64,000 bases of DNA, taken from positions 40,120-104,119 of the forward strand of contig NZ_QDKQ01000023.1 of NCBI RefSeq assembly GCF_003116815.1. The letters are read 5' to 3'. This document shows, piece by piece, positions 1-64,000 of the stretch. The DNA comes from Caulobacter endophyticus. GTDB lineage: Bacteria; Pseudomonadota; Alphaproteobacteria; Caulobacterales; Caulobacteraceae. Each line of letters begins with the position of its first letter. Position 1 is the first letter of the stretch. The notes beneath the pieces were generated by a model. The model made no database searches. It was not told the DNA's origin and saw nothing but the letters and a program-made list of their open reading frames with translations. A program made the translations under genes and the position numbers.

Positions 1-890
1 ATCGAACCGGCGTCGGCATAGGGATCGGTCACCGTCACGCCGTCGAGCGTGGTGTTGCCGGTGTTGGCCACGGTGATGACGTAGCTGATCTGCTCGCCCG
101 CCGCGTCGGCCGTACCGCCTGGGACGGTGGCGTCCTTGGTGATGTTCAGGCTGGGCCGGCGGTCGACGGGCACGCTGGCGTCGTCGGTGTCGGGGCCGGT
201 CTGGTTGGAGTCGGCCGTGGCGGTGTTCTCAAGCGCGCCGTCGCCGCCGCCATTGGAGTCGATCTCGGCCTGGGTGACCGTGTGGGTGGCGGTGTAGCTC
301 CAGGTTTCACCGATCTCCAGCAGGCCGTCATTGTCGCCCACCAGGTCGGCGCCGCGCATAATCGAACCGGCGTCGGCATAGGGATCGGTCACCGTCACGC
401 CGTCGAGCGTGGTGTTGCCGGTGTTGGCCACGGTGATGACGTAGCTGATCTGCTCGCCCGCCGCGTCGGCCGTACCGCCTGGGACGGTGGCGTCCTTGGT
501 GATGTTCAGGCTGGGCCGGCGATCGACGGGCACGCTGGCGTCGTCGGTGTCGGGGCCGGTCTGGTTGGAGTCGGCCGTGGCGGTGTTCTCAAGAGCGCCG
601 TCGCCGCCGCCATTGGAGTCGATCTCGGCCTGGGTGACCGTATGGGTGGCGGTGTAGCTCCAGGTTTCACCGACCTCCAGCAGGGCGTCGTTGTCGCCCA
701 CCAGGTCGGCGCCGCGCATGATCGAACCTGCGTCGGCATAGGGGTCGGTGACGGTGACGCCGTCCAGCATCACGTTGCCGGTATTGGCTACTGTGATCGT
801 GTAGCTGACCTGCTCGCCGGCCGCGTCGGCCGTGCCGCCGGGGACGCTGGCGTCCTTGGTGATGTTCAACGCCGGATTGCGGGTCAGGGT
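1..890. repeat. 360-bp tandem repeats inside the adhesin gene
   Basis: Bases 1-360 and 361-720 are the same 360-bp unit with only a handful of substitutions (for example near 162/522, 234/594, 281/641 and 325/685). A partly diverged third unit begins at 721 and loses similarity near 890. The unit is exactly 120 codons, so copy number can change without a frameshift. Confidence 0.93.
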
Positions 891-2186
891 CACTGTCTCT
901 GGATCGCTGTCGGAGACGGAAAGGCCGCTGGCCGACGAACCCGTGGCCGTACCGGTATTGGTGTAGCCGCCGGCCTCGATCTCGGCCTGGCTGAACATGT
1001 GCAGCAGACTGCCCGTGGCCGAGGCGCCGACCGCGAGGTCGTCGGCCTGCCCGTCGCCGTCCTGGTCGGTCAGGCCGGCAAGGGTGACCGCGATGTCGTC
1101 GGCGGTGTTTCCAGGCGTGCCGTTGTCATCCATCAGGGTGACGTTCAGCAGCTTGATCGTGCCGGTGTTGGTGACCGTGAAGTTGAAGACCTGGGTATCG
1201 CCGGCGTCGTCGCCGTTGCCGTCACCATCTGTGCGCGCGCCGGCCGTCTTGACGACGTCCACCTGGGGCGGGATCGGCTGGTTGCCGATCTGCACGTTGT
1301 AGGTGGTGGCCTCCGCGAGGGTCACGGTCTCGAAGGCGCCCGTCGTCTGGGTCCAGCCTTCCTGCAGCACCTCGTCGACCTGGACCGTGCCCAGCGACAA
1401 CGGCAGGCCGCCGATCTGGAACGAGCCGTCGGCCTTGGTCACGGTCGAGCGTTCACCCGCGTCGAGCACGCCGTTCTTGTTCTCGTCGACAAAGATCGTC
1501 CAGCCGCCAAGGCCAGCTTCCCCGGCGTCCTGCACCCCGTCACCATCGGCGTCGAGGAACTTCACGCCGCTTATGATGGCGGCCTTCTCGGTGTTGAATT
1601 CCTCGAAGCCGTCATCGGCGCCGTAGGTGGTGCCGGGGCGGCCGAACTCGGCGTACATGGTGATGTAGGCGGTGCTCAGGTCGGCGCCGCCGAACAGCGA
1701 GACCGGCACGTAGAAGATGTAGTCGTCATTGCCGCTGCCCGACGAGTGGGCGTCCATCAGCAGCGTCTTGTCGCCGCCGGCGTCGAGATCGAAGATCTTG
1801 GTGAAGTCGGCGTCCAGTTCCTGCGTGCCGGCGACGTAGTCCGCGCCCGTGGCGGGGGCCGACGAGTAGTAGATCTTCATCGCGTTCAGCGCGGTGTACG
1901 GATTCTCGTTGGTCTCGTTGAGGTCCAGCCGGAATTCCAGGTACTGCACGCCGTTGATCACCCGGATGGGGATCTGGTTGAAGGTCAGGCTGCTGGTCTT
2001 GCTCTGGTCGGTGTTGAGCACGCCGCTGGCGTCGGTGTTGAAGCCGTTCTCGTTGCCGTCGTTGTCGCGGATGGCCAGGAACGGGTCGTAGTTGCCGGTG
2101 CCCGAACCGATCGCGTCGCCGCGCGTGATGACCACGCCGTTTACGGTTGTCGAACTGCCTGGTGTGGTGATGTCTATGTCGGCCAT
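1..2186 (-). CDS. Large repeat adhesin, likely type I secreted (C-terminus beyond window)
   Basis: The reading frame runs from an ATG at 2186, preceded by a GGGAG ribosome site, off the left edge with no stop; 728 codons are present. The start MADIDITTP has no Sec signal, which fits a protein exported by a type I system through a C-terminal signal that lies outside the window. Residues about 1-190 form a unique head. An SdrD/Cna-B-like domain follows, with Asp-rich loops DADGDGVQDAGE and DENKNGVLDAGE that look calcium-binding. The rest is DUF11/DUF7507-type beta-sandwich repeats of about 120 residues, each starting LNITKDA. The last two complete repeats are almost identical in DNA. It probably acts as a surface or biofilm protein; that role is inferred. 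Confidence 0.8.
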   Translation of the reverse strand, partial: MADIDITTPGSSTTVNGVVITRGDAIGSGTGNYDPFLAIRDNDGNENGFNTDASGVLNTDQSKTSSLTFNQIPIRVINGVQYLEFRLDLNETNENPYTALNAMKIYYSSAPATGADYVAGTQELDADFTKIFDLDAGGDKTLLMDAHSSGSGNDDYIFYVPVSLFGGADLSTAYITMYAEFGRPGTTYGADDGFEEFNTEKAAIISGVKFLDADGDGVQDAGEAGLGGWTIFVDENKNGVLDAGERSTVTKADGSFQIGGLPLSLGTVQVDEVLQEGWTQTTGAFETVTLAEATTYNVQIGNQPIPPQVDVVKTAGARTDGDGNGDDAGDTQVFNFTVTNTGTIKLLNVTLMDDNGTPGNTADDIAVTLAGLTDQDGDGQADDLAVGASATGSLLHMFSQAEIEAGGYTNTGTATGSSASGLSVSDSDPETVTLTRNPALNITKDASVPGGTADAAGEQVSYTITVANTGNVMLDGVTVTDPYADAGSIMRGADLVGDNDALLEVGETWSYTATHTVTQAEIDSNGGGDGALENTATADSNQTGPDTDDASVPVDRRPSLNITKDATVPGGTADAAGEQISYVITVANTGNTTLDGVTVTDPYADAGSIMRGADLVGDNDGLLEIGETWSYTATHTVTQAEIDSNGGGDGALENTATADSNQTGPDTDDASVPVDRRPSLNITKDATVPGGTADAAGEQISYVITVANTGNTTLDGVTVTDPYADAGS

Positions 2187-2599
2187 GACTTGCTCCCGAG
2201 CGCTCCGCGCGCGTGCCCTCTGGGCTCGTCCGCGCGATCCAAACGAAGGCCTCGATCACAACGTCGACGGGGGAAACGGATGCCGGGTCCGAAGTCGGCG
2301 TCGGAGGCGTACGCGTGGATCCTGAAGCTCGTGGTCGCTTTTCGGGATGCAGATGTTCGCTATCCCGTCGTCGGTCGAAGGCATTCCCGGAGCGCGCAGC
2401 GCCTACGCGAAGCGAAACAGCGGCTAGCGATCTGCCTAGATTGGGTTCCCGTCAATAGCTTGGCCATAGCAATGACAAGTCGTGATGCCAAATGCATTAC
2501 GGCGTATATTTAAGCGCCTGCCGAAATTGATCGCGACAATTCAGATCATTTAGATGAACTGGGGCTTCGCCCAGGTAGAAACGAGAAAAACTCGCCCGA
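2187..2599. other. Intergenic region, adhesin promoter side
   Basis: This 413-bp stretch lies between the adhesin start and the TonB receptor stop. A more AT-rich patch around 2465-2560 may carry the adhesin promoter on the minus strand. A short hairpin sits at 2559-2574. I see no convincing gene here. Confidence 0.5.
2559..2574 (-). terminator. Hairpin downstream of TonB receptor
   Basis: CTGGGGCTTCGCCCAG forms a short stem 26 bp beyond the receptor stop at 2600. On the minus strand it is followed by TTCATCTAAA, so the T tract is weak. Confidence 0.4.
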
Positions 2600-4783
2600 T
2601 CAGAAGCGGCCGCGCAAGGACACTCGGATCTGGCGCCCGATCGGGTCCTGCTCGTCGCGCCCATAGCCCGGCGCGGGCAGGCCGTCGCCTCTGCGGGCCT
2701 GCTGCCTGGCGTCGAGCAGATTTTCCAGATCGACCCCAAGCCTCAGGCCGCTCCGCCGCCTGGCGCCGGCCGCCTGGGCGCTCGCCGGCGGGTCGAAAGT
2801 GTAGCCCAGGCGCAGGTCGACGCGGGTGAAGTCTCCCATCACCAGGTCGTCGGCGCCGTCGACGCCCCGCTCGCGCCGGATGCGATAGCCCTCGTTCCAG
2901 TTGACCGATGTGCTGAGGCTCCACTTGCCGCGCCGCCCGTCCAGAGAGGCCGAAAGGCGCTGCTTGGACACCCCGCCGCCGTCGCCGACCAGACGATCCA
3001 GCACGGGAAAGCCCTCCCGAATGACGGTCAGACTCTTCAGCTGCACCGAATGGTTCAGCGACACCCGCCAGGACAATATGTCGCGGGGAGATTTTGCGCC
3101 CGGCTTGGTCGGCAGGCTGAAAGTGAAGTTGGACGAGAAGTTGCGGGTCTCCATAGAGCCCAGATTGATCGGCCGCTGGTCGATGCCGGTCAGCACGCCG
3201 TCGGCGTCGCGCTGGAAGCGCTCTGGGAAGGCCGCCTCGACGGCGGGCGTCAGGGTCGGCAGCGCACCGATCCCGTCGGTCGTCTTGCTGCCCTGGTAGT
3301 TGATCCCGCCGGTCAGTCCCCATCGGGTCACCGGCCCGGCCGAGGCGTTGAGCGAGTAGGTGTTGCTTGTCTGCGGCCGCAGCCCGGGATTGCCGCCATA
3401 CAGCGGCAGAACCTCGACGGAGCGACCGGTCCGGAAATCGTAGACCACGATCGGCGCGCCATAGAAGTCGGGCTCGAACAGTTGGGCGCTCGAGGGCGTC
3501 TCGTAGCTTCGCGACCACGACCCGTTCAGCCTGACGAGCGGCCTGGGGCTCCACGAAAGGCTGCCGTTCACCCCTCCCCCGCCGTCCGATCCCGTCTGCC
3601 GGCGCAGCGCTCCGCCCAGGCTTAGGGTCGCGTCGCCCAGATGGAAGCCCTCCTCACCCGGCATGGCGCGCAGCAGCGGCGCGTTGAGCGTGCCCCGCAG
3701 CTCTCCACTTTCGACTGTACGCTCGGTCCGCACGCCTTCGCGGGTGTTGCTGGAGGTGCTGTGGCTGGCCGTGCCCGAGACGTTCGCCCTCACCGGACCG
3801 GCCGGCAGGGTCAGCAGCGCGCGATCGCCGCCGAGGTTGAGCGTGACGCCGCGATTGCGGTTGACGCTGTTGGTCAGTCCCTCTTGCTCCGCCCTGGACA
3901 TCTGGCCGTCGAGTCCGGCCCGCACGGTCCAGCCGGCCAGCTCGCCAGTGACGCCGGTCGTGACGTTCAGGCCCTGCTGCTGACGTCGGGTTTCGACCAG
4001 CTCGCCGTTGACGCGCGAAAACGTTCGATCGCGCTGGGCTCGGCCATTGCCGCCCAGCGAGACCGCCCAGTCGCCCAGCGACCGGTTCATCGACAGGTTG
4101 GCCCCCACGCTCTGGGTCGCCGGCCGCAGGGTGACCCCCTCGGAGCCCGGCTTGGCTCGCAGGTAGTCCGAACGCTCGTCGGCGCGCAGCGAGGTGTCGC
4201 GCGCGGCTCGCAGTCCGAACTGGGTGGTGTCGTTGTTGGCGATGGCCGAGCGGCGCACGTCGCTGGTCATCGAAACCCGGCCGCCGGCGGTCGGCGTATT
4301 GGCGCCTGCTTGGCCGTCGCGGCTCTGGAAGTTCTTCTGCAGGACGAGGTTGACGACCCGCTTCCCGGGTTCGGCCCCGTACTCGCCCGCCGCCTGCTGC
4401 GGCAACACCTCGACGCGGGTCAGGGCGTCGGGCGGAAAGCCCATATAGTCGCCGGGGTTGAGCACGCGGCGGCCGTTCACGATCACCACGGGCGCTTCGT
4501 CCAGGCCATAGGCCTTGCGGATCCGGTCAAGCGCCTCGCCGATATCGTAGGCGTCCAGCGCGTCGATCTCGTCCGCGCCCAGTTCCGTCTCGGGCGCTAC
4601 CCGCGCCGCGCCGCGCCGCGCCAGCACCTCGACGCCGTCCAGTTGCACCGCCCCGCCCTCGACGACCGCCTGCGCGGGGCCTCCTGACGCCCCACGCGTC
4701 ACGACCTGGTCGCCGGCAGGGGCGTCGCTCGCGACGGCGGCGGGCAAGGCGGACAGGATAAGCAACCAGGACATCGGGGCCAT
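2600..4783 (-). CDS. TonB-dependent receptor-like outer membrane protein
   Basis: This 727-residue protein begins with a hydrophobic signal segment (SWLLILSALPAAVASDA). A possible TonB box (VEVLARR) and a plug domain with VVIVNGRRVLNPGDYMGF and ALTRVEVLPQQAAGEYGAE follow. The remainder is a beta-barrel of alternating polar and apolar strands with DLENLLDARQQ near the end and a terminal RGRF, typical of outer-membrane barrels. It is shorter than classic receptors (about 800-1000 residues). An alternative ATG lies at 4774. The substrate cannot be told from sequence. It is followed by the adhesin gene across 413 bp, and its own promoter probably lies in the AT-rich 4784-4860 gap. Confidence 0.85.
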   Translation of the reverse strand: MAPMSWLLILSALPAAVASDAPAGDQVVTRGASGGPAQAVVEGGAVQLDGVEVLARRGAARVAPETELGADEIDALDAYDIGEALDRIRKAYGLDEAPVVIVNGRRVLNPGDYMGFPPDALTRVEVLPQQAAGEYGAEPGKRVVNLVLQKNFQSRDGQAGANTPTAGGRVSMTSDVRRSAIANNDTTQFGLRAARDTSLRADERSDYLRAKPGSEGVTLRPATQSVGANLSMNRSLGDWAVSLGGNGRAQRDRTFSRVNGELVETRRQQQGLNVTTGVTGELAGWTVRAGLDGQMSRAEQEGLTNSVNRNRGVTLNLGGDRALLTLPAGPVRANVSGTASHSTSSNTREGVRTERTVESGELRGTLNAPLLRAMPGEEGFHLGDATLSLGGALRRQTGSDGGGGVNGSLSWSPRPLVRLNGSWSRSYETPSSAQLFEPDFYGAPIVVYDFRTGRSVEVLPLYGGNPGLRPQTSNTYSLNASAGPVTRWGLTGGINYQGSKTTDGIGALPTLTPAVEAAFPERFQRDADGVLTGIDQRPINLGSMETRNFSSNFTFSLPTKPGAKSPRDILSWRVSLNHSVQLKSLTVIREGFPVLDRLVGDGGGVSKQRLSASLDGRRGKWSLSTSVNWNEGYRIRRERGVDGADDLVMGDFTRVDLRLGYTFDPPASAQAAGARRRSGLRLGVDLENLLDARQQARRGDGLPAPGYGRDEQDPIGRQIRVSLRGRF

Positions 4784-4860
4784 CCAGCCGCATCACAGCC
4801 GCGAGTTGCAAGGGCTGTTATGTACTTTTTTGTAAATAAAAGCGCGGCCGTATTGTGGCT

Positions 4861-5394
4861 TCAGGTGATGCGGCGCTTTTCAAGCTTGCGAGCCAGGGTG
4901 CGGCGGTGCATGCCCAGGCGCCGGGCGGTCTCGGAAATGTTGAAGTCGGTCTCGACCAGGGTCTGGTGGATCCGCTCCCATTCCAGGTTCTTGATCGAGG
5001 TGGCCCGCTCGCCGATCGCCGTCCCGGCGTCGCCCTCGCGCTTCTCGAACGCGGCCTCTATGTCGTCGGTATTCGAGGGTTTCGCGAGGTAGTGGCAGGC
5101 CCCGAGCTTGATGGCCTCGACCGCCGTGGCGATGCTGGCGAAGCCCGTCAGCACCACGATCAGCATCTCCGGATCACGGGCGATCAGCGCCTGCACGCAG
5201 GCCAGGCCCGACTCCCCGGCCAGCTTCAGGTCGACCACGGCGTAGCGCGGCGTGAAGGTCTCCAGCGCCACCAGCGCCTCGTCCAGTCCATGGACGTGCG
5301 CCACCTGGTAGCCCCGGCGCTCGAACGACTTCTTGAGCGTGGCGGCGAACTTCTCGTCGTCCTCGACGATGATCAGCTTGCGTTCAGCGGGCAT
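4861..5394 (-). CDS. regA: Redox response regulator, RegA/ActR/PrrA family
   Basis: The protein has 177 residues. A receiver domain (about 1-120) carries the acidic pair near residues 11-12, phospho-acceptor Asp55 in YAVVDLKLAG and Lys105. A short linker and a Fis-type helix-turn-helix (NISETARRLGMHRRTLARKL) close it, the compact architecture of RegA, which activates respiratory genes under low oxygen. Its start overlaps the last 11 bp of the sensor kinase gene, so the two are translationally coupled. It is the last gene of the quinol oxidase operon. In Caulobacter-like genomes such pairs are also called ActR/ActS. Confidence 0.92.
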   Translation of the reverse strand: MPAERKLIIVEDDEKFAATLKKSFERRGYQVAHVHGLDEALVALETFTPRYAVVDLKLAGESGLACVQALIARDPEMLIVVLTGFASIATAVEAIKLGACHYLAKPSNTDDIEAAFEKREGDAGTAIGERATSIKNLEWERIHQTLVETDFNISETARRLGMHRRTLARKLEKRRIT

Positions 5395-6739
5395 GACGCC
5401 TCCCGATCTGCAGCGACGCCAGGGGCAGGCTCAGCACGACGCGGGCGCCGCCCTCGGAACGGTTGGCCGCAGCCACCTCCCCGCCCAGCTTGCGCAGCAC
5501 GTTGACCACCAGGAAGAGGCCAAGACCGCCCCCTGCCCTGCCCTTGGTCGAATTGTAGGGCGTGCCGAGGTTGTCGAGGGTCTCGGCGGTGAAGCCCGGT
5601 CCCTGGTCCTCGACCACGACGACGATCCAGCCGTCGGTGACGCGCGCGCTCATCCGCACCGCCTGGGGCGAGGCGTCGCGGGCGTTGTCCAGCACGTTGT
5701 GGATCACCTGCTTCAGCGTCGATTCCGCGACGATCGGCGTGACGCCGGAAAGGTCGGGCGCGTAGGTCAGCACCTCGCCATCGCGGGTGGCCCGCCACTC
5801 GTCGACCACCTCGTCGAGGAAAGCCCGCAGGGTGCTGGCCCGCACTTCGCCGCTGCGGGCCTCGCCGGCCGACAGCAGCACCCCGGTGACGATGTCCTTG
5901 CAGCGTTTGACCTCGCCGCGCATGTCCTCCAGCTCCTGGGCCAGCTCCGGATGCTTGGCGAACACCTTCATCCGGCGCCAGTCGCCCAGGATGACGTCCA
6001 GGGTCGCCAGCGGCGTACCTAGCTCGTGCGCGGCGCCGGAGGCCAGCAGGCCCATGCGGACGATGTGGGTCTCTTCCGCCGCCCGCTGGCGCAGCTCGGC
6101 CAGGTGGGCGTCGTGGCGGCGCAGGTTGCTGTTGATGCGCGAGACGAAGGTCACCAGCAGCACCGCGTCCAGAACCACGCCCATCATCATACCCATGATG
6201 AACAGGCCGAAGAACGCCTGGTCGCTGAGCCCCGTGGCGATCACGGGCCGGTTGGCGGCCACCAGCAGCAGGAAGCAGAAGCTGGTCAGGAACACGATCG
6301 CCCAGGTCGCCCAGACCTCCAGCAGCACCACCCCAAGGATCACGTGCAGCAGGTAGAGTGTCGTGAACGGGTTGGTCGCCCCGCCGCTGAAATAGAGCTG
6401 GGCCGTCAGGGCCAGGGAGTCGAGCGCCAGGGCCAGGAACAGGTCGTAGGGGCCGATCGGCTTGGCGCTCTTCAAGCGCAGCAGGCTGAACAGGTTCAGC
6501 ACCACCAGTACCGCCAGCACCAGCATCATCGCCGCCAGCGGCAGGTGGAAGCCCAGGCTGAAATGCACCGCCAGGATGGTCACCACCTGACCGACCACGG
6601 CGATCCAGCGCAGGTGGATCAGCTGCAGCATGTTCTGGCGGGCGATGGCGTCGGCGGGGCCCGCCGCGTTGTCCGCGGCCCGCGCTCCCGAAAGCCAGCC
6701 CGACATGCCGGCGATCAGGATGCGGGTGGTAGGCGTCAT
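5384..6739 (-). CDS. regB: Redox sensor histidine kinase, RegB/ActS/PrrB family
   Basis: This 451-residue kinase has about six membrane segments between residues 38 and 200 and a C-terminal HisKA/HATPase core. Two RegB hallmarks are present: the quinone-binding loop GGATNPF at 119-125 and a cysteine in EVKRCKDIV at residue 280, matching the redox cysteine known from Rhodobacter RegB. The phosphorylated His is in ASGAAHELGTPL at residue 238; DNARDASP, GPGF and GGGLGLF form the ATP lid. The start shares an ATGA overlap with the SURF1 stop. Being in the same operon as a quinol oxidase, it may report on the quinone pool that this oxidase drains. Confidence 0.94.
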   Translation of the reverse strand: MTPTTRILIAGMSGWLSGARAADNAAGPADAIARQNMLQLIHLRWIAVVGQVVTILAVHFSLGFHLPLAAMMLVLAVLVVLNLFSLLRLKSAKPIGPYDLFLALALDSLALTAQLYFSGGATNPFTTLYLLHVILGVVLLEVWATWAIVFLTSFCFLLLVAANRPVIATGLSDQAFFGLFIMGMMMGVVLDAVLLVTFVSRINSNLRRHDAHLAELRQRAAEETHIVRMGLLASGAAHELGTPLATLDVILGDWRRMKVFAKHPELAQELEDMRGEVKRCKDIVTGVLLSAGEARSGEVRASTLRAFLDEVVDEWRATRDGEVLTYAPDLSGVTPIVAESTLKQVIHNVLDNARDASPQAVRMSARVTDGWIVVVVEDQGPGFTAETLDNLGTPYNSTKGRAGGGLGLFLVVNVLRKLGGEVAAANRSEGGARVVLSLPLASLQIGRRHAR

Positions 6740-7479
6740 GGGGTCTCTTTACCCCGGTTCCTGCGCGCGTCGAACAGAACATAGACGGCCGCTCCGCCGG
6801 TCAGCAGCGCCAGGCCGAACCAGGTGAGCATGTAGACGAGGTGGCTGTTGGGGAACTTGACGACCGTCAGGCCGCCGATCGGCCAGCCGCCGGGATTGGG
6901 CGCAGCGTCGGCGTCGACGAAATAAGGAGCGACGTTGGAAAGCCCCCTCGCCTGCCCGATGGCGGCGACGTCGCGGGAGTACCAGCGGTTCTCGGCCGGG
7001 GCGTTGGTCCGCAGGAAGCCGCCGTGCGGCTCGGTCAGGCGCAGTAGGCCGACCACGGTCACCGGACCTTCGACCTGGGCGGCGAGGCGCGCGCCCGGCG
7101 CGCGGCGCTCGGCCGAGACGAAGCCGCGGTTGACCAGGACGTCGAAACCCTGGTCGGTGGAAAGCGGGGTCATGACCCAGAAACCGGGGCCTTCGGTCGT
7201 CACGGCCTGGACCAGGGTCTCGCGGTCGTGGAGGAAGCGTCCCGTCAGGCGCAGGCGGCGATAGCCGTCGCTGGCCTGCGAGATCCCCGCCCAGCGGCCT
7301 GGACCAGGCGGCGGGGCGGGTTCTGCATGGATGCGCTGCTCGACCCGGGCGATCAGGTCGAGCTTCCAGGCCCTGCGCTGGACCTGCCAGCCGCCGAGCG
7401 CCAGGAAGACCGCCGTGAAGGCCAGGCAGAGCCCGACCAGGGCGGTCGTCCGGACGGCTCGGCCGCCGGACTTCGTCAC
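6736..7479 (-). CDS. SURF1-family oxidase assembly protein
   Basis: I place the start at the GTG of a GTGA overlap with the cyoD stop, giving 247 residues; the longer open frame upstream is out-of-frame cyoD. The protein has one membrane helix near each end (ALVGLCLAFTAVFLALGGWQVQRR and MLTWFGLALLTGGAAVYVL) and an intervening periplasmic domain with LVNRGFV, the SURF1 layout. SURF1 proteins help insert heme into heme-copper oxidase subunit I. Its position directly after cyoABCD suggests service to this bo3-type enzyme. Confidence 0.92.
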   Translation of the reverse strand: MTKSGGRAVRTTALVGLCLAFTAVFLALGGWQVQRRAWKLDLIARVEQRIHAEPAPPPGPGRWAGISQASDGYRRLRLTGRFLHDRETLVQAVTTEGPGFWVMTPLSTDQGFDVLVNRGFVSAERRAPGARLAAQVEGPVTVVGLLRLTEPHGGFLRTNAPAENRWYSRDVAAIGQARGLSNVAPYFVDADAAPNPGGWPIGGLTVVKFPNSHLVYMLTWFGLALLTGGAAVYVLFDARRNRGKETP

Positions 7480-7868
7480 GGAACTTCCCGCATTTCGTGC
7501 GGCGCCGGCGCCATCATGTGGGTGTCGAGGTTGTGCATCACCCACATCGAGCCGGCGAGCGTGATCACCACGATGATGAGGGTGAACACCAGGGCCAGCA
7601 TGGTCCAGCCGCCTTCCGAACGCGAGTTCATGTGAAGGAAGTAGATCATGTGGACGATGACCTGGATCGCGGCCAGGCCCATGACCGCCACGGCGGTCAT
7701 CTGGTGGCTGGGCAGCACGTCGGCCATGACCAGCCAGAACGGGATGGCGGTGAGGATCACCGCCAGCACGAAGCCGATCACGTAGTCCTTCAGCGTACCG
7801 TGAGCGCCGCCTTCGCCGTGCTCATGGTCGTCATGCGCGTGGTGCGCGTCGTGGCTGGCCGCGCTCAT
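7476..7868 (-). CDS. cyoD: Cytochrome o ubiquinol oxidase subunit IV
   Basis: The 130-residue subunit has three transmembrane helices ([39 protein letters not shown] and [20 protein letters not shown]), as in E. coli CyoD. The ATG at 7868 shares an ATGA overlap with the cyoC stop. Unlike the E. coli protein, the first 25 residues are very rich in His, Asp and Glu ([16 protein letters not shown]), which may bind metal. Confidence 0.93.
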
Positions 7869-8488
7869 TTCAGGACTCCGAGCAGGTAGACGAACGAGAA
7901 GACGCCGATCCAGATGACGTCGAGGAAGTGCCAGAACATCGACAGGCACATCAGGCGACGCTTCATCTCGACGCCCAGGCCGCGCTTGGCGACCTGGACC
8001 ATCAGGGTGACGAGCCAGATGGTGCCGAAGGTCACGTGCAGGCCGTGGGTGCCGACGAGCACGAAGAACGACGACAGGAAGGCGCTGCGCTGGGGACCGG
8101 CGCCCTCATGGATGAGGTGGTTGAACTCGTACAGTTCCAGCGACAGGAAGCCGAGACCGAGCAGGCCGGTCACGGCCAGCCAGGCCAGGGTCGGCTTCAC
8201 CTTCTTGGCCTGGGCCGAGATCATGGCGAAGCCGTAGGTGATCGACGAGAACAGCAGCAGCGCGGTGTTGACCGCCACGATGGGCAGATCGAACAGATCC
8301 GCCCCCGAGGGGCCGGCCGCATAGTTGCGGCCGAGCACGGCGTAACAGGCGAAGAGCACCGCGAAGATCAGGCAGTCGCTCATCAGGTAGATCCAGAACC
8401 CCAGCAGGGTCCCGTTCTCCGGATGGTGCTCCTCGGTCGTGTGGAAGCGGATTTCGTCCGCCTCGGTCAGGGTCTGGGCGTGGGCCAT
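7865..8488 (-). CDS. cyoC: Cytochrome o ubiquinol oxidase subunit III
   Basis: This 207-residue membrane protein has five predicted helices and the subunit III signatures [20 protein letters not shown] and [10 protein letters not shown], followed by [18 protein letters not shown] at the C-terminus. Subunit III stabilises the proton-pumping bo3 complex in the inner membrane. It follows cyoB after two bases and overlaps cyoD by four. Confidence 0.96.
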
Positions 8489-8490
8489 GG

Positions 8491-10488
8491 TTACGCGAGG
8501 CTCCGCAGGGCTTCGGTGCGGGCGTCCTCGATGCGGACGACCTCCTCGGCCGGAATGTAGTAGTCACGCTTGAAGTTGAAGGTGTGGATGATCGCCGAGG
8601 CCACGAGAGCCACGAACGAGATCACCGCCAGCCACCAGATCTGCCAGATCATCGCGAAGCCCACGACCACCGAGATCCCGGCCAGGACGACGCCCGCGCC
8701 AGTGTTCTTCGGCATGTGGATCGGGATGAACCCGGTCGTCGGCCGCTGGTAGCCACGCTGCTTCATGTCGTGCCAGGCGTCGATCTCGTGGATCACCGGC
8801 GTGAACGCGAAGTTGTAGGCCGGCGGAGGCGACGAGGTCGACCACTCCAGCGTACGGCCGCCCCAGGGGTCGCCCGTCTTGTCGGCGTACTGTTCGCGCT
8901 TCATGAAGCCGACGACCATCTGCATCACGAACGAGATGATGCCGAACAGGATCAGTACGGCGCCGAAGGCCGAGATCACGAACCAGATCTGCAGGCTGTG
9001 GTCTTCGAAGTGGCTGACGCGACGGGTCACGCCCATCAGGCCCAGGACGTAGAGCGGCATGAAGGCGAAGAAGAAGCCGATCTGCCAGAACCAGAACGAC
9101 AGCTTGCCCCAGAACGGATCCAGCTTGAAGCCGAAGGCCTTCGGGAACCAGTACACGATGCCGGCGAACATGCCGAACACCACGCCGCCGATGATCACGT
9201 TGTGGAAGTGGGCGATCAGGAACAGCGAGTTGTGCAGGACGAAGTCGGCGGGCGGAACGGCCAGCAGGACGCCGGTCATGCCGCCGATGACGAAGGTGAC
9301 CATGAAGCCCACGGTCCACAGCATCGGCACTTCGAAGCGGATGCGGCCGCGGTACATCGTGAACAGCCAGTTGAAGATCTTCGCCCCTGTCGGGATCGAG
9401 ATGATCATCGTCGTGATCCCGAAGAACGAGTTCACGCTGGCGCCCGAGCCCATGGTGAAGAAGTGGTGCAGCCACACCAGGTACGACAGGATCGTGATGA
9501 CGACCGTGGCGTAGACCATCGAGCTGTAGCCGAACAGGCGCTTGCTGGAGAAGGTCGAGACAACTTCCGAGAACACGCCGAAGGCCGGCAGCACCAGGAT
9601 GTAGACCTCGGGGTGACCCCAGATCCAGATGAGGTTCACGTACATCATCGGATTGCCGCCGAAGTCGTTCGTGAAGAAGTTGGTGCCGAGGTAGCGGTCC
9701 GAGGACAGCAGGGCCAGGACGGCGGTCAGGATCGGGAAGCTGGCGACGATCAGGACGTTGCTGCACAGCGAGGTCCAGGTGAACACCGGCATCTTCATCA
9801 GGCTCATGCCCGGGGCGCGCATCTTCACGATCGTGACGATCAGGTTGATGCCCGACAGGGTCGTGCCCACGCCCGCGATCTGCAGTGACCAGATATAGTA
9901 GTCGACCCCTACGTCTGGACTGTACGCCAATCCAGACAGCGGCGGATAGGCCAGCCAGCCGGTGCGGGCGAACTCGCCGACGAACAGCGACAGCATCACG
10001 GTGATCGCGCCGCCGACCGTCATCCAGAAGCTGAAGTTGTTCAGGAACGGGAAGGCCACGTCGCGGGCGCCGATCTGCAGCGGCACGACGAGGTTCATCA
10101 GGCCGGTGATCAACGGCATCGCCACGAAGAAGATCATGATCACGCCGTGGGCGGTGAAGACCTGGTCGTAGTGGTGCGGCGGCAGGTAGCCGGCCGCGTC
10201 GCCGAAGGCGATGGCCTGCTGCGCGCGCATCATCAGGGCGTCGGCGAAGCCGCGCAGCAGCATGATGATGGCCAGGATGATGTACATCACCCCGATCTTC
10301 TTGTGGTCGACGCTGGTCAGCCACTCACGCCACAGATAGCCCCAGACCTTGAAATAGGTCAGGGCGGCCAGGACGGTGATCCCACCCAGGGCGACGACCC
10401 CGAAGGTGCCGATCAGGATGGGTTCGTGAAGGGGAATGGCGTCCCATGTGAGACGGCCGAAGATCGTTTTTACGAGGTCCGGGGACAT
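8491..10488 (-). CDS. cyoB: Cytochrome o ubiquinol oxidase subunit I
   Basis: The catalytic subunit has 665 residues (E. coli 663) and oxidises ubiquinol, reduces oxygen to water and pumps protons. All metal ligands are visible: His114 (low-spin heme), His292 and Tyr296 in [10 protein letters not shown] (CuB and its cross-linked Tyr), His341-His342 (CuB), and His427/His429 in [10 protein letters not shown] (hemes). Glu295 of the D-channel is present. The quinol-site Arg and Asp are in [13 protein letters not shown] near residues 79-91, with His114 and nearby Gln109 downstream, which marks a quinol rather than cytochrome c oxidase. Confidence 0.97.
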
Positions 10489-10507
10489 GAATGATCTCTA
10501 GGCTTGA

Positions 10508-11545
10508 TCAGCGCGCTTCGGCGGGCGCGGACTTGGGGGCGCAGAGCGCGGCGATGAACGAGCGGATGCCGCCCTCCCCGCGCCGGGTCCGCTTGTCGTA
10601 TTCGAGCGTGGTGACGTTGTAGACGCCTTCCATGCCCAGGCCGCCCGACTTGTCGATGGCCATCATGTCGTGCTGGCACATCTTGCCCGGCTCGACGCAG
10701 CGGTTGACCGCCTTGTCGAACAGGCCGGCCTCGACCGAGGCGAAGCGTTGCGGCGGAACCTTCTCGCTGGGCTTTTCCAGGACCAGGTAGCGCGTGCCGT
10801 CGAGACGGTCGTTGCTCTTGCGCACGTCGGCCGCCCACTTGTCGAAGTCCGCACGGTTCATGCCGTGGAACTTGAAGCGCATGTGCGAGAAGCCTTCGCC
10901 GCTGTAGTTGGCCGAGAAGCCGTCATAGACGCCCGGCTTGTTGATGACCGCGTGCAGCTTCGTGCGCATGCCGGGCATGGCGTAGATCTGACCGGCCAGG
11001 GCGGGCACGTAGAACGAGTTCATCACCGACGAGGCCGTCAGGTCGAAGTCGATCGGGGTGTCCACCGGCGCGGCCAGTTCGTTGACCGTGGCGATGCCGA
11101 GCTCGGGGTAGATGAACATCCACTTCCAGTCGAGGGCGACGACCTGCACCTTCAGCGGCTTGACGCCTTCGGCGCTGCGGCCCGGCGCGATCCGGTCCAG
11201 CGGACGATACGGGTCCAGCAGGTGGGTGCTGGTCCAGGTCACGGCGCCCAGGATCATGATGATCACCAGCGGGGCGGCCCAGATCACGATCTCGAGCTTG
11301 GTCGAGTGGTGCCACTCGGGGTCGTACTTGGCCGCCGTGTTCGACTGCCGGTACTTCCAGGCGAAGAACAGGGTGAGAATGATCACCGGGACGATGATGA
11401 CGAGCATCAGGACGGTGGACAGGATGATCAGGTCGCGCTGCTGCGCGGCGATGTCGCCGGACGGGTTCATCACCACCCAGTCGCAGCCGCTCAGCAGGAG
11501 CAGCACGGGCAGCAGGGCGAGCTTCTTCAAGGAACTCGGTGTCAT
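10508..11545 (-). CDS. cyoA: Cytochrome o ubiquinol oxidase subunit II
   Basis: This 345-residue protein starts with a lipoprotein signal (lipobox LSGC, Cys24), then two helices (LIILSTVLMLVIIVPVIILTL and LVIIMILGAVTW) and a cupredoxin domain. The region that binds CuA in cytochrome c oxidases lacks the two Cys ligands (NYSGEGFSHMRFKFHGM), as expected for a quinol oxidase. It is the first gene of the cyoABCD-surf1-regBA operon, so the promoter should lie in 11546-11784. No cyoE (heme O synthase) gene is in the cluster. Confidence 0.96.
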   Translation of the reverse strand: MTPSSLKKLALLPVLLLLSGCDWVVMNPSGDIAAQQRDLIILSTVLMLVIIVPVIILTLFFAWKYRQSNTAAKYDPEWHHSTKLEIVIWAAPLVIIMILGAVTWTSTHLLDPYRPLDRIAPGRSAEGVKPLKVQVVALDWKWMFIYPELGIATVNELAAPVDTPIDFDLTASSVMNSFYVPALAGQIYAMPGMRTKLHAVINKPGVYDGFSANYSGEGFSHMRFKFHGMNRADFDKWAADVRKSNDRLDGTRYLVLEKPSEKVPPQRFASVEAGLFDKAVNRCVEPGKMCQHDMMAIDKSGGLGMEGVYNVTTLEYDKRTRRGEGGIRSFIAALCAPKSAPAEAR

Positions 11546-11784
11546 GAGGGACCTGGACTACGGACGTTGGCGGCGCCGTTAAGCCAGTCCGCCAGTGCGT
11601 GACATTGGACCATTTGTCCTAGGGGCAGCCTTAGCACACGAAGCCGTGTTCTTCGAGCGGAGCCGAAGAGGCCTCAAGACGTTTGCCAGGAAGGGTAAGT
11701 TGGTCTCATGCTCGGACTCAGACCGTCGAAAAGGCGGCTGAAAAGAGTTTGGGACGAAAACAACAGGAATAGGCGCGTAGCTGC
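11546..11784. promoter_or_regulatory. Divergent promoter region cyoA / MFS
   Basis: This 239-bp gap separates divergently transcribed cyoA and the MFS gene. It contains a short inverted repeat GGAC-CATTT-GTCC at 11607-11619 upstream of cyoA. The RegA recognition sequence is too loose for me to assign a site by eye. Confidence 0.4.
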
Positions 11785-13134
11785 ATGAACCAGGATTTCG
11801 CAATTCCGACGTCATCGGGCCTAGAGCGTGACGCACGGCGATTGCATGCCGATCACAAGGGGGTGCGCCCCGGCGAGATCGCCATCGGCGTGATCATCGG
11901 CCGGACCTCGGAATTCTTCGACTTTTTCGTCTACGCCATCGCCTCGGTGCTGGTGTTTCCGCAGCTCTTCTTCCCCTTCGTCGACCGGCTGACGGGGGTG
12001 CTCTGCTCCTTCGCCATCTTCTCGCTGGCCTTCGTCGCCCGGCCGATCGGCTCGGCGATCTTCGGGGCCATCGACCGCAACTATGGGCGCGGCGTGAAGC
12101 TGACCATCGCCCTCTTCCTGCTCGGCGGCTCGACGGCCGCCATCAGCTTCCTGCCGGGCTACGCCACGGCCGGCGTCCTGTCGATCTGGGCGCTGGCGGC
12201 CTTCCGCATCGGCCAGGGTCTGGCGCTGGCCGGCGCCTGGGACGGCATGGCCTCGCTGCTGGCTCTCAACGCGCCTGAGAAGAAGCGTGGCTGGTACGCC
12301 ATGATCCCGCAGCTGGGCGCGCCCTTCGGCTTCATGCTGGCCAGCGGCCTCTTCGCCTACTTCGTCGCCAGCCTTGGCTCGGCCGACTTCCTCGACTGGG
12401 GCTGGCGCTACCCGTTCTTCGCGGCCTTCGCGATCAATGTCGTGGCCCTGTTCGCTCGCCTGCGCATCGTCGCCACCGAGGAGTTCGGAAAGCTGTTCGA
12501 GAAGGGCCAGCTCAGCCCCGTGCCGATCACCAGCCTGCTGAAGGCCCAGGGCGGCAACGTGCTGATCGGCGCCTTCGCCCCGCTGGCCACCTTCGCGATG
12601 TTCCACCTGGTCACGGTGTTCCCGCTGTCGTGGGTGTCGCTGCATGACGATGGCGGCGAGGCGCTGAACTTCCTGCGCATCGAACTGGCCGGCGCCCTGG
12701 TCGGCGTGGTGGGCATCATGGCCTCGGGCTGGATCGCCGACCGCATCAGCCGCCAGAACCAGCTGGCCCTCTCGGCCGTGCTGATCGGCGTGTTCAGCCT
12801 CGCCGCGCCGTGGCTGCTCGACGCCGGCAGCGTTGGCCAGACCATCTACGTGGTCGCCGGCTTCGCGATCCTGGGCCTTTCGTTCGGTCAGGCCTCGGGC
12901 GCGGTCAGCTCCGGCTTCCTGCGCAAGTACCGCTACACCGGCTCGGCCGTGGTGTCGGACCTGTCGTGGCTGGTCGGCGCCGGTTTCGCGCCCCTCGCCG
13001 CCCTGGCGCTCGCCACCTTCTGGGGTCTGCCGGCCATCGGCCTCTACCTGGCCTCGGGTGCGGTGGCGACGCTGATCGCACTCAGCCTCGACCGCCGTCG
13101 CCGGCTTCACGCCAAGGCCAAGACTAGCGCCTGA
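11785..13134 (+). CDS. MFS transporter, metabolite:H+ symporter type
   Basis: This 449-residue inner-membrane protein has about twelve helices. GAIDRNYGRGVKL between helices 2 and 3 is the G-x-x-x-D-R-x-G-R motif of major facilitator carriers, and the early GRTSEFFDFFVYAIAS resembles the start of the metabolite:H+ symporter (ProP/ShiA/KgtP) group, where it reads EWYDFFLYG. Substrates in that group are osmolytes, shikimate or dicarboxylates; I cannot choose. It is divergent from the oxidase operon and convergent with the DUF2147 gene. Confidence 0.85.
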   Translation: MNQDFAIPTSSGLERDARRLHADHKGVRPGEIAIGVIIGRTSEFFDFFVYAIASVLVFPQLFFPFVDRLTGVLCSFAIFSLAFVARPIGSAIFGAIDRNYGRGVKLTIALFLLGGSTAAISFLPGYATAGVLSIWALAAFRIGQGLALAGAWDGMASLLALNAPEKKRGWYAMIPQLGAPFGFMLASGLFAYFVASLGSADFLDWGWRYPFFAAFAINVVALFARLRIVATEEFGKLFEKGQLSPVPITSLLKAQGGNVLIGAFAPLATFAMFHLVTVFPLSWVSLHDDGGEALNFLRIELAGALVGVVGIMASGWIADRISRQNQLALSAVLIGVFSLAAPWLLDAGSVGQTIYVVAGFAILGLSFGQASGAVSSGFLRKYRYTGSAVVSDLSWLVGAGFAPLAALALATFWGLPAIGLYLASGAVATLIALSLDRRRRLHAKAKTSA

Positions 13135-13152
13135 TCTGAAGTGAAATGGTCT

Positions 13153-13178
13153 CCCGCGTCGCCCTCAGGCGACGCGGG
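13153..13178. terminator. Hairpin between MFS and DUF2147 genes
   Basis: CCCGCGTCGCC-CTCA-GGCGACGCGGG is a perfect 11-bp stem in the convergent gap. It overlaps the last codons of the DUF2147 gene (stop at 13165). There is no strong T tract on either strand. Confidence 0.55.
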
Positions 13179-13611
13179 TCCAGACCTGGGTTTTGCAGAG
13201 GAAGTTGCCAAGCACGCAGCCCCTGGCCCGCAGCTTGCCGGCGTCCAGCACCAGAACCCGGCCCGAGAAGGTCATGTTGATATCCGGCGCGAAGACCTTG
13301 CCGCGCCATTCGCCCTTGTCCCCGGGCGAGAAGTCCCTCAGCAGCTGTCGCCCCAGAAGCTCGCCGCCCGAGCCCTTGCGCGCGTCGGTGCGCGCTTCGT
13401 CATTCGCCCAGACCACATAGCCGCAGACCTCCGGCCCGCACGGCTTGATCTCCACATGGACGCTGCCCTTGGGATTGCGCCAGACGCCGTAGATGCCGTC
13501 CGTCGATGGCGGAGTCTGGGTCTGGGCTTGGGCGGCTCCGGCCAGCCATGCCCCCAGGGCAAGCGCCCCCAGCCCCAGGGCCTTCGCTAATCCGCGCTTC
13601 GATGACGACAT
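13165..13611 (-). CDS. Secreted DUF2147-family protein
   Basis: The 148-residue protein has a Sec signal (LGLGALALGAWLAGAAQAQ) and a small beta-rich domain with the DUF2147 pattern: IYGVWRNPKGSVHVEI, paired cysteines in CGPEVCGYVVW, and a C-terminal RGCVLGNFLCKTQVWTR. The four cysteines probably form disulfides in the periplasm. The biochemical role of the family is unknown. A paralogue lies at 28687-29115. Confidence 0.85.
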   Translation of the reverse strand: MSSSKRGLAKALGLGALALGAWLAGAAQAQTQTPPSTDGIYGVWRNPKGSVHVEIKPCGPEVCGYVVWANDEARTDARKGSGGELLGRQLLRDFSPGDKGEWRGKVFAPDINMTFSGRVLVLDAGKLRARGCVLGNFLCKTQVWTRVA

Positions 13612-13860
13612 GGCTGCTGCCCTCCCCCGTTTCCCGGACGGTCGGCCGGACCGCTCCCGCCGTCAAGCACGGGCATGTCCGGGAAGAGCTCAGGGCATCT
13701 GGCTGAGGGGCGCACCCCGGGGCATTCCCCAGATCATGCAGCCCCATACCAGCCAGGGATCACGGCGCCAGCGATAGCTGATGCGTCCTGGGGTTAGCTG
13801 GTTCCGCGCACGGCGTTCCCCACTTCTCCGGAGCGGCTGGGCTCCGGATCCCGCGGGCCT
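13612..13860. other. Intergenic region, no gene seen
   Basis: This 249-bp gap holds the DUF2147 promoter side and a 7-bp-stem hairpin, CCGGAGC-GGCTGG-GCTCCGG, at 13828-13847 just beyond the pseudogene stop. I see no supported coding sequence. Confidence 0.4.
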
Positions 13861-14237
13861 TCAGGGAAAGATTGGCGCCGTGGTGCTGTAGGTGAGCATG
13901 CCGTCGATCTGGCAGAAGCCCGGCGAGCCCGGAATGCCGCTCGAGAAGCTGTTGAAACCTATATATTGGCCGTCGACGGGCGGTGCGGTCAGGTTCTGAT
14001 TGTGCGCTGAGAGCGTGCCCTGGCACTGGCCCACGGGATGGTGGTATCCGAAATTGGTGATCCTGACCGGAAATATGGAGTAAGTGTCGAGGTCGATGAA
14101 CCACGGGGCGCTCGTCGGCGTCAGGATGAAGCCACAGGTCCAGATATATAAGCCTCCGCCGGACGAGAACGTGGCCGATGTTATCGTGCCGCTGAACTGG
14201 CCAGGCGGCAGGCGAGAAGGACGCAACGCTTCAGCAT
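13861..14237 (-). pseudogene. Degraded paralogue of the neighbouring secreted protein
   Basis: A frame from 14226 to 13861 encodes GTITSATFSSGGGLYIWTCGF and ends GSPGFCQIDGMLTYSTTAPIFP. This matches the second half of the intact protein at 14388-14897 (GTWVCGILVAPSGFPW and GSPNACVINGYLTSNKTVIVNP). The only sensible start, ATG at 14237 encoding MLKRCVLLACRLA, resembles that paralogue's MLKSASVLAA but is in a different frame and hits a stop after about 18 codons. About 50 residues of the mature N-terminus are missing. I read this as a deletion plus frameshift; TTG-14226 would give a 121-residue protein with no signal peptide. Confidence 0.6.
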
Positions 14238-14321
14238 GCTGCTCTCTGCTTGATGATTGGGCGTGAGGCGAACCGCAGTCGCGGCGAGCATGTGGGCCTC
14301 GAAGGCGTCTTGAAAGGAAAA

Positions 14322-14347
14322 CGCCGGAGGCCCGAAGGCCCCCGGCG
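14322..14347 (-). terminator. Terminator of the secreted protein gene
   Basis: On the minus strand the 11-bp stem CGCCGGGGGCC-TTCG-GGCCTCCGGCG is followed by TTTTCCTTTC, 40 bp beyond the stop at 14388. It is a good intrinsic terminator with a TTCG loop. Confidence 0.85.
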
Positions 14348-14387
14348 AGTCGAGGGGTAGAGGGGATTATAAGTCCGCCCCCTGTCC

Positions 14388-14897
14388 TCAGGGGTTGACG
14401 ATGACCGTCTTGTTGGACGTCAGGTAGCCGTTGATCACGCAGGCGTTCGGCGAGCCGGGGATCGTCGCGCCCGTGAAGGTGATCCGCTGGAGGGTGTCAT
14501 CCCACTCGCCGAACACGTCGCCCGAGCAGGTGCCGGCGATCGAGGTGGCGGAGATGCCGGTCACCTTGATGTAGTCCTTGCCCGTCGAGGAGTCGTGATA
14601 GGGCTGCAGGCTCCACGGGAAGCCCGACGGCGCGACGAGGATGCCGCACACCCAGGTGCCGCCCGAGAAGCTGCCGCTGTTCACGTTGCCGGTGGTGGCG
14701 CTGGTGATGTTGGCGTTCAGGCTGGTCACGCAGTCGGCCGTGGTGGTCTGCTGCAGGTTCAGGGTGCCCGACAGATTGATGTTCGACAGGCTGGTCGGGG
14801 AGAAGGTGCCCAGGACCGGGGCGGCGTTGGCTTGGCCGGCGAGGGCCAGCAGGGCGGCCGCGGCGGTGGCGGCCAGAACAGAAGCGCTCTTCAACAT
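14388..14897 (-). CDS. Small secreted protein of unknown function
   Basis: The protein has 169 residues with a clear Sec signal (VLAATAAAALLALAGQANA, cleavage after ANA) and a Ser/Thr/Gly-rich mature part with cysteines in TADCVTS, GTWVCGI, AGTCSGD and PNACVING. These probably form two disulfides. The ribosome site GAGAGGAAG lies 7 bases before the ATG. I do not recognise the family. A broken copy sits directly downstream at 13861-14237, so this is a local tandem duplication. Confidence 0.8.
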   Translation of the reverse strand: MLKSASVLAATAAAALLALAGQANAAPVLGTFSPTSLSNINLSGTLNLQQTTTADCVTSLNANITSATTGNVNSGSFSGGTWVCGILVAPSGFPWSLQPYHDSSTGKDYIKVTGISATSIAGTCSGDVFGEWDDTLQRITFTGATIPGSPNACVINGYLTSNKTVIVNP

Positions 14898-15064
14898 GAC
14901 GTCTTCCTCTCAGTTGTTCTTTTGCAACTCCTCATCCGGGAGCGCCCTGATTACAACCTTCGCGTCACAAGGGAGTCAAATGAAAAAATCAATAACTTCA
15001 ATATGATATAAAGAGTAAGACGCCAACGCCCGGCGCTCCGGCAAGGAGCGTCGGGTGAAAAAGT

Positions 15065-15088
15065 CGCCGCCCCGTTTCCAGGGCGGCG
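15065..15088 (-). terminator. Terminator of TonB receptor gene
   Basis: On the minus strand CGCCGCCC-TGGAAACG-GGGCGGCG is followed by ACTTTTT, 17 bp past the stop at 15105. Confidence 0.85.
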
Positions 15089-15104
15089 AGGCGCCGAGAT
15101 AAGC

Positions 15105-18059
15105 CTAGAAGCGCTTTGACACGCTGACCGCGATGAGACGGGGATCGAGGGTGAAGACGTTGGCCGTGAGGCCAGTGTCGTCGCTGTTGGTGAAGCTGTC
15201 GGTGATGGGGGTCTTGTCGAACAGGTTCTTGACGTAGGCCTGGAAGATCAGCCCGTCGGCGGGCTTCTCCAGCGTCACCGAGACGTTGACGTTGTCCCAC
15301 GCCTTCAGGCGGTCGTAGGTGGTGTTGTAGACCCGCGCATAGCTGCTGCCCTGGTAGTAGTAGTCGCCGCGCAGCGTCAGCTCCCAGTCGTCCTTGAAGA
15401 AGGTGTATTGGGCGCCGACGTTGGCGGTCCAGTTCGGGGCGTTGGGCAGTTCGTTGCCGCTCAGGTCGGCGTTGAAGCCCCGGCCGCCGTTCGGCGCCTC
15501 GGTCAGCGGGTCGTAGGTGAAGCCGTAGATGCGCCAGAACGGCAGGTTCGAGGTGAAGTTCGGGTTGAACGTCCCCGTCCGCAGCGAGCCGCCGCACAGC
15601 GCCTGCAGCGCCGCCACCGTGGTGTCCGCCGGCAGGTTGCGTTGCAGGATCGTCTGGACGTGCCTGGTCGGGGCCACGCAGTTCGACGGAACCTGCAGCC
15701 ACGGCCGCAGAACCGTCCAGTCGGCGTTGCCCTGGGTGCGGTTCATGACGTCGATGGAGCCTTCGCCATCGTCGATCCTGGTGTTCAGGTAGCCGAGGTT
15801 GGCGTCCATCCGGAAATTGCGGTTGGGACGCCAGATCGTCTCCAGCTCCAGGCCCCAGGTGCGCGAGTCGAAGTTCTCGTTCAGCGAGATCCGGTCGACG
15901 ATCTGCGAGACCTGATAGTCCTTGTAGTCGTAGTAGAACGCCGTGGCGTTCAGGCGCAGGGCGCCGCCGGCCAGGGTGTTCTTGGTGCCGATCTCGAAGG
16001 CGTTGACGTATTCGGGATCGAAGGTCTGGGCCAACGGCTGGTACTGGATCACGGCGGGGTTGATATCGACCCGCGGCGGGTTGGCGCCGCCGCCCTTGTA
16101 GCCTCGCGAGAACGAGGCGTAGACCAGGGTGTCCTGGGTGAAGCTCAGCTGCGGCTTCCAGTCCACGACCAGGCGGCCGGTGACCGCGTCCCACTGCTGG
16201 TCGATGTCGGGCAGAGCCGGATAGTCGCGGCTGACATAGCCGCCCGAAAGCTGACCCGGATTGCCGCGGTCCGCGCCCAGCAGCAACTGGCTGGGATAGG
16301 GCGTGCTGACCTTGCGGTCGTCGGTGTAGCGCAGGCCGGCCGTCAGTCGCCATTCTGGCGTCAGGTCGAAATAGGCCTCGCCGAAGACGCCCCACGACCG
16401 AGTGTGGATCTGGTTCTTGCTGCGGAAGTAGTTGTGGCCGTCGCCCGCCAGGTTATCCAGCGAGGTCGGATCGACGTAGATGCATTCCTTGGTCGTCGCC
16501 GGCGTACAAGGCTGCGTCTGGCGGCCCAGGTTGGACGGCGCTCCGATCACGACGTTGTAGTAGTACTCCGCCAGGAACGAGAACAGGTTGTTGAAGACGA
16601 AGTAGTCGTCGTTCGACTTGAAGTCGATGTAATTGGCGCCCAGGCTGAAGTTGAAGCGCCCCTCGTAGGACGACTGCAGGCGCAGTTCCTGGGTCCACTG
16701 GCGGTTATCCGAGCGGCTCAGGTCGACCGAGAGCATCCGGTTAGAACGCCCGAGCTGCGGATCGTTGTAGTAGCCGCCGGGCGTCGGGGTGGTCGGCGCG
16801 ACGATCGGCCGACCCAGGACGTCGTACAGGCCTTCCGAGCTGTTGAAGATCGGATTGGAGACGAAGCGGTTGTAGTCCTGCGACGAGTAGTAGTCGTCCT
16901 TGGCGTAGGCCGTCTGCGAGATCAGCTTCAGATTGTCGCTGAGATCGAACTCCATGTTGAACTGATAGACATCGTTCTTCACGCGGAAGATCGGGTCGTA
17001 GCTCGTGGCGATCTCGCGCAGGTCCCGCGACTGGGTCAGGCCGGCATACGGGTTGACGCCCGGGTTCACCGCGTACACGGCCTGCCGGTCGGCGGTGTAG
17101 CCGTAGTTCATGCTGGCCAGGAAGACGTGGGCGAAGGCGCCGCCGTTGGGCACGCCGTAGGCCGCGTCGCTGTAGAGCGAACCGGGCAGGCAGCCCTGGC
17201 TCAGGCGGTTGCGGACGACCTGCGAGGTGATGGCCACGCCGCCGATCGAGGTCGGGCCCGGATCGGTGGTGCAGAGCTGCTTGCCGGTGCGCGAACGCTG
17301 GTCGTCTTCCTCGAAGTGCTCCCAGATCAGGTTGCTGCGGAAGCGGTCGTTCGGCTCGAAAGCCAGCGACAGGCGCGTGGACCACAGGTCGCGATCGTTG
17401 ACGTGCGTGTCGTTGAAGCTGTTGTAGTCGAAGCCGTCGCGCTTGGTCATCGACCCGGCCAGGCGAACGGCGAAGGCCTCGCCTAGCGGCACGTTGACCA
17501 GGCCCTGCATGCGGCGGCTGTCGTAGTTGCCCGCCTCGCCCTTGATGAAGCCCTCGAACTTATGGCTGGGCAGGTTCGGGATCATGTTGACCACGCCGCC
17601 GGTGGCGTTGCGGCCATACAGCGTGCCCTGGGGACCGCGCAGCACTTCCACGCGCTGGACGTCCAGGTACTCCTGCTCGAACAGGCGGTTGCGGATCAGC
17701 GGGGTGGAATTGAAGCTCACGGCGACGGCAGGGTCGCTGCTGGCCGAGATCGCCTTGGTCCCGACCCCACGGATCGAGAAGTTGTACATGCTGAAGTTGG
17801 CCTTGGAGAACGAGACGTTCGGCACGGCCCGGACCAGTTCCGAGCCGCCTTCGATCTTCATCTCGTTCAGCGCTTCCGAAGACAGGGCCGAGACGGCGAT
17901 CGGCACCTGCTGGATCGACTCTTCACGCTTCTGGGCCGTGACGATGACGTCCTCGACCTGGGTCGCTTCCTGCGCGAAAGCCTGGCCCGCCCCGGCGGCG
18001 AGCGCAAAAATCGACGCGGTTACAGCCAGACGCGCGCGAACGCAGGGCTTTGAAGCCAT
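15105..18059 (-). CDS. TonB-dependent receptor
   Basis: This is a full-length 984-residue outer-membrane receptor. It has a signal peptide ending AGQAFAQ, TonB box VEDVIVTAQKR, plug motifs (NFSIRGVG and VEVLRGPQGTLYGRNATGG), a 22-strand-type barrel and a C-terminal VSVSKRF. The long plug-barrel type with VEDVIVTAQKR is the expanded alphaproteobacterial family that imports hydrophobic or aromatic compounds as well as siderophores. It is divergent from the FAD dehydrogenase across a 271-bp region holding palindromes also found at the tetR/coq4 promoter. This suggests it imports the substrate of that pathway (inference). Confidence 0.93.
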   Translation of the reverse strand: MASKPCVRARLAVTASIFALAAGAGQAFAQEATQVEDVIVTAQKREESIQQVPIAVSALSSEALNEMKIEGGSELVRAVPNVSFSKANFSMYNFSIRGVGTKAISASSDPAVAVSFNSTPLIRNRLFEQEYLDVQRVEVLRGPQGTLYGRNATGGVVNMIPNLPSHKFEGFIKGEAGNYDSRRMQGLVNVPLGEAFAVRLAGSMTKRDGFDYNSFNDTHVNDRDLWSTRLSLAFEPNDRFRSNLIWEHFEEDDQRSRTGKQLCTTDPGPTSIGGVAITSQVVRNRLSQGCLPGSLYSDAAYGVPNGGAFAHVFLASMNYGYTADRQAVYAVNPGVNPYAGLTQSRDLREIATSYDPIFRVKNDVYQFNMEFDLSDNLKLISQTAYAKDDYYSSQDYNRFVSNPIFNSSEGLYDVLGRPIVAPTTPTPGGYYNDPQLGRSNRMLSVDLSRSDNRQWTQELRLQSSYEGRFNFSLGANYIDFKSNDDYFVFNNLFSFLAEYYYNVVIGAPSNLGRQTQPCTPATTKECIYVDPTSLDNLAGDGHNYFRSKNQIHTRSWGVFGEAYFDLTPEWRLTAGLRYTDDRKVSTPYPSQLLLGADRGNPGQLSGGYVSRDYPALPDIDQQWDAVTGRLVVDWKPQLSFTQDTLVYASFSRGYKGGGANPPRVDINPAVIQYQPLAQTFDPEYVNAFEIGTKNTLAGGALRLNATAFYYDYKDYQVSQIVDRISLNENFDSRTWGLELETIWRPNRNFRMDANLGYLNTRIDDGEGSIDVMNRTQGNADWTVLRPWLQVPSNCVAPTRHVQTILQRNLPADTTVAALQALCGGSLRTGTFNPNFTSNLPFWRIYGFTYDPLTEAPNGGRGFNADLSGNELPNAPNWTANVGAQYTFFKDDWELTLRGDYYYQGSSYARVYNTTYDRLKAWDNVNVSVTLEKPADGLIFQAYVKNLFDKTPITDSFTNSDDTGLTANVFTLDPRLIAVSVSKRF

Positions 18060-18205
18060 GCTATTTCCTCCCCTACCCCGACCCAGCTCTCCGTCCAGGC
18101 CGACGAACGTTTCCCCCGCCCCAAATCAATCTCCGACGGCATTGGCGGACGCGCCGACGGTTGGGTTGTACGATCTACCTATTCACTAGCATGTCAATAC
18201 ATTAC

Positions 18206-18220
18206 TTACACCGATGTTCA
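18206..18220. promoter_or_regulatory. Putative TetR-family operator half of regulon (site 1)
   Basis: TTACACCGATGTTCA contains ACAC-CG-ATGT, one mismatch from the ACAT-CG-ATGT core at 29961-29970. It sits immediately upstream of the putative -35 element of the TonB receptor. Confidence 0.45.
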
Positions 18221-18278
18221 GTTCCCTGACGTAAGTTCCGTACGGCTACGTAGCGCTCCCAATGACGCCGAATTAATA

Positions 18279-18294
18279 TTTACATCGCTGTAAA
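18279..18294. promoter_or_regulatory. Putative TetR-family operator (site 2)
   Basis: TTTACA-TCGC-TGTAAA is a perfect inverted repeat with 6-bp arms, 37 bp upstream of the FAD dehydrogenase ATG. It nearly matches TTTACATCGATGTCAA at the tetR/coq4 promoter. A repressor here would cover the core promoter of the FAD dehydrogenase gene. Confidence 0.6.
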
Positions 18295-18330
18295 AATAGA
18301 CATTGTCTGCGCCGCACGGGAGGGCAAGGA

Positions 18331-20007
18331 ATGGACGCTGACGTCATCGTCGTCGGAGGCGGGCTGGCCGGATTGGTCGCCGCCAACGAACTGGTCCAGG
18401 CGGGCAAGCGAGTGGCCCTGGTCGACCAGGAGAACGCCGCCAACCTGGGCGGTCAGGCCTTCTGGTCGTTCGGCGGCCTGTTCCTGGTCAATTCTCCCGA
18501 GCAGCGGCGCCTGGGCATTCGCGACAGCCTGGATCTGGCCTGGCGCGACTGGCTGGGCAGCGCCGACTGGGACCGGCTGGACGGCGCATTGCCCGAGGAC
18601 GAATGGGCGATCCGCTGGGGACGGGCCTATGTGGAGTTCGCCGCCGGCGGCAAGCGCGACTGGCTGCGCCGGCACGGGATCTCGCTGACCCCGATGGTCG
18701 GCTGGGCCGAGCGCGGCGCCGGCCAGGCCCTGGGCCACGGCAACTCGGTTCCCCGCTTCCACGTCGCCTGGGGCACCGGCACCGGCGTGTCCGAGCCCTT
18801 CGCCGATCGCGCCCGGGAGGCCGCCGGCCGGGGCCGACTTTCATTCCATCACCGCCATCGCGTCGACGCCCTGGTCGTCGAGGGCGGCCGTGTCACCGGC
18901 GTCTCGGGCAGCGTGCTGGCGCCCGACGACGCGCCGCGCGGGGCGCCGTCCAACCGGAAGATCGTCGGCGACTTCACCCTGAAGGCCGGCGCCGTCGTGC
19001 TCGCCACCGGCGGCATCGGCGGCAACCATGACCTGGTCCGCCGCCACTGGCCCGAGCGACTGGGAAGGCCGCCCGCGAGCATGATCACCGGCGTGCCCGC
19101 CTATGTCGACGGACGGATGCTCGACATCGCGGCCGGCGCCGGCGCGCGGCTCGTGAACCGCGACCGTATGTGGCACTATGTCGAGGGCGTCCAGAACTGG
19201 GATCCGATCTGGCCCAGGCACGCGATCCGCATCCTGCCGGGGCCCTCGTCCATGTGGTTCGACGCCTTGGGGCGACGCCTGCCCTTCCCCGCCCTGCCCG
19301 GCTACGACACCGTCGCCACCCTCCGCTATCTGCGCACCACGCCGGACCTGGCCGAGCACGATCACTCCTGGTTCATCGTCAGCCAGAAGATCCTGGAAAA
19401 GGAGTTCGCTCTCTCCGGTTCCGAGCAGAACGGCGACATTACCAACCGTCGCCGCCTGTCGCTGCTGAAGTCGCGTCTGGGCAAGGGCGCGCCGCCCGAG
19501 GTCGACGCCTTCAAGCGCAACGGCGCCGACTTCGTGGTCTCGGCCAATCTCGAGGAACTGGTCGGCAAGATGAACGCCCTGACTGCCGCGCCCCTGCTCG
19601 ATCCCGCCCTGATCCGCCGGCAGATCGAGGACCGCGACGCCCAGATGGCCAATCCCTTCGCCAAGGACCTGCAGGTGATGGGCATCCACAACAGCCGCCG
19701 CTCCCTCGGCGACCGGCTGGCCCGTACGGCCAAGCCGCACCGGATCCTGGATCCGGCCGCCGGCCCGCTGATCGGGGTCAAGCTGCACGTCCTGACCCGC
19801 AAGTCGTTGGGCGGGCTGCAAACCGATCTTGCGGGCCGCGTGCTCACGCCCGACGGCCAGGTGCTGGAAGGTCTGTATGCGGCCGGCGAGGCCTCGGGCT
19901 TCGGCGGCGGGGGGCTGCACGGCTACAACGCGCTGGAGGGCACCTTCCTGGGCGGCTGCATCTTCTCGGGCCTGACCGCCGGCCGGGCCCTGGCGGGAGC
20001 GGTCTGA
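18331..20007 (+). CDS. FAD-binding dehydrogenase, fumarate reductase/3-ketosteroid dehydrogenase-like flavoprotein
   Basis: This 558-residue protein starts with a dinucleotide-binding fold (DVIVVGGGLAGLVAANEL, residues 4-21), followed by LGGQAFWSFGG. The C-terminal FAD segment GLYAAGEASGFGGGGLHGYN precedes ALEGTFLGGCIFSGL. That layout is the fumarate reductase / 3-ketosteroid-delta1-dehydrogenase flavoprotein superfamily, whose members desaturate or reduce C-C bonds. There is no Sec or Tat signal, so it is cytoplasmic. A GGGAGGG site precedes the ATG. It is followed after 3 bases by a symporter of the bile-acid family, so the two are probably co-transcribed. The actual substrate is not deducible. 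Confidence 0.85.
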   Translation: MDADVIVVGGGLAGLVAANELVQAGKRVALVDQENAANLGGQAFWSFGGLFLVNSPEQRRLGIRDSLDLAWRDWLGSADWDRLDGALPEDEWAIRWGRAYVEFAAGGKRDWLRRHGISLTPMVGWAERGAGQALGHGNSVPRFHVAWGTGTGVSEPFADRAREAAGRGRLSFHHRHRVDALVVEGGRVTGVSGSVLAPDDAPRGAPSNRKIVGDFTLKAGAVVLATGGIGGNHDLVRRHWPERLGRPPASMITGVPAYVDGRMLDIAAGAGARLVNRDRMWHYVEGVQNWDPIWPRHAIRILPGPSSMWFDALGRRLPFPALPGYDTVATLRYLRTTPDLAEHDHSWFIVSQKILEKEFALSGSEQNGDITNRRRLSLLKSRLGKGAPPEVDAFKRNGADFVVSANLEELVGKMNALTAAPLLDPALIRRQIEDRDAQMANPFAKDLQVMGIHNSRRSLGDRLARTAKPHRILDPAAGPLIGVKLHVLTRKSLGGLQTDLAGRVLTPDGQVLEGLYAAGEASGFGGGGLHGYNALEGTFLGGCIFSGLTAGRALAGAV

Positions 20008-20010
20008 GCC

Positions 20011-20904
20011 ATGGACGCCGACGCCCTCGCCTCGCCGCTGACCACGGTCGCCTTGCCCGCGGCCCTGGGCCTGATCATGTTCGGCCTGGGCCTCAGCCTG
20101 ACGCCCGCCGACTTCGCGCGGGTCGGCCGCCGGCCGCGCGCCGCCGTCGTGGCCTTGTCCTGCCAGCTGCTGGTGCTGCCGGTGATCGGCTTCGCCCTGG
20201 CCCTGCTGTTTCGCCTGCCGCCGGAGACGGCGGTCGGGCTGATGCTGCTGGCGGCCTCGCCGGGCGGCACGGCGGCCAATCTCTACAGCCACCTCTTCCG
20301 CGGCGATGTGGCGCTGAACATCAGCCTGACGGCGATCAACTCGATCCTGGCCGTCGCCACCCTGCCGATCGTCGTCAACCTGTCGGTGGCCTGGTTCCAG
20401 CCGGGCGAGCTCAGCATCGGCCTGCGCTTCTCCAAGACCGTCGAGGTGTTCCTTGTAGTGCTAGGCCCCGTGGCGCTGGGCATGCTGGTGCGCCGCCTGC
20501 GCCCGGCTTTCGCCGACGCCATGGACCGGCCGGTGCGAGTGGTCTCAGTGGCGTTCCTGACCCTGCTGATCGGCGCGGCGGTCGCCGCCAATTTAGCGAC
20601 GCTGAAGGACGAGGTGCTGGCCCTGGCCGGCGTCACCGTCGCCTTCTGCCTGCTCAGCCTGAGCGTCGGCTTCGTGGTTCCGCGCCTGCTTCGCGTGTCC
20701 CGCGATCAGGCGATCGCCAGCGCTTTCGAAGTGGGGCTGCACAACGCCGCCCTGGCCATCGTCGTCGCCCAGTCGGTGCTGCAGCGACCCGAGATGAGCC
20801 TGCCGGCCGCCGTCTACGGCGTGCTGATGTTCCCGCTGGCGGCGGTGTTCGGGCTGGTGCTGACGCGGACGGCGCCGCGCCAGGCGACGGCGGGGGCTAT
20901 TTGA
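20011..20904 (+). CDS. Bile acid:sodium symporter (SBF) family transporter
   Basis: The 297-residue membrane protein has nine or ten hydrophobic helices and family motifs GLGLSLTPADFARV, LLAASPGGTAANLYSHLF, NISLTAINSILAVATLP and EVGLHNAALAIVVAQS. Bacterial SBF members carry bile acids, pantoate, thiazoles and other organic anions with sodium. Here it directly follows the FAD dehydrogenase, and its 3' end overlaps the end of the opposing acyl-CoA ligase gene by 8 bp. The context argues for uptake of a carboxylated hydrophobic compound, which is an inference. Confidence 0.9.
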   Translation: MDADALASPLTTVALPAALGLIMFGLGLSLTPADFARVGRRPRAAVVALSCQLLVLPVIGFALALLFRLPPETAVGLMLLAASPGGTAANLYSHLFRGDVALNISLTAINSILAVATLPIVVNLSVAWFQPGELSIGLRFSKTVEVFLVVLGPVALGMLVRRLRPAFADAMDRPVRVVSVAFLTLLIGAAVAANLATLKDEVLALAGVTVAFCLLSLSVGFVVPRLLRVSRDQAIASAFEVGLHNAALAIVVAQSVLQRPEMSLPAAVYGVLMFPLAAVFGLVLTRTAPRQATAGAI

Positions 20905-22621
20905 GCTCCCGCCGCAGCACCTTGCCGACCGGCGTCTTTGGCAGCGGGTCGGCGCGGAACTCCACGATCCTGGGCACCTTGTAGGCCGTCAGCCGCTCGC
21001 GGCAGTGGGCGACCAGCGCCTCGGACGTCAGCTCGGGCGAGCGTCGCACCACGACGATCTTGATCCGCTCGCCCTGCACCGGATCGGGCACGCCGATCGC
21101 GGCGACTTCCTCGACCAGCGGGTGGGCGGCGACCACGTCCTCGATCTCGCTGGGATAGACGTTGAAGCCCGAGACCAGGATCATTTCCTTCAGGCGGTCC
21201 AGCAGCTTCACGCGGCCGTCGGCCTGCATCACCCCGATATCGCCCGTGGCTAGCCAGCCGTCGGCCGACAGCACCTTGGCCGTCTCGTCGGGATGGTTCC
21301 AGTAGCCCTTCATCACCTGCGGCCCGCGCACGCACAGCTCGCCCGGCTCGTCGACGCCGCACCACGAGCCGTCTTCGCGGCGCATGCGCACCTCGGTCGA
21401 CGGCACCGGAAGCCCCACCGTGCCGTCGAAGCCCATGGTCTCGGGGTTGTCGATGTCGACATAGCCGATGCAGACCACGGGCGAGCATTCGGTCAGGCCG
21501 TAGCCCTCGATCACCGGCGCGCCGGTGACGTCCTGCCACTCCTCGGCCACGGCCCGCTGGGTGGCCATGCCGCCGGCGATGGTCAGGCGCAGGTCCGAGA
21601 AATCGCGGCCGCGAAAGGCCTCGTTGTTCAGCAGGCTGGTGAAGAGGGTGTTCAGACCCGTAAGCCCCGTGAAGCGCTCGTTGCGCAGCACCCACTCCAC
21701 CCGCTTGGCGTCGCGCGGATTGGCGATGAGGATGTTGCGCCCGCCCACGCCGACAAACATCAGCAGGTTCGCGGTCAGTGAGAACACGTGATAGAGCGGC
21801 AGCATCGTGACATTGCCCACCGCCTGGTCGGCGGGGATCTGGGTCATGATCCAGGCCCGGCCCTGCAGCACGTTGGCGATGATGTTGCGGTGGGTCAGCA
21901 TGGCCCCCTTGGCCACGCCGGTGGTGCCTCCCGTATATTGCAGGAAGGCCAGGTCGCCGGGGCGGATCTCGACCGGCGTCGGCTTCAGCTGCCGCGCCCT
22001 GCGCATCATCGCCGGCCAGCGCAGCGCGCCGGGCAGGCGCCACTTCGGAACCAGCTTCTCGACGTGGCGCATCAAGGCGTTGACCGCTGCGCCCTTGGCC
22101 GGGCCCATCATGTCGCCCATGGCGGTGACGACGACATGGCGGATCGCCGTGCCTTCGATGGCCTGCTCCAGCGTGTGGGCGAACATCTCCATGGCCACGA
22201 TGGCCACCGCGCCGCTGTCCTCCAGCTGGTGGTGCAGCTCGCGCGGCGTATAGAGCGGGTTGACGTTGACCACCACGGCGCCGGCCATCAGCGTCCCGAA
22301 CAGGGCCACCGGATACTGCAGGCAGTTGGGCATCATCAGCGCCACGCGCTCGCCCTGCCGCACGCCGACCGACTGCAGCCAGGCGGCGAAGGCCTTCGCC
22401 TCGCTCAGCGCCCGGCCGTAGGTGACGCCAGCGCCAAGGCTGACGAAGCCGGTGCGCTCGGCGTATCGGCCGGCGTCGGCCTCGAACAGCTCGCCGACCG
22501 AGCGCCAGAGGGCCAGCTCGTCATCGATGGTGGGCGGCACGTCGGCGCGATAGGACCGGGTCCAGAAACGCTCCGCCCACAGGCGAGCGGCGTCGGCGGC
22601 GAGGGTCTGGGCGTCGGTCAT
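20897..22621 (-). CDS. Long-chain acyl-CoA ligase (AMP-forming)
   Basis: This 574-residue enzyme of the adenylate-forming superfamily joins a fatty or related acid to CoA with ATP. Motifs seen are the phosphate loop YTGGTTGVAKGA, the acyl-site signature IEGYGLTECSP, the hinge TGDIGVMQADG..KLLDRLKEMI, and the C-terminal catalytic Lys in PLPKTPVGKVLRRE. I use the ATG at 22621, which shares an ATGA overlap with the thiolase stop; the open frame further upstream is out-of-frame thiolase. It is the last gene of the coq4-to-ligase run and supplies the activated substrate for the enzymes encoded upstream. Confidence 0.93.
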   Translation of the reverse strand: MTDAQTLAADAARLWAERFWTRSYRADVPPTIDDELALWRSVGELFEADAGRYAERTGFVSLGAGVTYGRALSEAKAFAAWLQSVGVRQGERVALMMPNCLQYPVALFGTLMAGAVVVNVNPLYTPRELHHQLEDSGAVAIVAMEMFAHTLEQAIEGTAIRHVVVTAMGDMMGPAKGAAVNALMRHVEKLVPKWRLPGALRWPAMMRRARQLKPTPVEIRPGDLAFLQYTGGTTGVAKGAMLTHRNIIANVLQGRAWIMTQIPADQAVGNVTMLPLYHVFSLTANLLMFVGVGGRNILIANPRDAKRVEWVLRNERFTGLTGLNTLFTSLLNNEAFRGRDFSDLRLTIAGGMATQRAVAEEWQDVTGAPVIEGYGLTECSPVVCIGYVDIDNPETMGFDGTVGLPVPSTEVRMRREDGSWCGVDEPGELCVRGPQVMKGYWNHPDETAKVLSADGWLATGDIGVMQADGRVKLLDRLKEMILVSGFNVYPSEIEDVVAAHPLVEEVAAIGVPDPVQGERIKIVVVRRSPELTSEALVAHCRERLTAYKVPRIVEFRADPLPKTPVGKVLRRELK

Positions 22622-23904
22622 TTCTCGATCACCGCAACCACGCCCTGGCCGCCGGCCGCGCAGATCGAGATCAGGCCCCGGCCGCTTCCCTTGCGGTCCA
22701 GCATCGTCGCCAGATGCGCCAGGATGCGTCCGCCGGTGGCGGCGAACGGGTGACCGGCGGCCAGCGAGCTGCCGTGGACGTTCAGCTTCTCGCGGTCGAT
22801 GGCGCCGGGCGCGCGATCCAGGCCCAGCCGTGTGCGGGCGTAGTCCTCGTCCTCCCAGGCCTTCAGCGTGCACAGCACCTGGGCGGCGAAGGCCTCGTGG
22901 ATCTCGTAGTAGTCGAAGTCCTGCAGTCTGAGCCCCAGCTTGCCCAGCATGCGCGGCACGGCGTAGGCGGGCGCCATCAGCAGCCCCTCGTCGCCCTTGA
23001 CGAAGTCGACCGCCGCCGTCTCGCCGGCCCGCAGCCAGGCCAGGACCGGCAGGCCGTGCGCCTTGGCCCACTCTTCGCTGGCCAGCAGCACCGTCGAGGC
23101 GCCGTCGGTCAGGGGCGTGGAGTTGGCGGCCGTCAGCGTGCCGTGCTCGCGATCGAACACCGGCTTCATCGCGGCGATCTTGGCCGGGTCGATGTCAGGC
23201 CGCAGGTTGTTGTCGCGCTTGAGGCCCCGGAACGGGACCACCAGGTGGTCGAACAGGCCGTCGGCATAGGCCTTGGCCATGCGCTGGTGGCTGCGCACGG
23301 CCAGGGCGTCCTGCTCGGAGCGCGGGATATTCCAATGCTTGGCCATGACCTCGCAGCTCTGGCCCATGGAGAGCCCGGTTCGCGGCTCGGCGTTGCGTGG
23401 CGGCTCGGGCTTGAACGGGGCGGTCAGGCCAGCGCCCAGCAGGGCCTTGATCCTGCCGCCGTTGGTCTTCTCGCGGTTGGCCGCCAGCAGAGCCTTGCGG
23501 AAGCCCTCGTTCAGCGCGATCGGCGCATCCGAGGTGGTGTCGACGCCGCCGGCGATCCCGACGTCGATCTGGCCCAGGGCGATCTTGTTGGCCACCAGGA
23601 TCGCCGCCTCAAGTCCCGTTCCGCAGGCCTGCACGACGTCATAGGTCGGGGTGTCGTGGCCGATGGTGGTCGACAGCAGACTTTCGCGGGTCAGGGCGAT
23701 GTCGCGCGAGTGCTTGAGCACCGCGCCGGCCGCCACTTCGCCCAGGCGCAGGCCGTGCAGGTTGAAGCGATCGGCCAGGCCCTGCAGGGCGGCCGTCAGC
23801 ATGTCCTGGTTGGAGGCGTCGGCGTAGGCGGTGTTGGAGCGCGCGAAGGGAATGCGGCTGCCGCCGAGGATGGCGACGCGGCGCGGCGCGGGCAGGGTCA
23901 GCAT
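22618..23904 (-). CDS. Acetyl-CoA acyltransferase (thiolase), FadI/FadA2-like
   Basis: This 428-residue thiolase cleaves 3-ketoacyl-CoA to acetyl-CoA plus a shortened acyl-CoA. The nucleophile is Cys94 in DVVQACGTGLEAA; the base His is in LAAGHPFAATGGR, and the second Cys in SICAAGGQG near the C-terminus. Its length and long-loop type resemble FadI and mycobacterial FadA2. Start and stop overlap its neighbours by 7 and 4 bp, so it is co-translated with maoC and the ligase. Confidence 0.94.
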   Translation of the reverse strand: MLTLPAPRRVAILGGSRIPFARSNTAYADASNQDMLTAALQGLADRFNLHGLRLGEVAAGAVLKHSRDIALTRESLLSTTIGHDTPTYDVVQACGTGLEAAILVANKIALGQIDVGIAGGVDTTSDAPIALNEGFRKALLAANREKTNGGRIKALLGAGLTAPFKPEPPRNAEPRTGLSMGQSCEVMAKHWNIPRSEQDALAVRSHQRMAKAYADGLFDHLVVPFRGLKRDNNLRPDIDPAKIAAMKPVFDREHGTLTAANSTPLTDGASTVLLASEEWAKAHGLPVLAWLRAGETAAVDFVKGDEGLLMAPAYAVPRMLGKLGLRLQDFDYYEIHEAFAAQVLCTLKAWEDEDYARTRLGLDRAPGAIDREKLNVHGSSLAAGHPFAATGGRILAHLATMLDRKGSGRGLISICAAGGQGVVAVIEK

Positions 23905-24764
23905 GGAGGGTCCTGTGGCTTGAGGCTCAGGCGGCCGCGCAGATGGGTGCGCGCGCCCTGGGCGTCCTTGATTTCGAAGGCGCGCTCGGCCCCGTCAGGA
24001 CCCGCGAGCAGCTGGATATGGCCGGGCAGGAAGACCGGCGCGCGGAACGAGACCTCGACCTCGCCGGCCTCGACGGCCCGCCCATCGGTCAGGGCCGCTA
24101 TGGCCCGGGCCTTGACCCACATGCCGTGGGCGATGGGCCGACTGAAGCCGAACAGCTTCGCGCCGAGCGCCGAGGTGTGGATCGGGTTGGCGTCGCCCGA
24201 GACCCTGGCGTAGCGGCGGCCAAGATCGGCCGGCAACGGCCAGGCCTCGACCGGTATGTCGGCAGGTCCGGCGTCGACGCTCGGCGCGGGATTTCCGCGC
24301 CCCGCCTTGCCCAGGCGTAGATAGACGCTGGTTCCTTCCCAGACGACCGCGCCGTCGCGAGCGGCCGTGGTCTCCAGCGAGAAGGCCTGGCCCTTGTCGT
24401 GGGCCAGCAGCTCGCCGGTCCGCACCGTGATCGCCAGCTTCTCGCCCGCCTTCAGCGACGCGTGCTGGCGGACGCGGTTGGACAGGTGGACCAGCCCCAT
24501 CACCGGATAGGGAAAGTCGCTCGCCAGCATCAGCCGCATCTGCAGCGGAAAGGCCAGCATGTGGGGGAAGGTCAGCGGAACGCCGCCATCCAGCCGAAAG
24601 CCGCAGGCCTGGGCGTAGGCGCCGATCGCCTCGCTCCGCAGCCAGGCGTCCGCCTGCAGCGCCGTGTCCGGCAGCCCCTCGCCCCCGCCCCGACGCAGCA
24701 GACCGCGCAGGGCGCCGCCCGCCAGCGTCAGGGTCGACACCGGCTGCGCCAGATCGGTGGTCAT
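23898..24764 (-). CDS. MaoC-like enoyl-CoA hydratase (double hotdog)
   Basis: The protein has 288 residues. The C-terminal hotdog carries the hydratase-2 motif YARVSGDANPIHTSALGAKL with catalytic Asp and His, followed by GFSRPIAHGMW; the N-terminal half looks like a degenerate hotdog. This double form matches HtdX/HtdY-type R-specific enoyl-CoA hydratases. The ATG at 24764 follows the fabG stop after two bases; a longer upstream frame is shadow. It supplies the hydration step of the beta-oxidation set. An R-specific product fits the FabG-type reductase encoded just upstream. Confidence 0.9.
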   Translation of the reverse strand: MTTDLAQPVSTLTLAGGALRGLLRRGGGEGLPDTALQADAWLRSEAIGAYAQACGFRLDGGVPLTFPHMLAFPLQMRLMLASDFPYPVMGLVHLSNRVRQHASLKAGEKLAITVRTGELLAHDKGQAFSLETTAARDGAVVWEGTSVYLRLGKAGRGNPAPSVDAGPADIPVEAWPLPADLGRRYARVSGDANPIHTSALGAKLFGFSRPIAHGMWVKARAIAALTDGRAVEAGEVEVSFRAPVFLPGHIQLLAGPDGAERAFEIKDAQGARTHLRGRLSLKPQDPPC

Positions 24765-24766
24765 GG

Positions 24767-26095
24767 TCAGGCCCCGAGCAGGCTTTGGCCGCAGACGCGG
24801 ACCACCTGGCCGTTGACCCCCCCGCTGGCCGGATGGGCCAGCCAGGCGATGGTCTCGGCCACGTCGACCGGGCTGCCGCCCTGCCCCATGCTGTTCATCC
24901 GCCGCCCGGCCTCGCGGATGGCGAAGGGGATGGCGGCGGTCATGCGGGTCTCGATGAAGCCTGGGGCCACGGCGTTGATGGTCACGCCCTCGCCCAGGCC
25001 GTCGCGGGCCAGGCGGCGCACGGCCCCGATCCAGCCGGCCTTGGACAGGGCGTAGTTGGTCTGGCCCATGTTGCCGGCCACCCCGCTCAGCGACGAGACG
25101 GCGATGATGCGGCCGTTGCGGCGGATCGCGTCGGCCTCCAGCAGCGCCCGGGTCAGGGCCAGTGGCGCGCCGAGGTTGACGGCCATCACGCTGTCCCACT
25201 CGCGGGCGTCCATCCGCGCCAGGGTGCGGTCGCGGGTGATGCCGGCGTTGTGCACCACCACGTCGAAGCCGCCCGCCGCCCGCGCCGCCGTCACCAGGGC
25301 CGCAGCAGCCTCCTGCGAGGTGATGTCCAGACCCAGCGGCCTGACGCCCAGTTCGTCGGCCAGGCCTTCAAGGTCCTCGCGCGCGGCCGGCACGTCCAGA
25401 GCCGTGACCCGCGCGCCCTCGGCCGCGAACAATCGTACGATCGCCTCGCCGATGCCCCGCGAGGCGCCGGTGACCAGCACGTGCCGGCCGGCATGGCCGA
25501 GCCTGGCGTCCCCCGACACCCCGGGCGCGGCCACCCGCACCACCTGGCCCGACACATAGGCCGAGCGCGGCGACAGCAGGAAGTCCAGCGTGCTGGCCGC
25601 GGCCTCCTCGTCGCCGGGGGCGATATAGAGCAGTTGCACCCCGATGCCGCGCCGCGCCTCCTTGGCCAGCGAGCGGACGAAGCCCTCCAGTCCCCGCTGG
25701 ATCGCCTCGGCCTCGGCGGTCGCCGTCGTCTCGGGCGGAACACCGATCACCACGATCCGGCCGTGCTCGGCCACCGAGCGCACCGCCTGGTGGAAGAAGC
25801 CGTAAAGCGCCCGGGCCGAGGCCACGTCCACGCAGTCGGAGGCGTCGAAGATCAAGCCCCCGTAGCGCTCGTCGCTCGACCAGCGCCTGCGCAGGGGCGC
25901 CCCCGAGACGCTGGCGACGCGCTCCAGGACAGGGGTCATCCGGCCGCTCCCGGCCGATTCCAGCAGCAGGGGCTGCACCGCGACGGCCCCGGCCTCGGCG
26001 CGCCGTTGCAGCGGCGCGGGCTTGGGCAGGCCCAGGGCGCCGACCATCCAGCCGCCCAGGCCGCTATTGGCGAACTCCAGGTAACGGTCGGTCAT
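24767..26095 (-). CDS. High-molecular-weight 3-oxoacyl-[ACP/CoA] reductase, FabG4-like
   Basis: This 442-residue protein has two domains. Residues 1-200 form a degenerate Rossmann-like domain, and 205-442 a classical SDR with GASRGIG (210-216), NAGITRD, catalytic Ser335, Tyr348 and Lys352, and INAVAPGFIETRM. This matches the HMwFabG class (mycobacterial FabG4, about 450 residues), which uses NADH and acts on CoA esters. I start at the ATG at 26095 in an ATGA overlap with fadE. It works with the MaoC hydratase and thiolase as a 3-hydroxyacyl-CoA dehydrogenase. Confidence 0.92.
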   Translation of the reverse strand: MTDRYLEFANSGLGGWMVGALGLPKPAPLQRRAEAGAVAVQPLLLESAGSGRMTPVLERVASVSGAPLRRRWSSDERYGGLIFDASDCVDVASARALYGFFHQAVRSVAEHGRIVVIGVPPETTATAEAEAIQRGLEGFVRSLAKEARRGIGVQLLYIAPGDEEAAASTLDFLLSPRSAYVSGQVVRVAAPGVSGDARLGHAGRHVLVTGASRGIGEAIVRLFAAEGARVTALDVPAAREDLEGLADELGVRPLGLDITSQEAAAALVTAARAAGGFDVVVHNAGITRDRTLARMDAREWDSVMAVNLGAPLALTRALLEADAIRRNGRIIAVSSLSGVAGNMGQTNYALSKAGWIGAVRRLARDGLGEGVTINAVAPGFIETRMTAAIPFAIREAGRRMNSMGQGGSPVDVAETIAWLAHPASGGVNGQVVRVCGQSLLGA

Positions 26096-28575
26096 TGGGT
26101 CACCTTTTCGCGCTTGGCGGCGCGCTTGCCGCCCCGGCGCGTCAGGCCCTCGGCCAGGCCGAAGTCCTGCGGGAAGTCGTCGACCTGGATGGCCATGTCG
26201 GCCAGCACCGCGAAGCGGGCGAAGAGATCGCGCTCTTCGGACGAGATCAGGCCCCTGGCCTCGACCTCGCCGGCCCATGCGTCCAGCAGGGTCAGGTTCT
26301 GTGGCGCGCGGGCGATGCGCCCCGAGGCGATCTCGGGCTTGAGGCGACGCTCGACGGCCTCGATCTTCGGATGCAGGTCGAAGGCGGCCGCCGTGGCGGC
26401 GATCGGGTCCACTTCGATGCGCGGCGTCCACGAGCCGGCCAGCAGGCGCTCGCGCGCCGGACCATGGCGCTGGATCAGGCCGGCGACGTCGGCCGAGACC
26501 CGGTCGTCGGGACCCGCGCGGGTCAGGCCGACGCCGACCGCGCCCAGCACGAAGGCGACGACGCGGCTGGGATGGTTGGCCAGCAGCGCCCGCCAAGCCT
26601 CGCTGGCCCGGGCCAGGGCGTCCTGCGCGGCCCAGTGCACCAGCGGCAGGTCCTCGGCGGGGCGGCCCTCGTCCTCGAAGCGCTTGAGCGCGCTCGACAG
26701 GATCAGCAGCTGCGAGAGGATGTCGCCCAGCCGCCCGGTCAGCGCGCCCTTGCGCTTCAGCGCCCCGCCGACGGTGGCCATCGACAGGTCCGAAGCCAGG
26801 GCCAGCAGGGTCGAGAAGCGGGTGGCGGCGCGGTAGTAGCGGCCAAGCTGGGGCGCGGCCCCCGCCGGCCTGCCGATCAGCAATCCGCCGGTCACGGCGA
26901 AGGCGCTCGCCCGGGCCAGGTTGCGGAACAGGAAGCCGGCATAGCCGAACAGGGCCGCGTCGAAATCCTTCAGGTTCTGGCTCTGCGCGGTGCGCATCAG
27001 GGTCAGGACGTAGGGATGGCAGCGGACCGCGCCCTGGCCGTAGATGATCAGGGTGCGGGTCATGATGTTGGCGCCCTCGACCGTGATGGCGATCGGGATC
27101 TGCTGGTAGGCGCGGGCCAGGAAGTTGCCCGGACCCATGCAGACGCCCTTGCCGCCGACCACGTCCATGGCGTCGTTGACGACGATCCGGGCCCGCTCGG
27201 TCACATGATACTTGGCGATGGCCGACACGACCGACGGCTTCTCGCCCTGATCCAGGGCCGCGGCCGCCAGCTGGCGCAGGCTGTCGGAGGCGTAGAGGTG
27301 GCCGGCCATGCGGGCCAGCGGCTCCTGCACGCCCTCGAAGGCGCCGATCGGCATGTTGAATTGCCGGCGGATGGCCACGTAGGCCCCGACCATGCCGACC
27401 GCCAGCTTGGACATGCCCACGTTCGACGACGGCAGCGAGATCGCGCGCCCGGCGGCCAGGCATTCCATCAGCATCCGCCAGCCGTTGCCCACCTGGGGCT
27501 GGCCGCCGATGACCATCTCCATCGGCACGAAGACGTCGTCGCCGGTGATCGGGCCGTTCTGGAACACCGCATTCAGAGGCCAGTGGCGGCGGCCGATATT
27601 GACGCCCGGATGGTCGCGCGGCAGCAGCACGCAGGTGATGCCGGGCTCGGCGCCCTGGCCCAGCAGGCCGTCGGGATCGACGGCGCGGAAGGCCAGGCCG
27701 ATCACCGTCGCGATCGGCGCCAGGGTGATGTAGCGCTTGCGCCAGCTGACGCGGAAGCCCAGCGTCTCGCGGCCGTTCCACACGCCCCGGCAGACGACGC
27801 CGGTGTCGGTGATCGAGGCCGCATCAGAGCCGGCATAGGGATTGGTCAGCGCGAAGCACGGGATCTCGTCGCCCCGCGCCAGGCGCGGCAGGTAGTGATC
27901 CTTCTGGGCGTCCGTGCCGTAATGCAGCAGCAGTTCGGCCGGGCCCAGCGAGTTGGGCACCATGACCGACACGGCCGCGGCCGAGCAGCGGGTCGACAGC
28001 TTCTGCACCACCTGGCTGTGGGCGTAGGCCGAAAAGCCGAGGCCGCCATAGCGCTTGGGAATGATCATCCCCAGGAAGCCCTTGTCGCGGGCGTACTCCC
28101 AGGCGGCCGGCGGCAGGTCCTGCCAGACCGAAGTGCTCTCCCAGTCGTTCGACAGATCGCACAGGTGCTCGGCCTCGATGTCGAGGAAGCGCTGCTCCTC
28201 GGGCGACAGCTTCGGCGCGGGCGTGGCCAGCAGTCGCTTCCAGTCGGGCTTGCCGGCGAACAGCTCGGCGTCCCACCAGACGTTGCCGGCCTCGACGGCG
28301 GCCTGCTCGGTGGGGCTCATGCGCGGCATGATCCCGGCGAAGGCCTTCATGGCCGGGGCCGACAGCACCGCGGCTCGCAGCGGCCGGAAGGTCGTCAGCA
28401 CCGCGATCGGCGCGGCGATCGCGGCCAGCACCAGCGTCGTGGTCGAGCCGATCAGCCCCGTGGCGAAGCCGGCGGCTATCCATATGGCCGTCGCTGCGGC
28501 CCAGAGCACGGCCCTGGCCTGCACGAAGGTCAGCACGAAAGCGATGAGCGCAAGCGCGCCAATCCAGATCAGCAT
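26092..28575 (-). CDS. fadE: Acyl-CoA dehydrogenase, FadE type
   Basis: The 827-residue enzyme matches E. coli FadE (814 residues) almost throughout: N-terminal membrane helices (MLIWIGALALIAFVLTFVQA), MPRMSPTEQAAVEAG, WWDAELFAGKPDWKRL, GFLGMIIPKRYGGLGFSAYA, and EIPCFALTNPYAGSDA for FAD/substrate binding. It introduces the trans-2 double bond in acyl-CoA, passing electrons to ETF. The ATG at 28575 with GGGGGA upstream aligns with the E. coli start; a TTG at 28623 would add 16 residues. It overlaps fabG by four bases. Confidence 0.95.
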   Translation of the reverse strand: MLIWIGALALIAFVLTFVQARAVLWAAATAIWIAAGFATGLIGSTTTLVLAAIAAPIAVLTTFRPLRAAVLSAPAMKAFAGIMPRMSPTEQAAVEAGNVWWDAELFAGKPDWKRLLATPAPKLSPEEQRFLDIEAEHLCDLSNDWESTSVWQDLPPAAWEYARDKGFLGMIIPKRYGGLGFSAYAHSQVVQKLSTRCSAAAVSVMVPNSLGPAELLLHYGTDAQKDHYLPRLARGDEIPCFALTNPYAGSDAASITDTGVVCRGVWNGRETLGFRVSWRKRYITLAPIATVIGLAFRAVDPDGLLGQGAEPGITCVLLPRDHPGVNIGRRHWPLNAVFQNGPITGDDVFVPMEMVIGGQPQVGNGWRMLMECLAAGRAISLPSSNVGMSKLAVGMVGAYVAIRRQFNMPIGAFEGVQEPLARMAGHLYASDSLRQLAAAALDQGEKPSVVSAIAKYHVTERARIVVNDAMDVVGGKGVCMGPGNFLARAYQQIPIAITVEGANIMTRTLIIYGQGAVRCHPYVLTLMRTAQSQNLKDFDAALFGYAGFLFRNLARASAFAVTGGLLIGRPAGAAPQLGRYYRAATRFSTLLALASDLSMATVGGALKRKGALTGRLGDILSQLLILSSALKRFEDEGRPAEDLPLVHWAAQDALARASEAWRALLANHPSRVVAFVLGAVGVGLTRAGPDDRVSADVAGLIQRHGPARERLLAGSWTPRIEVDPIAATAAAFDLHPKIEAVERRLKPEIASGRIARAPQNLTLLDAWAGEVEARGLISSEERDLFARFAVLADMAIQVDDFPQDFGLAEGLTRRGGKRAAKREKVTQ

Positions 28576-28686
28576 GGTCGCAATCCCCCGACCGGCGGGG
28601 CGGCCCCCGTCGGCTTGTGTCAAAGTCGGTTACTCGGAACGCGAGGGCGGCCGGCGGACCGCCCGGTTACTCATTTTGAGCGGCGC
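28576..28686 (-). promoter_or_regulatory. Spacer between DUF2147 and fadE genes
   Basis: This is the only gap over 10 bp inside the seven-gene minus-strand run. It holds a 9-bp direct repeat CGGTTACTC at 28627-28635 and 28664-28672, 37 bp apart, and a TTGACA on the minus strand at 28623-28618 without a good -10. An internal promoter is possible. Confidence 0.35.
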
Positions 28687-29115
28687 TCAGCGCACGCGTT
28701 TCCAGGTCTGGGTGCGGCACAGCAGCGGGGCGATGCAGCCCCTCACCGCCAGGGTGTCGTCATCCAGCAAGGTCAAGGTGCCGGTCGAGGCGCCCTGCCC
28801 CGTCTCCGGGTCGTAGAGCGGCCCGCCGGACCAGATTCTCGGGCCGCCGGTGAAATTGGCCAGCACCGTCAGGTCCTTCAGGCGGCGCGCGCGAAGCTCG
28901 GTCTTGCGATTGCGCACATCCCGCTGATCGGGATCGGCGCGCAGCGGCTTGGCGTCCTTCAGGCGGCCGCAATAGCTCTCGCCGCAGCGCTCGATGGCCA
29001 CCAGGCCGTTCTCGGCCGAGGTGCGCCAGCGGCCAGTCAGGCCAGCGTCCTGCGCCAGGGCTGGCGCGGCCAGAGCAGAGGCCGCCAAGGCCAGGCCCGC
29101 GAGAAGCCGGGTCAT
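28687..29115 (-). CDS. Secreted DUF2147-family protein
   Basis: This 142-residue protein has a Sec signal (LLAGLALAASALAAPALAQ) and the DUF2147 pattern: LTGRWRTSAENGLVAIERC, GESYCGRLKDAKPL and the end RGCIAPLLCRTQTWKRVR. The ATG at 29115 shares an ATGA overlap with the coq4 stop, so it is translationally coupled to it. It is a paralogue of the protein at 13165-13611. Its presence in a lipid-degradation operon suggests a periplasmic accessory role, but no activity is known. Confidence 0.85.
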   Translation of the reverse strand: MTRLLAGLALAASALAAPALAQDAGLTGRWRTSAENGLVAIERCGESYCGRLKDAKPLRADPDQRDVRNRKTELRARRLKDLTVLANFTGGPRIWSGGPLYDPETGQGASTGTLTLLDDDTLAVRGCIAPLLCRTQTWKRVR

Positions 29116-29903
29116 GCCTGGCCTCCCAGATAGGCGTTGCGCGTTTGCGGCGGCACGCGCTCGTAGAGCGTCGGCCGCGGGATGCGCAGGCGGGCTCGCG
29201 CGGCGTCCAGCGGCTCGGCCATCAGCGCCTCGTAGTCCTCTCCCGGCAGCCACGAGGCCTTGCGGCCATTGCGCCAGGCCTGCAGCACGGCCCGTCCGCA
29301 CGGATGGCCGGTGCGGGCCCGCATGAACTGCACCGCGGCCCCGGCGGCGATCAGGCCAAAGCCGGTGCTGCGGGTCTGGGGCAGCGAGAATGCGACCACG
29401 CAGGCCTCGCCCAGGGCGTCGGTCTGGTAGCCGGTCAGCACATGCCAGATGTCGTGCACGTCGCGGATGCGGCGGGCGTACCAGGCCCGCGGATGAGCCG
29501 CCTCGATCTCGGTGTCGGCGACCTTGTTGCTCTCCGCCGCCAAGCCGTAGGCCGACAGGTTGCGGCTGTCGATGAACGCCAGATAGGCCGCGCCCACCGT
29601 GCCTTCGGGAAACCCCGCCAGCCAGTCACGATCCTGCAGCCGGTCGGAAAGCTCGACCTGCTGATAGGCCTGGATGCCGCCCTGCGGCGTATCCATCAGG
29701 CGCTGGTAACCCCACTCGATCGAACGGCCGGCCAGGGCGTTCATGATCTCGAAGACCTGCCGCGTGTCCTCCTTGTCGGCCACCAGCCGGCCGAAGGCCC
29801 GCATGGCCCGGACGGGCTGGATGCGGCGAGGCGCCGCATGGGAAGGTTGACGATTCTGGCCGTGAACTGGGCGCAGTACGGGCGCGGTCGGCGCAGCTTG
29901 CAC
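29112..29903 (-). CDS. COQ4-family protein
   Basis: This 263-residue protein carries the complete COQ4 metal motif HD-x2-H-x11-E: His150, Asp151, His154 and Glu166 in DVHDIWHVLTGYQTDALGE. Eukaryotic COQ4 acts in ubiquinone synthesis and binds lipid; bacterial homologues are poorly studied. I accept the GTG at 29903 because AAGGGGAA lies 6 bases before it and no ATG precedes the conserved domain closely enough. It is the first gene of the run that continues into fadE, fabG, maoC, thiolase and ligase, and it is divergent from tetR. Confidence 0.88.
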   Translation of the reverse strand: MQAAPTAPVLRPVHGQNRQPSHAAPRRIQPVRAMRAFGRLVADKEDTRQVFEIMNALAGRSIEWGYQRLMDTPQGGIQAYQQVELSDRLQDRDWLAGFPEGTVGAAYLAFIDSRNLSAYGLAAESNKVADTEIEAAHPRAWYARRIRDVHDIWHVLTGYQTDALGEACVVAFSLPQTRSTGFGLIAAGAAVQFMRARTGHPCGRAVLQAWRNGRKASWLPGEDYEALMAEPLDAARARLRIPRPTLYERVPPQTRNAYLGGQA

Positions 29904-29973
29904 TTGCGGTTCCCCTTGTTGGAGCCTAAGGAAAAAGCCTTATCTACATGAATGTCATTTACATCGATGTCAA
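29904..29973. promoter_or_regulatory. tetR/coq4 divergent promoter with tandem operator-like palindromes
   Basis: ACAT-GA-ATGT (29946-29955) and ACAT-CG-ATGT (29961-29970) are two palindromes with centres 15 bp apart. The second is embedded in TTTACATCGATGTCAA (29958-29973). On the minus strand its end reads TTGACA, a consensus -35 for coq4, so a bound repressor would block it. The sites also cover the tetR start, consistent with autorepression. A TAAGG-N6-CCTTA inverted repeat lies at 29927-29942. Confidence 0.65.
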
Positions 29974-30602
29974 TTGAGAAAAGCGCAACCCGCCGTCGAC
30001 GCCGCGTGCCCGAAGAAGCGCGCCGCGAAGCGATCGCCTCCGCGCGCGCCCTGCTGCTGAGGGGCGGACCCGATGCCGTGACATTGTCTGCCGTCGCCGG
30101 CGAGATCGGCGTGACCCACGCCAACCTCATCCACCACTTCGGTTCGGCCGCCGGCCTGCAGTCGGCGCTGATGGGCTCGATGGTCTCCGACCTCACCCAG
30201 GCGCTGGACGAAGCCATCGCCCGCCTGAAGACCGACGAGGGTGCGCCGCTCGAACTGGTCAACGCGGTTTTCGACGCATTTGACACCGGTGGCGCGGGTC
30301 GCCTGGCCGCGTGGATCACCCTGTCGGGCGACCTGTCGCACCTCGAACCCGTCCGAGCGGCCGTCCAGAACCTGGTCGAGGCCATCGCCGACAAGATGGG
30401 CGCCCAGGACGCCCAGGCCCGCGAGGGCGTCGGCGCTGCCGTGCTGTTCATCGCGCTCAGCGCCTTCGGCGAGGCCCTGATCGGCCCGCCCCTGCGCGAC
30501 ATGCTGAGCCTGCCCGACGGCACGGGCCGCCGCGTCGTGGCCAGTCTGCTGCCCCGCTTCCTCATCCCCAAGACCCCGTCGACCGGAGCCTCGGCTACGT
30601 AA
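29952..30602 (+). CDS. TetR-family transcriptional regulator
   Basis: The 216-residue regulator has an N-terminal TetR helix-turn-helix (RREAIASARALLLRGGPDAVTLSAVAGEIGVTHANLIHHF) and a helical ligand domain. The GVTHANLIHHFGSAAGL recognition helix is canonical. The start could be ATG-29952 or ATG-29967; neither has a clear ribosome site, so the message may be leaderless. It is divergent from the coq4-fadE operon and is the natural candidate for binding the ACAT-N2-ATGT palindromes there and upstream of 18331. The ligand may be an acyl-CoA, as for FadR/PsrA-type TetRs (inference). Confidence 0.9.
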   Translation: MSFTSMSIEKSATRRRRRVPEEARREAIASARALLLRGGPDAVTLSAVAGEIGVTHANLIHHFGSAAGLQSALMGSMVSDLTQALDEAIARLKTDEGAPLELVNAVFDAFDTGGAGRLAAWITLSGDLSHLEPVRAAVQNLVEAIADKMGAQDAQAREGVGAAVLFIALSAFGEALIGPPLRDMLSLPDGTGRRVVASLLPRFLIPKTPSTGASAT

Positions 30603-30713
30603 GATCATCGCCGCGCTTGCGAACGGTTCGCGGAGCGACGACATTGGGCCTGCTTCGGGGCGGCTGGCCCCGGGTTTCTGGGGCGATCGGTGGTTTCTGC
30701 CGCGGGCGATCGG

Positions 30714-31118
30714 ATGGGACGATGGATGGCGGCTCTGGCCGGCATGCTCGTCGCCGTGTTCGTCGTCCAGGCGCCGATGACCAGCCTCGATCGCGCCCTG
30801 CATGGCCCGCCCGGCGCGGTCGCCGCGCTCGACGAAGATCACGACCACGTCTATCAGGGCCGCCTGACCGCCATCGACGTCCGCTTCGACGCCTCGATCA
30901 TCGAGGCCGACGGCCTGGGCGATGATCCGGTCGCGCCGCACCACCACCACCATCACCACGACACCCCTTCGGTGTTCGGCTCGCTCGAAGGCCTGCCGCG
31001 CCCGGCTGCCCGTCATGTGGACGACGACCTCTGGGCGCTCGCCCAGCAGCGGCTGACCAGCATCGGCGCCCCGCAGCAGGAACGCCCGCCCAAGGACCCC
31101 CTCGCACACGTCGCCTGA
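30714..31118 (+). CDS. Small His-rich protein heading a metal efflux operon
   Basis: The protein has about 134 residues with an N-terminal hydrophobic segment (WMAALAGMLVAVFVVQAPM), then DEDHDHVY and a run of seven histidines in APHHHHHHHD. Such proteins commonly precede CzcCBA efflux genes and probably bind metal in the periplasm. The start could also be GTG-30690 (8 more residues); neither has a strong ribosome site. The czcC-like gene follows after 48 bp. Confidence 0.7.
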   Translation: MGRWMAALAGMLVAVFVVQAPMTSLDRALHGPPGAVAALDEDHDHVYQGRLTAIDVRFDASIIEADGLGDDPVAPHHHHHHHDTPSVFGSLEGLPRPAARHVDDDLWALAQQRLTSIGAPQQERPPKDPLAHVA

Positions 31119-31166
31119 AGCCGCGCGGCCGTCGGGCCGCGCTCCGACCTGTTTCGAGGATCATCC

Positions 31167-36825
<5,659 letters not shown>

Positions 36826-36880
36826 GCCGCTGTTCAGGCGTGGTTAATCCTGAAAGGCCGATCGTGGGGTCGTACCCGCT

Positions 36881-36924
36881 CCGGATCCCGGTTTTCGCCT
36901 CGCAAGGCGTGAGCCGGGATCCGG
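36881..36924. repeat. Nested palindrome after the efflux operon
   Basis: Outer arms CCGGATCCCGG (36881-36891) and CCGGGATCCGG (36914-36924) enclose an inner stem CGCCT-CGCA-AGGCG. It lacks a T tract and looks like a repetitive extragenic palindrome; it may also stop czcA transcription. Confidence 0.6.
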
Positions 36925-36949
36925 CGCCTCAGCTTTCGGAACTCCCGCC

Positions 36950-37186
36950 ATGCTTAGCCGCAAACCCAAGAAGACGCCCTTTCCCGTGGCGGACGGCGAC
37001 ACCGTCGAGCTCGTCCTGCGCTGCGGCCACCGCGCCCGCGCCTCGGTGCTCGGCTCCAGCGGCGGCCTGGTCGAACTGGCCTACCGCAAGGCCGACGACC
37101 GCTGCGGCCACGCCTATGTCGACTCCGCCACCCTGCAGCCGGGCCAGAACGTTCGCTGGGCTTTCACCGCCCGCCCGCCGGCCTGA
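36950..37186 (+). CDS. Small hypothetical protein
   Basis: A 78-residue soluble protein, MLSRKPKKTPFPVADGDT..., with two cysteine-containing motifs (LRCGHRARA and DRCGHAYVD) and no signal. Third-position G/C bias is as strong as in neighbouring genes, which supports coding. The two CGH motifs could bind a metal. I do not recognise a family. No operon partner; it stands between two palindromes. Confidence 0.55.
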   Translation: MLSRKPKKTPFPVADGDTVELVLRCGHRARASVLGSSGGLVELAYRKADDRCGHAYVDSATLQPGQNVRWAFTARPPA

Positions 37187-37190
37187 AAGC

Positions 37191-37233
37191 CCCTCCCTCT
37201 TTGAGAAAGGGAGGGACCATGGCGAAGCCATGG
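37191..37233. repeat. Double palindrome (GC-rich extragenic repeat)
   Basis: CCCTCCCT-N9-AGGGAGGG (37191-37215) is followed directly by CCATGGC-GAA-GCCATGG (37217-37233). The same CCCTCC/GGAGGG style recurs in other gaps of the window. Confidence 0.65.
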
Positions 37234-37289
37234 GAGGGTGGGAGGTAACAAACCGACCGTTGGGAGCGAGCCCGCAAGTCCCGTTCAGG

Positions 37290-37484
37290 TCAGCGTCGTC
37301 CGGCCGCCGCCCTCGACGCCCGGATGATCACCGCCGTCGAGAGCAGCACGCCGCTCAGCAGCGCGCCCACCGCCAGGATACCCGCCGGCGTGACACGAAC
37401 CTCCGCGCGATAGCGTAGAGGCCCGGCCTCGAATTCGGCCACGGCTGTCTCCGGACCGTGATCGGCGGTCAGATCGTAGGGCAT
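37290..37484 (-). CDS. Small single-span membrane protein, hypothetical
   Basis: The 64-residue frame MPYDLTADHGPETAVAEF... has one hydrophobic helix (GILAVGALLSGVLLSTAVII) followed by a basic tail RASRAAAGRR, an N-out/C-in topology by the positive-inside rule. It lies between the 78-residue protein and the TonB receptor, convergent with the former. I do not recognise it, and the evidence for expression is only its plausible composition. Confidence 0.45.
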   Translation of the reverse strand: MPYDLTADHGPETAVAEFEAGPLRYRAEVRVTPAGILAVGALLSGVLLSTAVIIRASRAAAGRR

Positions 37485-37557
37485 GGCGGTCCGGCGGCTG
37501 GAGGCGGCAAGCCCTGCGACCTTAACGCGATCGACCGCCGGCGTCGCGCCTTTCCCT

Positions 37558-40005
37558 TCAGAACCGCCAGCTCAGCGCCGCGCCCCAGGTGCGCGGGCGT
37601 CCGGCAAAGCGCACCACCGTGTTGGCGTTGCTGCTGACCGCCGTCCAGTAGTATTCGTCGGTCAGGTTGCGGCCCCACAGCGACAGCTCCCAGCCGCTGT
37701 CAGGCGATGAGATGCCGATGCTGCCGTTCAGCAGGCCATAGCTGTCGATGACGAACAGCGGATTGCCCTCCAGGTCCGCGCTCGACTTGCCCTGCCAGCG
37801 CCCGTTCAGCGCCGCCTGCAGTTTCAGGCCATTGGCCAGGTCGTGGTCGAACAGGGCCGTCAGGCCGCCCTGGAACTTCGGGCTGTATAAAAAGGGCCGT
37901 CCGTCGAAGTCCTGAGGCTGACCGGCGCCGTTGATGCCGGTGTAGCCCTGGACCTCGGTGTGCAGCCAGGTCGCCGAGGCGAGGAAGGTAAGCGACTTGG
38001 TCGCGCGCCAGGTGATGTCGCCGTCCAGGCCCCTGGCCATGCCTTCGGGCACGTTGGCCAGGCGCGACAGGGCCGTATAGATCGGGTCGGCGAACGACAC
38101 GCTGAGCTGCTTGTCGGTGTAGTCGTAGTAGAAGACGCCCAGATTGGCCTGCACGCGCCGCTGGAACAGCGCCGCCTTCACGCCCACCTCGTAGGCTGTC
38201 AGCAGCTCCTGCCGCGCCGGAGCGTTCTGGGTCGAGATGTTGGCCGCGTTGATCGGCGTCGCGCCCGCCTTGGCCCCGCGCGAGATCGAGCCGTAGACCA
38301 GCACGTCGTCCGACGCCTGCCAGTCCAGCGCTGCGCGCCAGGCGAAGTTATCCTCGTCCAGGGTCGAGCGCACGAAGCCGAAGCTGGCCGTGGCCGGATC
38401 GAAGGTGTTGCACGAGCCCTGCGTGATCGGCGCCACCAGGCCGTAGACGCTGAAGAACAGCGCCCGGTTCACGACATTGACGTTGGGCAGCATGTTGCCG
38501 TTGAAGTCGCGCGAGCAGCCGACATAGTGCTGCTTGTCCTGGCTGTAGCGCAGGCCGACGGTCAGCTTCAGACTTTCCGTCAAAGCCCTGTCGGCGTTGG
38601 CGAAAAGGCTCCAGGTGTCGGTTTCGATATTACCGACGTCCTCGTAGGTGCGGAACGCCTGGCTCATCTGCAGGGCGGTATAGCCGCCGCTGTTGAAGGG
38701 CGTGGCCAGGAGGGTCGATCCGTAGAACCTGATCAGGCCGACATTGGCGTTCTGGCCCAGGATCGTGCGGTTCATGTCCAGGATCTCGTCGTGGGCGATA
38801 TAGCCCCCGACCAGCCATGACCCCTTCTCTGTGCGCCCCTCCAGCCGCAGTTCCTCGGCCGTGGACTCGATGTCGCCATGCGCCTTCTGCACCAGGATCT
38901 CGTAGGGCGCGCCGCTCCAGTCGAACACCGCATCGCGCCGCAGCTTGTTGTAGCTGGTCAGCGAGATCAGGCTGACGTCGTCGGAAAGGTGCCAGGACAG
39001 CCGAAGCTTGGCCGCGTCGAAGCGGTCGTCCTCCTCGGCCGGATCACCGATTCCCAGGCCCGTGCCGGCGTCGGCGCCGCGCACCGACAGCGGCGCCCAG
39101 TCGGCCTGGCTGCCCTTGGTCGGCCTGTTCGCGGCCACATAGCTGACCAGGCCCGCGGCGTTGAACGGACTGGCCGCCGTCGCCGGGGTGAAGCCGATCG
39201 CCTGGGCGGCCACCGTGTCGGAGCGGTTGCGCCAGCCGGCGTAGGAGAAATCTATATCCACCTTCTCGCTCGGCTGGGCGGCCAGCGACAGGCGCCAGCC
39301 CTGGCGGTCCACCTCGCCCAGGCGCTCGTCGCGGCTGTTGCTGACCTGCCAGCCCTTGCCGCTGTGCTCGGCCCGGAAGGCGATCCGGGCTTGAACCTTC
39401 TGCCCCAGCGGACCGCTGAAATAGCCTTCGAAGTTGCGGGTCTTATAGTTGCCGGCCTCGGCCGTCAGCCCCGCCTCGAAGTCCTCGGTCGGCTTGTTGG
39501 TCACGAAGTCGACCAGGCCCGCCGTGGTGTTGCGGCCGTAGAGCGTGCCCTGCGGGCCTTTCAGCACCTCGACCCGCTCCAGGTCGAACATCGGGCCGGT
39601 GTTCATGAACGGATAGGCGTAGGCGACCTCGTCGACATAGGTGCCGACGGTCGAGGTGGCCGACAGATTGATGGTGTTGAAGCCGATGCCGCGCAGCGTG
39701 TAGGTCGGCACGCCCTGGTAGCTCTGGCTGACCGTGAAGCTGGGGGTCACCGTCGACAGGTCCTTGGGATCGGTCACCCGCAGCTGCTGCAGGGTCTGGC
39801 CGCTGAAGGCCTGGATCGGCATGCCGATGTCGTTGGCCGCTTCCTCGCGGCGCTGGGCCGTGACGACGACCGTCTCGATGGCCAGGCTGTCCTTCTCTTC
39901 CTGAGCGGGCTTGGCGGCCGGGGCCTGCGCCCAGACGGGCGCGGCCATCGACAGGGCCAGGGCCGACACCCCGAACGTCAGCGCCAGGCGCAGTGGTCCT
40001 TGCAT
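37558..40005 (-). CDS. TonB-dependent receptor in LuxR-box locus
   Basis: The 815-residue outer-membrane receptor has signal peptide LALTFGVSALALSMAAPVWAQ, TonB box IETVVVTAQRR, plug motifs (YTLRGIGFNT and VEVLKGPQGTLYGRNTTAG) and a C-terminal AALSWRF. The substrate is unknown. Its promoter region holds CTATCGGAACTGATAG (40084-40099), nearly identical to the palindrome between the acyl-CoA dehydrogenase and LuxR genes, which suggests shared control. Confidence 0.93.
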   Translation of the reverse strand: MQGPLRLALTFGVSALALSMAAPVWAQAPAAKPAQEEKDSLAIETVVVTAQRREEAANDIGMPIQAFSGQTLQQLRVTDPKDLSTVTPSFTVSQSYQGVPTYTLRGIGFNTINLSATSTVGTYVDEVAYAYPFMNTGPMFDLERVEVLKGPQGTLYGRNTTAGLVDFVTNKPTEDFEAGLTAEAGNYKTRNFEGYFSGPLGQKVQARIAFRAEHSGKGWQVSNSRDERLGEVDRQGWRLSLAAQPSEKVDIDFSYAGWRNRSDTVAAQAIGFTPATAASPFNAAGLVSYVAANRPTKGSQADWAPLSVRGADAGTGLGIGDPAEEDDRFDAAKLRLSWHLSDDVSLISLTSYNKLRRDAVFDWSGAPYEILVQKAHGDIESTAEELRLEGRTEKGSWLVGGYIAHDEILDMNRTILGQNANVGLIRFYGSTLLATPFNSGGYTALQMSQAFRTYEDVGNIETDTWSLFANADRALTESLKLTVGLRYSQDKQHYVGCSRDFNGNMLPNVNVVNRALFFSVYGLVAPITQGSCNTFDPATASFGFVRSTLDEDNFAWRAALDWQASDDVLVYGSISRGAKAGATPINAANISTQNAPARQELLTAYEVGVKAALFQRRVQANLGVFYYDYTDKQLSVSFADPIYTALSRLANVPEGMARGLDGDITWRATKSLTFLASATWLHTEVQGYTGINGAGQPQDFDGRPFLYSPKFQGGLTALFDHDLANGLKLQAALNGRWQGKSSADLEGNPLFVIDSYGLLNGSIGISSPDSGWELSLWGRNLTDEYYWTAVSSNANTVVRFAGRPRTWGAALSWRF

Positions 40006-40046
40006 GCGAAACCTCCCTCCGGCCGCGCCTTCATTGGACGCTGGCT

Positions 40047-40054
40047 CTATCGGA
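40047..40054. promoter_or_regulatory. Possible LuxR half-site
   Basis: CTATCGGA matches the left arm of the 16-bp palindrome and lies 42 bp upstream of the receptor start. As a single 8-mer it could be chance. Confidence 0.3.
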
Positions 40055-40083
40055 GCGTGCGGGTCGCCCGCCCCTCTAGCAAG

Positions 40084-40099
40084 CTATCGGAACTGATAG
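40084..40099. promoter_or_regulatory. LuxR-type operator palindrome, TonB receptor promoter
   Basis: CTATCGGAACTGATAG differs by one base from the perfect palindrome at 41398-41413. It is about 80 bp upstream of the TonB receptor ATG, on the same strand reading toward it. Even the flanks match (CAAG before, GG after). Confidence 0.65.
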
Positions 40100-40118
40100 G
40101 GTCGACGTCCTGGGCTGT

Positions 40119-40160
40119 GCGTCCTTCGAGGCGCCCTAGGCGGCGGGCCTCGAAGGACGC
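40119..40160. terminator. Long hairpin downstream of acyl-CoA dehydrogenase
   Basis: GCGTCCTTCGAGGC (40119-40132) pairs perfectly with GCCTCGAAGGACGC (40147-40160), a 14-bp stem 7 bp past the dehydrogenase stop. There is no T tract. A related GCGTCATTCGAGGC-like sequence occurs at 42182-42203, so this may be a mobile extragenic palindrome. Confidence 0.55.
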
Positions 40161-40166
40161 GCCGCC

Positions 40167-41339
40167 TCACAGCCCCAGCACCAGCCTGGCGATGATGTCG
40201 CGCTGGATCTCGTTGGAGCCGCCATAGATCGAGGCGGCGCGGTTGTTGAGGTAGCGGGCCATCGTGGTGCGGCCGTGCTCGGGGCCGATCAGCGCCTCGT
40301 TCGAGCCCGCCTCGCGCGCCGCTGGCTGATGCACGGCCGCCCACGCGCCCAGATGCGCCACCGCCAGCTCGTCCTGCCGCTGCAAGGCTTCCGAGCCCTG
40401 CGCCTTGAGGATCGACGAGGCCGGTCCCGGATTGGCGCCGCCGGCGATGGCGCTCAGCACGCGCCGCTCGGTGACGTCGATGGCCAGGGCCGCAATCTCC
40501 GCCTCGGCCAGCCGTCGTCTCTGGTCGGGATCGTCAGCCACGCCCGCCTGGCGCAGCCGGCCAAGCCCCGCCTCCAGCCCCGCCGCGTAGCCCCCGCCCC
40601 GCTCGAACTCCAGAAGGTGCTTGGCCACCGTCCAGCCCTGGTTCTCCTCGCCCAGCCGGTCTGCCCTGGGGGTGCGGACGTCGTCGAAGAACACCTGGTT
40701 GACCTCGTGCTCGCCGGCCAGGGTCAGGATCGGGTCGACGCGGATGCCCGGCCGGTCCATCTCGACCAGCAGGAAGGTGATGCCCGCCTGCGGCTTGCCC
40801 TCGCTGGAGGTGCGCACCAGGCAGAACATGTGCGTGGCCCAATGGGCGTGGGTGGTCCAGATCTTTGAGCCGTTCAGCACATAGTCGTCGCCGTCGGCGA
40901 GCGCCTTCATCTGCAGCGAGGCCAGGTCCGAGCCGGCTCCAGGCTCCGAATAGCCCTGGCACCAATAGTCCTCGCCGGACAGGATCCTGGGCAGGTAGCG
41001 CGCCTTCTGCTCCGGGCTGCCGAACCGCATGATCGCCGGCGCCACCATCCGCAGCCCCATCGGCGCCAGGCCCGGCGCGCCGGCGAACGCGCATTCGGCC
41101 TGGAAGACGTGCCGCTGGATTTCGCTCCAGCCTGGTCCGCCATACTCGACCGGCCAGGTCGGCGCGACCCAGCCGCGCCTATGCAGGATCTTCTGCCAGG
41201 CCAGGCTGTGGTGCTTGTCGCAGAAGACGCTGGTCATCCGCCGCCCGGCTTCGCGCAGTTCAGGGGTCAGCTCGGCGTCCAGAAAGGCGCGCACCTCGTC
41301 CCGAAAGGCCAGGTCATCAGGCGACAGTTCCAGGTCCAC
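40167..41339 (-). CDS. Acyl-CoA dehydrogenase family protein (large-subunit type)
   Basis: The 390-residue flavoprotein shows YCQGYSEPGAGSDLAS-type signature (WCQGYSEPGAGSDLASLQ), WTTHAHWATHMFCLVRT, and the C-terminal ASIYGGSNEIQRDIIARLVLGL. It is closely related to the enzyme at 55996-57210. I choose GTG-41339 (VDLELSPDD) with GGAGCGGAG 7-8 bases before it; this aligns with the paralogue's MNLDFSPED. It is divergent from the LuxR gene, sharing the palindrome at 41398. Family relatives act on pimeloyl-CoA or branched/steroid-side-chain CoA esters. Confidence 0.9.
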   Translation of the reverse strand: MDLELSPDDLAFRDEVRAFLDAELTPELREAGRRMTSVFCDKHHSLAWQKILHRRGWVAPTWPVEYGGPGWSEIQRHVFQAECAFAGAPGLAPMGLRMVAPAIMRFGSPEQKARYLPRILSGEDYWCQGYSEPGAGSDLASLQMKALADGDDYVLNGSKIWTTHAHWATHMFCLVRTSSEGKPQAGITFLLVEMDRPGIRVDPILTLAGEHEVNQVFFDDVRTPRADRLGEENQGWTVAKHLLEFERGGGYAAGLEAGLGRLRQAGVADDPDQRRRLAEAEIAALAIDVTERRVLSAIAGGANPGPASSILKAQGSEALQRQDELAVAHLGAWAAVHQPAAREAGSNEALIGPEHGRTTMARYLNNRAASIYGGSNEIQRDIIARLVLGL

Positions 41340-41397
41340 GCGCACGCTCCGCTCCAACGTCGGGGAAACTTGCGAAAGCCGGGGCCCGGTGCGCAAG

Positions 41398-41413
41398 CTA
41401 TCGGAACCGATAG
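41398..41413. promoter_or_regulatory. LuxR-type operator palindrome, ACAD/LuxR divergent promoter
   Basis: CTATCGGAACCGATAG is a perfect 16-bp palindrome, 16 bp upstream of the luxR-type ATG and 59 bp upstream of the dehydrogenase GTG. Its position fits autoregulation plus control of the dehydrogenase. Confidence 0.7.
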
Positions 41414-41428
41414 GGAAAGAGCGCCCGC

Positions 41429-42181
41429 ATGACGGCGACGACGGGGGAAGCGGCCGATCATCTGGCGCGGGTCATGGACCTGGCCTTGCGCGTGCGCGAT
41501 CTCGGCGTCGAGATCGGCCTGCCCTATATCGCCGCCAGCGCCGACATCTCCAGTCCGGAGCCGATGCTCGGCGCGGACGGGCTGCCCCTGGCCGAGACCA
41601 CCTTCGAGTGGCTGGACGCCGGCCTGCGCTACTGGCGCGACCGGTCCTTCGCGCTGCGGGCGCCCTTCATCCTCGCCGCCCGTTACGCCGCCGAGCCGTT
41701 CTTCTACCACCAGGGCCGCTTTTCCAGTTGGCGGCCGCTGCCCAAGCTTGAGGCCATTCCCGTGGCCGAGGCGGCGGAGGATTTCGGCGTGGCCGCGGCC
41801 ATCATCGCCCCCGCCTACCTGACCGGCGGGGTGATCGGGGCCGTGGTCTGGGCCAGCGCCGAGCCCCTGCCCGACCTGCCGGCTCTCTACGCCGCCCGCA
41901 CCGACCAGTTGCTCGGCGCGGCCCTGCGCCTGGTGTCGACCTATCGCGACGGCCTGGCCGACGACGCTCCGCTGGTCCGCTTGACCAAGCGCGAGATCCA
42001 GTGCCTGAAATGGGCGGCGGCCGGAAAGACCGACGCCGACATCGGCCAGATCATCGGCATCTCCGGGCCCACGGTCCGCTTCCACGTCCAGAACGCCGCC
42101 CTGAAGCTGCGAGTGGCCGGACGGGCGCAGGCGATCCACCGGGCCACGGGCCTGGGCTACCTGGGATCAGCCGCTTTCTGA
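41429..42181 (+). CDS. LuxR-family transcriptional regulator
   Basis: The 250-residue regulator ends in a GerE/LuxR helix-turn-helix (LTKREIQCLKWAAAGKTDADIGQIIGISGPTVRFHVQNAALKL). The N-terminal 175 residues have the size of an autoinducer-binding domain and a similar layout (YWRDRSFALRAPFILAARYAAEPFFYH), but the canonical Asp-Pro of AHL receptors is absent. No luxI gene is in the window, so it is an orphan ('solo') whose ligand may be a catabolic intermediate. It sits next to the palindrome it presumably binds. Confidence 0.88.
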   Translation: MTATTGEAADHLARVMDLALRVRDLGVEIGLPYIAASADISSPEPMLGADGLPLAETTFEWLDAGLRYWRDRSFALRAPFILAARYAAEPFFYHQGRFSSWRPLPKLEAIPVAEAAEDFGVAAAIIAPAYLTGGVIGAVVWASAEPLPDLPALYAARTDQLLGAALRLVSTYRDGLADDAPLVRLTKREIQCLKWAAAGKTDADIGQIIGISGPTVRFHVQNAALKLRVAGRAQAIHRATGLGYLGSAAF

Positions 42182-42195
42182 GGCGCCGGCGCCTC
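42180..42195. repeat. GC-rich palindrome overlapping the luxR stop
   Basis: GAGGCGCCGGCGCCTC is a perfect 16-bp palindrome that includes part of the stop codon, followed by GAATGACGC. It resembles half of the hairpin at 40119-40160. It may act as a terminator, but no T tract follows. Confidence 0.45.
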
Positions 42196-42321
42196 GAATG
42201 ACGCGCCGCAATGCTTTGTCACGAACGAGATGCACAGCCGCAAGGCGGGCTCTCCACCTTTGAACCTGTCGGAAGCGCCCGCCGAACGAGGGATCGGCCC
42301 GCGGCTTCACAGGAGAACACT

Positions 42322-42969
42322 ATGACCAAGACCCGCAATCGCCTGCTGGCCCTGACCGCCCTGGGCGGTCTGGCCATCGGCGGCGCGGCCGTCGCCGAAA
42401 CCGTGAAGCTGCCTGCCAAGCAGGTCGCTCTCGGCGTCGATCACTTCCAGGCCAGGACCCAGGTCATCGACGACCAGCTCGACGTCGAGACCGTGGTCTC
42501 GACCCAGGCCGGCTTCCAGACCGGCAAGGGCCTGTTCCGCAATCCGTCGAACGACAACTACCTGCGCGCCGTCGTCGACAAGCGCACGGGCGCGACGCGC
42601 TACGAAGTCCGCCAGACCCTGATGTACCAGGGCTCGATGCGCGAGTACGACACGGTGGCCTACGAGACCTCGGCCTGGCCGGTCCAGACCCAGGCGATCA
42701 AGATCCGCGACAACGCCGGCCGATGCTTCCTGTTCGAAGCGCCCGAGCTTTGCACGGAAGAAGTCGCCTTCTCGATCGGCGAGGACGAACTGCGCAAGGT
42801 CGCCGCCAGGCCCCAGGCCTGGGGCTTCAAGTTCAAGTCCCCCAAGGGCTACGAGCACCGCACGGCCATCACCCAGGCCGAGATCACGGGCCTGCTGAAC
42901 AGCGTCGAGGCCTATCGCGCGACCCTCCCCGCCGTCCAGGCGCAAGCCGACACCGCTACCGGCGGCTGA
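42322..42969 (+). CDS. Secreted protein of unknown function
   Basis: The 215-residue protein has a Sec signal (LLALTALGGLAIGGAAVAE) after an AGGAGA ribosome site at 42311. The mature part has two cysteines (GRCFLFEAPELCTEE) and a mixed alpha/beta composition. The open frame upstream of ATG-42322 is not needed. It is followed 35 bp later by another small secreted protein, and the two are probably co-transcribed up to the terminator at 43354. I do not recognise a family. Confidence 0.75.
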   Translation: MTKTRNRLLALTALGGLAIGGAAVAETVKLPAKQVALGVDHFQARTQVIDDQLDVETVVSTQAGFQTGKGLFRNPSNDNYLRAVVDKRTGATRYEVRQTLMYQGSMREYDTVAYETSAWPVQTQAIKIRDNAGRCFLFEAPELCTEEVAFSIGEDELRKVAARPQAWGFKFKSPKGYEHRTAITQAEITGLLNSVEAYRATLPAVQAQADTATGG

Positions 42970-43004
42970 GCCGTCGCGTCCCCGTACCGGAGTAGTTTTC
43001 CATC

Positions 43005-43316
43005 ATGAAGTTCGCTGCTGTTCTCGGCGTGGCCGCTGGCCTCGTCGCTTTCCCCGCCCTGGCCGGTCCGGCCGGCCACGGCCTGACCTTCACCGAAGAA
43101 GTCGCCAAGAAGAACCTTCAGAAGCGCACCGTGAAGATCGCCGCCGCCGCTTCCTGCGCCGCCCCGGCCGCCGTCGAGCTCGCCAAGCGTGACGACGTCG
43201 CCACCGCCAAGGCCAAGCAAGGCGTGGTCCGCGTCGTGTTCCACTCGGTCGACGCCGCCGCGTCGCAGGAAAGCGCCGTCCGCACCGCCGTTTCCGACAT
43301 CTGCCGCGCCGCCTAA
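43005..43316 (+). CDS. Small secreted protein, hypothetical
   Basis: This 103-residue protein has a short signal (FAAVLGVAAGLVAFPALAG) and an Ala-rich mature part with two cysteines (AAAASCAAPAA and VSDICRAA) that could pair. It follows the 215-residue secreted protein and precedes a strong terminator. Function unknown. Confidence 0.7.
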   Translation: MKFAAVLGVAAGLVAFPALAGPAGHGLTFTEEVAKKNLQKRTVKIAAAASCAAPAAVELAKRDDVATAKAKQGVVRVVFHSVDAAASQESAVRTAVSDICRAA

Positions 43317-43353
43317 GGGCGCCCGGCATCCAAGACGACCGTTTCGGCGGTCG

Positions 43354-43405
43354 GCCCTCGCGCGAGTCCTCTTCCCCCGAAGTGCGCGCGAGGGCGTCCC
43401 TTTTT
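43354..43405 (+). terminator. Intrinsic terminator
   Basis: GCCCTCGCGCG (43354-43364) pairs with CGCGCGAGGGC (43385-43395) in an 11-bp stem, followed by GTCCCTTTTT. It closes the secreted-protein pair. Confidence 0.8.
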
Positions 43406-43507
43406 CAGAGAGCGATGCAGTCTGGCCTGGCAAGGGGTTGAAGTCGGTGGGAAATCGCCGCTTTCTACCTTGCTAGCGGCCACTTCGTTCCTAGATAGCC
43501 CAGTCGT

Positions 43508-44274
<767 letters not shown>

Positions 44275-44278
<4 letters not shown>

Positions 44279-45597
44279 AGCCTTTGCGGCTATGGCCGCA
44301 GCGTCTGGTCGGCCAGGTCACCCTGGTCCTGATGCTGGCCGTGGCTCTCGAATTCATCGGCAGCTCGATCCTGTTCGAGAACAGCCGCATCTACCCCAAT
44401 CGCGACAACCAGGTTCAGCGCGCCGCCGAACAGCTGGTGACCGCAGAAGCGATCATCGAGACCCGTCCCGAGAACGAACGCGCCGCGCGCGCCGCCGGGC
44501 TTTCCAGCCGCTTCAGCCAGCTGGAGTGGACGCCCCTGCCCCATCTGGTCGACCGCGAACGCTCGGCCGAGCGCAAGCTCAAGGACCAGTTCCGCGCCGC
44601 AGAACCCAGCCTGGCCCGCCGCGACCTGCGGATGAACGCCGAGATCGACCGCACCCTGCCGCGCGACACCCACCTGAAGGTGGCGCTGAAGATGCGCGAC
44701 GGCACCTGGCTGACGATGAAGACCAAGATCCGGGCCGCGCCCTGGGCGGTGCTGCTCAGCAGCGTCGGCTCGGCCTTCATCCTGGGCCTGGGCGTCATCA
44801 CCGCCGCAGCCCTGGTGCTGCGCAATCTCAGCCGTCCGCTGCGGGCGCTTGCCGAGGCCGCCGACAAGGTCGGCCAGGGCGCGCGGGTGCGGGTGGCCGA
44901 GACCGGGGCCGGCGACCTCAAGCTGGTGGCCCAGGCCTTCAACGCCATGCAGGACCGCATCGCCGGCCTGCTTCAGGCCCGCACCGAAGCCCTGGCCGCC
45001 GTCGGCCACGACCTGCGCACGCCGCTGGCGCGCCTTCGCCTGCGCGCCGGCTTCGTCTCGGAGACCTCGGCCCGCGAGGCGCTGGAGGCCGATGTCGACG
45101 AGATGACCGGCATGCTCGACTCCCTCCTGGCCTACCTCGGTGGCCAGGAGGATCCCGAGCCGCCGCGCCGCACCGACATCGCCGCCATCGCCATGACCCT
45201 CGTGGACGACGCCACCGACTCCGAGCGCATCGCCACCTATGACGGCCCCGAGCACCTGCCGGTGCGCGCCCGCCCGCTGTCGCTCAAGCGCGCCATCAGC
45301 AACATCGTCGAGAACGCCCTGCACTACGGCGGCGAGGCCGCCCTGACCCTCAGCCGCGAGGGCCGGCTGGTCATTCTCGCGGTCGAGGACAAGGGGCCCG
45401 GCATCCCCGAGGCCGAACTCGCCCACGTGCTGGAACCCTTCCACCGCCTCGACAGCGCCCGCGCCCGCAACACCGGGGGCCTGGGCCTTGGCCTGACCAT
45501 CGTCCAGCAGATCCTCAAGCGCGAGGACGGCGAACTGGTCCTCCGCAACCGCCCGCAAGGCGGCCTGCGGGCGGAGATCCGGCTGCCTGCGCTCTAA
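44275..45597 (+). CDS. Sensor histidine kinase, EnvZ-like
   Basis: The 440-residue inner-membrane kinase has one helix near residues 12-34, a roughly 120-residue charged periplasmic region, a second helix (LLSSVGSAFILGLGVITAAALVL), HAMP, HisKA with AAVGHDLRTPLARLRLR, and an ATPase domain (NIVENALHYGG, DKGPGIP, GLGLGLTIVQQ). The H-D-L-R-T-P-L-A-R box is the EnvZ type. It is coupled to the regulator upstream. The periplasmic domain has no motif I recognise. Confidence 0.92.
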
Positions 45598-45610
45598 CGC
45601 CCCCCCACTT

Positions 45611-45639
45611 GTCCAATCCCGCTTTCGCTGGGATTGGAC
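45611..45639 (+). terminator. Hairpin after the two-component operon
   Basis: GTCCAATCCC-N9-GGGATTGGAC is a perfect 10-bp stem 14 bp past the kinase stop. It lacks a T run. Confidence 0.6.
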
Positions 45640-46647
45640 GGATTTGAGGGCCGGACGGGGATAGACGCCGCTCCATCCACGGCGAGTTCGTCAAAGAACC
45701 CAACCAATCCAAACCCTTGCAACTTTCTCACCCAAACTTATCAGACGCGCTCAGCCCTGGGTCATAATAAAAGCCGTCCCCGCCATGGGGAGGGCTCTTG
45801 GTACCGGCCCAAGCGTGGCGAGGACCGCATCGAGCGGGGCCGCAAGGCGCGTATCGGGAAGGCGGGATAGGGTCTGTCCGTGGATAGATCCGGGGCCCTG
45901 CGAAGCCTTCCTGGACAAGCTTGCGGGTCGACAGGGCCGGGATCGTCAAACCGGCCTAACAGGATCAGCCGAGGCCGCGCCGGATCACCGCGGGGCTATT
46001 GGTCCTGCCCGTCCGGGGGAAAGGCTGGCCCTTGGGTTGAAACATCACCCGCGCCTCTGGCCCCTCCGAGACAAATGATGCGGCGGAGCGGTCGACGAAG
46101 CCGAAACGCTAAACAAACACACGGTCTCCGGGCTCCGCCCGGCCGCTCCGCGCCTCCCCGAACTAACGCGCCATCGCGCGGGAGACTGCGAAGTCGCGCC
46201 CAAAGATCCTCCCCCTGAAGGGGGAGGTGGCCCGAAGGGCCGGAGGGGGAAGTTCCTGATGCGCTCAGCACATCCGCAGCGGCAGCAAGCACTTCCCCCT
46301 CAGTCGCTCCGCGACAGCTCCCCCGTCAGGGGGAGCATCTTGATGACGGGCCGGAGGGGGAAGTTCCTGATGCGCTCAGCACATCCCCGACGCCGCAGTC
46401 CCTTCCCCCTCAGTCGGCTTCGCCGACAGCTCCCCCTTCAGGGGCAGCGCATGGGAGAACGGGCCGAGCCCACGCCCCGACCCACCACGAGAAAGCCCCG
46501 TCTCGGAAACCCTTTGTCACAAAACCCGCTGCGACGCAGCAAAGACGGAAACCCACCTTCCATGTTGCGTGGCGGTTCAGGCCGCGCGCGCCGCGGCGTC
46601 CGTTACCCCTTTCCCCGGACGCCGCGGCCATCGCATGGAGGTTCCTC
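45640..46647. other. About 1 kb without a supported gene
   Basis: This is the longest non-coding stretch. Short open frames exist on both strands (for example 45634-45870 plus, 45728-45949 minus) but lack ribosome sites and recognisable domains. An AT-richer part at 45695-45780 could carry a promoter or a small RNA; I cannot support one. The second half holds repeated palindromes. The carbonic anhydrase ribosome site ends the region. Confidence 0.5.
46208..46447. repeat. Clustered extragenic palindromes with a 39-bp direct repeat
   Basis: A 39-bp sequence beginning GGGCCGGAGGGGGAAG occurs identically at 46237-46275 and 46348-46386. Around it, CCCCCTGAAGGGGG (from 46211), CAGTCG-CTCCG-CGACAG type stems (46301-46317) and CAGTCGGC-TTC-GCCGACAG (46411-46429) alternate with CTCCCCC/GGGGGAG blocks. 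The array looks like several copies of one extragenic palindromic element. Confidence 0.75.
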
Positions 46648-47343
46648 TTGGAACAGTTTCTCGAACGCGCCGCCCTTTTCCGCGGCCAAGTCTTCCCGGC
46701 TCAAAGCGCGCTGTACGAGCGCCTGGCCAGCCATGGCCAGAGCCCCTCGGCCCTGATGATCTCGTGCGCCGACTCGCGGGTCGTGCCGGAGCTCATCACC
46801 CAAGCCAATCCCGGCGACCTGTTCGTCTGCCGCAACGCCGGCAACATCGTGCCGCCGTTCAGCCAGGCCAACGGCGGCGTCTCGTCGGCGGTCGAATACG
46901 CCGTCATGGCGCTGGGCGTGCGTGACATCGTCGTCTGCGGCCACTCCGACTGCGGCGCCATGAAGGCGTTCTCGAACCCGGCCGCTCTCGAAAAGATGCC
47001 CAACGTCGCCGCCTGGCTGCGCCACGCCCACGCCGCCCACAGCGTGGTCTGCAACGCCTATCACGGCCTGGACGAGCACGGCACGACCCGCGCCCTGTCG
47101 CTGGAAAACGTCGTGGTCCAGATCAATCATCTGCGCACCCACCCGTCGGTGGCCTCCGCCATCGCCAAGGGCGAGCTGACCCTGCACGGCTGGTTCTTCG
47201 AGATCGAGACCGGCCAGATCCAGGCCTACAACGGCGACAGCGGCCAGTTCGAACTGGTCCGTGAAGGCCAGCCCCTGCCCGTCGCGCAGCGTCCGGCCAA
47301 GCGCATGGTCGCCGCCAACCATCTGGGCATCGCGGCCGAATGA
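46648..47343 (+). CDS. Beta-class carbonic anhydrase
   Basis: This 231-residue enzyme interconverts CO2 and bicarbonate. The zinc ligands and catalytic dyad are visible: Cys40, Asp42 and Arg44 in ISCADSRV, His99 and Cys102 in VVCGHSDCGAM. I accept the TTG start at 46648 because a GGAGGTT site lies 6 bases before it and no in-frame ATG occurs before the conserved ELFRG-type N-terminus. The stop overlaps the SulP transporter start by four bases, which ties its activity to anion or bicarbonate transport. Confidence 0.93.
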   Translation: MEQFLERAALFRGQVFPAQSALYERLASHGQSPSALMISCADSRVVPELITQANPGDLFVCRNAGNIVPPFSQANGGVSSAVEYAVMALGVRDIVVCGHSDCGAMKAFSNPAALEKMPNVAAWLRHAHAAHSVVCNAYHGLDEHGTTRALSLENVVVQINHLRTHPSVASAIAKGELTLHGWFFEIETGQIQAYNGDSGQFELVREGQPLPVAQRPAKRMVAANHLGIAAE

Positions 47344-48890
47344 GCGACTCCGCCGTTTCCTCCCCGAACGGCGCGAAGCAAGGGTTCGGCGCGGTCTTCT
47401 CGCGTGACCTGACGGCTTCCATCGTCGTGTTCCTCGTGGCGATGCCCCTCTGCATGGGCATCGCCGTCGCCTCGGGCGTTCCGGCCGAGCGCGGCCTGAT
47501 CACCGGCATCATCGGCGGTATCGTCGTCGGCGCCCTCGCCGGTTCGCCCCTGCAGGTCAGCGGCCCCGCCGCTGGCCTGGCCGTCATCGTGTTCGAGATC
47601 GTCGCCAAGCACGGCCTGTCGACCCTCGGCCCGATCCTGGTGCTGGCTGGCCTCGTCCAGCTGGCCGCCGGCGCCCTGCGCATGGGTCAGTGGTTCCGCG
47701 CCATCTCGCCGGCCGTCGTGCACGGCATGCTGGCCGGCATCGGCGTGCTGATCGTCGCGGGCCAGTTCCACGTGCTGTTCGGCGACAAGCCGCGCGCCAA
47801 CGGCCTGGAAAACCTGCTGGCCATCCCGGGCGCGATCACCGGCCTGTCGGTGTCGACCTTCGGCGCCGCCGAAGCCGCCCTGCTGGTCGGCGTGGTCACC
47901 ATCGGTTCGATCCTGCTGTGGGAGAAGATCCGTCCGGCCAAGCTGAAGCTGGTTCCCGGCGCCCTTCTGGGCGTGCTGGCCGGCACCTTCGTGGCCATGG
48001 GCTTTGGTCTCGACGTGCAGAAGATCGCCGTGCCGGAATCGATCGCCGGCGCGATCGCCATCCCGGGCATGGCCGACTTCGCCAAGCTCGCCGATCCGAT
48101 GATCATCCTCACCGCCGTGGCGGTGGCGTTCATCGCCTCGGCCGAGACCCTGCTGTCGGCGGCCGCCGTCGACCGCATGCATGATGGTCCGCGCACCAAG
48201 TACAACAAGGAGCTTGGCGCCCAGGGCGTCGGCAACCTGCTGTGCGGCCTCGTCGGCGCCCTGCCGATGACCGGCGTGATCGTGCGCAGCTCGGCCAACG
48301 TCCAGGCTGGCGCCGTCACCCGCGCCTCGGCCATCCTGCATGGCGTCTGGATCCTGGCCTTCGTCGCCCTGCTGCCCTTCGTCCTGCGTCAGGTTCCCAG
48401 CGCCGCCCTCGCCGGCGTGCTGGTGGTCACTGGCTGGAAGCTGGTCAGCCTGGACCACGTCCGCCACCTGTTCGCCCGCTACGGCCTGCTGCCGGCGCTG
48501 ATCTGGGCCGCGACCTTCGTCATGGTCGTCGCCACCGACCTGCTGACCGGCGTGCTGGTGGGCCTGGCCCTGACCATCGTCGAGCTGCTGCCGAACCTGA
48601 AGCGCATGCGCCTCAAGATCGCCCAGCAGAACGTCGGCGAGAAGGACCAGGAAATCCGCCTCGAGGGCGCGGCGACCTTCGTGCAGCTGCCGAAGATCAC
48701 CAAGGCCCTGGACGCGGCTCCAGACGGCGGCGTCGTCCGCCTGGACACCCGCGCCCTGACCGTGCTCGACCACACCACGACCGAGGTGCTGAGCGAGTGG
48801 GTCAAGAGTAAGGAGCGCACAGGCTCCAAGGTCGAGCTGCCCAACGCCTGCGTGTTCGGCGAACGGCTGCGGGCCGCCGGCGCCCACTGA
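47340..48890 (+). CDS. SulP-family anion (probably bicarbonate) transporter
   Basis: The 516-residue inner-membrane carrier has about twelve to fourteen helices. Motifs include DLTASIVVFLVAMPLCMGIAVASG, GSPLQVSGPAAGLAVIV (the substrate-site loop) and SAETLLSAAAVDRMHDGPRTKYNKELGAQGVGN. A short C-terminal STAS-like region (AATFVQLPKITKALDAA) follows. Coupling with a carbonic anhydrase gene suggests bicarbonate as substrate, like BicA; sulfate is the alternative. It ends at a strong terminator. Confidence 0.92.
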   Translation: MSDSAVSSPNGAKQGFGAVFSRDLTASIVVFLVAMPLCMGIAVASGVPAERGLITGIIGGIVVGALAGSPLQVSGPAAGLAVIVFEIVAKHGLSTLGPILVLAGLVQLAAGALRMGQWFRAISPAVVHGMLAGIGVLIVAGQFHVLFGDKPRANGLENLLAIPGAITGLSVSTFGAAEAALLVGVVTIGSILLWEKIRPAKLKLVPGALLGVLAGTFVAMGFGLDVQKIAVPESIAGAIAIPGMADFAKLADPMIILTAVAVAFIASAETLLSAAAVDRMHDGPRTKYNKELGAQGVGNLLCGLVGALPMTGVIVRSSANVQAGAVTRASAILHGVWILAFVALLPFVLRQVPSAALAGVLVVTGWKLVSLDHVRHLFARYGLLPALIWAATFVMVVATDLLTGVLVGLALTIVELLPNLKRMRLKIAQQNVGEKDQEIRLEGAATFVQLPKITKALDAAPDGGVVRLDTRALTVLDHTTTEVLSEWVKSKERTGSKVELPNACVFGERLRAAGAH

Positions 48891-48903
48891 CCTCACCCAG
48901 TCG

Positions 48904-48941
48904 CCCCGGGGCCGAGTCCGCTCGGCCCCGGGGTTCTTTTT
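48904..48941 (+). terminator. Intrinsic terminator of carbonic anhydrase-SulP operon
   Basis: CCCCGGGGCCGAG-TCCG-CTCGGCCCCGGGG forms a 13-bp stem followed by TTCTTTTT, 14 bp past the stop. Confidence 0.93.
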
Positions 48942-48967
48942 CGTTTGAAGACGCTCAGAGACCTTCG

Positions 48968-49360
48968 ATGAACAAGGCCCAGGAACGCGCCGCCGACGTG
49001 GCGGCCCAGGTGCTTTGCGCCTACCTGCAGAACAACATCGTCTCGGCCGATGAACTGCCCGATCTTGCCGCCCGGACCTATGCGGCGCTGGAGGCGGTGT
49101 TCTCGACTCCCGCCAGCGAGCCCCTCGAGCGCCCAAACGCCGACGAGATCGCCGCCAGCATCACCCAGGACGCCATCGTCAGCTTCGAGAACGGCCGCCG
49201 CTATCGCTCGCTGAAGCGCCACCTCAACAGCCTGGGCCTCACCGAGGAGGAGTATCGCTCAAAGTGGGGCCTGCCGGACGACTACCCCACGGTCGCCGCC
49301 AGCTTCTCGGACCTCAGGTCCAACGTGGCCCGCGCCAACCGTTTCGGCTCGCGTCGCTGA
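48968..49360 (+). CDS. MucR/Ros-family transcriptional regulator lacking the zinc-finger cysteines
   Basis: The 130-residue protein aligns with Ros/MucR through SFENGRRYRSLKRHLNSLGLTEEEYRSKWGLPDDYPTVA. In Ros the finger uses two Cys and two His; here both cysteine positions are replaced (VSFENG where Ros has CLECG), one His (His85) remains, and the second His region is shortened (HLNS-LGL). MucR proteins in Caulobacter repress cell-cycle promoters at AT-rich sites. This one may bind DNA without zinc, as described for some Mesorhizobium homologues. Confidence 0.9.
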   Translation: MNKAQERAADVAAQVLCAYLQNNIVSADELPDLAARTYAALEAVFSTPASEPLERPNADEIAASITQDAIVSFENGRRYRSLKRHLNSLGLTEEEYRSKWGLPDDYPTVAASFSDLRSNVARANRFGSRR

Positions 49361-49370
49361 ACCAGGAAAA

Positions 49371-49391
49371 GGCCCGCCGGTCCGGCGGGCC
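49371..49391. terminator. Bidirectional terminator between mucR-like and gloA genes
   Basis: GGCCCGCC-GGTCC-GGCGGGCC is followed by TTCGTCTTT on the plus strand and TTTTCC on the minus strand, serving both convergent genes. Confidence 0.88.
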
Positions 49392-49400
49392 TTCGTCTTT

Positions 49401-49838
49401 CTACCAGGCGCCGGTATTGGGCATCGAGACCCACGGCTCGGCCGGCTCCAGGTGGCCGTCCTGCAGCAGCTCCACCGAGATGCCGTCGGGCGAGCGCACG
49501 AACGCCATGTGGCCGTCGCGCGGCGGGCGATTGATGGTCACGCCCAGGTCGGCCAGGCGCTGGCAGGCCGCGTAGATGTCGTCGACCTGATAGGCCAGGT
49601 GGCCGAAATTGCGGCCGCCCTGATAATCTTCCGGGTCCCAGTTGAAGGTCAGTTCGACCAGCGGGGCCTTCTTCTCCTTGGCCTTGTCGGCGTCGCCCGG
49701 CGCGGCGAGGAAGACCAGCGTGAACCGGCCCTTCTCGTTCTCCATCCGGTACATTTCCTGCAGGCCCAGGCCCTCGCAGTAGAAGCGCAGCGAAGCGTCG
49801 AGGTCCTTCACGCGGACCATGGTGTGCAGATAGCGCAA
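49401..49838 (-). CDS. gloA: Lactoylglutathione lyase (glyoxalase I)
   Basis: The 145-residue enzyme isomerises the methylglyoxal-glutathione hemithioacetal to lactoylglutathione. The metal ligands of GloA are all present: His5 (RYLHTMVRV), Glu62, His80 (NFGHLAY) and Glu124 (ISVELLQ). The start is TTG-49838, supported by GGAGG 6 bases upstream and by the conserved MRYLHTM N-terminus. A Lys-rich insert (GDADKAKEKKAP) precedes Glu62. It is convergent with the MucR-like gene. Confidence 0.94.
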   Translation of the reverse strand: MRYLHTMVRVKDLDASLRFYCEGLGLQEMYRMENEKGRFTLVFLAAPGDADKAKEKKAPLVELTFNWDPEDYQGGRNFGHLAYQVDDIYAACQRLADLGVTINRPPRDGHMAFVRSPDGISVELLQDGHLEPAEPWVSMPNTGAW

Positions 49839-49966
49839 GGCGGCCTCCAGATGTTGCGAAGCGCCGGTATAGCCGATCGGCTAGAGCGCGCCAGGGTTAG
49901 GTGCATGCGGCTAACCCGCCCGGGCGCGCGTCCCAGCATAAACCTGGAGCCTGCCAATGGCAGGTT
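49839..49966. other. Intergenic gap with short hairpin
   Basis: The gap carries the gloA promoter side and CCTGCC-AAT-GGCAGG (49950-49964), just beyond the ABC exporter stop. It is a weak terminator candidate. Confidence 0.4.
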
Positions 49967-51820
49967 CTAGGTCGCCGCGACCTTGCCGCGCGTCTGCCGT
50001 CGCCAAAGGGCCGCGTACTCGCCATCGGCGGCCAGCAGGGCCGCGTGAGGGCCTCGCTCGACCACCTTGCCCCGGCGCAGAACAAGGATCTCTTCGGCGT
50101 CGGCGATGGTCGACAGCCGGTGGGCCACGACCAGGGTCGTGCGCCCTTCCCTGGCCTTGCGCAGCGTCGCCTGGATCGCCGCCTCGGTGCGGCTGTCGAG
50201 CGCGCTGGTGGCCTCGTCGAGGATCAGCACGCGCGGATCCGCCAGCAGCGCGCGGGCGATGCCCACCCGCTGGCGCTCGCCGCCCGAAAGCTTCAGGCCG
50301 CGTTCGCCGACCTTGGTCTCCATGCCTTCCGGCAGGCTGCCGATGAAGTCGCCGAGCTCGGCCGAACGGGCCGCGGCCCAGACCTCTTCCTCGGTCGCAT
50401 CTGGACGGCCGAAGGCGATGTTGGCGGCGATCGTGTCGTTGAACAGCGCCACGTCCTGCGGCACCAGGGCCACGGCCCGGCGCAGCGAGGCCTGCCTGAT
50501 GGCGCGCAGGTCATGGCCGTCCAGCGTGACGCGGCCGCCCTGCGGATCGATCATCCGCAACGCCAGTCGCACCAGCGTCGTCTTGCCTGCGCCCGACGGG
50601 CCGACGATGGCCACCGTCTGGCCCGGCGCGGCCGCGAAGCTGACGTCGCTCAGCCCGTCCGAGCGCGCGCCATGCCGGAACGAGACGTCCTCGAAGGCCA
50701 CCGCCCCGCCCCGACGATCGCCCGCCGGCGGCAGGTCGACGGCGTCCGGCGCATCGGCCACGTCCGCGCCCTGCTGGCGCAGCTCCATCATCGCCTCCAT
50801 GTCGATGAACGATTGGCGGATCTCGCGATAGGCGAAGCCCAGGAAGTTCAGCGGCTGATACAGATTGACGAGGATCAGCACGACGGCGGTGATGTCGCCT
50901 GGGCCGATGCGGCCGTGGGCGGCTTCCGAGCCGGCCAGCACGGCCATCACGGCCAGGCCCACGCTCATGATCGCCGACTGCACGACGTTGAGCAGCGAAA
51001 GGGAGTTGGTCGCCTTGATCTGCGCCGCGCCATAGGTCGACAGGGCCCGCTCATAGGCGCCGACGGCCCGATCCTCAGCCCCGAAGGTCTTGACCGTCTC
51101 GTAGTTCAGCAAGGCGTCGACGGCCCGCCCGGCGGCCTCGGCGTCGGCCTCGTTCAGTTCGCGCCGATGGGCGATCCGCCAGTTGGAGATCGAGAAGGTC
51201 AGAACGCCGTAGATCACCACGGTGACGATGGCCGTCGCCGCGAACCGCCAGTCATAGGCTCGCGCCAGCACGGCGGCGGCCAGGATCAGCTCAACGATGG
51301 TCGGGGCGATGTTGAAGACAAGCCCGCGGATCAGGAAATCCATGGCCCGCGCGCCACGGTCGATGGTCCGCGAGAGCGCGCCGGTGCGCTTGGTCTGGTG
51401 GAAGTCGATCGACAGCGACAGGGCGTGGGCGAAGGTCTCGGTAGCGGCGCGGTTCTGGGCGGCCTGGGCCACCGGCGTGAACACCGCGTCCCGCGCCTGC
51501 GGCGCGGCGGCGGCGATGAACCGCACTCCGGCCCAGCCCAGCGCCAGTGCGGCGAAGGAGAGGGTCACCTGCGTGGCCGCGCCCTGTCCGGCCGTCAGCC
51601 TGTTGACCGCCGCGCCCAGCAGCAGCGGCGCGGCCACGCCCAGCGCCTTGCCGGCGAAGGTCAGGGCCAGCGCCGCGATCAGCCGCCAGGTCAGGCCCGG
51701 CGCGCGCGACCGCAGAACAAGGCGCAGGAGTTCGGCCAGCGCCGCCCAGCCGGAAACGGGCTTGGCGGCTTCAGGGGCGGTTCGGGCGCTGTCGCGGCCG
51801 GCAGAGGCGAAGCCTCTCAC
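49967..51820 (-). CDS. Atm1/HMT1-type ABC exporter
   Basis: This 617-residue half-transporter has six membrane helices (about 40-325) fused to an ATPase domain with Walker A GPSGAGKTT, signature LSGGERQRVGIARALL, Walker B VLILDEATSALD and switch AHRLSTI. VDALLNYETVKTFGAEDRAVGAY in the membrane part is the hallmark of the Atm1/ABCB7 group, which exports glutathione-linked persulfide or metal conjugates. The GTG at 51820 overlaps the lipoprotein stop (GTGA). The substrate here is inferred from family only. Confidence 0.92.
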   Translation of the reverse strand: MRGFASAGRDSARTAPEAAKPVSGWAALAELLRLVLRSRAPGLTWRLIAALALTFAGKALGVAAPLLLGAAVNRLTAGQGAATQVTLSFAALALGWAGVRFIAAAAPQARDAVFTPVAQAAQNRAATETFAHALSLSIDFHQTKRTGALSRTIDRGARAMDFLIRGLVFNIAPTIVELILAAAVLARAYDWRFAATAIVTVVIYGVLTFSISNWRIAHRRELNEADAEAAGRAVDALLNYETVKTFGAEDRAVGAYERALSTYGAAQIKATNSLSLLNVVQSAIMSVGLAVMAVLAGSEAAHGRIGPGDITAVVLILVNLYQPLNFLGFAYREIRQSFIDMEAMMELRQQGADVADAPDAVDLPPAGDRRGGAVAFEDVSFRHGARSDGLSDVSFAAAPGQTVAIVGPSGAGKTTLVRLALRMIDPQGGRVTLDGHDLRAIRQASLRRAVALVPQDVALFNDTIAANIAFGRPDATEEEVWAAARSAELGDFIGSLPEGMETKVGERGLKLSGGERQRVGIARALLADPRVLILDEATSALDSRTEAAIQATLRKAREGRTTLVVAHRLSTIADAEEILVLRRGKVVERGPHAALLAADGEYAALWRRQTRGKVAAT

Positions 51821-52638
51821 CGCGACGCTCCGGGCGAATAGAGCACCGTGGTCTGCAGGCCGCCGCCGGGCGTCATCCAGTCGGCCCGCCAGGCGCCGTC
51901 CAGGCGCTCGGCATGCAGCGGCGGCGTGGTCAGCGGCCCCGACGGCGAGACGACGACCCGCACCAGATCCTCGCCGCCTTCGCCGGCAACCTGCACCGCG
52001 TGCTCGCCATGAGCCAGCGGCCGCGGCAGCGAGAAGCTGAAGCGCCCCTGGGCGTCGACCTTGGCCTCGGCCTGGGTGACGCGGTCGATACGTACGCCAA
52101 AGCCCGCGCCGGGACGTCCCACGCCGGAAATCACCGCTCCGCCGTCCTGGTCGTAGTCGATCGCCAGGATGCGCAGGGAATCGGAGGGGCCGGCCAGGGG
52201 CTCCGAGCCGCCCCCGGCCTTCAACAGCGCCACCGCTCCTTCCGGCGTCACCAGCACATAGCCCTCGGCCTGCACGGTGCGGCCCTCACGGGTCATGGAC
52301 AGGCCGAACAACCGGGGCGCGGCGGCGCCGCTCAGCGCCACGCGCCACAGGCCCGAGGCGTCGGCCTCGGCGCTGGTGGCCTCGCCGTTCGGCGAACCCA
52401 GGCGCACGGTGGCCCCGGCGGCGGCCGATCCGGTCAGGGTCACGCCCCCGCCCTGGATCGCGGCGGTCACCACCTTGGGCGGCGCCAGATAGGCCGCTTC
52501 GGGGTCGCGAGCCGGCTGGGCGGCGGGCGCCGTGCGGCCCCAGTCGCGTCGCCCGTCCTCGCCGCAGGCCGCCAGGACCGCAACGAGGATCAAGGCCAGC
52601 GGCCATGGCTTGAAAGCAGCCTTGCGAATCCCGATCAT
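51817..52638 (-). CDS. Lipoprotein with Ig-like domain, unknown function
   Basis: The 273-residue protein starts with a lipoprotein signal (LALILVAVLAACGED, lipobox LAAC) preceded by GGAAGGT. The mature part is beta-rich: VTLTGSAAAGATVRLGSPNGEATSAEADASG-type turns around residues 70-110 resemble a bacterial Ig-like/carboxypeptidase-regulatory fold, and a similar GVGRPGAGFGVRID..AKVDAQGRFSFSL repeat occurs later. It is co-translated with the Atm1-like exporter through a GTGA overlap. I do not know its role; anchoring or cargo handling for the exporter is a guess. Confidence 0.8.
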   Translation of the reverse strand: MIGIRKAAFKPWPLALILVAVLAACGEDGRRDWGRTAPAAQPARDPEAAYLAPPKVVTAAIQGGGVTLTGSAAAGATVRLGSPNGEATSAEADASGLWRVALSGAAAPRLFGLSMTREGRTVQAEGYVLVTPEGAVALLKAGGGSEPLAGPSDSLRILAIDYDQDGGAVISGVGRPGAGFGVRIDRVTQAEAKVDAQGRFSFSLPRPLAHGEHAVQVAGEGGEDLVRVVVSPSGPLTTPPLHAERLDGAWRADWMTPGGGLQTTVLYSPGASR

Positions 52639-52743
52639 GGACCTTCCAAATCCTGGGCCGGCCAAGCTGGCCTGGACCCTAAACGCCATGGCGCGCCTTT
52701 CCCGACGGGAGCCGCGCCTTTTCTTTTGTTGGAGTGGACGACG

Positions 52744-53349
52744 ATGCCCGACCTGTCTAGCCGCCTGGGGTCGGTCTGCGTCTACTGCGGCTCTTCGAAC
52801 ACGGCCGATCCGGCCTATCTGGAGGCCGCCCACAAGATCGGCGGCGACTTCGCCCGCGCGGGCCTCAAGCTCGTCTATGGCGGCGGCGGCGTGGGTTTGA
52901 TGGGCCAGGCCGCGCGCGGCGCGCACGAGGCCGGCGGCAAGGTGCTGGGCATCATCCCCGAATTCCTGCGCGGCCGCGAAAAGCCGTTCGACGACGTCGA
53001 GACGGTGATCGTCACCTCGATGCATGAGCGCAAGATGCTGATGTTCGAGCGCTCGGACTCCTTCGTCGTGCTTCCTGGCGGCATCGGCACCTTGGAAGAG
53101 ATCATCGAGCTGCTGTCCTGGCGGCGGCTGGACCTGCATCGCAAGCCGATCGTGTTCCACAATCCGGACGGCTTCTGGGACCCGCTTTTCGCCCTGCTCA
53201 AGCACACCATCGATCGGGGCCTGACCCCGCCCGCCCTGACCAGCGCTTGGGTGTCTGTGGAAGCCGCCGAAGACGTCACGCCGGCCTTGCTGGCTTGGGG
53301 ATTGGACGTTGATCGCAACCGCGAGATCGACGTTCGGCGATTGACTTAG
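52744..53349 (+). CDS. LOG-family cytokinin-riboside-monophosphate phosphoribohydrolase (TIGR00730)
   Basis: The 201-residue protein shows SVCVYCGSSNTADPAY, LVYGGGGVGLMG, MHERKMLMFERSDSFVVLPGGIGTLEE and SWRRLDLHRKPI. The PGGxGTxxE motif and the Arg of HERK are the active-site signature of LOG enzymes, which hydrolyse nucleoside-5'-monophosphates at the N-glycosidic bond. I use ATG-52744 behind a TTGGAGTGG site. It is divergent from the lipoprotein gene. Confidence 0.93.
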   Translation: MPDLSSRLGSVCVYCGSSNTADPAYLEAAHKIGGDFARAGLKLVYGGGGVGLMGQAARGAHEAGGKVLGIIPEFLRGREKPFDDVETVIVTSMHERKMLMFERSDSFVVLPGGIGTLEEIIELLSWRRLDLHRKPIVFHNPDGFWDPLFALLKHTIDRGLTPPALTSAWVSVEAAEDVTPALLAWGLDVDRNREIDVRRLT

Positions 53350-53411
53350 TTTTCAATAACAACGAACAATGTGATCAGCGTCCACTTATAACTAGGACGC
53401 GGGGATAGGAG

Positions 53412-53723
53412 ATGTCCATGCGTATGCTTCTGCTCGGCGGTCTCGCCGCAGCTTCCCTCGTGGGCGTGGCACAGGCCGCGCCTTCGGAAGGCGCCATGCT
53501 TGTTTTGAAAGCGCCGCCGGCCAAGGCCGAACTGATCCTGGAAGGCGCGATGTGGCGCTGCACCGGAACGGTCTGCAAGGCTCCGACCGTGAAGGCCCTG
53601 CCCGCCGTTCGCAGCTGCCGCAAGGTGGTGGCCGAGCTGGGCGCCGTTTCGGCCTTCACTTGGCGAGGCGAAGCGCTAGACGCCGCGGGCGTCGAAGAGT
53701 GCAACACGGCCGCCAAGCCATAA
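53412..53723 (+). CDS. Small secreted four-cysteine protein
   Basis: The 103-residue protein has a Sec signal (LLLGGLAAASLVGVAQAAP) and the pattern WRCTGTVCKAP..RSCRKVVAELGAVSAF..AAGVEECN. Four spaced cysteines probably form two disulfides. It resembles a family of short periplasmic proteins found in Caulobacterales and sphingomonads, but I cannot name it with certainty. A terminator follows at 53749. Confidence 0.75.
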   Translation: MSMRMLLLGGLAAASLVGVAQAAPSEGAMLVLKAPPAKAELILEGAMWRCTGTVCKAPTVKALPAVRSCRKVVAELGAVSAFTWRGEALDAAGVEECNTAAKP

Positions 53724-53748
53724 GCCTCTTCCAAATCGCGGAATTCAG

Positions 53749-53784
53749 CGCCATCCTGGCCCGTCCGGGATGGCGTTTTCTTTT
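53749..53784 (+). terminator. Intrinsic terminator
   Basis: CGCCATCC-N11-GGATGGCG followed by TTTTCTTTT, 26 bp beyond the stop at 53723. Confidence 0.88.
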
Positions 53785-53789
53785 GCACT

Positions 53790-53906
53790 CTACTTCCTGT
53801 CGGAGGTCTTGGGCGGCGCTGACTGCTGAGGCGGCTTGGCGACGCCTGGCCGAGGCCCGACGAGCAGCCCGCCCATCAGGGCGAAGGACAGCATGGCGTG
53901 GCTCAT
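53790..53906 (-). CDS. Possible 38-residue membrane peptide
   Basis: ATG-53906 to TAG-53790 encodes MSHAMLSFALMGGLLVGPRP followed by a Pro/Lys/Gln-rich tail ending TSDRK. It has one hydrophobic stretch. No good ribosome site is visible and the frame is short, so this is tentative. Confidence 0.3.
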   Translation of the reverse strand: MSHAMLSFALMGGLLVGPRPGVAKPPQQSAPPKTSDRK

Positions 53907-54185
53907 CTCGTTACGTTCATGGCGGCGTCTCCTTGACCAGCCCGGGGCCTCCTAAGACGCCCCACGTGTTACGGGACCGGCTCCGCGACCGGCCCAGCCA
54001 GAAAGAGACGCGCGCGGCTTACACGGGCTCGCACCCTCCTAGTCGTCAGCGCGTCACCGCAAGGATGCGCCGGCGCCGCTGCGTGACAAGTGAAATATTC
54101 CGAACCAGGACGATGTCCGCGCACTGACGATCGACTTGAAGAGCACCTGAAAGAGGGTTTCGGATACTCTCCGCTCACGCATGGA
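53907..54185. other. Intergenic region, no supported gene
   Basis: This stretch of about 280 bp lies ahead of the converging hypothetical gene. It contains no frame with a ribosome site and no clear hairpin with a T tract. Confidence 0.4.
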
Positions 54186-54605
54186 TCAGTGCAGCGTCGC
54201 ACCGTCGCGCTCTGGTAGATCGACGGCCGGGACTATGTCGCCCTGCCCCGGCTTGCCGGCCGAGGCGATGATGTTGGCGGCGGCGCGCAGCATCACCGGC
54301 TCGATGCGCTCGGCCTCGCAGCCGACCAGCTCGGCGGCCAGTTCCGGCAGGTCGGCGCACAGCCGCAGCTGGCCCGCGATCCGTTGCAGGGCGAAGCTTT
54401 CCTCCAGCCCGGGATCATTGGCCACCACGCCGACCAGCAGCGAAAGCGCGGTCTCCAGCTTGTCGGCCCGGGCCTTGGCCTCGCGCGCCTGGTCCAGCAG
54501 CAGGCGCGCGCTGGAATCCATCGCCTCCAGCGTGTCGGCCAGCTTTTCGGGCGAGAGGCCCAGGAGCATTTCGGGGCGGAGCATCGTGTTCACCGTGCAG
54601 TCCAT
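54186..54605 (-). CDS. Hypothetical helical protein
   Basis: From ATG-54605 the frame encodes 139 residues, MDCTVNTMLRPEMLLGLSPEKL..., mostly alpha-helical with charged heptad-like spacing in DTLEAMDSSARLLLDQAREAKARADKLE. GTG-54635 and ATG-54584 are alternative starts. No signal, membrane helix or known motif is visible. Strong third-position G/C bias supports coding. Confidence 0.6.
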   Translation of the reverse strand: MDCTVNTMLRPEMLLGLSPEKLADTLEAMDSSARLLLDQAREAKARADKLETALSLLVGVVANDPGLEESFALQRIAGQLRLCADLPELAAELVGCEAERIEPVMLRAAANIIASAGKPGQGDIVPAVDLPERDGATLH

Positions 54606-54681
54606 CGGGTGGTCTGCTGCGTTGAACGGTCGCACCCGTTCCGGCTGGGCGGCGAAAGTGGCGCTCCAAGGAGAAAGACCG

Positions 54682-54702
54682 CCCGCGTCGGCGTGACGCG
54701 GG
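54682..54702 (-). terminator. Terminator downstream of acyl-CoA dehydrogenase
   Basis: On the minus strand CCCGCGTC-ACGCC-GACGCGGG is followed by CGGTCTTTCTCC, about 40 bp past the stop at 54742. Confidence 0.6.
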
Positions 54703-54741
54703 CGCTCTCATGTCGAAAACCAAAATCCTCAGTGGGCGGCG

Positions 54742-55887
54742 TCAGGCCGCCGCGCCGAACGACAGGCCTTCGTAGCGCCGCAGGTGATGGTCGACTGAGC
54801 CGAACAGGCCCTCGATGATCGTGCCGCGCTTGAAGTAATGGCCGATGGACAGCTCGTCCGTCATGCCCATGCCGCCGTGAATCTGGATGGCGTTCTGACC
54901 GACGAACTTGAGGGCCCGGCCGATACGCACCTTGGCGGCCGAAACGGCCTTGGCGCGCTCGGCGTCGCTTTCTTCGAGCTTGATGGTGGCCATGTAGGTC
55001 ATCGACACCGACTGCTCCAGCTCGATGAACATGTCGACCATCCGGTGCTGCAGCACCTGGAAGTCGGCGATGGCGCGGCCGAACTGCTTGCGCTGCTTGG
55101 CGTAGTCCAGCGTGCCCTCGTGCAGCTTGCGCAGCACGCCCACGCCTTCGGCCAGGCTGGCGGCGGTGGCCTCGTCGATCACCTTCTCGACAAGCGGCAG
55201 GCCGCCGCCCTCATTGCCGATCAGGGCGTCGGCGGGGATCGAAACGTTCTCGAAATAGATTTCCGAGGCGCGGCCGCCGTCGACGGTGGGATAGTCGCGG
55301 GTGACGACGCCCGGCAGGGTCTTGTCGACCAGGAACACTGACACGCCCGACGCCTCGCGCTGGCTGCCGCCGGTGCGGGCGGTCACCACGAGGTGGGAGG
55401 CGAACGGCGCGCCGATCACGACGGCCTTGTGGCCGTTCAGGACCCAGCCCGAGCCGTCCTTTCTGGCCGTGGTCTTCAGGTCGCTCCAGGTGTAGCGCCC
55501 CTGCGGCTCGGCATAGGCGAAGGCGATGGTGGTCGTGCCGGCCACGATGCCCTCGATCACCGACGCCGCGCCCGCGTAGCCCGAGTGCTTCATGAAGCCG
55601 CCGCCGATGACGACGGTGCCCAGATAAGGCTCGATGACGAGCGCCTTACCGAACTCCTCCATGATGATCATGTTGTCGATCGCGCCGCCGCCCAGGCCGC
55701 CAAGCTCCTCGCTGAACGAGGCGCCCAGGATGCCAAGCTCCTCAGCGAAGGCCTGCCAGTAGTCGGCCCGCCAGCCAGCCTCGGAGCCGACGATCTTGCG
55801 CCGGGTCTCGAAGTCGTACTTGTCCTGCAGGAAGCTCGCGACCGTGTCGCGGACCATCGACTGCTCTTCGGTGAAGTTGAAGTCCAT
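54742..55887 (-). CDS. Acyl-CoA dehydrogenase, pimeloyl-CoA dehydrogenase small-subunit type
   Basis: The 381-residue flavoprotein (MDFNFTEEQSMVRDTVASFL...) has TIAFAYAEPQGRYTWSDL in the mid-domain, YAKQRKQFGRAIADFQVLQHRMVDM and QNAIQIHGGMGMTDELSIGHYFKR near the C-terminus, the FAD-binding helical part. It resembles PimD-type small subunits that pair with a large partner. The large-type enzyme is encoded 108 bp upstream on the same strand, so they may form a heteromer. The substrate is unknown. Confidence 0.9.
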   Translation of the reverse strand: MDFNFTEEQSMVRDTVASFLQDKYDFETRRKIVGSEAGWRADYWQAFAEELGILGASFSEELGGLGGGAIDNMIIMEEFGKALVIEPYLGTVVIGGGFMKHSGYAGAASVIEGIVAGTTTIAFAYAEPQGRYTWSDLKTTARKDGSGWVLNGHKAVVIGAPFASHLVVTARTGGSQREASGVSVFLVDKTLPGVVTRDYPTVDGGRASEIYFENVSIPADALIGNEGGGLPLVEKVIDEATAASLAEGVGVLRKLHEGTLDYAKQRKQFGRAIADFQVLQHRMVDMFIELEQSVSMTYMATIKLEESDAERAKAVSAAKVRIGRALKFVGQNAIQIHGGMGMTDELSIGHYFKRGTIIEGLFGSVDHHLRRYEGLSFGAAA

Positions 55888-55967
55888 CCCTGAAGTCCTT
55901 GTTCTTGCTGGCCCCGAGGCGGCGTTCCGCTCGGCCTGCTAGGGGCATGATTGATAGGATTGCGAGC

Positions 55968-55989
55968 CTCCCTCCCGGCGAGGAGGGAG
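55968..55989 (-). terminator. Hairpin between the two acyl-CoA dehydrogenase genes
   Basis: CTCCCTCC-CGGCGA-GGAGGGAG lies 7 bp beyond the upstream gene's stop. With no T tract it may only attenuate transcription into the downstream gene. Confidence 0.5.
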
Positions 55990-55995
55990 AAGGGA

Positions 55996-57210
55996 TCAGA
56001 GACCCAGCACCATCTTGGCGATGATGTTGCGCTGGATCTCGTTGGAGCCGCCGTAGATCGACGTCTTGCGGACGTTGAAATAGGTCGGCGCGGCGCGGTG
56101 AGCGAAGTCCGGCCCGATCGGATGGGCGTTGTCGCCGTCCTTCGGGAAGCCGCGGAAATAAGGCGCCGCGTAGTGGCCGGAGGCCTCAAGGGCCAGTTCG
56201 GTGATCCGCTGCTGGATCTCGGTGCCCTTGATCTTCAGGACGCTCGATTCAGGACCCGGCCCCTTGCCGGCCGCCTCGCCGGCGAGGGTGCGCAGTTCGG
56301 TGTATTCGAGGGCCGTCAGGTCGATCTCGAGGTCGGCGATCTTGCGCTTGAAGTCCGGATCGGTGAGCAGCGGCTTGCCGTCGTCGCCAAGCTCGGTCGA
56401 GGCGATCTGGCGGATGCGCTCGATGCCGCGCTTGGAGCGCGCCACGCCAGCGATGCCGGAACGCTCGTGGGCGAGCAGGAACTTGGCGCAGGTCCAGCCC
56501 TTGTTCTCGTCGAAGATGCGGTTCTCGACCGGCACCTTGACGTTTTCGAGCCACACCTCGTTGACCTCGTGTTCGCCGCCCAGGGTGATGATCGGGCGCA
56601 CGGTCACGCCGGGCGACTTCATGTCGATCAGCAGGAACGAGATGCCTTCCTGGATCTTGGCGTTGGGATCGGTGCGAACCAGACAGAAGATCCAGTCGCC
56701 GTGCTGGGCCAGGGTGGTCCAGGTCTTCTGGCCGTTGACCAGGTAATATTCCTTGCCGTCGTCGCCGGTGAAGCGCTCGGCCTTGGTCTTGAGGCTCGCC
56801 AGGTCCGAACCCGCGCCCGGCTCGCTATAGCCCTGCGACCACCAGATCTCGCCCGACAGGGTCGGCGGCAGGAAGCGTTCCTTCTGCTCAGGGGTGCCGA
56901 AGGTGTAGATCACCGGCCCGACCATGTTGATGCCGAACGGCAGGATCGGCACGCAGTCGGCGCGGGCGGTCTCTTCCGACCAGATGTAGCGCTGCACCGA
57001 GGTCCAGCCCGGGCCGCCGTACTTCTGGGGCCAGGCCGGCGCAACCCAGCCCTTCTGGGCGAGGGTTCGGTGCCAGGAGAGGAAGTCCTCCTTGGACATC
57101 TCCTCGCCCTCTTCCTGGCGTTCGCGCAGGCCTTCCGGATAGTTCTGCGCGATGAAGGCGCGAACCTCGTCGCGGAAGGCCAGGTCTTCGGGCGAAAAAT
57201 CGAGGTTCAT
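55996..57210 (-). CDS. Acyl-CoA dehydrogenase, pimeloyl-CoA dehydrogenase large-subunit type
   Basis: The 404-residue enzyme begins MNLDFSPEDLAFRDEVRAFI and shows WWSQGYSEPGAGSDLASLKTK, KTWTTLAQHGDWIFCLVRTD, GGEHEVNEVWLENV and the terminal TSIYGGSNEIQRNIIAKMVLGL. It is a paralogue of the enzyme at 40167-41339. It probably works with the small-type enzyme encoded next to it. The promoter should lie in 57211-57332. Confidence 0.92.
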   Translation of the reverse strand: MNLDFSPEDLAFRDEVRAFIAQNYPEGLRERQEEGEEMSKEDFLSWHRTLAQKGWVAPAWPQKYGGPGWTSVQRYIWSEETARADCVPILPFGINMVGPVIYTFGTPEQKERFLPPTLSGEIWWSQGYSEPGAGSDLASLKTKAERFTGDDGKEYYLVNGQKTWTTLAQHGDWIFCLVRTDPNAKIQEGISFLLIDMKSPGVTVRPIITLGGEHEVNEVWLENVKVPVENRIFDENKGWTCAKFLLAHERSGIAGVARSKRGIERIRQIASTELGDDGKPLLTDPDFKRKIADLEIDLTALEYTELRTLAGEAAGKGPGPESSVLKIKGTEIQQRITELALEASGHYAAPYFRGFPKDGDNAHPIGPDFAHRAAPTYFNVRKTSIYGGSNEIQRNIIAKMVLGL

Positions 57211-57332
57211 AGCGCGCTCCCGAACAGGCCGGCTGAGCCGGCGTCTTGTTGTTTCGAGAGGATGATAGGGGTCGAACGAGCGTTTGGAAAGATGACGCGA
57301 AGGTCAACGTAAACGTCGTTCACCCATCACGC

Positions 57333-58229
57333 TTAGCGGACCTCGCAGGCCAGGCGCACGAGGGCCAGGGCCGAGACGCCGCCGACGCCCTCCTCGTCCT
57401 CGATCTCCAGCGAAACCAGCGGCGCCTTGCCCAGCGCGGCCAGAAGGCGGGCGTGGCCCGGCCCGCCGACGTGCGCGGCCACGGCATGGGCGATCAGGTC
57501 GGGGTCGATCGCATGCAACACGGCGGCTGCGGCGCTGGCCGCATAGCCGTCCAGCAGCACCGGGATCTTCTGCACCCGGGCGGCGAGGATCGCGCCGGCC
57601 ACGGCGGCGGTCTCGCGCCCGCCCAACTGGCGCAGCGCTTCCAGCGGATCGGAAAGGTCGCCCTCGCCGCGCGCACGCTCCACGGCGGCGGCGACATCGG
57701 CGGCGACCTCGCCCACCGCCCAGTCCGCAGCCTCGCCGCCGAACAGGGCCAGGGCGATGGCGGCCGCGTCGCGGTGGGCTTCGGCGGCGATGACGCCGGG
57801 AATCAGCAGGTCGGGCTGCTTGGCCAGGGCCTCCATGCCGAAGGCCATGGTGGCGGCGCATTCCTTCTCGCTCATCGAGGCCTTCTGGCGCGCGTCCGGC
57901 GTCGGACGGTCAATGGCGAGGTCGAAGGCTTCGAGACCAGCGCCCTGCGACCCGGCCATGCGGCTGATGCTGGCGCCGCCGGCGGCGATGGTCTCGAGCC
58001 GGTCGCGGGCGTAGCCGCGCGGACCGATCCCCTGGCGTGCGCCGGCATACAGCGCCACGACCGGACGGTTGACCGACGGCGGGGTGCGGCCGGTCCAGGC
58101 GGTCAGCCAGGCCGAGATCTCGGCCAGGCGACCGCCGTCGGCCGGCGGTACGAAAACGCCCGGCGCCGGGAGATCGGCTGCCAGGCGGCGAATGTCGGCG
58201 AAGGGCGAAGCGGCGGCGGAAGCGGTCAT
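57333..58229 (-). CDS. CobT-like nicotinate-nucleotide:dimethylbenzimidazole phosphoribosyltransferase, degenerate
   Basis: The 298-residue protein aligns with CobT (about 340-360 residues) in its C-terminal half: GRETAAVAGAILAARVQKIPVLLDGYAASAAAAVL and an acidic EDEEGVGG at the place of the catalytic Glu loop (RLGEGSG in enteric CobT). The first part is shorter, and the ADHGV and GEMGIGNTTPAA motifs of active CobT appear as AGARQG and GVIAAEAHRDAA. It may have altered specificity or be inactive. CobT normally activates the lower ligand of cobalamin. Confidence 0.75.
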   Translation of the reverse strand: MTASAAASPFADIRRLAADLPAPGVFVPPADGGRLAEISAWLTAWTGRTPPSVNRPVVALYAGARQGIGPRGYARDRLETIAAGGASISRMAGSQGAGLEAFDLAIDRPTPDARQKASMSEKECAATMAFGMEALAKQPDLLIPGVIAAEAHRDAAAIALALFGGEAADWAVGEVAADVAAAVERARGEGDLSDPLEALRQLGGRETAAVAGAILAARVQKIPVLLDGYAASAAAAVLHAIDPDLIAHAVAAHVGGPGHARLLAALGKAPLVSLEIEDEEGVGGVSALALVRLACEVR

Positions 58230-58323
58230 GGCCGCCGACTTAAGCCAGTCCGCGCCCGATGCAAGCGCATAGGGCGCGGATATTGTGCGAAGGGGCGGCC
58301 CGAAGACCGCCCCTCGCGCCGCC

Positions 58324-58653
58324 TCAGCTGGCGATCAGACCCTTGCAAGTCACGTCGCGTTCCTGGATCAGCGCCGCCTTGGTCGCTTCGTCGGCCTTGG
58401 AGGCGGCGCGCTTGGCGTCGCTGCGGGCCGTGTCGGCGCGGTCGGAAGTGAAGGTGTGACGGCCACCGCGCTGATCCTTGATGAACTGCTTCAGCGCGGC
58501 CGGATCGGCCTCGCCCAGCGCCTCGGCCTCGGTCAGGCCCAGGCAGCGGTTGGCATGGATGAACTGGGCGTCGGTGACGCGCTCGGCGGCCAGGGCCGGA
58601 GCGGCGGCGGCGGTCAGCGAAGCGGCGGCGAGCAGAATAGTGGCGATACGCAT
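58324..58653 (-). CDS. Small secreted protein, hypothetical
   Basis: The 109-residue protein has a Sec signal (ILLAAASLTAAAAPALAAE) and a charged helical mature part with two cysteines (HANRCLGLTEAEAL and RDVTCKGLIAS). It is divergent from the DUF1289 gene across 90 bp. Function unknown. Confidence 0.75.
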   Translation of the reverse strand: MRIATILLAAASLTAAAAPALAAERVTDAQFIHANRCLGLTEAEALGEADPAALKQFIKDQRGGRHTFTSDRADTARSDAKRAASKADEATKAALIQERDVTCKGLIAS

Positions 58654-58743
58654 GGCGGTGTCCCTCTGGATTAAAAGTGTGGGCGCAGGGCCGCATTGCG
58701 TCTGGCGACTTGCGCCCGACGCCGCGGATGGCGAAATTCGGTC

Positions 58744-58971
58744 ATGACTTCAGAAAGCCGACCGCCCCGCCCCATCGTCACGCCCTGCATCAAGGTGTGC
58801 GCCGTGGATGGTGCGTCCGGCTTCTGTCTTGGCTGCCGGCGGACCCTGCAGGAGATCGCTGGCTGGTCGCGCTACAGCAACGAAGAGCGCGCGGCGATCA
58901 TGGCCGCCCTGCCCCTTCGCCCCGATCCGATGGAAAGCCTGATGGCCGCCCAGTCGGTTGCGCGCAGTTGA
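58744..58971 (+). CDS. DUF1289-family small cysteine protein
   Basis: This 75-residue cytoplasmic protein contains [28 protein letters not shown], the four-cysteine DUF1289 motif (C-x3-C-x8-C-x2-C, then R-T-x2-E-I-x2-W), likely binding zinc or an iron-sulfur cluster. I start at ATG-58744 ([10 protein letters not shown]); upstream codons are non-conserved. The role of the family is unknown. Confidence 0.88.
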
Positions 58972-59270
58972 TTGGACTTCAGGTTCTCAAAAGAATTCCC
59001 TGAGTTTGCATCCAAGTTCTCCCCGAAGCGTCTGTTCGACGAAGAGAAAGATGCCGCCAGAGACCTGGACTTTGAAGTTAAATTCAGTCCATGAACTTTA
59101 TTACACGTTCGCCCAGCAATGTTACGGCGAGTTAATTGGCCAAATGGCCAACACCTTGTTAACCAAGTAAATTCGACTTTCGATTCACCGCTTGCAAACG
59201 TCTTGCCGCCTATGGTGGCGACTAAGGGTCGTAGAAACGGCCGAAAAGCCTGCAAGGCGGGGTGTCTTCG
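58972..59270. promoter_or_regulatory. AT-rich intergenic region with TTGGCCA palindrome
   Basis: This 299-bp region is markedly richer in A+T than its surroundings. It includes a perfect palindrome TTGGCCA-AA-TGGCCAA (59136-59151) and GTTAACCAAG (59158-59167), which resembles part of a CtrA-type site (TTAACC). It lies upstream of the aspartic protease gene. No gene is supported. Confidence 0.5.
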
Positions 59271-59780
59271 ATGTTCAAGTTCACGGCGATCGCGATTGTC
59301 GGTGCGCTGTCGGCGGTGGGCGCGGCCAAGGCCGTGACGACGCTCGACAGCACGCTCCGCCAATCGCCCCAGACCGTCCCGGCCACGGCGGCCGCCGCGA
59401 CGCTCGGCGACGCCGGAGCCGCGCAACTGACCAAGGGTCCCGATGGCCACTTCTGGGCCGAGGCCAAGGTCGACGGCCGCGCTGTCCGCTTCCTCGTCGA
59501 CACCGGCGCCACCGCCGTCTCGCTCAGCAAGGCCGACGCCCAGCGGTTGGGCATCGACCTCAGCAAGCTGAACTACGAGTACGACGTCGTCACCGCCGAC
59601 GGCCGCACCCGCGCCGCCTCCGTGAAACTGGGCAGCGTCGCCATCGCCGGCGCAAAGGTCGCCAATGTCGACGCCCTGGTCATCGAAAGCGGCCTGGAGA
59701 CCTCGCTGCTGGGCATGAGCTATCTGGGCCGCCTGTCGCGGTTCGAAGCCACGCCGCGGTCGCTGATCCTCCACCCCTGA
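59271..59780 (+). CDS. Retropepsin-like aspartic protease (TIGR02281 family)
   Basis: The 169-residue protein has an N-terminal hydrophobic anchor or signal (FTAIAIVGALSAVGAAKA) and a clan AA aspartic protease domain with VRFLVDTGATAVSLS (catalytic Asp-Thr-Gly), then LGIDLSKLNYEYDVVTADG and TSLLGMSYLGRLSRFE. One D-T-G per chain implies a homodimer in the periplasm. I choose ATG-59271, with GGCGGGG at a proper distance; GTG-59262 is possible. Confidence 0.9.
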   Translation: MFKFTAIAIVGALSAVGAAKAVTTLDSTLRQSPQTVPATAAAATLGDAGAAQLTKGPDGHFWAEAKVDGRAVRFLVDTGATAVSLSKADAQRLGIDLSKLNYEYDVVTADGRTRAASVKLGSVAIAGAKVANVDALVIESGLETSLLGMSYLGRLSRFEATPRSLILHP

Positions 59781-59787
59781 CAGCGAC

Positions 59788-59805
59788 CGGGCGCATGATC
59801 GCCCG
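59788..59805 (+). terminator. Hairpin downstream of aspartic protease
   Basis: CGGGCG-CATGAT-CGCCCG followed by AAATTCTTG, 7 bp after the stop. The T tract is poor. Confidence 0.45.
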
Positions 59806-59879
59806 AAATTCTTGCACGATCCTGCGAAAGCAAGGCCCCACGCATGGGCGCCCGCGCGGGTTTGCGCTAACCTCCCGCC

Positions 59880-60812
59880 ATGCTCATCACGTCAACGCCG
59901 GCCCAGGCTGGCTGCCCTCGCCATCCGGCCCTGGCCGAGGCGATTGAACGATCCGTCGCGACGGACGGCGTTCACCCGACCGCGATCCACGGCATGTGGC
60001 TGGCCCGGATGTCCGAGCCCAGCCCGCCCGTACACGGCGTTCACGAGGCCGCGGTCTGCATCATCGCCCAGGGCCGCAAGCAGGTGATGCTGGGCGAAGA
60101 GGTCTACATCTACGACCATGCCCGGTTCCTCGTCGTCTCGGTCGACGTGCCTGTCGTCGGCCAGGTCATCGAGGCCAGCACCGAAGCGCCGTATCTTTGC
60201 GTGCGCCTGGACATCGATCCGCGCCGCCTGAACGAGCTGATCCTCGAGATCGATCCGGGCCCCGTCCGCAACGCTCCGGCGCCCAGCCTGGCGCTCAGCG
60301 CCACAACGCCCGAACTGTTCGACGCCGTCGTGCGGCTGGTGAGCCTGCTCGAAACCCCTGGCGACATACCGGTGCTGGCGCCGCTGATCCAGCGCGAGAT
60401 TCTCTATCGCCTGCTGCGCACCGACCAGGGACCGCGCCTGCGCGAGATCGCCGCCTGCGAAAGCCGCCTTGGCCAGGTCTCGCGCGCCATCCACTGGCTG
60501 AAGACGAACTACCAGCAGCCGTTCCGCATGGAGATCCTGGCGGCCGAGGCTCGGATGAGTCCCTCCGCCCTGCACCAGCACTTCAAGGCGGTCACGGCGA
60601 TGAGCCCGCTGCAGTACCAGAAGCAGCTGCGCCTGCAGGAGGCGCGGCGACTGATCCTGGCCCAGGGCCTGGACGCCGCCACGGCGGGACACAACGTCGG
60701 CTACGACAGCCCCTCGCAGTTCAGCCGCGAGTACAGCCGACTATTCGGAGCGCCGCCGCTGCGCGACGCCACGCGGCTTCGTTCGCGCCCGGAACTCGTC
60801 AGGACTGCGTGA
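59880..60812 (+). CDS. AraC-family transcriptional regulator
   Basis: The 310-residue regulator has an AraC_N-type sensor domain (VHEAAVCIIAQGRKQVMLGEEVYIYD and SVDVPVVGQVIEAS) and a C-terminal pair of helix-turn-helix motifs (FRMEILAAEARMSPSALHQHFKAVTAMSPLQYQKQLRL and VGYDSPSQFSREYSRLFGAPP). This class often controls neighbouring oxidoreductase genes. Its 3' end overlaps the convergent symporter gene by 14 bp. The target is unknown. Confidence 0.92.
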   Translation: MLITSTPAQAGCPRHPALAEAIERSVATDGVHPTAIHGMWLARMSEPSPPVHGVHEAAVCIIAQGRKQVMLGEEVYIYDHARFLVVSVDVPVVGQVIEASTEAPYLCVRLDIDPRRLNELILEIDPGPVRNAPAPSLALSATTPELFDAVVRLVSLLETPGDIPVLAPLIQREILYRLLRTDQGPRLREIAACESRLGQVSRAIHWLKTNYQQPFRMEILAAEARMSPSALHQHFKAVTAMSPLQYQKQLRLQEARRLILAQGLDAATAGHNVGYDSPSQFSREYSRLFGAPPLRDATRLRSRPELVRTA

Positions 60813-62142
60813 CGGCGCCTTCCGGCGCGACGCCGGCCGCCGCGTCGTAGGCGGCCTGGTCGAGAATGCCTTCCTGCTTAGCCACCAGCGTGGGCACCAG
60901 GGCCTGACCGGCGACGTTCACGGCCGTGCGGCCCATGTCGAGGATCGGGTCGATGGCCAGCAGCAGCCCCGCGCCCTCCAGCGGCAGGCCCAGGGTCGAC
61001 AGGGTCAGGGTCAGCATCACCGTCGCGCCCGTCAGGCCGGCCGTGGCGGCCGAGCCCAGCACCGAGACGGCGACGATCAGGGCGTAGTCCGTCAGGCCCA
61101 GCGGCAGGTGGTAGAACTGCGCGATGAAGATCGCCGACAGGGCCGGATAGATGGCCGCGCAGCCGTCCATCTTGGTGGTCGCGCCCAGCGGCACGGCGAA
61201 GGCGGCGTAGGCGCGCGGCACGCCCAGGCCGCCTTCCGTGACGGTCTCGGTCACCGGCAGCGTGCCGATCGACGAGCGCGACACGAAGGCCAGCTGGATG
61301 GCCGGCCAGGCGTTGGCGAAGAACTTCAGCGGGTTCAGGCCGTGGGCGGTCAGCAGGATCGGATAGACGACGAACAAGACCAGAGCCAGGCCCAGATAGA
61401 TCGCGCCGGTGAAGGCGCCGAGCTGGCCCAGAGTCGTCCAGCCGTATTGCGCCACGGCGTTGCCGAGCAGGCCGACGGTGCCGATCGGCGTCAGGCGGAT
61501 CACCCAGCTCAGCACCTTGCGCACCACGGCCAGCGCCGAGGCGTTGAAGGCCAGGAAGCCCTCGCCGGCCGGACCGACCCGCAGGGCGGCGATGCCGGCC
61601 GCCAGGGCGATGACCAGGATCTGCAGCACGTTGAACGAGAGCGAGGTGCTGGCGCCGGCCTCGCCGACCTTGGTCGAGGCGTTGAGGCCAAGGATGTTGG
61701 ACGGCGCCAGGCCGGTCAGGAAGTCGAGCCACGAGCCGTTGGTGCGCGGGGCGGCCGCCGTGGCGGCGTCCAGGGCGGCATGGGCGCCCGGCTGCAGGAC
61801 GACGCCCAGGGTGATGCCGATGGCCACCGCGATCAGGGCGGTGATCGCGAACCACAGCAGCGTCTTCCAGACCAGCCGCGCGGCGTTCTGCAGTTCCCGC
61901 AGATTGGCGATGCTGGCGACGATGGCCGTGAAGACCAGCGGCGGCACCAGCACGCGCAAAAGCTGGATGAAGATCGACCCGACCTGGTGCAGGGTCTCGG
62001 CCAGGGCGTGGCCGGCCTGACCGTCCTCGACGCCGAGCCGGCGGGCCAGCAGACCCAGCGCCAGACCGCCCACCATGCCGGCGAGGACCTGGACGCCAAA
62101 GCCGCTGATGAAGCGGCTGGAGGGGGCTGTCGCCTGGGCCAT
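60799..62142 (-). CDS. Dicarboxylate/amino acid:cation symporter (DAACS family)
   Basis: The 447-residue carrier has eight helices and two re-entrant loops. The family motifs SRSSIGTLPVT (Ser-rich hairpin), PLGATTKMDGCA (P-x-G-A-T-x-N/K-x-D-G) and DPILDMGRTAVNVAGQ (substrate-binding Asp, Arg, Thr, Asn) are intact. It imports glutamate, aspartate or C4-dicarboxylates with Na+ or H+. I use ATG-62142 with AGGAACG upstream rather than GTG-62160. Confidence 0.92.
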   Translation of the reverse strand: MAQATAPSSRFISGFGVQVLAGMVGGLALGLLARRLGVEDGQAGHALAETLHQVGSIFIQLLRVLVPPLVFTAIVASIANLRELQNAARLVWKTLLWFAITALIAVAIGITLGVVLQPGAHAALDAATAAAPRTNGSWLDFLTGLAPSNILGLNASTKVGEAGASTSLSFNVLQILVIALAAGIAALRVGPAGEGFLAFNASALAVVRKVLSWVIRLTPIGTVGLLGNAVAQYGWTTLGQLGAFTGAIYLGLALVLFVVYPILLTAHGLNPLKFFANAWPAIQLAFVSRSSIGTLPVTETVTEGGLGVPRAYAAFAVPLGATTKMDGCAAIYPALSAIFIAQFYHLPLGLTDYALIVAVSVLGSAATAGLTGATVMLTLTLSTLGLPLEGAGLLLAIDPILDMGRTAVNVAGQALVPTLVAKQEGILDQAAYDAAAGVAPEGAVTQS

Positions 62143-62427
62143 TGGGTCGTTCCTGCTCACATTCGGCGGTGATCAGTCGCCGTTCAACTCACGAAACACC
62201 GAAAGCTTGGTGACGACACGTGTCGCCTAGCTTCGAAACTGCAATTTCCTGCTCGCGCATATGGGCGCGGCGGTCGAACCAGTTTTTGTGCGATCCGGCG
62301 CCAGCCAAACTGCAAGCTCCACCAGTCCGGTCGGAATTGGGGGCGGCGGCGTGTCACATGGTAAACGCGGCGGGGGCTCCCTAGGGTGACCGCGCCCCCT
62401 TCCCTGTCTCGACCTTCCGGAGCCGCC
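62143..62427. promoter_or_regulatory. Divergent promoter region with CGACACGTGTCG palindrome
   Basis: A perfect 12-bp palindrome, CGACACGTGTCG (62214-62225), lies 72 bp upstream of the symporter start and is a candidate operator. The rest has no recognisable gene. Confidence 0.4.
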
Positions 62428-62544
62428 ATGAGCCTCTCCTTCCTGTTCGGCGCGATCATCGGATCCGGCCTGTTCATCCTGCTCGGTCGCGGCCCGGTGG
62501 AAAAGCTGCTGGCGGTGATCCAGGAGCGCGTCGGCAAGCGCTGA
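62428..62544 (+). CDS. 38-residue single-span membrane protein
   Basis: ATG-62428 to TGA-62544 encodes MSLSFLFGAIIGSGLFILLG plus a basic amphipathic tail (VEKLLAVIQERVGKR). GGAG lies 6 bases before the ATG and the frame shows the local codon bias, so I consider it real despite its size. It precedes another small membrane protein by 130 bp. Confidence 0.6.
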   Translation: MSLSFLFGAIIGSGLFILLGRGPVEKLLAVIQERVGKR

Positions 62545-62674
62545 GAAGTTCCAAGCGAGGCCGGCCTATATTCGCCGGCGATACACGCGATCGTGTCGGA
62601 ACGAAGTCTTGGGAAGCGCCTTTCTTCTGCATCAGACGCGCTGCGGCGCGCCAGGAAATGTTCAGGAGGCGCTC

Positions 62675-62932
62675 ATGTCCATTCTCGCCTGGATCGTTCT
62701 GGGTCTCGTGGCCGGCTTCATCGCCAGCAAGCTCGTTAGCCGCAGCGGCGGCAGCCTGCTCGTCGATCTTGTGCTCGGCATCGTCGGCGCGCTGGTCGGC
62801 GGTTTCGTGTTCAACCAGTTCGGCGCCTCGGGCGTGTCGGGCTTCAACCTCTACAGCCTGCTGGTAGCCACTGTCGGCGCGGTGATCGTGCTGGCCATCT
62901 ACCACCTGCTGGCCGGACGCCGCGCGCTATAG
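62675..62932 (+). CDS. GlsB/YeaQ/YmgE-family stress membrane protein (transglycosylase-associated)
   Basis: This 85-residue protein has three helices: ILAWIVLGLVAGFIASKLV, LLVDLVLGIVGALVGGFVF and LLVATVGAVIVLAIYHLL. This is the YeaQ/YmgE pattern, and members are commonly stress-induced. ATG-62675 follows TCAGGAGG; the open frame before it is not coding. A terminator follows. Confidence 0.92.
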   Translation: MSILAWIVLGLVAGFIASKLVSRSGGSLLVDLVLGIVGALVGGFVFNQFGASGVSGFNLYSLLVATVGAVIVLAIYHLLAGRRAL

Positions 62933-62956
62933 CGACGACCAGATTCGAAACGAAGA

Positions 62957-62990
62957 AACGCCTTCGGCCCCGGGCCGGAGGCGTTTTCTT
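62957..62990 (+). terminator. Intrinsic terminator
   Basis: AACGCCTTCGGCCC pairs with GGGCCGGAGGCGTT (one G-U), followed by TTCTTTT, 25 bp past the YeaQ-like gene. Confidence 0.9.
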
Positions 62991-63057
62991 TTGCCGCGAC
63001 TAGCGCGATGTCTACCGGTGTCATACTCCTGGCGAAAAGATGTCGGGAGGAAGAGGC

Positions 63058-64000
63058 ATGGCCCACCAAAGTCTGGTCGCACGTCTGACGCTGGCCGCGA
63101 CGGCGCTAACCGCTCTCATTGGCGCAGCGCCGCTACGGCTGACCGTGGCGACCGATGGCCAGGCCGATCACCGCACGCTGCAGGCCGCCATCGACGCCCT
63201 GCCCGACACCGGCGGCGAGATCGCCATCGCGCCGGGGACCTACCGCGAGAAGCTGTCAGTTCCTCGCAACCGCGTACGCCTGGTCGGCAAGGGCAAGCGC
63301 CCGCAGGACGTGGTGCTGGTCTATGGCGACGCCTCGGCCACCGTCGGCGGCACGCTGAAATCCTCCTCCGTCACGGTGGCGGGCGACGATTTCCTGGCCC
63401 GTAACCTGACCATCCAGAACGACTACCACCTCCATAACGACAAGCCTTCTCAGGCCGTGGCCCTGGCGCTGATGGGCGATCGGGCCCAGCTCTACAGGGT
63501 GCGCCTGCTGGGCGCGCAGGACACGCTCTACGCCGCCAGCCGCAAAGGCAGGCCGCCGAGCCGGCAGTACTTCCGCGACTGCTACATCGAGGGGCATGTC
63601 GACTTCATCTTCGGCGACAGCAAGGCCGTCTTCGACCGCTGCCAGATTCATGGCATCGCCAACGCCACGGTGATGATCACCGCCCAGAGCAAGAGCAGCC
63701 CCGAACAGGACAGCGGCTACGTCTTCGACCGCTGCACGATCACCGCCGACCCGAAGGTGGGCGAGCTGTGGCTGGGCCGCGCCTGGCGCCCCTACGCCAC
63801 CGTCGTCTTCCTGCGCACCAGGATCGACGCCGACCTGCAGCCCAGGGGCTGGCGGGAATGGACGCCGGGCAAGACCGACACCTTCAAGACGGCCTACTAC
63901 GCCGAATACGCCTCGACCGGGCGCGGGGCGAACCCCGCCGCGCGCGAGCCGAGCGCTCATGCGCTGGACGCGAAAATGGCGGAGCGCTGGGCGCCCCGCC
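63058..64000 (+). CDS. Pectinesterase (pectin methylesterase), C-terminus beyond window
   Basis: The frame opens at ATG-63058 after GGGAGGAAGAGG and runs off the right edge with 314 codons present. A signal peptide (LTLAATALTALIGAAP) is followed by the right-handed beta-helix of carbohydrate esterase family 8. Signature segments are GAQDTLYA (catalytic Gln and Asp), YIEGHVDFIFGDSKAVFD (catalytic Asp) and LWLGRAWRPYA (Arg and Trp). It de-esterifies plant pectin outside the cytoplasm, fitting a plant-polymer-feeding Caulobacter-like organism. Little of the domain should be missing. Confidence 0.95.
   Translation, partial: MAHQSLVARLTLAATALTALIGAAPLRLTVATDGQADHRTLQAAIDALPDTGGEIAIAPGTYREKLSVPRNRVRLVGKGKRPQDVVLVYGDASATVGGTLKSSSVTVAGDDFLARNLTIQNDYHLHNDKPSQAVALALMGDRAQLYRVRLLGAQDTLYAASRKGRPPSRQYFRDCYIEGHVDFIFGDSKAVFDRCQIHGIANATVMITAQSKSSPEQDSGYVFDRCTITADPKVGELWLGRAWRPYATVVFLRTRIDADLQPRGWREWTPGKTDTFKTAYYAEYASTGRGANPAAREPSAHALDAKMAERWAPR

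Follow-up and report, generated by a model that had tools for sequence, protein, structure and literature searches.

Uptake and sensing of water-insoluble carbon are, to our knowledge, less worked out in Alphaproteobacteria than in Pseudomonas or E. coli. TetR-type control of uptake together with CoA-dependent oxidation is known from the mycobacterial cholesterol regulons of KstR and KstR2. In gamma- and betaproteobacteria, PsrA and FadP are TetR-type regulators of fatty-acid-degradation genes, and the excerpted text of the source reports FadP as unique for betaproteobacteria (PMC5343134). The praA and praB genes of Pseudomonas sit with alkB and ompP1, and PraA and PraB are called alkane-solubilising in an extract of that report (PMC4542665); Pra of P. 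aeruginosa (PA4590) is described, in an excerpt of a further paper, as emulsifying and as improving growth on hexadecane (PMC5410065).

We analysed a stretch of 64,000 nucleotides of Caulobacter endophyticus DNA (the window), for which a sequence-only reading had proposed that two divergent promoters 11 kb apart share an inverted repeat and belong to one regulon. Very probably, to judge from the sequence comparisons below, one TetR-family protein acts as a palindrome-binding, inducer-released repressor of its own gene, the coq4-fadD operon, a TonB receptor, a FAD dehydrogenase with its SBF symporter, and an unlinked PraB-like gene. The regulon would be new but of a familiar type, and its operator appears common to two alphaproteobacterial orders, Caulobacterales and Sphingomonadales. 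The earlier reading knew of no regulon with this operator, and literature searches by operator spelling and by topic, whose coverage leaves out most subscription papers, likewise found no description of regulon or operator.

Genes and palindromes of the two divergons

Eleven genes make up the two divergons, and Pfam and NCBIfam matches bear out the identities first given to them, including that of the TetR gene beside one palindrome. Counted from the tetR side, the minus strand carries Coq4, DUF2147, FadE, FabG, MaoC, thiolase and FadD, presumably as one operon; from the other side the plus strand carries the FAD dehydrogenase (FAD_binding_2) followed by the SBF symporter. Pointing outward are the TonB receptor on the minus strand and TetR on the plus strand. 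The genes are as follows.

15105..18059, minus strand: TonB-dependent outer-membrane receptor, 984 aa (PF00593, PF07715)
18331..20007, plus strand: FAD-binding dehydrogenase, PRK12834 type (NF009472, 914 bits, cut-off 476)
20011..20904, plus strand: SBF / bile-acid-sodium-symporter family transporter (PF01758; TIGR00841, 196 bits, below the cut-off of 326)
20897..22570, minus strand: FadD-type acyl-CoA ligase, start approximate (best match NF005463, 723 bits, below the cut-off of 869)
22618..23904, minus strand: thiolase, acetyl-CoA C-acyltransferase (NF006740, 722 bits, cut-off 539)
23898..24797, minus strand: MaoC-like hydratase, start approximate (PF01575 on ORF 23898-25199)
24767..26110, minus strand: FabG-type 3-oxoacyl reductase (NF006110, 573 bits, cut-off 410)
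26092..28575, minus strand: FadE-type acyl-CoA dehydrogenase, 827 aa (NF007000, 1039 bits, above the cut-off of 600)
28687..29115, minus strand: DUF2147 protein (PF09917)
29112..29804, minus strand: Coq4-family protein, first gene of the presumed catabolic operon (PF05019 on ORF 29112-29903)
29967..30602, plus strand: TetR-family regulator, 211 aa, the proposed repressor (PF00440)

The N-terminal TetR_N helix-turn-helix domain (PF00440) scores 31.0 bits (30.9 from a shorter start) against a gathering cut-off of 24. FadE reaches 962 bits with the E. coli FadE model NF038187, below its cut-off of 1300, and the FadD match begins at residue 167 of a longer ORF. Comparison of the TonB receptor and FadE with solved structures gave general family relations and indicated no substrate. 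The Coq4 gene has an alternative GTG start at 29903.

The two sequences TTTACATCGCTGTAAA (18279-18294) and TTTACATCGATGTCAA (29958-29973) are near-identical inverted repeats, one in each divergent promoter, exactly where the sequence-only reading had placed them, and the consensus of the palindrome is T(T/G)ACAT-NN-ATGT(C/A)A. The strict form ACAT-N2-ATGT that had been proposed does not hold at 18279, which reads ACAT-CG-CTGT. Scanning the window with TTTACATCGMTGTMAA at up to three mismatches gave five strand-matches against 0.20 expected from 100 shuffles, and four of the five are the 18279 and 29958 sites on both strands. The extra sites noted beside each palindrome are real but weaker, and there is one more on the TonB side that had gone unmentioned. 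The candidate operators are listed here with scores from a matrix whose training set included all five.

18182..18197, no strand: weaker candidate operator TTCACTAGCATGTCAA, TonB side, score 16.4
18205..18220, no strand: weaker candidate operator CTTACACCGATGTTCA, TonB side of the divergent promoter, score 15.2
18279..18294, no strand: candidate operator TTTACATCGCTGTAAA, score 27.5, centre 44 bp before the FAD dehydrogenase start
29943..29958, no strand: second candidate operator TCTACATGAATGTCAT, score 19.6, 15 bp centre-to-centre from the 29958 site
29958..29973, no strand: primary candidate operator TTTACATCGATGTCAA, score 28.2, rare in the genome

These arrangements recur in relatives. 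Many Caulobacter and Brevundimonas loci have a related site where TetR begins, and a pair with 15-bp spacing like TCTACATGAATGTCAT / TTTACANNNATGTCAA stands upstream of TetR in Caulobacter and in many Brevundimonas loci, its second copy extending into the tetR start codon. At the other divergon, CTTACATCGATGTTCA in two Caulobacter loci (L043 and L044) is the counterpart of the 18205-18220 site, and several Brevundimonas loci carry pairs related to the 18182/18205 sites, 22 bp apart. Going by the conserved MSI start, tetR probably begins at 29967, which falls in the right half of the palindrome at 29958-29973 (ATGTCAATT = M S I); since this half encodes M-S-I, part of the site's conservation may be coding.

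Other window sites scoring at least 12 were 4821 (20.0) and 16618, 53341 and 59066 (12.9-13.4), and the reversed matrix gave two matches over the window. At 4821 the match (TGTACTTTTTTGTAAA) precedes by 38 bp a gene resembling outer-membrane receptors (2600-4783, named by eye); this match was excluded from the count because it is AT-rich and poorly palindromic. Scans of both divergons found no sigma-70 consensus promoter, so overlap of the sites with promoters is not claimed.

Rarity and conservation of the palindrome

The palindrome could have proved common without relation to these genes, and it did not. The genome of 5.42 Mb (78 contigs, 68.5% GC) holds only the 18279 and 29958 sites within one mismatch of TTTACATCGATGTAAA, against an i.i.d. 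expectation of 0.0013 places at this GC content. At three mismatches a third place appears, before a PraB-like gene, where 0.9 places are expected at up to three mismatches. We then have 28 places within two mismatches across 20 Caulobacter genomes, many of them closely related so that the counts are inflated and not independent, and 27 of these stand at module promoters (TetR or its tandem paralogue 14, FAD dehydrogenase 9, PraB-like 4). Fifteen of the 20 genomes have a close TetR; the five lacking one comprise G047, which has no relative at E<=1e-20, and four with a relative of about 40% identity. The 28th place is in G047. G086 and G191 have TetR and no place within two mismatches, and in each a three-mismatch site lies at TetR. 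The backward-read pattern, allowed up to three mismatches, had between 0 and 2 places in each genome.

That the two palindromes are alike by chance is very unlikely. About one match per genome is indeed expected at up to three mismatches, and unrelated matches at that distance occur in several genomes, but the two sites within one mismatch far exceed expectation, both are conserved in relatives, and conservation of the sites across genomes is directly observed. The looser pattern TKACATNNATGTMA at up to one mismatch has seven places in the own genome. Two of them were judged chance, one inside a typA-like coding frame (C33:69792) and one near a TonB-receptor-like gene (C33:121991), both named by eye; C14:124380 (TATGACATCGCTGTCATA, before an SMP-30-like gene, named by eye) looks like the site of another regulator. 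A further place among the other matches is C69:126413.

The FAD dehydrogenase tracks the TetR gene. Among 249 family genomes, TetR relatives at E<=1e-20 occur in 100 and TetR of at least 54% identity in 44. The FAD dehydrogenase (E<=1e-100) is present in 28 of the 249, and all 28 fall within those 44 (hypergeometric 5e-26, with shared descent ignored). Among named relatives, a TetR 96-98% identical to this one is carried by C. zeae, C. radicis, C. endophyticus, Caulobacter sp. 602-2 and a strain filed as C. vibrioides T5M6. A site lies within 300 bp upstream of the FAD dehydrogenase in 11/11 Caulobacter loci (L036-L046, the source of the training sites; shuffle p<=0.01), although in L044 (C. 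hibisci) the strong site is lost and the weaker pair is kept. Of 15 Brevundimonas loci, 12 have a site in the same 300 bp at p<=0.01 and 14 at p<=0.05 (L049 is outside this set); L053 is not significant (p=0.11), and L050, L052, L059, L060 and L061 score only 10.5-13.4. In G165, a single contig of 3.22 Mb carries TetR and the FAD dehydrogenase at a distance of about 2 Mb, with sites at each, so the link between the divergons survives physical unlinking. G064, G097 and G154, with the two genes on different draft contigs, were dropped as such evidence because contig breaks may explain the separation. Together, the genome rarity, the 27 of 28 places and the G165 arrangement support the single regulon linking both divergons that had been predicted.

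A different reading is that TetR controls its own divergon only and that the palindrome between the TonB and FAD dehydrogenase genes is the site of some other regulator whose operator looks similar. Operators of similar form do recur: TetR relatives of about 40% identity, paralogues of the regulator, carry TGACAAAAATGTCAA (15 letters) at their own start, TGACATCGCTGTCA stands before an SMP-30-like gene (named by eye), and the FAD dehydrogenase of G221 (TetR 59%), which adjoins a different TetR, lacks a clear site (best score 10.4, p=0.015). But the FAD-dehydrogenase sites persist together with the TetR sites in two genera, the 28 genomes found to have the dehydrogenase all have a close TetR, and in the own genome a search at E<=1e-20 brought up no further TetR relative, which makes a separate regulator unlikely. 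By eye, another palindrome can be read near the TetR gene that adjoins the G221 dehydrogenase.

The site also occurs beyond the family. From 121 loci with TetR relatives we kept 80 named ones (1.50 Mb) and scored 300 bp upstream of TetR, at a threshold of 15, with a matrix built from 14 Caulobacter sites only. Sites reached threshold in 46/51 Caulobacteraceae loci (one filed only as Pseudomonadota) against 0.25 expected from dinucleotide shuffles, a figure not independent of the training set. Outside the family, 22 of 27 loci (25 Sphingomonadales, one Maricaulis, one unnamed bin) carried one against 0.19 expected from the same shuffles, as did one of two Steroidobacteraceae loci against 0.02. 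Upstream regions reaching 15 with the reversed matrix numbered 0 in Caulobacteraceae, 2/27 in the Sphingomonadales group and 0 in Steroidobacteraceae. Shuffles served as the control because random windows combine coding with intergenic DNA and so treat AT-rich promoters unfairly. The 11 of 80 loci below 15 upstream of TetR are L117, L118, L140, L150, L152, L153, L161, L162, L167, L171 and L177. Sites of at least 18 numbered 143 in the 80 loci (2 with the reversed matrix), and 140 were near a module gene start, where near means 60 bp inside to 420 bp upstream and the module list was partly drawn from the same loci and includes distant TonB paralogues. Relatives of a PF10118 metal-dependent hydrolase occur in 26 of the 27 non-Caulobacteraceae loci (two Pfam-tested), the operator in most cases standing some 35-45 bp ahead of the gene, and several Caulobacter loci carry both this hydrolase and Coq4. 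In Sphingopyxis with the module, the operator precedes the PF10118 hydrolase, TonB and PraB-like genes.

PraB-like genes as further targets

The PraB-like gene of the own genome, unlinked to the divergons, was found by the DNA pattern alone, its three-mismatch site centred 54 bp before the start. It encodes a small secreted protein related to PraA/PraB, scoring 48.6 bits (E 7e-13) against PraB NF041562, whose cut-off is 120; by its sequence the product of this third target is a relative of PraB and not a family member by the NCBIfam cut-off. PraB-like genes at E<=1e-12 occur in 7/249 family genomes, and six of the seven, the own gene included, carry TTTACA-N4-TGT(A/G)AA, with varying core letters, centred about 53-56 bp before the start. 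Five of these six site-bearing proteins are only 46-56% identical to the own-genome protein. The seventh gene, in G203, has no clear site and adjoins the TonB gene. The protein search overlooked PraB-like genes in G111 and G188; the DNA pattern alone pointed to them.

PraB-like genes adjoin the TonB gene in several Brevundimonas and Sphingomonadales loci, and in the window three frames follow the TonB gene:

14388..14897, minus strand: PraB-like small secreted protein, directly downstream of the TonB gene
13861..14226, minus strand: second PraB-like reading frame, which looks broken, with a signal-peptide-like start in another frame
13165..13611, minus strand: second DUF2147-like gene (32% identity to the first DUF2147, E 3e-8)

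The protein at 14388-14897 has no direct NCBIfam match; its link to PraB runs through a PraB-like protein in L186, with which it shares 34.5% identity (E 2e-20) and which in turn matches PraB at E 1.5e-16. The regulon had been put at about eleven genes; the eleven stand, and the regulon appears larger, taking in the unlinked PraB-like target and probably also the two PraB-like frames and the DUF2147-like gene downstream of the TonB gene.

Proposed control, substrate and described systems

The pairing of palindromes, across the tetR start codon and within the divergent promoters alike, fits a self-limiting repressor. Without inducer, TetR would be bound at the 29943 and 29958 sites, spaced 15 bp and covering its start codon, and would silence both tetR and the divergent coq4-DUF2147-fadE-fabG-maoC-thiolase-fadD operon; it would also occupy the sites of the TonB-receptor / FAD-dehydrogenase-SBF divergon and the unlinked PraB-like promoter. 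TetR would be released by an inducer, for which a substrate derivative of acyl-CoA or fatty-acid-like kind is the likeliest candidate; outer-membrane uptake, the secreted solubilising protein, activation and oxidation would then be switched on jointly. It is improbable that the protein is instead an activator or a dual regulator. Site positions do range from the start codon to about 160 bp upstream, with a few as far out as about 400 bp, and FasR, an activator by its NCBIfam name, is among the weak family matches of TetR; yet the placement of one site across the start codon of tetR itself, and of pairs within a divergent promoter, accords with repression, which is what most TetR proteins do.

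The predicted functions fit the proposed repressor-controlled set: the TonB receptor would serve uptake, Pra-like proteins delivery or emulsification, SBF inner-membrane transport, FadD activation, and FadE, MaoC, FabG and thiolase oxidation, with the MaoC/FabG pair suggesting an (R)-hydroxyacyl route. From the gene set and the Pra reports from Pseudomonas, our leading guess is a long-chain fatty acid or an alkane-derived substrate. Tentatively, and with somewhat less than even confidence, we picture a self-contained alphaproteobacterial system for a water-insoluble, lipid-like nutrient, with the TonB receptor standing in for FadL/OmpP1, secreted Pra-like proteins to solubilise or hand over the substrate, and one TetR that senses the acyl-CoA product and governs both uptake and oxidation; this pair of repressor and operator would serve Coq4 and beta-oxidation in Caulobacter and Brevundimonas, and the PF10118 hydrolase in Sphingomonadales.

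One operator would define a small regulon of a TonB receptor, Pra-like secreted proteins and a beta-oxidation set, offering a handle on the substrate of the orphan TonB receptor, the orphan PRK12834 flavoprotein, DUF2147 and the Coq4 relative. In one clade the operator is kept at a PraB-like target apart from the cluster; in others the PraB-like gene lies beside the TonB gene.

Among described systems, PsrA and FadP share with this locus a TetR-type regulator associated with fatty-acid-degradation genes, whereas the Caulobacter regulon would extend to a TonB receptor, to the operon of FAD dehydrogenase and SBF symporter, and to PraB-like genes. The Caulobacter TetR scores 14.9 bits against the PsrA model NF053516 (cut-off 300), and PsrA operators have other sequences than the Caulobacter palindrome. 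With KstR and KstR2 the regulon would share a TetR-type regulator over uptake and CoA-dependent oxidation, and its proposed target flavoprotein, the FAD dehydrogenase, is distantly related to 3-ketosteroid dehydrogenases; this relation together with the SBF symporter led us to consider steroid or bile-acid catabolism. We rank it lower than a long-chain fatty acid or alkane because FadE belongs to the fatty-acid type, the best FadD matches are long-chain ligases and the third target is PraB-like. In contrast to the KstR systems, no steroid-ring genes are among the eleven, and TetR reaches 16.2 bits with the KstR model NF033703 (cut-off 280). Compared with the alkB-praA-praB-ompP1 cluster, the module genes identified in Caulobacter include no alkane hydroxylase, a TonB receptor takes the place of OmpP1, and the PraB-like proteins fall below the PraB family cut-off, whereas the pairing of Pra-type proteins with an outer-membrane protein is common to both.

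Possible operators over TetR start codons

In other Caulobacter, relatives of the window TetR, the proposed repressor, with about 40% identity have TGACAAAAATGTCAA at the start codon of their own gene, the MSI start (loci L079:9847, L080:9747 and L097:10073). This branch of TetR proteins may thus habitually place an operator across the start codon.

Palindromes probably belonging to other regulators

In genome G221 (locus L082, approximately 10007-10099), the FAD dehydrogenase gene is divergent to another TetR, 38% identical, and the palindrome of this pair, read by eye, differs: GTTATTGTCATTCTTGATAATAAC. This combination of another TetR and another palindrome looks like a regulator swap.

The palindrome ATTACATTGATGTAAT was found at L184:1501 (G200) and G215:C1:2011808, both in Caulobacter genomes without a close TetR (at least 54% identity), and is probably the operator of another regulator; the L184 copy precedes an apparent small secreted protein. 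Likewise, TATGACATCGCTGTCATA (L072:1499-1516; G000:C14:124380) probably belongs to a different regulator. It lies immediately 5' of an SMP-30-like gene, which sits downstream of a glycerol-kinase-like gene (both names by eye).

Neighbouring genes

Other features of the window, with a receptor-like relative from locus L149
31167-36825 (+), RND efflux system (outer-membrane protein, HlyD-type, AcrB-type), after tetR
14388-14897 (-), PraB-like reading frame, directly downstream of the TonB gene
13861-14226 (-), second PraB-like reading frame, apparently broken close to its start
13165-13611 (-), second DUF2147-like gene, after both PraB-like frames
2600-4783 (-), outer-membrane-receptor-like protein (by eye), without NCBIfam match
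L149:10648-13287, member of the same family (by eye), without Pfam or NCBIfam match

Scanning the window with the operator matrix gave no site scoring at least 12 before the RND efflux system. L119 and L122 likewise have AcrB-type genes (51-52% identity) close to DUF2147-TetR. The outer-membrane-receptor-like family adjoins PraB-like and TonB genes in several Sphingomonadales loci.
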